From IMG/VR virus record IMGVR_UViG_3300032093_000662, positions 1-28,082 of that record: a DNA stretch of 28,082 nucleotides. The stretch is one strand, 5' to 3'. The notes under the pieces are model-generated. The model made no database searches. It was given only the letters and a program-made list of their open reading frames with translations, and was not told the origin of the DNA. Shown piece after piece: positions 1 through 28,082 of this stretch. This DNA is from a virus. Made by a program: the position numbers and the translations under genes. Positions within the stretch are counted from its first letter, which is position 1. Each line of letters starts with the position of its first letter.

Positions 1-482
1 CCGACAACAGACACGACTTGTGACTTGCGGAGTTTGGAGCCATTCTTCTTCTTGTAGGCGCGTACCTTTAGGCATACTTGCCCTCCGTTACGCTGGTCGC
101 CCTTCTTATCTGGGGCGGTATTGCCTTCGATACAGGTGACTGTGCCATCGCCGTTATCTTTAACGACAATGCCAACGTGAGAGATTCGGTCTACTCCGTC
201 GTTTGGGAAATCAAAGAACACAACATCTCCTGGAAGAGGAATTGCTTCCTCAGCCTTTTCCCATTGGTTCTTCTTCATAAACGCGGTAGCACCTGCAACT
301 GTTGATACGCAATTAGGGATCTTGAGACCCACTTCATTGGCACACCAGTTGACAAATGACCCACACCAAGGCAGGAAGTTAGCCTTAGTGAAAGCACCGT
401 ACTTTGTTTCGTTGTCCTTAGGACCTTCAATTACACCGATTTCTGCTCGGGCTACTGCAATAAAGTCTAGACGTTGACCCAT
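1..482 (-). CDS. Endolysin, CHAP-type amidase/peptidase (3' end cut by window edge)
   Basis: The start lies at 482 and the frame is still open at position 1 after 160 codons, so the C-terminus is missing. The visible part has the layout of a CHAP/NlpC-like cysteine peptidase: the nucleophile is probably Cys40 in PWCGSFVNW, the general base His102 in ISHVGIV, and a third polar position is Glu119/Asn121 in IEGNT. The segment PLPGDVVFF (82-90) before the His motif is also typical of the fold. Such enzymes cut the peptide part of peptidoglycan at the end of infection. There is no signal peptide, so export would need the holins encoded just upstream. The ATG overlaps the holin stop codon by one base (TAATG). 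A C-terminal wall-binding domain, if present, is outside the window. Confidence 0.85.
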   Translation of the reverse strand, partial: MGQRLDFIAVARAEIGVIEGPKDNETKYGAFTKANFLPWCGSFVNWCANEVGLKIPNCVSTVAGATAFMKKNQWEKAEEAIPLPGDVVFFDFPNDGVDRISHVGIVVKDNGDGTVTCIEGNTAPDKKGDQRNGGQVCLKVRAYKKKNGSKLRKSQVVSVV

Positions 483-724
483 TATTCACTCGCTTTCTTA
501 TCAACCTTAGCAAAGGCTGCATTGATTTCTTCTGAGGTGAGGCTTCCATCTGCTAGGTAGAAACGGGCAAGGGCTTCAAGCACACGTGCTGCTCCCAGAG
601 CGCCAGCAAGCGTTGCGGCCTGCCATACTTCAATCCCAACTAATGATCCAGCACCGATAACTCCAAGAGACTCTGCTGCGATAACAGCAAAGATTCTCAT
701 CATTACGTTCTTGAATGTATCCAT
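482..724 (-). CDS. Holin-like small membrane protein
   Basis: An 80-aa protein with a hydrophobic first half (residues about 9-53) that can form two membrane segments, separated near IEVWQAA, followed by a charged, soluble C-terminal tail (LTSEEINAAFAKVDKKASE). The length, topology and position directly before the CHAP endolysin fit a holin that opens the cytoplasmic membrane for endolysin release. The gly/ala-rich pattern GVIGAGSLVGIEVWQAA resembles holins I remember from actinobacteriophages. Both ends overlap neighbouring genes by one base (TAATG at 724 and at 482), so translation is probably coupled to the 56-aa gene before it and the endolysin after it. The function rests on context and hydropathy, not on a diagnostic motif. 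Confidence 0.7.
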   Translation of the reverse strand: MDTFKNVMMRIFAVIAAESLGVIGAGSLVGIEVWQAATLAGALGAARVLEALARFYLADGSLTSEEINAAFAKVDKKASE

Positions 725-894
725 TATTCGTCCTTCATGTTTCGGATGTTGAGCGTTACTGCCCAGACAATAAGTGTTGCTATGATTGCATAACCAACGA
801 TAGTCTTTGCAGACCCTTCTAGTACCACCCAGGCGGTGAACATGCCTAGGATTGTCCAGAGTTGATTAAAGAAATCTGAGAACCATTTTTTCAT
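724..894 (-). CDS. Small two-helix membrane protein, possible second holin or antiholin
   Basis: A 56-aa reading frame starting at ATG 894-892 and ending with TAA at 726-724. It starts [13 protein letters not shown], followed by two hydrophobic stretches at about residues 13-26 and 31-49, and ends with the charged tail NIRNMKDE. It fills the interval between the secreted protein and the 80-aa holin exactly, with one-base TAATG overlaps on both sides, which strongly supports it as a real gene. Phage lysis cassettes of Gram-positive hosts often carry two adjacent small membrane proteins acting as holin and antiholin or as a holin pair; that role is inferred here from size, topology and position. 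Confidence 0.75.
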   Translation of the reverse strand: MKKWFSDFFNQLWTILGMFTAWVVLEGSAKTIVGYAIIATLIVWAVTLNIRNMKDE

Positions 895-2246
895 TAGGGT
901 TTCCTTCTATACGCGGCTGCAGCAGCAGCACCTGCTGCGGCTTGGGTGGCTATGTTTCCAGCGATAATGGCTGATAGAACAACCTTCTCTGACTCTTCTC
1001 TTACCTCTGATGACATATCTGCACCAATGTTTGATAGGGCGGTAAGGACTTGTCCTGGATCTGTAAAGAGTTCTGCAAGGAGTTCTGCAGGGTTTTCTAG
1101 TAGGGTTAAGGCTATTACCACCTCAGCCGTAAGAACGACGCCGTTAGGCAGTTCTACGGGCGTATCAGGGGGCAACACGCTGAGGTCTGTCGACTCACTA
1201 AGCACCACAACTTCTGGTACAGTAGGTTCAGGTGTTTCTATAGGAGGCTCAGGTTGTACTGGTTCAGGCGTTGGCTCAGGTTCAGTAGGTTCAACCTCAG
1301 GCTCAAGTGGCTCTGGTTCGTCAACGATCTCAGGCTCCGTGATCTCAGGTTCCTCAATAGGTTCCTCGACAGGCTCTTCTGGTTCCGCAGGAACCTCAGG
1401 CTCTACGACCTCTGGTTCATCCACTGGTTCGTCAATTTCAGGCTCTGGTTCTTCAGGAACTTCAGGAGTGGGTTCTGGCTCAGGCTCAGGTTCTGGCTCT
1501 GGAGTAGGTTCAGGTAATGGTTCTGGTTGAGGCTCTGGCCTTGGTGGCGATACCACTATTGGTTCTGGTTGCACTACTGGTACTGGCTCAGGAAGAGGAG
1601 TAACTACAGGTGTTGGAATTGATTCTACTGTTTGGGTATCTACCGTTGATGTTTCTACTGGTAGTACAGGAGTTGAAGTATCGGAAGTTGGAGTCTGTGT
1701 TTCAACAGTTACAGTTTCAGTTGCGGATACTGTCTCAGGAGGTACAACAACTACAGTTGGAGAATCAACTATCACAGTCGGAGATTCGACAGTTGCAGTT
1801 TGAGAATCAACTGTTGAAGGACTCGGAGAGGGACTTGGTTCGGATGAAGGAGCAGTGGCAGTTTCAGATACGACAGTTGAACTCTCAGAAGTTACAGTTT
1901 GAGTCTCGCTGGGACTTTCGGGACTAGGGGCTACGCCATTATAGTAACGAAGAGCGTTATCAGAAAGACTGTCACTAATAAAAACAGTGAATCGTCCATT
2001 GAATCCTCCCTCACAGTACAGTCTGGGAATACTACCCTTACCATTAAAAAAACTATTACTATTATCCCAGCCAGTCGTAGCAGTTCTAGTCTCGCTGCCA
2101 TCGGCAGTGGTACAAGTAATCTGTACGTCTAAGACCATTACGGCCTGTGATGATGCTGGGAATAAATAAGATGTGCCTATTACTAGGAGAATAATTCCTA
2201 GTCTACTTGCCGTCCTTCTCGCAGAGGAGGAGATATATTTGGTCAA
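894..2246 (-). CDS. Secreted Pro/Glu-rich stalk protein with C-terminal membrane anchor
   Basis: A 450-aa protein with a clear export signal: basic n-region (ARRTASR), hydrophobic core ([16 protein letters not shown]) and a likely signal-peptidase site after SSQA (residue 35). A small domain with two cysteines (45 and 78) follows, then a Ser/Thr/Pro/Val-rich linker (about 105-220), a Pro-Glu repeat stalk (about 220-345), a mostly helical domain (about 350-425), and an Ala-rich hydrophobic segment ending in YRRKP. This predicts a membrane-anchored protein spanning the host envelope. The start is TTG at 2246, inside the upstream gene (44-nt overlap), with only a weak Shine-Dalgarno sequence; the next ATG (residue 37) would remove the signal peptide, so I prefer TTG. 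It lies directly before the holin genes. The role is unknown; lysis accessory, envelope disruption or superinfection exclusion are candidates. Confidence 0.75.
1200..1590 (-). repeat. Degenerate Pro-Glu codon repeat tract
   Basis: Low-complexity region inside the secreted-protein gene, built of alternating CCx and GAx codons (Pro-Glu, with Val, Ile and Thr). It encodes an extended, negatively charged stalk. The complementary strand gives a spurious Gly/Ser-rich open frame that is not a gene. Confidence 0.7.
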
Positions 2247-2406
2247 CGCGTGTTTCCAATCGGTTCACTTGATCTTTGACAGAACTACCCCCATTTGGTT
2301 TTAATTCTGATAGATAGTGTTTAACTAACCATCGAACAAAACCTGTAAACCCTACAATCAGGGTCATCAGCGCTACGAAAAAACCAGCCCATTCAGTAAT
2401 CGTCAT
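2203..2406 (-). CDS. Small membrane protein with single N-terminal helix and coiled coil
   Basis: A 67-aa protein with one hydrophobic segment at about residues 5-29, then [11 protein letters not shown] and a heptad-like helix ([15 protein letters not shown]). Its ATG overlaps the stop of the 658-aa tail gene (ATGA, 2403-2406), and its 3' end overlaps the secreted-protein gene by 44 nt. Small proteins with this plan (membrane helix, ELKPN-GGSS linker, short coiled coil) are familiar to me between tail and lysis genes of actinobacteriophages, but I know of no tested function. It could be an accessory lysis protein or a membrane protein assisting virion or holin function. Confidence 0.7.
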
Positions 2407-4379
2407 AAGACGGTCCTGACTGTTACAGTAAGCAAACCGCCAAACCCAGAGAAGTTTCCACTTGGTGGGGTCTTACGAGAGAATTGAATCTGCTCGATGA
2501 TGGCTTGCACACGTTCTCCTGTCGTAAAGTCTTGTACGTTGACAATATCGCCTTCGGCTTCAATTGCCTCAAGTATTTGAATACGCTCCCACGCACGGCC
2601 TTCATATCCAGTCGTTACGTTATAACGGTCTTTCTCAACGTCAAAGCACCACACGGGGAACTGAATCAACCGTTGGCGCTTAGTTGCAGGAAGCGCTTTT
2701 GCTTGGAAGCCCTTAAATACGGGTCCTTTACTGGTATCGCTTGCGCTACGTGAGAGCGTAAATCTGTAGGATAGGAACTCTTGTGGAGCCTCTGGGTTGG
2801 TCGTTGCTGCATCTGGAGTACCAACTGCAGCATTGTAAGAGATGACGTTGTTGATATTGCCATTCTCTTCTACTGTCTGGATGTCCATAGCACCAAAGGA
2901 ATAGTCACCTCTGGCACGTACAAACTTAAAGTTCTTTGGCTCAAGTGTTCCATAGCGGATAGCACCTGTCTGTAGGTAGCCAGATGTTACAAAAGTGCTA
3001 GCAGACTCAATATATGCTTTTCCGTCGGCTGTTCCATTGTTGGCACTACAGAATGCTAAACGGTTGGTTGTTCCTACAAATCCCACTGCTGTGGTTGGAT
3101 TAAGAGTTGTTTGTACTCCAACCAAGTCAGTTGAGTAGGCAAAGCGTAGTGGCTCTCCCTCGATAAGTTGGCTAAGATCAACACGAGTAAGACCAGCGTT
3201 AGAACCTACACCTGTGGTAGCCCATGCAAAACGATCACGACATGCGATGTCATAGACAGGTTGAGTTGACTCAAATACAAGTGGACCATACTCAAGAGAA
3301 CCATCTTGGTCGTTAACGTTAGCAACGCGTAGACCCTTGCTGGTTCCAATAATCATATAGCCAAGGTAATACAAAATCTTATGAATGATCTCTCCAGGTG
3401 GCAGTTCTGCAGCAACAACAGCCTGTGACAGAGTTGGCATAGCGCCGTTAGTTCCTAGAGTGTACTTCTGGATAGTCGAATAGATACCTGAGTGACCAGC
3501 AGTATAAATAGCAGGACCTGATGCCGTGATGCTAGTGTATACGTAGTTAGTATTAGGATTGGTGTAGATAGCAGAAGGCAATGTTGTTGCATTTGTAGCA
3601 ATTTCATAGACTGCGTTATTAACGCACATCACAATACGATCTTTTACAAATTCCATCTCTGCAGAAGTGATAGTCAATCCAGGAGTTGTAAACCTAGCGG
3701 TAGGCGCTACTGCAGCACCATCTGATAACAGTTTACGGTTAAACTCTAGTTTGCCAGATACTGTGTCATTTGTAACAAAGTAACCATATAGGCCATCGTC
3801 ACAGATACCAAACACAGGATCATCTGTTCCAGAGTTATAGTCCAACCAGTGAATCAATGTTCCATCAGCATCAATACGGTCTACATCGTAGCCGTCATGA
3901 AGCAAGATTGCATTTGTATTGCTGTAACGAATAGAGCGAATATGCTGTTCAGCCTTTTTTGTTGGATCTTCTTCGTTAACTTCTGTTGTTATAGTATGAA
4001 CGTTGCTTGTATCCTTGAGCAGGGTTACTTGACCCTTAACCCAAGGATTAACACCCTGTGAATCAAAGTAGCGGTAGCCGATTGACTCACCTGCTGATGG
4101 ATCGAAGAACTTGATACCTGCTCCACCATGGAATGATGACTGAGAACGAAGCCACCAGCCTGTAAGAGACTGCTCGCCTGGTTCACGTGAGTTGTCAAAC
4201 TGATCCTTGCGGTATGGTGCTGTCTCGCGCTGATATGGGTTCTGATCTGTTGGTGCGATGAAGAATGGGATACCACCGAAGGCTACGTCATAGTCCTCTG
4301 CGTTATTGGTCCAGAATCCACTTGTTCCAGGATTACCTACATTGAGGGGTAAACCCTCGGTAATATCTTGGCCAGCCAA
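2403..4379 (-). CDS. Large minor tail protein (possible short-tail nozzle or hub)
   Basis: A 658-aa protein without signal peptide or membrane segment and rich in short beta-strand-like, Ser/Thr/Gly-containing stretches, compatible with a beta-propeller-like body. Recognisable spots are LTGWWLRSQSSFHGGAG (72-88) and the C-terminal [16 protein letters not shown]. It resembles proteins annotated as minor tail proteins in actinobacteriophages; the combination of a connector gene, fibre genes and one large propeller-like protein would match a T7-gp12-type tail nozzle, but I cannot show homology. The start is TTG at 4379, supported by GGAGG six bases upstream; no better start exists nearby. It follows the 115-aa gene after a 31-nt gap and overlaps the next gene by four bases (ATGA). 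Confidence 0.6.
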   Translation of the reverse strand: MAGQDITEGLPLNVGNPGTSGFWTNNAEDYDVAFGGIPFFIAPTDQNPYQRETAPYRKDQFDNSREPGEQSLTGWWLRSQSSFHGGAGIKFFDPSAGESIGYRYFDSQGVNPWVKGQVTLLKDTSNVHTITTEVNEEDPTKKAEQHIRSIRYSNTNAILLHDGYDVDRIDADGTLIHWLDYNSGTDDPVFGICDDGLYGYFVTNDTVSGKLEFNRKLLSDGAAVAPTARFTTPGLTITSAEMEFVKDRIVMCVNNAVYEIATNATTLPSAIYTNPNTNYVYTSITASGPAIYTAGHSGIYSTIQKYTLGTNGAMPTLSQAVVAAELPPGEIIHKILYYLGYMIIGTSKGLRVANVNDQDGSLEYGPLVFESTQPVYDIACRDRFAWATTGVGSNAGLTRVDLSQLIEGEPLRFAYSTDLVGVQTTLNPTTAVGFVGTTNRLAFCSANNGTADGKAYIESASTFVTSGYLQTGAIRYGTLEPKNFKFVRARGDYSFGAMDIQTVEENGNINNVISYNAAVGTPDAATTNPEAPQEFLSYRFTLSRSASDTSKGPVFKGFQAKALPATKRQRLIQFPVWCFDVEKDRYNVTTGYEGRAWERIQILEAIEAEGDIVNVQDFTTGERVQAIIEQIQFSRKTPPSGNFSGFGGLLTVTVRTVL

Positions 4380-4410
4380 AGCGTACCTCCACTACTAGAA
4401 AGAAATTAAA

Positions 4411-4758
4411 TTATTCGGTTGGAATTACTTGCCAGTTAAGGTCTTCTTCTACCCAACGGTAGAATTGTCCATCTGTAGGCATAGGTGTAGGTGCTTCCCA
4501 GAATGAACCATTGCGTGTCCAAGATGGGTAAGGCTGAGGTGCTACAAAGATATCTTCTTCTGCGTTGTAGTAATACCCAATTCCTGCGTATGTACCACGA
4601 ATGTTGTTGTTGTAACTTGTGCGCTTGCAGACCTGTCCACGAAATTCTCCGTAGTGTGCTTCCCAATCAGAGATGCCGTCTACTACTTCGTCTTCGTTAC
4701 GTCCTACAATTACTTCTGTTACGATATTGTTTTCATCTAGAAATGCGTAATGTGCCAT
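4411..4758 (-). CDS. Small Trp/Tyr-rich virion-associated protein, function unknown
   Basis: A 115-aa protein starting MAHYAFLDENNIVTEV and containing RGTYAGIGYYYN and a C-terminal half rich in aromatic residues (PYPSWTRNGSFWEAPTPMPTD, then YRWVEEDLNW). Proteins of this plan, with the AGIGYxY and PYPSW-like motifs, are common beside tail-fibre genes in marine cyanophages and pelagiphages as I remember them, but have no established function. The position after three glycine-rich adhesin-like genes, with a TAATG overlap at 4758, suggests a fibre accessory: assembly factor, chaperone or small tip protein. This is inference. Confidence 0.6.
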   Translation of the reverse strand: MAHYAFLDENNIVTEVIVGRNEDEVVDGISDWEAHYGEFRGQVCKRTSYNNNIRGTYAGIGYYYNAEEDIFVAPQPYPSWTRNGSFWEAPTPMPTDGQFYRWVEEDLNWQVIPTE

Positions 4759-5699
4759 TAGAATGTCACGCTCCCTGTTCCTGCGGTAAATTTGTAATAT
4801 TTAAACCCGCCTGTTGTGTATTGAGTATAAGTTAAACCACCACCGATAGATGATAAGTTTGGTTTAGTATCTGGATAACGAATCACTATAATACCTGAAC
4901 CACCTGCGCCTCCTCCAGCAGAGCCACCTCCACCTGCTCCACCACCGCCACCGCCTCCAGTGTTTACTGTTCCAGCGATACCTGCAGCCCCATTTGGTGA
5001 AGCAGTTCCGTTTCCTCCACCACCGTTGCCGCCAAGACCTCTAACGCCTCCGCCTGTACCGTAAGCACCACCTCCACCACCACCTGCGTAGTAGTAGTTT
5101 CCAGAAACCAATTGTCCTGTAGAAGTAACGCTTCCCATTGTATTAACAAAAGCAACTATTAATCCACTTATGCCAACACCGCCAGAACCAGAAGTATTAC
5201 CAGACGTGTTGCCACCAACCGCTCCTGCACCACCGCCACCGCCAGTTGGGTATCCTCCTGGCTGTGATGAAGAAGTTCCACCTGAGTTACCATAACCACC
5301 AGTTTGGGTTGACGTTCCAGCAGCAGTTAAATTAAATCCTCCACCACCACCTGAACCGCCATTAAACCCTGCAGGTCCATTTGTTGATGTTGCTCCACCG
5401 CCTTTTGCGGTTAACGAAATACCTGTTCCAGAAATACTTGAATCTACTCCATTTGTTCCATTAGAAGTAGATGGAGAAGTACCACCACCACCAATTGTAA
5501 ATGTATAAGACCCAGGCAAAAATGTATTAGCAGCGCTTGCAATAACTCCACCAGCACCCGCGCCAGCAGCAGTATCCCAACCTGCACCACCGCCACCCGC
5601 AACAATTAATACATCCGTATAAATATAAGGGTCATAATAAGCGTTACCAGCAAGCACACTTCTGCTTTTAGATTTAAGTTTAAGACTAATAACTGCCAT
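4758..5699 (-). CDS. Glycine-rich tail adhesin-like protein, third tandem copy
   Basis: A 313-aa protein. Residues 1-30 form an N-terminal segment (VLAGNAYYDPYIYTDVLIV); residues about 34-268 are dominated by runs of glycine separated by variable Ser/Thr/Asn segments; residues 269-313 form a C-terminal module (GIIVIRYPDTKP, then GGLTYTQYTTGGFKYYKF, ending SVTF). Both end segments match the 296-aa copy. Poly-glycine blocks alternating with variable loops recall the distal adhesin gp38 of phage S16, whose glycine runs pack as polyglycine-II helices and whose loops bind the host; this is a comparison of style, not of sequence. Likely a receptor-binding tip or surface fibre. One-base overlaps at both ends tie it to its neighbours. 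Confidence 0.65.
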   Translation of the reverse strand: MAVISLKLKSKSRSVLAGNAYYDPYIYTDVLIVAGGGGAGWDTAAGAGAGGVIASAANTFLPGSYTFTIGGGGTSPSTSNGTNGVDSSISGTGISLTAKGGGATSTNGPAGFNGGSGGGGGFNLTAAGTSTQTGGYGNSGGTSSSQPGGYPTGGGGGAGAVGGNTSGNTSGSGGVGISGLIVAFVNTMGSVTSTGQLVSGNYYYAGGGGGGAYGTGGGVRGLGGNGGGGNGTASPNGAAGIAGTVNTGGGGGGGAGGGGSAGGGAGGSGIIVIRYPDTKPNLSSIGGGLTYTQYTTGGFKYYKFTAGTGSVTF

Positions 5700-6571
5700 T
5701 AGATTGCATACCTCACTATGACTATTCCTGAACCGCCTGTGCCGCCTGTATTATTTGGAGAGGTAGTAGCACCGCCACCACCGCCACCAGTATTAGTGCT
5801 ACCTGCTGTTCCAGGAGCGCCACCGTTACCGCCGCCGCCTGAGCCACCTGTTCCATAAGTTCCCGAATCAATGCGACCACCACCACCGCCGCCAGCGTAA
5901 AATCCGCTAGCGCCTGTTGATGTTGCAGTTGCCCAAGATGAATAAGTATTTACACCAGCACCGCCGTTACCGCCAGCGCTGATTGCAGCAGCAGCACCAG
6001 CAGCGCCAGCGCCACCACCACCACCTGCTGCTTGACCACCACTACTACTACCAGCACCTGCTCCACCTGCGTTGCCTTGTCCAGATGGACTAGCAGCACC
6101 GCCTGCTGGATTAACTCCTGCTAATTTTCCGCGACCTGAACCACCGCCACCTGAACCGCCATCACCACCAACATCTGCGCGTCCGCCGAAACCGCCGCCT
6201 TTTGAGGTAGTTAATGAACCAAATGTTGAATCAACTCCAATGGTTCCAGCAACTCCAACTCCACCAGCGCCACCAGCACCAATTGTAACTGCATAATTAG
6301 TTTGAGTTAATGATTGTGCGCTGTGAAGAAGTAAACCACCTGCTCCACCGCCTCCGCCAGCATCTCCACCACCACCTCCACCACCTGCAATAACAAGAAT
6401 ATCTGCAGTTAAGTTTCTAAATGGCTTAAATCCAACAGTATCTGTTGCTAAAAATGTGTGGTAAACATAATTTGAATCTTGAGTAATTGTTCCGCCAGTT
6501 GCTTTAATGTAGCGTTTCAAAGAAGAAATTTGTGAAGTTATTGCTTTATTTCTCATAGATGAAATAGCCAT
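5699..6571 (-). CDS. Glycine-rich tail adhesin-like protein, second tandem copy with rearranged end-module
   Basis: A 290-aa protein with a glycine-rich body (about 62-280) ending at SGIVIVRYAI. Unlike its two neighbours it lacks the roughly 45-residue C-terminal module. A similar pattern sits at its N-terminus instead: GGTITQDSNYVYHTF (26-40) followed by VGFKPF, then ADILVIAGGG. The common core, [L/I]VIAGGGGGG at the start and GSGI[IV]xR at the end, shows it is a paralogue of the flanking genes. Likely role is host recognition at the tail tip, inferred from composition, multiplicity and neighbours. It overlaps both neighbouring genes by one base (TAATG). Confidence 0.65.
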   Translation of the reverse strand: MAISSMRNKAITSQISSLKRYIKATGGTITQDSNYVYHTFLATDTVGFKPFRNLTADILVIAGGGGGGGDAGGGGGAGGLLLHSAQSLTQTNYAVTIGAGGAGGVGVAGTIGVDSTFGSLTTSKGGGFGGRADVGGDGGSGGGGSGRGKLAGVNPAGGAASPSGQGNAGGAGAGSSSGGQAAGGGGGAGAAGAAAAISAGGNGGAGVNTYSSWATATSTGASGFYAGGGGGGRIDSGTYGTGGSGGGGNGGAPGTAGSTNTGGGGGGATTSPNNTGGTGGSGIVIVRYAI

Positions 6572-7461
6572 TACTTTGTCACCGTTCCTGTTCCACCTGT
6601 GAATTGATATACACGATAACCTGAACGGGTTGGTTGTGTATATGTTAATCCTGCACCAATATTCGTTAGAGCAGGGTATGTATCTGGATAAGCAATAACA
6701 ATTACCCCAGAACCACCGCTTGCACCTGTGTCAGCGTAACCGCCTCCACCACCGCCTCCGCGATTAGCAGTTCCTGCGGTTGCTGCAACTGTACCGCCAG
6801 CAATTTTCTTTCCATTACCCCCGCCACCAGTACCAACGCCAACATTGTTGTAAGCGCCGCCACCGCCACCTCCAGCGTAAACTATTGTTGACCCTGTGAT
6901 TGAGTTAGATGTGCCATTACCACCGCTACCACCTGTGGCTGTTGTGTCATATGTACCTGTAAAACCTCCACCATTAGATGATGAACCACCACCACCTCCG
7001 CCGCCTTCACCAAATCCTGTGTTGGAGCCGCTTCCACCTGAGTTTCCTTGAGATGGAGATGTGCTTGGAGTATTACCAGCACCACCTGTACCTGCTCCAT
7101 AAGAAGGGGAACCTGAACCAGTCTTAGTACCGCCACCACCGCCAGAACCACCAGCAGTACCGTTCATTGTGGTATTTGAGTAATCACCACCAGCACCACC
7201 ACCCGCAGCAGTAACTGTGTCGAAGACAGAATTAACACCACTTGTGCTACCAGGTTGTCCTGCTCCTACGGTTACAGTAAAAGAATCAGATAAGAAGAAT
7301 GATGAACCAGTTCTATATCCTCCTGCTCCACCTCCACCAAAGGAACCACCACCTGCACCACCTGCAACTACAAGGTAGTCAACAGGAATAGGATTATAAA
7401 AAGCATTGCCTACTAAGAGGCTAATACTGTTTTCGCCAGTCTTAACACTCTTGATTGACAT
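6571..7461 (-). CDS. Glycine-rich tail adhesin-like protein, first tandem copy
   Basis: A 296-aa protein with the same plan as the 313-aa copy: N-terminal ISLLVGNAFYNP, then VDYLVVAGGAGGG, a glycine-rich body (about 34-251) with variable Ser/Thr/Asn loops, then SGVIVIAYPDTYPAL and a terminal GGxTYTQ..SGYxVYxF module ending GTGTVTK. It is the first of three consecutive paralogues after the small 108-aa protein. The low-complexity glycine codons invite recombination between copies. Probable receptor-binding or surface adhesin; this is inferred from the architecture and not shown by any enzymatic motif. Confidence 0.65.
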   Translation of the reverse strand: MSIKSVKTGENSISLLVGNAFYNPIPVDYLVVAGGAGGGSFGGGGAGGYRTGSSFFLSDSFTVTVGAGQPGSTSGVNSVFDTVTAAGGGAGGDYSNTTMNGTAGGSGGGGGTKTGSGSPSYGAGTGGAGNTPSTSPSQGNSGGSGSNTGFGEGGGGGGGSSSNGGGFTGTYDTTATGGSGGNGTSNSITGSTIVYAGGGGGGAYNNVGVGTGGGGNGKKIAGGTVAATAGTANRGGGGGGGYADTGASGGSGVIVIAYPDTYPALTNIGAGLTYTQPTRSGYRVYQFTGGTGTVTK

Positions 7462-7787
7462 TAGACAGAAGCCTCATCACCGTACGCGTGGAATACAAGG
7501 TTAGCAGTTGAAGCGTAAACTGTTACTACATCTGTAGTTGCAAGTGTAAGACCAACAGTAATAACTGTGGTATCTGATGCACCTACTGTGATGTCATAAG
7601 CAAAGTAATGCACGTTTGCTAGTGTTGCTCCCGCAGGGCGGATAGCAATACGAAACGTAGCAGCAGTTGCTGTTAGGTTAGCAATAGAGATGCTTGATAC
7701 TACTGCTTCTTTAGCAGAAGGTACCGTGTAAAGTGTCGTTGCTGTTGTTGCTGATGGGTTTGATTGCCCAAGTACTTTTTTTGCCAT
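7461..7787 (-). CDS. Small beta-rich virion protein (tail/fibre accessory or decoration-like)
   Basis: A 108-aa protein, Thr/Ala/Val-rich with alternating hydrophobic residues throughout (TATAATFRIAIRPAG, DTTVITVGLTL), predicting a compact beta sandwich. It starts MAKKVLGQSNPSATTATTLYTVP, a beginning I recognise from small proteins found beside fibre genes in many environmental phages, sometimes called decoration or minor structural proteins. A good ribosome site (AAGGAG) precedes the ATG, and the stop overlaps the first glycine-rich gene (TAATG at 7461). Co-translation with the adhesin genes suggests it is part of the same fibre or tip assembly. No catalytic motif is visible. Confidence 0.6.
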   Translation of the reverse strand: MAKKVLGQSNPSATTATTLYTVPSAKEAVVSSISIANLTATAATFRIAIRPAGATLANVHYFAYDITVGASDTTVITVGLTLATTDVVTVYASTANLVFHAYGDEASV

Positions 7788-7807
7788 TTGTATTTCTCCT
7801 TAGTTTC

Positions 7808-9610
7808 TTAGGCACCCATAAGCATAAAGATGCTTGGGGTTGGGTCGGTTACAATTGTTGACCACGTAGCGGATGTGCCGTTTGTGGTTAAGTATTTTCC
7901 TGCATTACCTGTTTGGCTTGGTAGAGCATCAACGGCTCCCCAAGAGGATACAGTTCCATTGGTAGTTAAAAACTTGCCTGAGTTACCAGTCTGACTAGGC
8001 ACTACATAGTCTGTAGAGTCTGTAGCCACAAGAGTTTTGCTAGATGGAATAGTTGTACCGTTGATAGATGTAGCAGTTGCTACACCAAGAACAGGGGTAA
8101 CAAGGGTAGGACTGGTATTCATTACGAAGGTAGAGCCTGTACCAGTCTGGGCTGCAACGCTAGTTGCTGCACCTACAGATGTGATAGGACCAGTCAAGTT
8201 GCTAGGTGCAACAGTTACTGTATCTACATAGCCCTTAGTGGCTGCATCAGTAGATGTAGTTGGTGTACCAAGTCCAGTTACCTTGTTGGTTCCCATTGCT
8301 AGGTTGCCAGTCATTGTGCTACCAGACTTGAGTACTACTGTGTCTGAGAAGTTTGCTGTATCAGCCAAGGCTGCTGCAATCTCATTAAGGGTATCAAGAG
8401 TAGATGGAGCACCATCAATAAGGTTGTTGATTGCTGTTCCAACATATGCTGTAGTTGCTACCTGAGTAGTGTTAGTACCAGCAGTAGCAGTTGGAGCAGT
8501 AGGAACGCCAGTAAGAGCAGGGCTAGCCAATGGAGCGTATGTGCTTGAGGCTGTTGCAGTCGCTAACTTAGAGTCAATCTGAGTCTGGATAGCAGAAGTA
8601 ACTCCGTCAAGGTATCCAAGTTCTGTTGTAGATACTGTAGATGAAGGAGCAATCTTGCTCCAGTCAATAGCAGCAGATGCGTTGATGTCTGCATTGACAA
8701 TACCGTTGGTCAAAGCCAACTTGCCGTAGGCAATCTGAGCAGATGTATTAACGTCTGCATTGACGATTGCTCCAGTGCCAATGACTGTTGTAAGGCTTAC
8801 GTTGCCAGTTCCATCAAAGGTAACTCCGCTTGCTTCGACATCTCCAGTGAGTTGGAATGTGCGACCAGTGGCTAGGGCTGTGGCTGTAGCAGCATTACCT
8901 GTGGTTGAACCAGAGGTTCCTGATACGTTACCAGTGACGTTGCCTGTGAGGTTACCTGTGAATGTACCTGCGATAGCGCCAGTACCAGTAATGGTTGGGC
9001 TAGTCAGTGTCTTATTAGTAAGAGTCTGAGTTGTATCAGTTCCTACAAGAGTTGTTGTAGCATCTGGAATTGTGACCGTACGGTCTGCAGTAGGATCTGT
9101 GACTGTAAGAGTTGTTTCAAATGCATTAGCAGTAGCACCTTCAAATACAATGCTTGCATCTGTAAGGGTTAATCCTGATACCTCAGGTGAGGTAAGAGTC
9201 TTGTTGGTAAGTGTCTGGGTGTTGGTTGTACCAACTACAGCACCAGTCGCACCGTGTCCTGTGGTTGCTTCGATGTGGTTATTAGCCTCACGGAAGTCAA
9301 CACCGATAGCCATGTGACGAACCTTGGCTCCTGCTGAGTGGGCTACACCAGTAGAGCCTTCTGTACCAGTTCCATCAACACCACGAATAATTGTTATTGT
9401 TGTGCTGCTAGGCTGGCTAGGAGATACGGCATAGACAATTTCTTCAAGCGCTGTATCTGGATCAATAACGAGAGTAAAGCGCTCACCAGAAGCAAGCGTA
9501 TAGCCACCGAGCACCGCTGCTGAGTTAACCACCATAGTGGTTGCAGTTGAGTTAAGTGCTGATGTAAGTGATGTCTCTTGCGAGATGGAGGAGTATCTGC
9601 GGACTGTCAT
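7808..9610 (-). CDS. Tail fibre protein
   Basis: A 600-aa protein. Residues about 15-102 form a beta module (EEIVYAV, then IIRGVDGTGTEG, VAHSAGAKV) also seen in the neighbouring adaptor. The rest is composed of fibre-type repeats: TQTLTNKTLTSP at 131-142 and again at 194-205, LTGNVTGNVSGTSGS around 221-235, TTQVATTAYV and DAATKGYVDT elements, and a duplicated [VL]PSQTGNxGKxLTTNGT block at about 537 and 563. Such modules are characteristic of trimeric phage fibres; the N-terminal part likely attaches to the tail and the C-terminal end is distal. It starts three bases after the adaptor gene. Function as a fibre is well supported by the repeats; which end binds the host is inferred. Confidence 0.85.
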   Translation of the reverse strand: MTVRRYSSISQETSLTSALNSTATTMVVNSAAVLGGYTLASGERFTLVIDPDTALEEIVYAVSPSQPSSTTITIIRGVDGTGTEGSTGVAHSAGAKVRHMAIGVDFREANNHIEATTGHGATGAVVGTTNTQTLTNKTLTSPEVSGLTLTDASIVFEGATANAFETTLTVTDPTADRTVTIPDATTTLVGTDTTQTLTNKTLTSPTITGTGAIAGTFTGNLTGNVTGNVSGTSGSTTGNAATATALATGRTFQLTGDVEASGVTFDGTGNVSLTTVIGTGAIVNADVNTSAQIAYGKLALTNGIVNADINASAAIDWSKIAPSSTVSTTELGYLDGVTSAIQTQIDSKLATATASSTYAPLASPALTGVPTAPTATAGTNTTQVATTAYVGTAINNLIDGAPSTLDTLNEIAAALADTANFSDTVVLKSGSTMTGNLAMGTNKVTGLGTPTTSTDAATKGYVDTVTVAPSNLTGPITSVGAATSVAAQTGTGSTFVMNTSPTLVTPVLGVATATSINGTTIPSSKTLVATDSTDYVVPSQTGNSGKFLTTNGTVSSWGAVDALPSQTGNAGKYLTTNGTSATWSTIVTDPTPSIFMLMGA

Positions 9611-9613
9611 TGA

Positions 9614-10519
9614 TTAGTACCTCGTATAGTGGATTCGGGTTGGGTAAACATCACGAAGTTTGCCTGCTTCTTCGTTCAAGCGTTGCTGATAGAGTCCAAG
9701 CATGAATCGTGCTGTTGAAGCACCAGAGCCATACTGGATCTTTGTATCTGCGTTATCTGCTTCTGCAGATGAATAGTTAAGTCGACCTGGGTCAATGAAT
9801 GACGCTAGGCGATATGATGCTCCGTAAAGGATGACATCTTTACAAGATGATGGAAGCCCTGTGACAGTCTCAAATACTGCAGAACCTGGAGATGCTGAAA
9901 GCGTGGCTGGCTTCTTGGTGTAGTGAACCTGGATCTTGCGACCTGATTGAATATTGTCGTAGACTGAAATACTGTTGCCTGATGCAAATGATGTTGTATT
10001 TGCAAGAGGATCTTGACGCCAGTTACGAAGTGGCATCCATTCTTCTGTAGATCCTGTTGGCTGCCATGAGACGTAGAGGATTGTCTCTGCCTCTGCTGGT
10101 AGGCTGTAGGTTGTCTTAGCAGAGTTAAAGTTAAAGACATGAACCCCTGTTGCAAACAGTTGAGGAAATACTGCGTCAATTGTATCGTTGATGGCTTTCT
10201 TTACTACTGCCTTAGGGAAGGTAGGAGCAACGGTTACTCGGCTGTTAACCGTGTGTACCGCTGCCGTAGTACCGTTATAGCCACGGCCATAAGGTGCTAC
10301 AGTAGCGGTATTGGACACACGATCATAACTATCAATCCAAAGTAGTTCGTCATCAATCTCGACAACACCTTTACCAATATTTGACACATCAGCCAAGTTA
10401 AGAGTCAAGGCAGATGCGTTGATCTCCTGTGTAAGGTGGGTACTACGATCCTGCCTCATTGTATAACCAGATAGATTGAGGAGTGCCTCATCTATCATAT
10501 TGGTATAGGTGGTTGTCAT
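9614..10519 (-). CDS. Head-to-tail adaptor/connector (gp11-like neck protein)
   Basis: A 301-aa protein. Residues 1-29 are helical; residues about 30-98 are an inserted beta module (VEIDDELLWIDSY, then APYGRGYNGTTAAVHTVNSRV); the following part alternates helix (VVKKAINDTIDAVFPQL) and beta strands (SLPAEAETILYV, IQVHYTKKPATL). The C-terminal helices (CKDVILYGASYRLASFI ... RFMLGLYQQRLNEEAGKL) match the helical-bundle adaptors that sit below the portal in short-tailed phages. The position between the head gene block and the fibre gene agrees. It probably forms a ring under the portal and a docking surface for fibres. Assignment is by pattern; the exact family is not certain. Confidence 0.7.
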   Translation of the reverse strand: MTTTYTNMIDEALLNLSGYTMRQDRSTHLTQEINASALTLNLADVSNIGKGVVEIDDELLWIDSYDRVSNTATVAPYGRGYNGTTAAVHTVNSRVTVAPTFPKAVVKKAINDTIDAVFPQLFATGVHVFNFNSAKTTYSLPAEAETILYVSWQPTGSTEEWMPLRNWRQDPLANTTSFASGNSISVYDNIQSGRKIQVHYTKKPATLSASPGSAVFETVTGLPSSCKDVILYGASYRLASFIDPGRLNYSSAEADNADTKIQYGSGASTARFMLGLYQQRLNEEAGKLRDVYPTRIHYTRY

Positions 10520-10540
10520 TTAACGTCCTTTAAGTTTGAG

Positions 10541-11074
10541 TTACTTCTTCTTCTTTGCTTCGCGCTTTGCTTTTAGTCTTGCCTGTAGTGCTGCAATTTC
10601 TCTTTCACGTGCAGGAGTTCTTTCAATTTTGTTTGTTAAACCAGCAAGAGCGCCACCTAGCATTGAGAATCCGCCATACTTAGGCTTTGTCTTAGAAGCG
10701 GCTGCTTTCTTAACTGGAGCCTTTCCTGCGGTTGGCTTGTTAGGAACGAACATAGATCCTACGTACTTACCGCCACCATCTGACTTAGCCTGGCTAGGAT
10801 TACGATATCCTGATGGCTGTCCACCTGCAGGAGCCTTAGATGCTGGCTTATCAGGTACAAACATAGAACCGACATAACGACCAGAAGATGATGGTTTTGT
10901 TGATGCTGTTGCCTTTGCTACGCGAGCATCGCCATACATACGGCGGAGTGCTTCACGATACTCAGGAGAATTATTTGATGATGCTGCCTTGAGGGAGGCA
11001 GACATTCCCTGCTGCTTAATCTTATCAATGGTTGCTTGCGAAACCTTGATGTTTTTGTTTGGCTTAGTTGCCAT
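10541..11074 (-). CDS. Basic head protein with two VGSMFVP tags
   Basis: A 177-aa, Lys/Arg-rich protein. I place the start at ATG 11074, one base after the stop of the preceding gene, not at the in-frame ATG 11110, which lies inside that gene and adds 12 residues. Residues 10-53 form a helical domain (KVSQATIDKIKQQGMSASLK ... RRMYGDARVAKA) homologous to the 107-aa protein. Then come GRYVGSMFVPDKP, GGQPSGYRN, GKYVGSMFVPNKP, a Lys/Ala linker and a C-terminal basic helix (EIAALQARLKAKREAKKKK). The tag also opens the 435-aa internal virion protein. Probably a virion component associated with DNA or the capsid interior, inferred from charge and gene position. No known family recognised. Confidence 0.65.
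   Translation of the reverse strand: MATKPNKNIKVSQATIDKIKQQGMSASLKAASSNNSPEYREALRRMYGDARVAKATASTKPSSSGRYVGSMFVPDKPASKAPAGGQPSGYRNPSQAKSDGGGKYVGSMFVPNKPTAGKAPVKKAAASKTKPKYGGFSMLGGALAGLTNKIERTPAREREIAALQARLKAKREAKKKK
10742..10771 (-). repeat. VGSMFVP tag, copy 4 (177-aa protein)
   Basis: Encodes GKYVGSMFVP, identical in residues to copy 1 in the 435-aa protein some 7 kb away, with several synonymous differences in the DNA. Confidence 0.85.
10853..10882 (-). repeat. VGSMFVP tag, copy 3 (177-aa protein)
   Basis: Encodes GRYVGSMFVP. The following residues, DKP, also resemble the continuation of copy 4 (NKP) and copy 1 (DTP). Confidence 0.85.
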
Positions 11075-11075
11075 G

Positions 11076-11354
11076 TTACCACTTAACCTTATCTGCCCAA
11101 TACGCGGCACTCAATTTTCCTTTAGAAATGTTACTTGCGTGACGAGCCTTAAATGACTTACGTCGCGCTGCATATGATGCCGACTCTCCCTTTTTCTTTG
11201 GAGAGCCACTGACACCCTGTTGACCAAAGCGGATAGTCTTGACCGTCCCACCCACTTTTGCCACAACTACGTGTGACTTCTTTGGATGAGTCGGTGTACG
11301 CTTTGGCTTGTTATAGCCAGATACTCCTACCCGCTTTAGTCTAGGGTCTGTCAT
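11076..11354 (-). CDS. Small basic protein, DUF6321-like
   Basis: A 92-aa protein starting MTDPRLKRVGVSGYNKPKRT, with TKTIRF-like beta segment (KVGGTVKTIRFGQQGVSGSP), then AARRKSFKARHASNISKGKLSAAYWADKVKW. The motif order (SGYNKPKRTP, SHVVVAK, IRFGQQGV, SFKARH, SAAYWADKVKW) matches a small conserved family of aquatic phage proteins that I remember as DUF6321; no profile search was run. Its function is not known. It begins with a TAATG overlap on the 107-aa gene and lies among other basic small proteins after the capsid gene, so a virion or DNA-associated role is possible. Confidence 0.7.
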   Translation of the reverse strand: MTDPRLKRVGVSGYNKPKRTPTHPKKSHVVVAKVGGTVKTIRFGQQGVSGSPKKKGESASYAARRKSFKARHASNISKGKLSAAYWADKVKW

Positions 11355-11677
11355 TACTTAACCTTTGATCCGCGCATTCCTGAGCCGCCAGTAGCCTTCT
11401 TCTTACCTGGAACAAATGTTGATCCTTGGTATGAACCTGGAGCCTGTGTCTTCGCCTTTGTAACACGTGCTGCGCCGTACATGCGCTTTACGCCTTCGAC
11501 GTATGAAGCGCTTGCCTTGCCCATTACGGCTTTCTTGAGAGCGGCTGTCATGCCGTCTGCCTTGATGCGATCAATTGTTGCCTGTGAGACCTTCATTGCT
11601 GGAGCCTTTGGCTTTGACGCTGGTGCTGCATAGTTGCGGTATCCCGAAGGTTGTCCGCTTCCTGTCATTCTTGCCAT
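11354..11677 (-). CDS. Basic head protein with one diverged VGSMFVP tag
   Basis: A 107-aa protein sharing modules with the 177-aa protein two genes downstream, in a different order: SGQPSGYRN at residues 7-15, the helical domain KVSQATIDRIKADGMTAALK ... KRMYGAARVTKA at 29-74, then SYQGSTFVPGKKK at about 81-93, a diverged form of the shared tag, and a basic tail (GSGMRGSKVK). The paralogy of the helical domain is plain from the shared KVSQATID and RMYG.ARV segments. Highly basic overall. No known function; likely a virion-associated protein in the head gene block. Confidence 0.65.
   Translation of the reverse strand: MARMTGSGQPSGYRNYAAPASKPKAPAMKVSQATIDRIKADGMTAALKKAVMGKASASYVEGVKRMYGAARVTKAKTQAPGSYQGSTFVPGKKKATGGSGMRGSKVK
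11405..11440 (-). repeat. VGSMFVP tag, copy 2, diverged (107-aa protein)
   Basis: Encodes PGSYQGSTFVPG, the same frame of Tyr, Gly-Ser, Phe-Val-Pro with three substitutions (K to S, V to Q, M to T). It lies after the helical domain shared with the 177-aa protein. Confidence 0.7.
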
Positions 11678-11693
11678 TTTTGTTACCTTCCCT

Positions 11694-12089
11694 TTATCTG
11701 TATTTTGAGGTTTTCTTTGCTATCGCTTTGGGTTGTCTTACAAACTGCTTGCCTTGACTTGTACCCTTACGCTTGGCTGCAGTTGTTTTTGCGTATTCCT
11801 TGGCTGATAGAGCCTGACGTGCCTTCTTGGGAAGGTAGCGTTCTCCTGTTGCCTTGGATCCTTGAGTGCTAGGTTTACCAGATTTGGTTCCCCACTCTTC
11901 CTTTGTCCATTTAGACAAGGACTTCTGTTTGGTAGTCTTGCTACCAGAGTAGCCACCACCAGCCTTCTTATAAGCCTGAGCAACTAACTGTGCTTTACGA
12001 GCAGACCACTGACCAGGTTTACCACCTTGAGAGCCCGCCATAATGCGGTTCTTGATTCGCTCTCTTAATTCAGGCTTTGTATAGGTCAT
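11694..12089 (-). CDS. DUF5872-like basic protein
   Basis: A 131-aa strongly basic protein with two recognisable parts. The first (residues about 3-47) reads TKPELRERIKNRIMAGSQGG, then KPGQWSARKAQLVAQAYKKAG. The second (about 55-131) reads SLSKWTKEEWGTKSGKPS, ATGERYLPKKARQALSAKEY, then KGKQFVRQPKAIAKKTSKYR, the pattern of the DUF5872 family as I remember it, which is widespread in phages and large DNA viruses without a demonstrated function. The lysine content and neighbourhood of other basic genes suggest nucleic-acid contact, possibly inside the virion. No catalytic residues can be named. Confidence 0.75.
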   Translation of the reverse strand: MTYTKPELRERIKNRIMAGSQGGKPGQWSARKAQLVAQAYKKAGGGYSGSKTTKQKSLSKWTKEEWGTKSGKPSTQGSKATGERYLPKKARQALSAKEYAKTTAAKRKGTSQGKQFVRQPKAIAKKTSKYR

Positions 12090-12098
12090 ATTGTTCTC

Positions 12099-12365
12099 TT
12101 AGTTGGTGTAACCGTTTGGCCAAGTACCAGTACGATTAGCCTCAGCCTGACGCTTCTTGCGAAGTTCGGCTTCTGCTTTCTTCTGTTGCTGCTGCCAAGT
12201 TGGGTTTGAAGTAACCTTTGGCTTAGGTGTAGCGGTAGCCTTTGGTGTTGGCTTTACCTTACCAAGATCTCTAAGACCAACAGTACTTCCATTTGGAAGG
12301 ACAAGTATTGGACCAGTGTTCTTTGGTTTAGGTGAAGGCGTAGCCTTTTTCTTCATTCCTGGCAT
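12099..12365 (-). CDS. Small Lys/Pro-rich protein, function unknown
   Basis: An 88-aa protein starting MPGMKKKATPSPKPKNTGP. A short ordered-looking patch, ILVLPNGSTVGLRDLG (20-35), lies between Pro/Lys/Thr-rich arms that recall histone-H1-type tails (KPTPKATATPKPKVTSNP), followed by a Gln/Lys/Ala helix (WQQQQKKAEAELRKKRQAEANR). It starts two bases after the stop of the 51-aa gene and belongs to the same run of basic genes. I recognise no family. Disordered, charge-rich tails would suit nucleic-acid binding or packing inside the head, but this is inference. Confidence 0.65.
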   Translation of the reverse strand: MPGMKKKATPSPKPKNTGPILVLPNGSTVGLRDLGKVKPTPKATATPKPKVTSNPTWQQQQKKAEAELRKKRQAEANRTGTWPNGYTN

Positions 12366-12367
12366 AA

Positions 12368-12523
12368 TTACATACCACGCTTGTTGTTGAAAATTCCGCG
12401 CTTTACGACTTTTTTCTTAGCAGACTTTTTGGCAATCTTCTTGCCAGTCTTCTTGGCTTCCATTTTGGCCATAGCCATTCCCTTTGCTGTGTATGGGAAC
12501 TCTTTCTTTCCTACTTTTGGCAT
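12368..12523 (-). CDS. Very basic 51-aa protein (MPKVGKKxFPYT family)
   Basis: A short reading frame from ATG 12523 to TAA 12368. It has 16 lysines and 2 arginines among 51 residues against two glutamates. It opens MPKVGKKEFPYTAKGMAMAK, a start I recognise from tiny basic proteins in the structural region of many environmental phages, then continues with lysine pairs spaced by alanine (KKTGKKIAKKSAKKK) and ends RGIFNNKRGM. The ATG overlaps the stop of the 104-aa gene (TAATG) and a ribosome site (AGGAG) lies upstream, so it is very likely translated. A DNA-binding role in the virion is plausible from charge alone. Confidence 0.75.
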   Translation of the reverse strand: MPKVGKKEFPYTAKGMAMAKMEAKKTGKKIAKKSAKKKVVKRGIFNNKRGM

Positions 12524-12837
12524 TAGATTGCTCCTACTTCGCTTAGTTTGGATACTGTCTTGTTTTGTATTAAGTTTGTGCTGGGCATGGTATTGGCGTC
12601 GTATGCTTTACCCATAGCATCAGATGCTCTGCGAGCCTCTTGAATCTTCTTCATGGATGTACCTGACGGCTGGATACCCTGAGCCCTTGCATCGCGGTAG
12701 GCTTGTAATTCGCCTTCCCACTTCTTATTGCTTGTTTGCTTCTGTGAAGAAGCGTCCCCTGCATTCATCTGTAGTCCTAGTGCCTTGCAACCAAAGCAAC
12801 CATCTATCGGATCTGGATGATGTTCCCAATGTTTCAT
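12523..12837 (-). CDS. Small actinophage-type protein with CFGCK motif
   Basis: A 104-aa protein beginning MKHWEHHPDPIDGCFGCKAL. The cluster of histidines (3, 6, 7) and two cysteines (CFGC, 14 and 17) could bind a metal ion. The rest is hydrophilic and basic, with WEGELQAYRDARAQGIQPSGT and a helical C-terminal part. Small proteins with the HPDPxxxCFGCK start are common downstream of structural genes in actinobacteriophages in my memory, which supports an actinobacterial host; no function is established. The ATG overlaps the previous stop (ATGA at 12834-12837), and its own stop overlaps the next ATG. Confidence 0.75.
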   Translation of the reverse strand: MKHWEHHPDPIDGCFGCKALGLQMNAGDASSQKQTSNKKWEGELQAYRDARAQGIQPSGTSMKKIQEARRASDAMGKAYDANTMPSTNLIQNKTVSKLSEVGAI

Positions 12838-13085
12838 GCTGTCTCCACTGTGTATCCTGCTGCCTCTAGGCCAGCCTTCTCGCCTGGGCTAACATCGTAT
12901 GTTATCCCACCTAAATAGAAGGCTTCCGCTTCTTCTATCTCTTCACTAGAAGGGTTTCTGACCTCATAATATTCCCCGTCGATCTTGATAACGCTAATCC
13001 CACGGGTAAGGCGATAGCGACTAAAAAGTGGCCCCTCGCCAGCAGGACCTTCGCTGATTGTTGGTGTTGTGAATCTGTATGTCAT
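12834..13085 (-). CDS. Small protein of actinophage head region, function unknown
   Basis: An 83-aa acidic protein: PTISEGPAGEGPLFSRYRLTRG (residues 8-29), then a beta pair (ISVIKIDGEYYEVRNP), a helix (SSEEIEEAEAFYLGG) and YDVSPGEKAGLEAAGY. The SEGPAG...L..RY.L.RG.S pattern followed by YLGG is one I associate with a conserved small protein downstream of the capsid gene in actinobacteriophages. It could be a minor head or connector component. It is the first gene after the hairpin that follows the capsid gene and has the best ribosome site in the area (AGGAGG, seven bases before ATG). Confidence 0.7.
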   Translation of the reverse strand: MTYRFTTPTISEGPAGEGPLFSRYRLTRGISVIKIDGEYYEVRNPSSEEIEEAEAFYLGGITYDVSPGEKAGLEAAGYTVETA

Positions 13086-13113
13086 GTGACCTCCTAAGTC
13101 GTTTTACTGATGA

Positions 13114-13131
13114 GTAGGGGTTGCCCCCTAC
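13114..13131 (-). terminator. Hairpin with GNRA tetraloop after capsid gene (possible attenuator or mRNA end protector)
   Basis: On the minus strand GTAGGGG and CCCCTAC form a perfect 7-bp stem closed by a GCAA tetraloop, 22 nt after the capsid stop codon in a 67-nt gap. There is no U-run after it, so full termination is doubtful. Partial termination, or protection of the capsid message from 3' exonucleases, would lower the output of the downstream small genes relative to capsid. Confidence 0.5.
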
Positions 13132-13152
13132 CCACCCGTCTAATTACTTAGA

Positions 13153-14340
13153 TTATGCACGAACTGATGAAGCAGTCTCAATGCGGTATAGCGCTTCCTG
13201 ACGGAATACAGACCAGTTGATCATACCGTGCCAGCCGACTGGGCGGAAACGGTTCAACTTGTCTACAACGTTACCAAACTCAATGCCTGGTTCCTTCCAT
13301 ACTGCCTCAGCAAGTGCTTGCTGTCCGAGTACGTAGGTGTTGTAAACGCGAGCCTTAGGTGTAACTGTAAGTGTGTTTGTTCCAACAGTTCCTGAGTTAG
13401 CGACAGACACAGTGAATGTTGTGTTTGTTGCACCAACTGAGATTGCTGTGATCAAAGCACCAGTTCCTACGTTTGTACCTGAGATAGCATCTCCAACCTC
13501 AGCAAGACCACCGAATGCAGCGTTTGCTGCAACGATTGTGAACTCGCCTGAAACACCTGATACTGCAGAAGCAGTAGCAAGTGCTGTTAGAGCCTTACCT
13601 GAGATGGTGTTTGTCATGCGTGGTGTCTCGATGAAACGGACACCTTCCCATGCGCCGAGTTCTCCTGCAAGGAGTGGCCCAACGTTCTGGTACTCATGTG
13701 GTGTACGCCAGATGTTGTTTCCTGTCTCTGTACGGAGATCATGTGAAACTTCTGGGTGGATGTATGAAACATACATTCCGCCACGTGTGAGAACATTTGC
13801 AGCACGCAACTTTGTTACAGCGTAACGTACGTCGCGTCCCTTGAATGTGTCTGTTGTGTCAATTGTTGACTTAGCAGCAGTTGTTGAAAGTGCTCCGCCT
13901 GATTCACGGATGACGTTTGTACCTGCATCTAGAACAGCGGCAATACCGTTGTCTAGTGTTGTTGCCATGTTGAACGCAACTGCGTTAGCAATCCATGGAT
14001 CAACATCAGCAAGAGACATAAGTGCCAACTTGCGTGTTGGAAGTACGACGCGACCTAGTTCTTGCTGTGTGACATCAAGAGTTGTGGTCGCTGGTAGTGC
14101 TACTGCATCTGGATCTACAGTTTCAGCGAGTGTTGCACCTGCGATTGAGGTGTCAGCAATATCGTTGTGGAACTGGAAACGGATTGAAGAACCGTCGTGA
14201 GTTGGGTTTCCGATCTTCTTGTCTGCGATTGCGCGGAACTGTGGTGTTGAACGAAGGTTGATTTCGATCAACTTGTCGTACGCCAAAGTTACAAGATTGG
14301 AACCTAACCCAGAGGTTGTAGTGGTAAAGATATCTGCCAT
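13153..14340 (-). CDS. Major capsid protein, N4-gp56-like
   Basis: A 395-aa protein with the features of N4-gp56-type HK97-fold capsid proteins: an N-terminal segment (YDKLIEINLRSTPQFRAIADKK, written in part), the strand-rich region IRFQFHNDI (53-61), TTTLDVTQQELGRVVLPTRKLALMSL around 86-110, the helix DNGIAAVLDAG, the P-domain segment GGMYVSYIHPEVSHDLR (187-203), and the C-terminal NTYVLGQQALAEAVWKEPG (334-352). Residues about 245-330 are an Ala/Thr/Ser/Gly/Val-rich beta stretch that interrupts the capsid fold and looks like an inserted domain. It follows the scaffold gene and has a strong ribosome site (AAAGGAG) inside a 12-bp palindrome. A high-output gene by context. Confidence 0.85.
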   Translation of the reverse strand: MADIFTTTTSGLGSNLVTLAYDKLIEINLRSTPQFRAIADKKIGNPTHDGSSIRFQFHNDIADTSIAGATLAETVDPDAVALPATTTLDVTQQELGRVVLPTRKLALMSLADVDPWIANAVAFNMATTLDNGIAAVLDAGTNVIRESGGALSTTAAKSTIDTTDTFKGRDVRYAVTKLRAANVLTRGGMYVSYIHPEVSHDLRTETGNNIWRTPHEYQNVGPLLAGELGAWEGVRFIETPRMTNTISGKALTALATASAVSGVSGEFTIVAANAAFGGLAEVGDAISGTNVGTGALITAISVGATNTTFTVSVANSGTVGTNTLTVTPKARVYNTYVLGQQALAEAVWKEPGIEFGNVVDKLNRFRPVGWHGMINWSVFRQEALYRIETASSVRA

Positions 14341-14342
14341 TT

Positions 14343-14354
14343 GGAGATATCTCC
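14343..14354. promoter_or_regulatory. Palindromic ribosome-binding site of the capsid gene
   Basis: GGAGATATCTCC is a perfect 12-bp palindrome two bases before the capsid ATG. Its GGAG half is the Shine-Dalgarno core (in AGAAAGGAG). In RNA, GGAG can pair with CUCC over an AUAU loop and hide the ribosome site. Confidence 0.55.
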
Positions 14355-14373
14355 TTTCTGGTTAGTTTGCGGT

Positions 14374-14853
14374 TTATTGACCGCTGAGAATGGTTAGAAT
14401 TTCATCTTCGGAAGTTGCATTCGCTAGGCGATTTGCAATATCATCCGAAGCCCCTGGTGCTTCTGCATTAGTCAGAACATTGTTCATCTTCTGCATTGAA
14501 GCGATATCTTCTTGAGATACCTTTGGAGCGTCCTGTTGAATACCAAACACGTCGGCATACTGGTCGATCCATGCGGAAATTGCTTCCTCGCTTGCTTCGA
14601 TGTCATTTGGAACGAATGCTGCGATCTTTGCGTTGACTCCACGGGATGTAAAAACATCTTTTAGAATCCGCTCTTTTTGAGATTTACTCAGTTCTCCCAG
14701 GTTACTCTCTAGTTCTTTTGCTCTGCGTTGCTCGGCCTTTAGCGCTTTGCGGAGTTTCTTTACTAGATCGGTATCGTTGTCGTATGTCGGGGTGTAATCC
14801 TCGTCATCTTCGTCTTCGATGTCCCAGTTGATGTTGTCGCGGTTGTTGCTCAT
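14374..14853 (-). CDS. Capsid scaffolding protein
   Basis: A 159-aa acidic protein. I start it at ATG 14853 because GGGAGAGG precedes it at good spacing; an in-frame ATG at 14910 would add 19 residues without a comparable site. The N-terminus is very acidic (IEDEDDEDYTPTYDND); a coiled-coil helix follows (VKKLRKALKAEQRRAKELES), then a segment typical of actinophage scaffolds (SRGVNAKIAAFVPNDIEASEE, written in part, and ISAWIDQYADVFG), and a C-terminal helical tail. Scaffolds assemble the procapsid from inside and then leave. The position directly before the capsid gene is the classical order. Confidence 0.8.
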   Translation of the reverse strand: MSNNRDNINWDIEDEDDEDYTPTYDNDTDLVKKLRKALKAEQRRAKELESNLGELSKSQKERILKDVFTSRGVNAKIAAFVPNDIEASEEAISAWIDQYADVFGIQQDAPKVSQEDIASMQKMNNVLTNAEAPGASDDIANRLANATSEDEILTILSGQ

Positions 14854-14921
14854 AGCAACCTCTCCCTTGTTAGTAGTTGGCGTACGCCTCAAGATTGGAA
14901 GGGGCTCCAAGTTGGCTCGTA

Positions 14922-14962
14922 CTATCGGTCTTATACACCATTGGGGCCGATAGGTCCAATGG
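14922..14962 (-). promoter_or_regulatory. Interleaved inverted repeats (possible RNA pseudoknot) in scaffold/capsid leader
   Basis: In the 117-nt gap between the 476-aa gene and the scaffold gene, two perfect 7-bp inverted repeats interleave. On the minus strand the order is CCATTGG (14962-14956), CTATCGG (14953-14947), CCAATGG (14944-14938) and CCGATAG (14928-14922). Arms 1 and 3 pair, arms 2 and 4 pair. The linkers are 2, 2 and 9 nt, which fits an H-type pseudoknot; alternatively the two hairpins exclude each other. TATAAG at 14935-14930 also resembles a -10 box, with only a poor -35 (TTGGAC) 18 nt before it, so a promoter for scaffold and capsid is a second reading. Confidence 0.5.
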
Positions 14963-14970
14963 AATTCTTT

Positions 14971-16401
14971 TTATACTGCTCCGAGTGTGGAGCGTGTACC
15001 TAGTGAGCCACCGAATCCTCGGCTTGCTCCCATGGTTCCGCTCTTACGCTTAAATGCTAGTTCTTCTTGTTCTTTGCGCTTCTTGCGTAATTCTGATGCC
15101 ATTCCTAGGAACTCTTCTGTTTGAAGATCTTTTTGGATAGCCTCTTTGTCAGCCTTGACTCCATAAATATTCTCTAGTTTAGTCAGTGGCTCAAGAGTCT
15201 TTCCGATCTCTTCAAAGCCTGTAGATGCAAGTTGAGCGATCTGAGCCTCTGTATAGCCCTTCTCAGTAAGAGAAGCAGCAAGAGCCTTCATGCCTTCGAT
15301 CTGACCAGGGGCAGTAGAAATACCTGTCTTAGAACGACGGATTGCTTCTGCTACAAATGCTCCTGTATTTCTATTGATCTCTAACTGCTCTTTGCCAATC
15401 TTTGAATCAAGGTAGAAGTCTTGTAGACCTTCCTTGGTTGCAATATAACCTAATGCTATAAGTGCATCTGTCTTTGCTGGGTCTGCCTGAATAGCAGCCA
15501 AACGTGCAGTATTAGCGCGTTCATCAAGGTCAAGGACTGTGACGTTGTTCTTTACGTAGTTCTTGAGTGACTCTGTGCTAAGGAACTTGTCGCTCAGGCC
15601 ATACTTCTGCTTAATACCCTTATAGCCTTCAACAGCGTTAAACAGTTCGCCTGCTTCTTTAGGGGTAGCAAGACCCTCATTGAGGTATCCATACTCTGAG
15701 TAGAATGGTGAGGTTAACTTAGTTCCATTCTTGAGTGTGTATTCTTTGGTATTGAGAAATATAGCAACAGCATTATCGTAATCAAGATCATCCTTAAGGA
15801 GTGAATTAAGATAGGATGTTGAGGAGTCAAGCATATTTGACGAAAATCCTTGGGACTTGAGTAGCGCCTTGAGAACATCTACGCTTGTAGATGGAGTTCC
15901 TGTTGCAGATGTTGTCCCACCACCAGCATTGGCTTTAGCGCCACCGCCAGCGCCTCCTCCTGGAGTTACGCTACCTGTATTCTGGTATAGTTTCCACTGT
16001 CCAGTATCAGTGCCACCGATCCATGTATAACGGAATCCTGCTGGTGCTACTGGTTGTACTGCCTTATTAAATATAGGGTTTCCTGCGGCTTCTTCAACCG
16101 TCATTCCTGCGTCTATAGCACGTTGTTCCTGCATTTTCTGAGTACGCGTAACAACAGGTACTGGCTTTGGTGTTCCGTCAGGATTAAGACCTTGCGATAC
16201 ATACAGATCAGCAAGATTCTTCTTCATGCTATCTAAAAGAGTTGTGAGTTTACCAAGCATTTTTTCATCTGCGGTTTGCGGTTTAGCAACTGCATTCCGC
16301 TTCGCAGCAATTCTGGCTTTTTCTGCCTTGTCCTCAGCAGCCGCCACTGCAGCCGCCTGTGCTGGAGTTGCCTTGGCTCTACTACTTGAATCTGTTGCCA
16401 T
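14971..16401 (-). CDS. Putative internal virion protein (476 aa)
   Basis: A 476-aa mostly helical protein. Residues 1-60 are Ala/Lys-rich and coiled-coil-like (AQAAAVAAAEDKAEKARIAA); around 120-145 lies a small motif (GFRYTWIGGTDTGQWKLY); then a Gly/Ala/Ser linker (GGGAGGGAKANAGGG); the remaining two thirds are helical with regular hydrophobic spacing, ending in a basic helix (ASELRKKRKEQEELAFKRK) and a Gly/Ser tail (GASRGFGGSLGTRSTLGAV). It lies between the 435-aa protein and the scaffold leader. Proteins of this shape in this position are seen in actinophages and other environmental phages; a role inside the head, ejected with DNA, is my inference. No catalytic motif recognised. Confidence 0.55.
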   Translation of the reverse strand: MATDSSSRAKATPAQAAAVAAAEDKAEKARIAAKRNAVAKPQTADEKMLGKLTTLLDSMKKNLADLYVSQGLNPDGTPKPVPVVTRTQKMQEQRAIDAGMTVEEAAGNPIFNKAVQPVAPAGFRYTWIGGTDTGQWKLYQNTGSVTPGGGAGGGAKANAGGGTTSATGTPSTSVDVLKALLKSQGFSSNMLDSSTSYLNSLLKDDLDYDNAVAIFLNTKEYTLKNGTKLTSPFYSEYGYLNEGLATPKEAGELFNAVEGYKGIKQKYGLSDKFLSTESLKNYVKNNVTVLDLDERANTARLAAIQADPAKTDALIALGYIATKEGLQDFYLDSKIGKEQLEINRNTGAFVAEAIRRSKTGISTAPGQIEGMKALAASLTEKGYTEAQIAQLASTGFEEIGKTLEPLTKLENIYGVKADKEAIQKDLQTEEFLGMASELRKKRKEQEELAFKRKSGTMGASRGFGGSLGTRSTLGAV

Positions 16402-16403
16402 GA

Positions 16404-17711
16404 TTACCCCAGTGCATTCTTTAGTGATTGAGCCATATTGACTGCTGTATTAATTGCTGTTGATGTACTATCGTAACGCTTATCGTTCTTAATAATCTTC
16501 TGCATCTCAAACTCGTTTGGCAATCTGTACTCACCACTCTCGTCTTTGAAGTTAAGAACCTGTACTGCAAGAGGATCCTTAATACCGATGTTGGTCTCAA
16601 GGCCGGCCGATAGTGTCTGCAGCACTGGAGCAACATACTTGTTGGCTGTTTCGCCTGGCTTAAGAGAGTTCTTGATAGCCATAAAACGGTTACCAGACTT
16701 GGCTTGAATTTCTGATACGTACTGCTCGTACATTTCGTTCTGGACCTTCTCGTCAGGGTTAGATAGAAGATTCTTAATAAGCGGAGAAACTGTTGCAAAG
16801 TCAGGAGCAACATCATAGTTGCCCGTGTGGTATGCCTTGATTGTATCGTAGATGGTCTTTGCAGAACCACCGATATCATCCACATTCCACTGTTCTTCTG
16901 GGAAGTTTGCTACAAGGAAGTCAGCAAGAAACTCTGTTTGCTCTTCTGCTGTGAATCCTTCACCCTGTGATGTAGATGTTCCAGTTGTTACAGTTTTATA
17001 CTGCTTAACACCATCAACGGTTTTAATGCTAGAAAATTCTTTGTTTCCAAATTTGTCGACCTTCTGCTTCTTGGTCTTAGGGTCAATAACTGGCTTGCTC
17101 TTAGTATCATAGATTGGAGCAAACTCTGTTTTACCAGAAGTAGTTGTAGGTTGATTCTGCTGCTTGACCTGTGCATTCCATGAATCCTGAAACTTCTTAT
17201 CTAGTTCTGGGGCTGGCCACTGACCAAATGCTGTGAAATAAGCATTGTTGTAGTACTGGCGAGCATCGCCAAGATCCTTGAATTGAAGTGCTGTCTGAAT
17301 TTGCTTGGTATATCTTGTAGTTGTATCTGGCTGCTTGGGGCCATCTTTTGGCTTAACAGTACTGTTGTAGGCTTTTAAGAAATCAAGTGGAAGCAACTGG
17401 CTTGATATAGATGCAAGGATAATCTTTTCAATCGCAGAAGATTCATCTACTCCAACTACTCCAACTCCTAGAGGTGTTGTCGACTTACTTAATCCAGACT
17501 TACGAAGCAAGTTTTGCATCTCAACAAAGTCTGTACCCATTGCTTTTTGGACATCCATAAGATATCCTGCTTTTCTTACTGGATCTGTTTCCTGAGCAAA
17601 TAAAACAAAAGGGTCTTTTGAGTCGCTATATATACCAAGGATTCCTGACATTTGCTGTTGGGTAGCAGGTGTATCAGGCACGAACATAGATCCTACATAT
17701 TTTCCTGCCAT
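16404..17711 (-). CDS. Putative internal virion protein with N-terminal VGSMFVP tag (435 aa)
   Basis: A 435-aa protein that begins MAGKYVGSMFVPDTP, placing at its very N-terminus the tag found twice in the 177-aa and once in the 107-aa basic protein. The rest is mainly helical (IEKIILASISSQLLPLDFLK, TALQFKDLGDARQYYNNAYF, EEQTEFLADFLVANFPEEQW), with a hydrophilic linker at about 185-245. The TAATG overlap at 17711 couples it to the 1944-aa gene. An internal virion or ejection protein partnered with its two large neighbours is the best reading, from position and composition. An alternative is a second scaffold-like or portal-associated protein. Confidence 0.55.
   Translation of the reverse strand: MAGKYVGSMFVPDTPATQQQMSGILGIYSDSKDPFVLFAQETDPVRKAGYLMDVQKAMGTDFVEMQNLLRKSGLSKSTTPLGVGVVGVDESSAIEKIILASISSQLLPLDFLKAYNSTVKPKDGPKQPDTTTRYTKQIQTALQFKDLGDARQYYNNAYFTAFGQWPAPELDKKFQDSWNAQVKQQNQPTTTSGKTEFAPIYDTKSKPVIDPKTKKQKVDKFGNKEFSSIKTVDGVKQYKTVTTGTSTSQGEGFTAEEQTEFLADFLVANFPEEQWNVDDIGGSAKTIYDTIKAYHTGNYDVAPDFATVSPLIKNLLSNPDEKVQNEMYEQYVSEIQAKSGNRFMAIKNSLKPGETANKYVAPVLQTLSAGLETNIGIKDPLAVQVLNFKDESGEYRLPNEFEMQKIIKNDKRYDSTSTAINTAVNMAQSLKNALG
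17676..17705 (-). repeat. VGSMFVP tag, copy 1 (N-terminus of 435-aa protein)
   Basis: Encodes GKYVGSMFVP as residues 3-12 of the 435-aa protein. Codons differ from those of the other copies at third positions, so the peptide rather than the DNA looks conserved. Confidence 0.85.
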
Positions 17712-20700
17712 TATTCAGCCTCTCTTAATATACCAGCGAATACACCGTAGTACATACGGGAGAATTCAGGATTGTTAGACATTAATGTTTCCGCTAAGGC
17801 AACAAGTTCATTACGCATAAGTGTTTGAACTCCGCCTTTAGATGATAGTTCTGCATAGTTTGAAACCTTGAAGTCATTAAGAAGTTTTCTAAACTCATCG
17901 AACTGTTTGTAGAATGTGACTGTCTCTTCGTAAACAGAAGATGACTGGAAGATTGGATCTTCAATAGCCCGACCAATTGTTGCTATCTTCTCGTCCTGAA
18001 CACCAGTCACAATTGCATCTACTGGCTTAGCGCCACCAAACTGCTTGTTCAGGATAGCAATTTGCTCGTTGTACCAGAAATCAGTGTAACGACCAGCAAT
18101 CTGCTGTTCAGCAAGTTGGCTCTTAAGCATGGCGTAAACCATACCCTCTGCCTCTTGTGCTATCTCTGCAGTGGACATCTGACGACGAGCACCCATCTTT
18201 TTCTGCCAGTTAGTATACTTCATCGCATACTCTCCGCCAGGGAAGAAGTAAGGAATAATGTCACCAGACGGAGTAGCATACTTGCTTACTGCATCTGGGT
18301 TGTTATTCAAGAATGTCCAAGCATCCGCTGTACCAGAGGTTCCTGGTGTGGTGTTGCTAATAGCAACTAGGATGTTTTTGTGACCAAACTTGTCAGCAAA
18401 TTTAGACGCTGCTGTTCCTTGATCTCCAGGATAACGCTTTTTTAGTTTATCCCAGTGTTCGTAAAGCATTGTCATGGTCATAAAGTTTTGCTTATTGTTA
18501 GGGTTCTTGATGCTTAGTAGAACTTCTTGTATAGGTGTTGCTGGCGAAATGCTTTGGAATATAGCACCAAAGACATTTGCCCACTTAGCCATACCCTCTG
18601 CATCGCTGAATAATTGATTTCTTGCTTCATCACTAGCAAATGGGTTATCCCCATAGTCGCCCGTAGAGGCTAGGTACGAAGCCCAGTCTTTAACTCCACG
18701 CTGTGTGTCTGCATTATCTGCGAAGAAAGCGTTAGTAATTTTCTTTGCCCATGCTGGAAATATAATATCTGTTGCAGTTTTAGGCTCACCAAATGGTGTA
18801 ACAATATCTCTAAGTAAGTCATCTATTGGACCGAATGCTTTGTCTCTTCCACTTAGTGTGTAAGCAGCGACCATAGCAGGTCCCATACCAGGAGATATAG
18901 GGTTAACAGAACCAAATGCAAGGTTCAAAGATTGTACTGGTGAAGTTATCTGTAGAGCATCTTTTGCATTGATGTTTCTACCAGCAAGAGCGCCAATAAA
19001 ACTACCAACAAGAGGCATCTTAAATTTTAGATCATCAGAATTTTCGTCTTTATAAAAGAATCCTTGATTATCATCATAAGTCATGCCAGAAATATCGTAA
19101 ATTACGTTTGAGCCTTCTTTTTTAAGAGAGTCAAACGCTTTGAAAAACTTAATTGTAGGTGCTGGATTAGAGAACATAAGTTCTCCCCACTTGCCAATAG
19201 TGTTGTAGTGAGCCTGAGCAAACGGTGCTACTAAACGTGCTGCGTTAGCCCACTGCTTCTGCTTAGCAGCGTTATAGAACAATCCCTCTACATACTTAGA
19301 TGCTTGCTGTGCTGCAAGAGAATCAACTGTTCTTAGTGTTGCTCCGCCTCTGTGGACGTAAGAAGGATTTTTTAAGCGCTGCTTGAGTGTGCTGTTGATA
19401 ACACGTAGTGGTGCTGGAACTCTACCAATGATTTTCTTTCCACCTTTAGATGTGGGTGCAAAGGCTTTGTTGGCATTGTTACGCAACGTAATCAAATCAT
19501 CAGTGCTGAGCATATCTGCATATGAGGCTACAAAGTCCCAATAACTAGCATCAAACTCAGGTCCGAAGTTAACTTTGCTTTCGACTCTTGCCGCTAGGCC
19601 AAAGAAAGCGTCTGTGAATTTCTTCGCTACTTTAGTAGTACCATCAAAGACTACCTTTTCGTTGTATACACGTACGCGTGAACCTACCATTTGGGCTGGC
19701 TCAAAGATTGCAGCAATTTGCTTTTCAAAGTTCTTTTCTGCGGCAAGAACTTGATCTGTTGTTAAACCCTTTTGAGTATATGGCGTTCTGATAGTAACTA
19801 ACTTACCACCAAATGGAACTTTTACTTCTCCGTCACGCAGGAGGGAAAGAACTAGATCTCTTTGTGATCCTTGACCAGCAAGAAGATCAATCTGCCCAAT
19901 AACTGTGTTAGGTTGCTTTGCGTCAAATAGATACGTAAGAAGATTGTCCTTGTTGATGTTTGACTTCACAACACCAGGACCAGTTTCCTTAAAAGGATTA
20001 ATAAGAAGCAGTTCGTTCATTCCATCATTATCATTGTAGATTGCTGATAGGAACTCTCGCAACTTATTTCCTGGCTCATCAAATGTATCAATGAGATCAT
20101 CAACATATTGAACTTGCGCTTCTGGTGTTCCTGCTTGCATTACGCGAATAACATCTGGAATAAACTTATCTGATGAGAAGTTATTTACTGTCCAAGCAAG
20201 ACCCTGTAGATATTCTTCACTTGTAGAATCTACAACGTTGTATGTTCTAAAGATACTTGTTGCTTTTCTTCCAGGAGCACCGTAGTCTGCAGTAGAGTCT
20301 TTGCCACGACGGGTTAAAGCCTGACGAGCAATGATAGATTCAGAGAACTGGACCTCTGCATCTGTAGACTTAAAGAACTGCCCAAGGGCATTTACCCCAA
20401 GTTTGCTTCTGCTTGATAACGCTCTTTGAGCCCAGTTACCTTCTGGGTTAGCAATCATCATAGAGATAAAGCCAATAGGGTTATTAAATAAACTGTTATG
20501 GCCAGATAAGAACTGGCGCATTTGCATTTCTCCTACGTTACGCATAATGTAGGCAAAACGACCCACCAACTGCGCTGTACGCCAAAGATCTCCTGCTTCT
20601 TCAAGAAGAACTTTAGTTGATCGTGCTGTTCCGTATAGTGGAATGTTAGTCTTAAAATCTATAATAGATTTAGTTACTGCACGTGAATCTGGAAGATTAA

Positions 20701-23545
20701 GTACAGTTTTAACCAACTGGCTCTCAAGCATTCCTTTTGGTAGGCGAACTGTCTTTCCGCCTGCTTCAATAACACCGCCACCACCATTAGCAAGTGCTAA
20801 CTCAAGAGAATAATTTGATAGAACTACATCATCTCTACCAGATACTTTAATACTTTCTTTAAGTTTAGCAAGTCCTTCTGTGACGTCTCCACCAAGCGAA
20901 CCTGCAATTTCATCTAGCAACTTGCCAATACCATTGTGGACGGCAGCAGCACGTTCAGCGTTAGTTTCAGCAGCAAAGATTGCTCTTTGTGTATCAGCAA
21001 TAACTCTGTCTCGTGTTGCCTTGGTAATAATTGCACCAAATCGAGATGCAATATTGATAGAACTCATCCAGTCTTCAATACCAGTATTTAATGATGTAAG
21101 GTCATCTAAATTAAGTGCTGTGGATCGAACATAGAAACGACCAAATGCTCTGTTGATATTTTCCGACATACGGATAGCGTTTAGGTTTACACCTGGAATT
21201 AAACGAGCAACTGGGTTGGCTGCAATTTTAAGCCCAGTTCCAACAGCCTTTTTGACTGCAAGTAAATCCGCACCACTGCTTACTTGGTTAAGTAAGATTC
21301 TGTATACGTCGTCTACTGTTGTAGCCAAAGAAAGTTCTTTGATAACTCTATCGTCTAATTTACGTCTAAATAGGTTACGAAGTTTAACTACGTCTTTTTC
21401 GCCAGCAACAATCTCAGCAACTACCTTAAACTGACGGCCAAGCATGAACTTAATTCCTTCGGTCATGTTTGGTGTATCAAGAACATTACCCATAAAGCCA
21501 TCTGTAAGTCCAGCACTTGCTAGAATAGATTCTTTGTAAACTGACTTCTCTGCAAGTTCTGCTTCTAGTTTAAGTAAGTTTTTAAGACCCTTTGCTTTAG
21601 GATCTGATATCAACTCTCTGAGGATATCTGGATCTCCGTTTGCTTTTTCGCGTAGGAGACTAAACCATTTTTCTTTATCTTCAAGGTCTAGTTGTTTATT
21701 AACTAGGTCATCAAATTCATTCTGACGGACAGCCAGTTCATCCTGAGGCTTCTTAATAGACTGTAGTAGTCTAAGAACATTAGGTCCTAGATTTGTAGGA
21801 TCTGCAAACTCTGATGCTGCGATGCCAATCTCAGCGCGTGTGGCTGCAATTCGTCCCATATTGGTAATTGCAACTCCACCAGTTCCGCCATAGATGGAAC
21901 GGATATTGGTAAAGCCATCAACCTTCCAGATGTCTTCTACAAGTTCTGAGACTTTAGACATTACTGCTGGGTTTTTTAGCGCTGCAATCTCACCAAGAAG
22001 AGCACCAAGACTCTTTCCTGCTGCTAATTCATCGCCAACAACGAACAAAGATCCTGTAAATCCATCAAGTGCTGCTGCTTCGTCACGAAGTCTAGTTGCT
22101 AGTTCGTTATATACTCTAAATTCTGGATCTGCTACGCTCTTGCCTAGTTTATCTAAACGATCTGCTAATTGAGCACGACGAAGACCTTCTGCTGTGCGTG
22201 TTGCTTCATCAGCCTTTGTAAAGTCGTCAGCCAAATCAAGTAATCTTAATTCATCTGCATCGTTTGCAGTAACTGCATATTCATCTAGATAATGCGCTCC
22301 AGCGCTAACCTTACCATACTGTGGAACTTCATCAAGAAGGATATAGCCATCAAAGAATCCACCAGTACTTTTCATATCGGCAGACAATAGAGCCATTGCC
22401 TCGGATAGTTCACCAGTTTGAGTCTTAGGGTTGGTTACAAACCATTCAGAAATGCTTTTATCGGAAAGTGCTTGCTTAGAAACATCGTCTGCTGGATATG
22501 ATGCCCATCGAGCAGCATTAAGTGTTTCAAAGTTTAATAGTTTACGAGCAGTTCTGATTTGCTTGTCGACAATCTGTTTTTCAACAGCAATAATTTCGTC
22601 TTCTTTTTTCTTAACGTCTTTTGCAACACGCTTGTAAGGTGAAGAAATCTTTTTTGTAATCTTGTCTTGTATAATCTTGCCTTCTTTTTCAAGAAGTTCT
22701 ACTGCTTCTTTTTCAAGTTGAGTCATTCCAACTTTGTTGTATTGCATAACATCATTTGCTAATGTGGTTGCTTTCTTGCCCTGTGTAAGAATCTTGCCTA
22801 CAGCGCCAGGTCCAAAATACATAGATGGATCTAATCCTATGTTTAGCGTAGCATCTACAATTCCAGATAAAACTTTGTATGCGTTTTCTTCTGGATTCAT
22901 TCCAATACCATTAAAAATGTGTCGTCCAATGGTGTATGATTCTCCATTAATCTGACCATACTTGCCCATGGCTTTAATCTGTGCTTTTCCAGCACCACTC
23001 TTAGGGCCAACAAAGAAGCCAGAACCTTGATCTGAAAAGTTTCTTATCAAAGACCCAAAAGCAGTTGCTTCGGACCAACCGCCTTCAAGCATTTCTTTTG
23101 ATGAAATGTCCTCACCACGATAAACTGCTAACGCATTTCGTGTTGCAAGTGTTAAAGTATCGTAAGGCAAACGAAGAGTAGCAAAAAGACCACGAGTTAG
23201 ACCCTTAAATGGATCGTAAAGGCCCTCTTTTAATCCAGCCTGGATAGTACCAAGGAATCCGCGATCAGGTTCTACGCTCTTTTTAATTTTATCTACGTTA
23301 AATGCGTCTGTTTTAAGTGCAGCAATACCATCAATGGTTGTGATCTTATTGATACCAGGAGTATCTGCAGTCAATCCCTGACGAACCATAGATACAACTA
23401 GGTCATTACTCAACCCAGGATATTTTTGGGTGATCGAATTAAAATTAGATAGTGCATCTGGAGACAATGAATTCATTGAGTACCGCATCATTGTCTTATA
23501 AGAATTTTTCCTAGCCTCTAGGATGGCGTTTAGATTATCAGCCAT
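17711..23545 (-). CDS. Giant putative internal virion/ejection protein (1944 aa)
   Basis: At 5.8 kb this is the largest gene, about a fifth of the window. The N-terminal 170 residues contain amphipathic stretches (FLGTIQAGLKEGLYDPFKG, GLFATLRLPYDTLTLATRNAL). Lys/Glu-rich coiled coils occur at about residues 273-340 and 594-690. Further on are helical regions, the aromatic segment PFAQAHYNTIGKWGELM near 1440 and VNPISPGMGPAMVAAY near 1543. There is no tape-measure-like repetition, and I find neither a lytic transglycosylase pattern nor T7/N4-type RNA polymerase motifs. Proteins this size between portal and capsid genes are usually injected with the DNA (compare T7 gp16 in role, not sequence). 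The overlaps TAATG at both ends indicate stoichiometric coupling. Function unproven. Confidence 0.6.
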   Translation of the reverse strand: MADNLNAILEARKNSYKTMMRYSMNSLSPDALSNFNSITQKYPGLSNDLVVSMVRQGLTADTPGINKITTIDGIAALKTDAFNVDKIKKSVEPDRGFLGTIQAGLKEGLYDPFKGLTRGLFATLRLPYDTLTLATRNALAVYRGEDISSKEMLEGGWSEATAFGSLIRNFSDQGSGFFVGPKSGAGKAQIKAMGKYGQINGESYTIGRHIFNGIGMNPEENAYKVLSGIVDATLNIGLDPSMYFGPGAVGKILTQGKKATTLANDVMQYNKVGMTQLEKEAVELLEKEGKIIQDKITKKISSPYKRVAKDVKKKEDEIIAVEKQIVDKQIRTARKLLNFETLNAARWASYPADDVSKQALSDKSISEWFVTNPKTQTGELSEAMALLSADMKSTGGFFDGYILLDEVPQYGKVSAGAHYLDEYAVTANDADELRLLDLADDFTKADEATRTAEGLRRAQLADRLDKLGKSVADPEFRVYNELATRLRDEAAALDGFTGSLFVVGDELAAGKSLGALLGEIAALKNPAVMSKVSELVEDIWKVDGFTNIRSIYGGTGGVAITNMGRIAATRAEIGIAASEFADPTNLGPNVLRLLQSIKKPQDELAVRQNEFDDLVNKQLDLEDKEKWFSLLREKANGDPDILRELISDPKAKGLKNLLKLEAELAEKSVYKESILASAGLTDGFMGNVLDTPNMTEGIKFMLGRQFKVVAEIVAGEKDVVKLRNLFRRKLDDRVIKELSLATTVDDVYRILLNQVSSGADLLAVKKAVGTGLKIAANPVARLIPGVNLNAIRMSENINRAFGRFYVRSTALNLDDLTSLNTGIEDWMSSINIASRFGAIITKATRDRVIADTQRAIFAAETNAERAAAVHNGIGKLLDEIAGSLGGDVTEGLAKLKESIKVSGRDDVVLSNYSLELALANGGGGVIEAGGKTVRLPKGMLESQLVKTVLNLPDSRAVTKSIIDFKTNIPLYGTARSTKVLLEEAGDLWRTAQLVGRFAYIMRNVGEMQMRQFLSGHNSLFNNPIGFISMMIANPEGNWAQRALSSRSKLGVNALGQFFKSTDAEVQFSESIIARQALTRRGKDSTADYGAPGRKATSIFRTYNVVDSTSEEYLQGLAWTVNNFSSDKFIPDVIRVMQAGTPEAQVQYVDDLIDTFDEPGNKLREFLSAIYNDNDGMNELLLINPFKETGPGVVKSNINKDNLLTYLFDAKQPNTVIGQIDLLAGQGSQRDLVLSLLRDGEVKVPFGGKLVTIRTPYTQKGLTTDQVLAAEKNFEKQIAAIFEPAQMVGSRVRVYNEKVVFDGTTKVAKKFTDAFFGLAARVESKVNFGPEFDASYWDFVASYADMLSTDDLITLRNNANKAFAPTSKGGKKIIGRVPAPLRVINSTLKQRLKNPSYVHRGGATLRTVDSLAAQQASKYVEGLFYNAAKQKQWANAARLVAPFAQAHYNTIGKWGELMFSNPAPTIKFFKAFDSLKKEGSNVIYDISGMTYDDNQGFFYKDENSDDLKFKMPLVGSFIGALAGRNINAKDALQITSPVQSLNLAFGSVNPISPGMGPAMVAAYTLSGRDKAFGPIDDLLRDIVTPFGEPKTATDIIFPAWAKKITNAFFADNADTQRGVKDWASYLASTGDYGDNPFASDEARNQLFSDAEGMAKWANVFGAIFQSISPATPIQEVLLSIKNPNNKQNFMTMTMLYEHWDKLKKRYPGDQGTAASKFADKFGHKNILVAISNTTPGTSGTADAWTFLNNNPDAVSKYATPSGDIIPYFFPGGEYAMKYTNWQKKMGARRQMSTAEIAQEAEGMVYAMLKSQLAEQQIAGRYTDFWYNEQIAILNKQFGGAKPVDAIVTGVQDEKIATIGRAIEDPIFQSSSVYEETVTFYKQFDEFRKLLNDFKVSNYAELSSKGGVQTLMRNELVALAETLMSNNPEFSRMYYGVFAGILREAE

Positions 23546-23973
23546 TAAGATTCCAGTTCGTTATATGCTTCTACCATCATCATTAGTTGACGAGAATCTG
23601 GGTTAGCGGCATACAATGCACGAACAAACATAGAGTCAGGGCTGATAGTGTCAACAGGTATCTGCTGTGCTGAATCATCAACACCAGGACCACCTTTTGC
23701 ACCGCTTGAAAGAGGGGCTCCTTGTGTTCCTGGAGCAAAAGCATTTACTGTAGCAACAGGAGTTCCTGCTGTTACAACATCTCCTGCTGAGACTGCACTT
23801 GCTGTAGTTCCTGTAGATTCAGCAGATGCAAGAGACTTCATATCTTTGCGTTCTCCGTATGCTCCCCCAGAAGCATTTTCAATCTTAGCGTTACGCTGAA
23901 TCTTCTGGACCATGCCGCGGTCAACACGCTTTGAGTCTTTTCCGACTCCTGATACAGGTGCAATATTCGACAT
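23545..23973 (-). CDS. Small protein after portal region, function unknown
   Basis: A 142-aa protein: a basic N-terminal quarter (VGKDSKRVDRGMVQKIQRNAK), a low-complexity Ala/Gly/Thr/Val/Pro middle (about 45-105), and an acidic-amphipathic C-terminal helix (DSMFVRALYAANPDSRQLMM, then VEAYNELES). The unstructured middle and helical end suggest an adaptor that binds a partner through its C-terminus. It lies between the 84-aa protein and the giant internal protein and is translationally coupled to the latter (TAATG at 23545). I recognise no family. Confidence 0.6.
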   Translation of the reverse strand: MSNIAPVSGVGKDSKRVDRGMVQKIQRNAKIENASGGAYGERKDMKSLASAESTGTTASAVSAGDVVTAGTPVATVNAFAPGTQGAPLSSGAKGGPGVDDSAQQIPVDTISPDSMFVRALYAANPDSRQLMMMVEAYNELES

Positions 23974-23975
23974 TT

Positions 23976-24230
23976 TTAGTCCTCATCTTCATCATCAATA
24001 TACTCGAGTGGATCCATTTTGTTTGGCATGCCAACATCTGGCAACATCCAATCAGGCCATGAACTGCGATCCATCATGACTGTCATGCATACGTCTGCAG
24101 GAAATCCTGCGACGCGTAATGCTTTGTAGTACTCATTCATTGCAATGCAATAGAGTTCTAGTCTTGAATAAGACTCATCGCGTACAGTCTTTACTGCTGC
24201 TTTCTTGACTGGTTTCTTACGCGCTGCCAT
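23976..24230 (-). CDS. Small protein with basic head and acidic tail, function unknown
   Basis: An 84-aa protein with a lysine-rich start (MAARKKPVKKAAVKTVRDE), a helical middle (SRLELYCIAMNEYYKALRVAGFPADVCMTVM), an aromatic patch (RSSWPDWMLPD) and an acidic C-terminus (DPLEYIDDEDED). It begins one base after the portal stop with an AGGAGG-type ribosome site overlapping the portal's 3' end. Similar small proteins follow portals in some actinophages, but I cannot name a family. The opposite charges at the two ends could bridge DNA or a basic partner and another virion protein. Confidence 0.65.
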   Translation of the reverse strand: MAARKKPVKKAAVKTVRDESYSRLELYCIAMNEYYKALRVAGFPADVCMTVMMDRSSWPDWMLPDVGMPNKMDPLEYIDDEDED

Positions 24231-24231
24231 C

Positions 24232-25974
24232 TTATCCTCCTAGTCCTGCTAACATAGTTGCTAAATCTGCTGGTGGTCCTGCTTGTTGAGGGACTCCACC
24301 AGAAGGTTGTCCAGGAGCGGCTGGGGATTGGGGAGCCTGCTCAACTGGGCCTTGTGTGCCTGGTGGAGCCATCTCTGGCTGTGCTGGTTGTTCAGGCTGT
24401 TGAGGCGGCGTGAACACTGCCAACGCAGCATCCTGTATGTTTTCTCCCCTAGTGATGCGATCAATCACATCGGCAATATTCTTAATAAGCGGTGAAGGAT
24501 CTGCTCCTTGCGCTGCCATTGCAGGAATTGCTTGTGCAGTTGCTGTAATAGCCTGAGTGAGATTCTCCTGCATTTTCTCTACAGTAATGCGTGTTTCTTC
24601 CATGGTTGTATTAACATTCCATGGTAGTTCTCGACGGATAAAGTCTTTGGATACAAGGTCTGCACCTAGTGCTTGTAGTGAGAAGATCAATGCACGTGAA
24701 GGGTCTAATCCAGCCATCAAGCCATAGCGAACTTCAATAGAAGTGTCGCCATTGATATCCTTGCTTGGCATGTACTTTAACTCGTACGGCGTACCCTGTG
24801 CTGTTCCTCTAACGCTCTTTTCCTTGTCGAAAAGAACTTCGTCCATCTCAAACGCTAACTTAATGACATCCTCGAACACCTCAGCAAGGATGGTTTGACC
24901 AGCCTTGATCTGAGAGTCGAAAGCACCAAGTAACGCCTGGACACCTTGACCAGTAATAATACTTGCGTCAATGTTTCCAGTTCTACCCTCAGGATATCGA
25001 GCACCAAGTCGTAATTCTGATTGGAGTGCTGATTGCTCCTGAAAAGCAGCAGCAGGAATGTCCAAACGGACACGCCCGACACCTTGTGGTTGAGTTGTAC
25101 GGATAACTGCATCAGGACCCATAGGAAGGTCCAATACATCGTTAGGTACAACAAGTGGCGCTTGGATTGACTTTTCAGCCGCTTCCATTGCCAGGTTAGC
25201 AAAACGAGCACGTGCCATCTGTACATAGATGACATCATCGAACTGTCCGCGTGGTTCATCATCAATGCCAGGACGACGTGCAATACGCACCATCATCTTG
25301 CCAAGAGGATTCTTCACCTTGCTAAGAACTAAATTATTGTTATGTGGCATGTAAAGAACCGTCTGGTCTTTATCCATGTACTTGATAAGTTCAATATCGT
25401 TGCCTGTGTTTTCACCAAAGCGACCAAGGATAGTGGTTGCAAACTCTGGGAACTCATGTGCAAGTTCATTAGATGTCTTCTTGTAACGCTTAGCGTATGC
25501 TACGCAGCGTCCAAAACGGTCAAACTCTGGGTAAGATCCCATTGGATCTTCGACACGGATGAAAGGAATATCTCCTTCAAAGTCTGGCTCAATGTGAATT
25601 GGCAAGAATCCGTATGAGAAGTACCAGTCTGCTCCCCAGTACATCTGTGACTGGAGGCGTGAATGTGCAACATAGTTGTTGGCAATCATTGCTCGCTTAT
25701 CAGCAAACTTACGTGCCTTGGCATCTGTAACCTTGACTGCGCCGCAGTTAAATGATGGTAGTGGGGCTAGAACTTCTGCAAGGTCACGGGCTGCAACGTC
25801 GATAAAGTTAGCAACCATTGAGTGAGGTAGTCCCTCAGGGAACATATCTGGGAAGATGCTAGCAATCTGGCCTTTGCGAACAGCCTGAATTTGTGACATG
25901 CGAAAATCGCGCTCAGAATGCAAGCGCTTGAGATTATCAACGCGCTTAGCGATTCTATCAATATCTAATGCCAT
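24232..25974 (-). CDS. Portal protein
   Basis: A 580-aa protein, normal length for a portal of a short-tailed or siphophage-like virus. The N-terminal helices, the WYFSYGFLPIHIEPD strand (about 117-131), RVEDPMGSYPEFDRFGR (141-157), the VIYVQMARARFANLAMEAAEKS helix (written in part; the clip/stem region) and the acidic helix FDSQIKAGQTILAEVFEDVI fit the portal fold as I know it from actinophages. The last 70 residues are Pro/Gln/Gly/Ala-rich and probably disordered. It forms the dodecameric ring through which terminase pumps DNA. It lies directly after terminase (2-nt gap), the usual order. Confidence 0.85.
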   Translation of the reverse strand: MALDIDRIAKRVDNLKRLHSERDFRMSQIQAVRKGQIASIFPDMFPEGLPHSMVANFIDVAARDLAEVLAPLPSFNCGAVKVTDAKARKFADKRAMIANNYVAHSRLQSQMYWGADWYFSYGFLPIHIEPDFEGDIPFIRVEDPMGSYPEFDRFGRCVAYAKRYKKTSNELAHEFPEFATTILGRFGENTGNDIELIKYMDKDQTVLYMPHNNNLVLSKVKNPLGKMMVRIARRPGIDDEPRGQFDDVIYVQMARARFANLAMEAAEKSIQAPLVVPNDVLDLPMGPDAVIRTTQPQGVGRVRLDIPAAAFQEQSALQSELRLGARYPEGRTGNIDASIITGQGVQALLGAFDSQIKAGQTILAEVFEDVIKLAFEMDEVLFDKEKSVRGTAQGTPYELKYMPSKDINGDTSIEVRYGLMAGLDPSRALIFSLQALGADLVSKDFIRRELPWNVNTTMEETRITVEKMQENLTQAITATAQAIPAMAAQGADPSPLIKNIADVIDRITRGENIQDAALAVFTPPQQPEQPAQPEMAPPGTQGPVEQAPQSPAAPGQPSGGVPQQAGPPADLATMLAGLGG

Positions 25975-25976
25975 CG

Positions 25977-27851
25977 TTATTCCTGTTCCTCACCAAACTC
26001 ATAGTCGTTGACATTGAGTACGTAGCGTTCTTGTTGTTGTTTACGAGTTGCCCACTTGTTGGGTATATGGCTCTGATTGGTTCTTCCGATTGAGATCACT
26101 TCTTTGGCGCGTAGTTCACAGAACCAAAGCGCCATCACACAGTCGGTCTTGCCTTTAGTATTAGGCTCCCAAGTTATTAATTGCTGGATCAGAGCCTTGA
26201 TGCCTTCCGAACCTTCCACTGCTGGAAGTTCCAAGAGGTTGTCGTTATTAAATGTTGTGCCACGCATAGTCCCAAAGAGACCCGACATGGCTGCTACGCC
26301 GAATTGTGTATCCCATTTGTTCTTGCCAGTGAACTGACTCGAGAAGCGAACTCCTGCTGAGGCTAGGTACTGACGCAGATCATCATCTAAAGCGTATGCT
26401 TTCTGATGAGCGTTGGTTTCAATTCTTAATTCTTGGGGATGATACTTCTCAACCCAGTCTTGAATTAACTTCTGAATCTTCTGTGGTGTAGGATCGAACA
26501 TATTTTCGACATCAAGGACGTACCTTTTGCGACTATAGCGATCTACTGTGATAACCACTGCTGCTGTATTACCAGTCATGGCAGGGTCTAGACCCATGAT
26601 GGTGTACCAAGAGCCCTTCTCAGAAGGATGTCCAGCGCTACCAGCCTTTAGAGGGCCACGCTTTCGCATCCTGTTGATCGAACCTTGTACACAGACAGGG
26701 GCAAATATTGAGTCTTCCTGTACGTCCTGTTGCTGGTATACCAACGCCCACGCACTTGGCGAGACTTCACTACGTCTACGGAATAATGCGCCCCCGTCCC
26801 ATTTAGGATAGAGGCCATCTTCATCTGGTAAAATATCTTCATCTGAGCCTTCCCATGGGATATGTGCCTTAGGCCAGAGAGTAACCCAGTCTTTTGGGTT
26901 ATCTGCGAACTCAAGTACTGCTGGCATTGAAAGATACGTGAACGGTGACTTGCCACCTGTCCAGTGCTCAGGGTTTCTAATCTCTCGGTAGAGGTCATTG
27001 GCAGCAATACGTGTGCCTACGATGAGCAACTTACCGTTATCACCCAGACGGGTGACTACATCTCGCTGGAGCCAGAGGAGTTGCTTCTCCCACTCATGCG
27101 CGTTTGAAGTCGTAACAACGTCGTCCAGGATGATGAGGTTGGAACGGGCGCCAGTAATCTGGCCACCAATTCCGAGCGCCTGCACCGTCGGGTCCTTTTC
27201 GGTAGAATCACGAGAAAGGTAAATGCGATCAGCCTTCCAAGTATCCGCATCCTCTTTCCAACCCCCTGCAGACCCATAGACTGCCTGTAACTTAGACCAG
27301 CGTTCGTGGCTTAGCCGTTGCTTGATGGAGTAAAGATACTCCTTAGCGCGTTCCTGAGTCTTGGAAACGATGGTGATCTTAATGTTGGGGTCCATGGCGA
27401 TTCGGTACACACAGTAGTTGACCGTGATGACCGTAGACTTGGCATGCTCTGGGGGGACGTTGATAAGCAGACGCTTCTTAGAGGCAGGGTCATAGACCAT
27501 CGACGGGTGAATGTAGGAAGGTTCTCTTCCCTCAAGCACGTCAATCCATGATCTGTGATGCTGGAAGATCGGCGAGTCAAGAAACTCACGGCTGAACTCC
27601 TCAAAGCCAATTTTGAACTTGGCATCCCCTGAAACTATACTTAAAGTCTTTTCGCCCTCTGCTCGGGCCTTCTCAAGTTCCCTCATAAAGGCGGCGTCTT
27701 TGCGCCAGTCCTTCATAACATCTGGCTTACGTTCAGCCCTTGCTAATGCATCTGGAATATCTAAGCCTTGGCGTACAAAGTCTAAAACCTTTGCCTTTGC
27801 CTCTCTGAGAGCGACTACATTGTGGTGCTCTTTACCGCCCTTAGCAGCCAT
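25977..27851 (-). CDS. terL: Terminase large subunit with N-terminal HTH-like extension
   Basis: A 624-aa ATPase-nuclease that packages DNA. Walker A is NVPPEHAKST (131-140), Walker B is NLIILDDVV (238-246, Asp243/Asp244), and the coupling motif is IVGTR (277-281). The C-terminal RNase-H-like nuclease has Asp422 in GLDPAMTG, Glu478 in RIETNAHQK and Asp570 in GKTDCVMAL, the expected acidic triad. Residues about 17-65 (KVLDFVRQGLDIPDALARAE, then KPDVMKDWRKDAAF) read like the helix-turn-helix of a small terminase subunit, and no separate small subunit is present in the window. The start at 27851 has GGAGGGG upstream. Confidence 0.93.
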   Translation of the reverse strand: MAAKGGKEHHNVVALREAKAKVLDFVRQGLDIPDALARAERKPDVMKDWRKDAAFMRELEKARAEGEKTLSIVSGDAKFKIGFEEFSREFLDSPIFQHHRSWIDVLEGREPSYIHPSMVYDPASKKRLLINVPPEHAKSTVITVNYCVYRIAMDPNIKITIVSKTQERAKEYLYSIKQRLSHERWSKLQAVYGSAGGWKEDADTWKADRIYLSRDSTEKDPTVQALGIGGQITGARSNLIILDDVVTTSNAHEWEKQLLWLQRDVVTRLGDNGKLLIVGTRIAANDLYREIRNPEHWTGGKSPFTYLSMPAVLEFADNPKDWVTLWPKAHIPWEGSDEDILPDEDGLYPKWDGGALFRRRSEVSPSAWALVYQQQDVQEDSIFAPVCVQGSINRMRKRGPLKAGSAGHPSEKGSWYTIMGLDPAMTGNTAAVVITVDRYSRKRYVLDVENMFDPTPQKIQKLIQDWVEKYHPQELRIETNAHQKAYALDDDLRQYLASAGVRFSSQFTGKNKWDTQFGVAAMSGLFGTMRGTTFNNDNLLELPAVEGSEGIKALIQQLITWEPNTKGKTDCVMALWFCELRAKEVISIGRTNQSHIPNKWATRKQQQERYVLNVNDYEFGEEQE

Positions 27852-27898
27852 TATAACCCCTCCATTAAACCCTTTGTATAAAATCCCCTTTATCGCTC

Positions 27899-27916
27899 GG
27901 CTCGCCTGTGCGAGCC
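27899..27916 (-). other. Perfect hairpin, 7-bp GC-rich stem and ACAG loop
   Basis: GGCTCGC and GCGAGCC arms flank a 4-nt loop on the minus strand. It ends about 48 nt before the terminase start codon. The arm resembles those of the two preceding hairpins (GGCTG, GGCTGGC), suggesting a repeated design. Confidence 0.6.
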
Positions 27917-27936
27917 TCGCTAACCCCTGGGTTCGT

Positions 27937-27955
27937 GGCTGGCATCAAGCCAGCC
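27937..27955 (-). other. Perfect hairpin, 7-bp stem and 5-nt loop
   Basis: GGCTGGC and GCCAGCC arms are separated by TTGAT on the minus strand. It is the strongest stem of the cluster upstream of terminase together with the GGCTCGC/GCGAGCC hairpin 21 nt downstream. No U-run follows, so it does not look like a standard intrinsic terminator. Confidence 0.6.
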
Positions 27956-28082
27956 TACACTATCGTTTCGGCTGTCTCAGCCACCCACTCACATCTAAGA
28001 TAGACTCACTCTGTAGGAGTCGTTCGTCTATATATATAAACCCGTTCAAAACGGAAATCCGAACGCTGCATATTAGCAAATG

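Follow-up and report, generated by a model that had tools for sequence, protein, structure and literature searches.

Our analysis makes it likely that three neighbouring glycine-rich genes of a phage form a three-slot array of receptor-binding tips, whose TNF-like, polyglycine-bearing domain is circularly permuted between two forms and exchanged as cassettes. The genes lie in a window of 28,082 nucleotides, i.e. the whole stretch of DNA analysed here (IMG/VR virus record IMGVR_UViG_3300032093_000662, positions 1 to 28,082). In one form the PF21722 glycine-rich core precedes a small module (core-then-module, KM) and in the other it follows the module (module-then-core, MK); this two-state architecture is recurrent among relatives, and is not an accident of local duplication. 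Glycine-rich tail proteins are a known kind, while the pair of permuted allelic architectures with its precise cassette seams is apparently undescribed; a search of a library of open-access papers found no combination of circular permutation with phage glycine-rich tips. The glycine-rich family is widespread in environmental phages, where it probably serves host binding, and family matches catch the cores only. The two orders, which are interchangeable and confine the module to a single end, give a simple rule by which such proteins can be annotated and split, and provide a natural example of circular permutations that alternate as alleles of one gene slot.

Three tandem genes and their surroundings

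The array comprises three adjacent open reading frames, all on the minus strand and transcribed from position 7461 towards 4758, which are joined to each other and to both flanking genes by TAATG overlaps of 1 nt. All three copies match phrog_2295, and each contains a PF21722 core above the curated cut-off of 24.3 bits. The features are as follows, with leader identities given at the nucleotide level against the loci L042 and L028 of related phages.

7461..7787, minus: upstream conserved gene, 108 aa, marking the array in relatives; weak tail-fibre PHROG match (E 6e-6)
6571..7461, minus: copy 1, KM glycine-rich protein, 296 aa, slot P1; PF21722 33.7 bits, phrog_2295 E 2.4e-36
7402..7461, minus: copy 1 constant leader, 20 codons, slot-1 specific; 94-96% identical to slot 1 of L042 and L028, 33-59% to leaders of other slots; seam at about nt 60
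6691..7383, minus: copy 1 glycine-rich core (VDYLVVAGG...GSGVIVIAY); PF21722 match, residues 27-258
6574..6657, minus: copy 1 C-terminal module (GAGLTYTQ...GTGTVTK); C-module HMM
5699..6571, minus: copy 2, MK glycine-rich protein, 290 aa, slot P2; PF21722 49.6 bits
6512..6571, minus: copy 2 constant leader, 20 codons, slot-2 specific; 69-76% identical to slot 2 of L042 and L028, 33-46% to other slots
6419..6496, minus: copy 2 N-terminal module GGTITQDSNYVYHTFLATDTVGFKPFR; N-module HMM E 9e-11 (the HMM includes copy 2 itself)
5708..6406, minus: copy 2 glycine-rich core (ADILVIAGG...GSGIVIVRY); PF21722 match, residues 55-288, colinear with KM cores
4758..5699, minus: copy 3, KM glycine-rich protein, 313 aa, slot P3; PF21722 57.6 bits
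5640..5699, minus: copy 3 constant leader, 20 codons, slot-3 specific; 80-83% identical to slot 3 of L042 and L028, 44-52% to other slots
4875..5618, minus: copy 3 glycine-rich core; most closely related to an MK protein's core
4761..4844, minus: copy 3 C-terminal module (GGGLTYTQ...GTGSVTF); C-module HMM
4411..4758, minus: downstream conserved gene, 115 aa, phrog_7759, of unknown function; TAATG overlap with copy 3

The two outer copies, 1 and 3, are KM proteins. Copy 1 runs from the N-terminus MSIKSVKTGENSISLLVGNAFYNP to the C-terminus GAGLTYTQPTRSGYRVYQFTGGTGTVTK, and copy 3 from MAVISLKLKSKSRSVLAGNAYYDP to GGGLTYTQYTTGGFKYYKFTAGTGSVTF; when aligned, their C-terminal ends are 64% identical and comprise, beyond the final strand of the core, a module of 28 residues. 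The middle copy is an MK protein, which ends at GGSGIVIVRYAI and carries GGTITQDSNYVYHTFLATDTVGF directly ahead of its first core strand. The first-pass annotation of this DNA, which described three tandem glycine-rich paralogues, a C-terminal module common to the outer two, and a middle copy that lacks it at its end but shows a similar pattern near its N-terminus, is thereby confirmed. The pattern lies beyond chance, since all three copies pass the PF21722 cut-off and the alternation between N- and C-terminal modules recurs in hundreds of relatives.

The window also includes terminase, portal and capsid genes. A 658-aa gene downstream of the array (phrog_11667) has distant relatives, at about 35%, in Streptomyces phages, and this sequence relationship suggests actinobacterial hosts. 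Several further minus-strand products were noted. A motif resembling (K/R)YVGSMFVP(D/N)KP recurs in 10541-11110 (twice), in 11354-11677 (in the looser form SYQGSTFVPGKK) and at the extreme N-terminus of the 435-aa product of 16404-17711; a KVSQATID.I...M.A.L-like block is common to the products of 10541-11110 and 11354-11677. Separating the portal side from the capsid genes is the gene for a 1944-aa protein without a PHROG match (17711-23545). The 80-aa protein of 482-724 matches a PHROG named nuclease (E 1.5e-23), a possible mislabel, as its hydrophobic make-up looks more holin- or membrane-like. The 450-aa protein of 894-2246, which has no PHROG match, features a signal-peptide-like hydrophobic N-terminus, long Val/Thr/Ser and then Pro/Glu-rich repeats, and an Ala-rich C-terminus.

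One module at either end of the core

Pairwise, the N-terminal module of copy 2 has no significant similarity to the C-terminal modules of copies 1 and 3, and an HMM of the C-terminal tails scores copy 2's own module at E=0.8. The window copies alone therefore cannot establish module homology by pairwise comparison, so relatives were gathered for a family-level test, from viral contigs plus four from bacterial genome assemblies. A profile built solely from C-terminal modules was run against module-first proteins, unrelated open reading frames and shuffled-head decoys. It matched N-located modules at E 2.3e-7 to 2e-3, with the earliest false match at 0.54, and one of the N-modules that it found is written in the same GGTLTTDGGYHYRTF style as that of copy 2. 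A strict N-module profile likewise detects the inner C-modules of two-core proteins, and the comparison of the N and C module profiles outscores 200/200 column shuffles. Given that a C-only profile finds N-terminal modules, these profile matches indicate that the modules at the two ends are homologous at the level of the family. The cores of the two forms are colinear (238 aligned columns, E 5.9e-45), with the modules at opposite ends, i.e. the same elements occur in rotated order. A rotated whole-profile test gave a modest result, at 310 versus 289 for the core only, with shuffled modules reaching a mean of 296 (SD 4.1, maximum 313.6).

AlphaFold2 models of both forms are consistent with this arrangement. 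In copy 2 (pLDDT 93.2, pTM 0.89) the predicted module strands 28-31, 35-40 and 44-50 precede a core that extends from strand 54-61 to strand 283-289, and in copy 3 (pLDDT 85.1, pTM 0.84) a core from strand 26-33 to strand 270-276 precedes the module strands 290-296, 299-306 and 308-312. Circular permutation, which the first-pass annotation had raised, is supported by homologous modules on opposite ends of colinear cores, by three module strands in both models, and by the mutual exclusion of the two ends among relatives. The 290 complete single-core proteins divide into 195 KM, 70 MK and 25 without a called module, with none carrying both, against 47 expected if the ends were independent; these calls hinge on HMM thresholds. 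On visual inspection, the majority of the 25 without a called module seem to have half an N-side module (a shortened strand pair), and two a degenerate C-module.

Complete two-core proteins possess two modules in 11/13 cases (KMMK in seven, KMKM in four). The KMMK order, found in L004, L006, L007, L029 and L293, corresponds to a KM domain joined back to back with an MK domain. The two exceptions that break the pattern of two modules per two cores are L109:3717-4859 (KK) and L195:4317-6038 (KKM). The latter has the appearance of slots 2 and 3 run together in a single open reading frame, because in L197 the same leader and the same slot-3 body belong to separate genes. A start-truncated MKM protein in L279 may be the remnant of a KMKM protein.

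Predicted fold and proposed role

Structural searches pointed to similarities with phage tail proteins. Foldseek matched copy 2 to the Pam3 tail fibre at E 3.6e-5 (TM 0.37-0.42) and copy 3 at E 0.096, a difference in favour of the MK form that is expected from a sequential aligner if copy 3 is rotated; the quality of the two models also differs. The tail tip chains Qa/Qb of Bxb1 (PDB 9d93) were matched at E about 1e-4 by both forms, at a sequence identity of about 20%, and many of the neighbours in BFVD are viral proteins named glycine-rich domain-containing, in line with the PF21722 (Gly_rich_2) and phrog_2295 assignments. PF21722 matches cover the core only, such that the module and its alternative end fall outside. 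Sequence searches of solved structures gave weak or composition matches only (Pam3 at E 0.012 with the KM profile), and when copies 2 and 3 were searched against phage records nothing matched, probably owing to low-complexity masking of the query.

Pam3 has a trimeric fibre in which a TNF-like sandwich is combined with a distal domain rich in glycine; the variable tip of this domain has been proposed as the host-binding part (PMC9608196). The proposed likeness of the window proteins to the fibre protein gp24 (PDB 7ypx, 7yfw; PMC9608196) would lie in the TNF-like sandwich with distal glycine-rich loops. In Pam3, however, the shaft is helical and gp25 acts as a dedicated chaperone, whereas the window proteins have a 20-residue leader and occur as up to three paralogues; the neighbour at 4411-4758, considered as a candidate for a Tfa- or gp25-like chaperone, matches phrog_7759 of unknown function and gave no Tfa match. 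In the gp38 proteins of Salmonella phage S16 and the T2 type (PGII sandwich), a polyglycine lattice presents hypervariable receptor loops (PMC12892980). The window proteins would resemble these in the lattice with variable loops, but gp38 contains a beta-helix domain and is mounted on gp37, and it was found neither by sequence in PHROG, Pfam or PDB nor among the Foldseek matches listed. The TNF-like glycine-rich domain of ALK/LTK represents a related fold idea with a weaker Foldseek match (E 0.015); it belongs to an animal receptor, for which no sequence match to the window proteins was found. PADLOC gave no match indicative of a defence function.

We propose that each protein consists of a slot-specific constant leader of about 20 residues and one domain, in which a polyglycine core with beta strands on either side (TNF-like, cf. 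Pam3 gp24) would combine with one small three-stranded module. The module is predicted to complete the proximal sandwich from either chain end, after the core in KM and before it in MK, so that the two forms would be circular permutations with the module in the same three-dimensional place. The short leaders may dock each protein in its own position, presumably at a trimeric tail tip, and the variable distal glycine-rich loops would contact the host receptor. The resemblance of the models to the tail fibre of Pam3 and to the tail tip of Bxb1, together with the neighbouring genes, suggests that the proteins are most likely phage receptor-binding tips, as the first-pass annotation had anticipated.

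The permutation might itself be functional: moving the joint that links leader and fold from module to core could alter the presentation of the tip or stop co-expressed paralogues from forming heterotrimers, with MK and KM alleles exchanged under selection at a locus made for swapping and the leaders doubling as recombination linkers. We regard this extension as tentative and somewhat doubtful. It is unlikely that the genes instead encode glycine-rich virion decoration or assembly proteins that vary for some other cause. The matching PHROG is of unknown function, which would suit such a reading; but the genes adjoin tail-fibre-like genes, the fold resembles two tail proteins, and the bodies vary strongly beside constant leaders, all of which argue against it.

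Slots, leaders and seams among related phages

To place the array in its family context, 70 loci with the upstream gene and downstream sequence were compared. Array genes, between one and three, follow the upstream gene in 48 of them, and the other 22 show none within the available downstream stretch. Their combinations include KM/KM, MK/KM, KM/MK/KM (as in the window) and MK/MK/MK, among others. Copy number and order differ between related phages, and both forms were found in every slot. The variable size of related arrays, with one, two or three copies, speaks against an obligatory heterotrimer of the three copies. Each slot has its own leader of about 20 codons, irrespective of the type of body that follows: leader identity in slot 1 is 0.68 within KM and 0.70 between types, in slot 2 the values are 0.80 and 0.75, and between different slots the mean is 0.52. 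MK proteins occupy 7/35 of the first slots, 6/33 of the second and 2/10 of the third. With this share at about 20% in each slot (~18-22%), we reject the idea that the middle slot is special.

The boundaries between leader and body were examined in KM/MK pairs whose leaders share 90% identity or more, with counts that refer to pairs and not to independent events. Upstream DNA homology stops at nt 54-75 in 56/57 pairs, and downstream homology restarts exactly at the stop codon in 40/54. KM/KM pairs have their median seams at nt 126 on the upstream side and, on the downstream side, 136 bases ahead of the stop, which indicates that exchange between KM proteins concerns mainly the core. The closest bodies occur in other slots as well as in the same slot. 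Seams at such fixed points suggest exchange rather than targeted mutagenesis of the kind directed by a diversity-generating retroelement, and strongly bear out the earlier expectation that such proteins recombine easily. A swap of KM for MK would replace the gene from about codon 20 through the stop codon, and one of KM for KM usually mainly the core between conserved strands; leader DNA and the stop/start junctions may serve as linkers for homologous recombination between phages. The fixed seams (around codon 20 and at the stop codon) mark natural cut and join points of these proteins, and so allow host-range evolution to be followed in uncultured phages one body at a time.

A tree of the cores alone indicates how the two forms are related. 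The KM/MK label changes at least 12 times on it, compared with 33 times for shuffled labels, on a tree with many weak branches; at least three of the changes are forced by starred branches, and we thus reject a single origin of KM. Within a starred branch, the core of copy 3, a KM protein, is closest to that of the MK protein L120 (66% over 218 columns of the tree alignment), and their local alignment runs from the first to the last core strand, exactly the core edges. For the core of copy 2, copies 1 and 3 are more distant than are the MK proteins of other phages. The label changes and the placement of copy 3 next to an MK core suggest that permutation, or core transfer between frames, probably occurred more than once.

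These data also bear on whether the fold is permuted at all. The C-terminal module could be an independent add-on of one subfamily, serving trimerization or docking, to which the N-terminal strands of the other are merely similar. The weak resemblance, in direct comparison, between the module of copy 2 and the modules of the two outer copies would fit this, as would the tendency of KM-KM exchanges to retain the C-module while the core is swapped. We nonetheless judge it improbable, as the HMM of C-terminal tails also picks up N-located modules, with E values as low as 2e-7, none of the 290 single-core proteins has both modules, the KMMK and KMKM proteins keep two modules for two cores, and KM and MK cores interleave on the tree. 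Least credible, and rejected here, is a local unequal duplication that shifted gene boundaries in a module-core-module-core array and left one odd copy, a possibility that the first-pass annotation had also entertained: three neighbouring paralogues with TAATG overlaps would suit it, but two modules lie between cores 1 and 2 and none between cores 2 and 3, an order (core-M / M-core / core-M) that cannot arise by sliding the gene ends along a tandem array of modules and cores, MK proteins occupy all three slots of other phages with matching leaders, and copy 2 has its nearest core relatives elsewhere. Circular permutation with cassette exchange accordingly remains our preferred reading of the array. 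In one related locus (L212:3698-4831), the upstream 108-aa gene is in frame with a slot-1 body 99% identical to that of L167, an apparent fusion or sequencing error.

Follow-up and report, generated by a model that had tools for sequence, protein, structure and literature searches.

What are three large proteins doing between the portal and scaffold genes of a freshwater phage? The question arises in IMGVR_UViG_3300032093_000662, a whole virus record that is itself a genome fragment; we analysed all of its 28,082 bases, hereafter the window. An earlier note reported three ORFs of 1944, 435 and 476 aa at this place, taking up 8.6 kb or about 30% of the window, and regarded them as putative ejection proteins. 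The three ORFs are confirmed, coordinate for coordinate, on the minus strand, and they cover 8,575 of the 28,082 bases (30.5%). We infer, with a probability of about 0.8, that their products, probably joined by a 142-aa protein as adaptor, make up the internal ejection complex of a short-tailed actinobacterial phage. The features needed for the argument are listed here, with the three large genes called the cassette and the structural genes outside it the chassis.

24232 to 25974, minus strand: portal (phrog_104, 6.7e-26); chassis, outside the cassette
23545 to 23973, minus strand: 142-aa protein, free of cysteine, a homolog of Beephvirinae gp7
17711 to 23545, minus strand: the giant, 1944 aa, family W (gW), proposed main ejection protein; a cysteine-free ORF with a mostly helical C-terminal model
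16404 to 17711, minus strand: p435, proposed ejection protein; its C-terminal domain is of the phrog_6654 family and common to Immanuel3 gp11 and gp12
17676 to 17699, minus strand: the tag YVGSMFVP, residues 5-12 of p435
14971 to 16401, minus strand: p476, proposed ejection protein; phrog_8424 family, homolog of Immanuel3 gp13
14374 to 14910, minus strand: acidic scaffold-like protein (phrog_648, 2.7e-4); chassis
11354 to 11677, minus strand: 107-aa basic protein with the variant tag YQGSTFVP and a QPSGYRN motif
10541 to 11110, minus strand: 189-aa basic protein with the tag twice (at about 10853-10876 and 10742-10765)

Read in the direction of the genes, the window begins with TerL, portal, two small genes of 84 and 142 aa, giant, p435, p476 and the scaffold-like gene, and continues with MCP, small basic proteins, 301-aa and 600-aa tail genes, three Gly-rich proteins, a 658-aa protein and an endolysin-like gene. 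The giant and p435 genes overlap in a TAATG junction. The contrast with T7 that the earlier note drew is correct: T7 genes 14-16 come after tail genes 11 and 12. Chance ORFs can be dismissed, because the giant has 31 relatives in IMG/VR viral contigs at 58-100% identity and the same three-gene order recurs; among the gene orders listed with both giant and p435, p435 directly follows the giant every time. At the other end of the window, the endolysin-like gene (3-482, minus strand; phrog_21357, 1.8e-24) is cut by the record end and adjoined by a small hydrophobic protein at 482-724. Beside these lysis genes lies a 450-aa Pro/Glu/Thr-rich protein (894-2246, minus strand) with a hydrophobic N-terminal stretch and an Ala-rich C terminus, whose position is occupied in G006 by a 480-aa ORF with a similar start.

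The MCP and the 658-aa protein pointed to named phages: Streptomyces podoviruses of the Beephvirinae, and OX376640 and OX376641, unannotated records that are the Planktophila phages E7 and F5. Both were isolated on 'Ca. Planktophila' strain LanE-43 (PMC10202952). WhiB, described as an actinobacterial marker in the available text of PMC10202952 and PMC6802176, was detected in 14 of 19 records, and 9 of the 10 longer ones that encode a window-type giant have it; it is absent from the window, which is a fragment. We take the window to be part of the genome of an actinobacterial phage. The available text of PMC11536984 describes one of the Beephvirinae, Abafar, as a podovirus with a 16 nm tail. 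In relatives of 41.9 and 41.3 kb at most two ORFs exceed 700 aa, namely the giant and (in G001) a protein of the 658-aa family, so that no separate tape measure is seen in either.

The gene order of the cassette region is common to the Beephvirinae: gp9-gp13 of Immanuel3, FlowerPower, Kumquat and Abafar occupy the same slot in the same order, and their counterparts of p435 and p476 are clearly homologous to ours. A PHROG scan placed p435 in phrog_6654 (E 1.9e-5), the family of Immanuel3 gp11 and gp12, and p476 in phrog_8424 (E 8.7e-12), the family of gp13. With hhalign, p435 matched gp11 at E 5.6e-92 and gp12 at 1.9e-38, and p476 matched gp13 at 2.8e-80; the jackhmmer profiles behind these values may already have contained cross-family members, and the independent PHROG scan agrees with them. 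An N-terminal NLPC_P60 domain (3.6e-30) in gp11 and an N-terminal SLT domain (2.5e-5) in gp12 are fused to one shared C-terminal domain. This domain behind differing starts suggests that the C terminus is the conserved part and the N terminus a swappable payload.

Of 26 aligned p435-type members (A1), three carry NlpC/P60 and three carry SLT. Pfam revealed no wall hydrolase in the window cassette, and p435 has neither NlpC/P60 nor SLT in the 26-member alignment. Whereas the Beephvirinae have two p435 paralogs, one with NlpC/P60 and one with SLT, plus gp10, the window has a single p435 with no recognised hydrolase. Beephvirinae gp10 (274 aa, phrog_13037; 11427-12251 in L033), which lies between the giant and the p435 paralogs, has no window counterpart. 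Judged by its sequences, the window set is a relative of the putative Beephvirinae-type ejection cassette and not a full member, its p435 lacking the hydrolase domain. (For the 67 clustered p435 rows, A6 took 61 and A7 took 58.)

The giant is harder to place. The earlier note recognised no motif in it, and there is indeed no Pfam match and no PHROG match at E<=0.01, phrog_10618 included; sequence searches of phages and the PDB returned nothing, and two scans of host genomes for relatives found none. Four giant families share the one slot, with 72 (W), 26 (F), 22 (B) and 10 (C) entries, counted as loci of which some are on the same contig. The window giant belongs to W, those of the Beephvirinae to B, and those of E7 and F5 to C and F. 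In a clean profile comparison, F and B giants align in two colinear blocks (E 1.2e-4 and 4.7e-4), and the F5 giant independently matches phrog_10618, the Immanuel3 gp9 family, at 3.1e-13; by their profiles F and B are clearly related. A gF-gB value of E 1.5e-58 was discarded because the gB profile already contained F members. W and B align in two colinear hhalign blocks (E 0.005 and 0.0065) and C and B at E 0.0038, with reversed-profile controls as low as 0.017. Alone, no direct hhalign comparison of the window giant with the other families reaches significance (W-C best E 0.018, F-W 0.06); F-C gives 0.2. From colinearity, a shared aligned stretch and the common slot, W and C giants are probable but unproven relatives of the others, and the homology between the window giant and those of the Beephvirinae is tentative.

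Profile comparison and structure prediction had been proposed as checks; the former yielded the homologs of p435 and p476, and the latter linked neither p435 nor the modelled giant segment to a known ejection protein by fold. The p435 model (mean pLDDT 78.5; about 85-95 in most blocks of the C-terminal domain) matched, in BFVD, a minor tail protein of FlowerPower (E 1.4e-4) as well as other viral proteins that are uncharacterised, and had no PDB match below E 0.29. An AF2 model of giant residues 800-1944 was mostly helical and poor (pLDDT 52.1, pTM 0.35). Against PDB structures it reached only Z under 7, to unrelated helical proteins, and its BFVD matches (E 5.8e-9, 5.0e-7 and 1.4e-4) were to unnamed or uncharacterised viral proteins.

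E7 and F5 show how the cassette behaves as a unit. They share with the window the chassis order, an actinobacterial host and the giant-p435-p476 set. Their DNA is 96-98% identical up to E7 position 8372 and again from 16922; the unaligned block between contains the giant, p435 and p476 in both phages, with an extra 67-aa ORF in F5. On the left the block stops inside the counterpart of the 142-aa gene, and on the right where the third gene ends. Chassis proteins are 91.6-100% identical (TerL 99.7, portal 96.0, scaffold 98.7, MCP 99.0, 301-aa 99.3, 658-family 98.6 and 178-aa gene 91.6%), as against 23.3% for the giant, 28.9% for p435, 28.8% for p476 and 45.8% for the 142-aa counterpart. The exchanged blocks are nonetheless homologous by profile: the 364-aa and 482-aa proteins of F5 match p435 and p476 at 6.5e-11 and 7e-15, and its giant matches the B profile at 4.2e-8. 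In phages of a single host strain, the giant/p435/p476 set has been exchanged in one piece while the chassis stayed the same, an argument that the three proteins act together. Because its E7/F5 counterpart straddles the left exchange boundary (46% identity), the 142-aa protein is a candidate adaptor between chassis and cassette. Among the 62 rows of a portal tree, the W (26) and the B (13) cassettes each group in one clade; C (9) and F (14) are mixed with each other and show 4 and 3 changes, of which starred branches force 2 and 1.

A second property of the cassette is the exclusion of cysteine. Counted by family, with identical sequences removed and fragments kept, W giants have 0 cysteines in 75,215 aa (53 sequences), C giants 0 in 17,715 (10) and F giants 0 in 37,665 (26), or none in 130,595 aa altogether. 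The 24 B giants have 3 in 31,765 aa, all lying either before an annotated start or within a short L104 ORF, where the giant is split in pieces. There is none in p476 (40,196 aa, 89 sequences) or in the 142-aa family (4,966 aa, 35 sequences). The 109 p435 sequences have 19: the catalytic DCSG cysteine of NlpC/P60 accounts for 16, and the other 3 lie within the first 12 residues of long ORF calls; the Beephvirinae cassette is likewise free of cysteine save for that catalytic residue. In the window the cassette has 0 cysteines in 2,997 aa, versus 12 in 4,555 aa of other structural ORFs. The exclusion is visible in the DNA of the giant, where TGT/TGC occurs 0 times in frame and 31 and 129 times in the other two frames. 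Portal (0.425%), TerL (0.694%), the 658-family (0.530%) and the 301-family (0.203%) contain more cysteine; the MCP (0.063%) and scaffold (0.088%) of these same phages have little of it too.

That last observation suits a different reading, in which the three proteins are internal core, portal-vertex assembly or packaging factors that stay in the head. Their position between portal and scaffold suits it too, as does the 142-aa gene that links chassis to cassette. However, cysteine is excluded from the cassette much more strictly than from MCP or portal, and wall hydrolase domains on p435 relatives make sense only outside the head. Head assembly factors would also be expected to co-evolve with portal, scaffold and MCP, which are 96-99% identical between E7 and F5, yet the cassettes of these phages are unrelated at the DNA level. 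We consider a purely head-bound role improbable.

The cysteine pattern extends to model phages. In ejection proteins of T7, P22, N4, phiKMV, SP6, epsilon15 and Sf6 we counted 7 cysteines in 16,509 aa, compared with 148 in other virion and packaging proteins that total 20,067 aa (Fisher 4e-30, with residues that are not independent). The seven phages and the proteins counted as ejection proteins were our choice, made in part from annotation; N4 gp51/gp52 and epsilon15 gp15-gp17 are ones that we take to be ejection proteins. The N4 vRNAP has none in the 3,342 aa counted. An exception to the pattern is epsilon15 gp14-gp17 (L155), with 5 in 2,574 aa. The near absence of cysteine is thus a trait found here in model phages and not an established criterion for ejection proteins, and we found no paper stating it in the open-access literature. 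The lambda tape measure is also free of cysteine (0 in 853 aa). The absence fits passage through the portal and by itself does not separate ejection proteins from tape measures.

N4 offers a further parallel, a giant cysteine-free protein with two partners, and with it a reading in which our giant acts as a virion RNA polymerase like that of N4, or as some other injected host-takeover enzyme, and p435 and p476 are its helpers. The size and composition of the giant agree with this, and N4 co-ejects two further proteins according to the available text of PMC12633501. The N4 protein, however, is a polymerase; in our giant no polymerase domain was found, nor any enzyme domain in Pfam, PHROGs or PDB sequences, the fold evidence here being a model of residues 800-1944, half of it at pLDDT <50. 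Four giant families hardly linked by profiles are also unlike a conserved catalytic core, and we rate an enzyme as quite unlikely, about half as probable as a head-bound role. Less likely again is a polyvalent conflict protein of the LPD38/MuF type, injected against host defences: the size, the hypervariable block and the exchange between phages of one host strain would suit one, but in the window giant Pfam finds neither a nuclease nor a protease or transferase domain, and the hydrolase-bearing relatives of p435 are left unaccounted for. LPD38 itself (PF18857) was found in 0 of 6 records, and control genomes gave no match either. The least probable reading, a tape-measure protein of a long tail, can appeal to a large giant free of cysteine like lambda H and to weak BFVD matches to tape measures (best E 0.05), but the gene lies before scaffold and MCP and not downstream of a tail tube gene, two larger relatives have no long-tail gene set, and a relative is a podovirus by EM in the available text of PMC11536984.

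We favour an ejection complex because of gene order, homology to hydrolase-bearing podovirus proteins, the lack of a tape measure in the larger relatives, exchange as a unit and exclusion of cysteine. The findings on order, homology, exchange and cysteine lend good support to the suggestion of an ejection apparatus of a distinct lineage; the role of the proteins in the virion we infer. The T7 gp14/gp15/gp16, P22 gp7/gp20/gp16, phiKMV gp35-37 and SP6 gp35-37 sets likewise consist of small, middle and giant internal proteins nearly free of cysteine, and some members (T7 gp16, by annotation) carry a wall hydrolase, as do the window's relatives. Unlike the window cassette, those sets are encoded after the tail genes, in phages of Gram-negative hosts, and they have no detectable sequence or fold relation to it (the giant model being poor); no sequence relation was found to any solved PDB structure, T7 gp14, gp15 and gp16 included. 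T7 gp14 has transmembrane helices, according to the available text of PMC8954989, whereas the cassette shows no transmembrane-like segment (highest 19-residue Kyte-Doolittle mean 1.17, in the giant). The missing fold link, transmembrane segment and window hydrolase, and a cysteine trait that is not specific, all count against an ejection complex.

The earlier note further suggested that the proteins might be loaded through a VGSMFVP tag. The tag is a genuine repeated peptide: YVGSMFVP occurs once in p435 and twice in the 189-aa basic protein, and its variant in the 107-aa basic protein, which has the QPSGYRN motif in common with the 189-aa one. The three exact copies have 2 to 5 synonymous differences and no amino-acid change in eight core residues, indicating that the tag is kept as a peptide and not as DNA. 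Its distribution is narrow, with a VGSMF-type tag in 9 of 47 p435-family rows. Other peptides are shared in the same manner, GTPFGQA by p476 and a basic protein (L074, L075) and YKSADAAR by p435 and a basic protein (L097). In 5 of 46 same-phage pairs, the ejection and the basic protein have an exact 6- or 7-mer in common, compared with 16 (7-mers) and 46 (6-mers) of 2,070 cross-phage control pairs; the 46 were reduced from 57 loci by identical basic protein, and both counts are inflated by related lineages. We left out the w189 profile, which had drifted into other basic proteins. At 9 of 47 rows and 5 of 46 phages we rejected the tag as a general loading signal. It is possibly a docking peptide in some lineages, with the scaffold-like protein as a possible partner.

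Several proteins that are both very small and very basic (net charge about +9 to +36) are encoded between MCP and the 301-aa gene, in the window at 10541-12365 (minus strand) and in L074, L075, L097, L021, L029, L015 and L004. In the largest, strings of short tags come after a conserved N-terminal stretch, KVSQATIDKIK.... Some of these phages encode a basic protein with a tag (KSADAARAAAM) between TerL and portal as well (L034 4983-5438, its L124 counterpart, and L016); it is 100% identical in E7 and F5. A basic protein of 92 aa (window 11076-11354, minus strand) matches phrog_7595 at 8.6e-40 and, weakly (0.0024), a family called minor head protein and DNA pilot. As a guess, the small basic proteins between MCP and the 301-aa gene could be DNA-binding internal head proteins.

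If the three proteins form an ejection complex, they would be made beside portal and scaffold and packed into the procapsid above or around the portal. After adsorption they would leave through the portal and the short tail, partly unfolded, which would account for the strict absence of cysteine. Outside they would refold into a conduit across peptidoglycan and membrane, with the giant as its main span, and in the Streptomyces relatives the p435-type proteins would supply the peptidase and the transglycosylase that cut the wall. The p435 of the window lineage may have lost a recognisable hydrolase, or never had one, and would carry a short tag in its place. We can also picture, as a tentative idea that is somewhat more likely wrong than right, that short-tailed phages of monoderm actinobacteria have a true ejectosome swapped as one compatible set on an unchanged chassis, that threading through the portal selects against cysteine, and that lineage-specific peptides address ejection and small basic internal proteins to one docking site in the head.

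E7 and F5 amount to a natural swap experiment: one host strain, near-identical virion genes and different putative ejection sets. Freedom from cysteine would be a cheap sequence-only marker for portal-passing proteins, testable across all phage genomes. The available text of a review assigns ejection proteins to podoviruses that infect Gram-negative bacteria and says that phi29-like phages of Gram-positives lack them (PMC8954989), which weighs against our reading; we found no paper on ejection proteins of these actinobacterial podoviruses in the open-access literature. An actinobacterial set would widen that Gram-negative picture. If phages of Streptomyces and of the very abundant freshwater actinobacteria do have such a set, thick-walled monoderm hosts would be entered in the same way.
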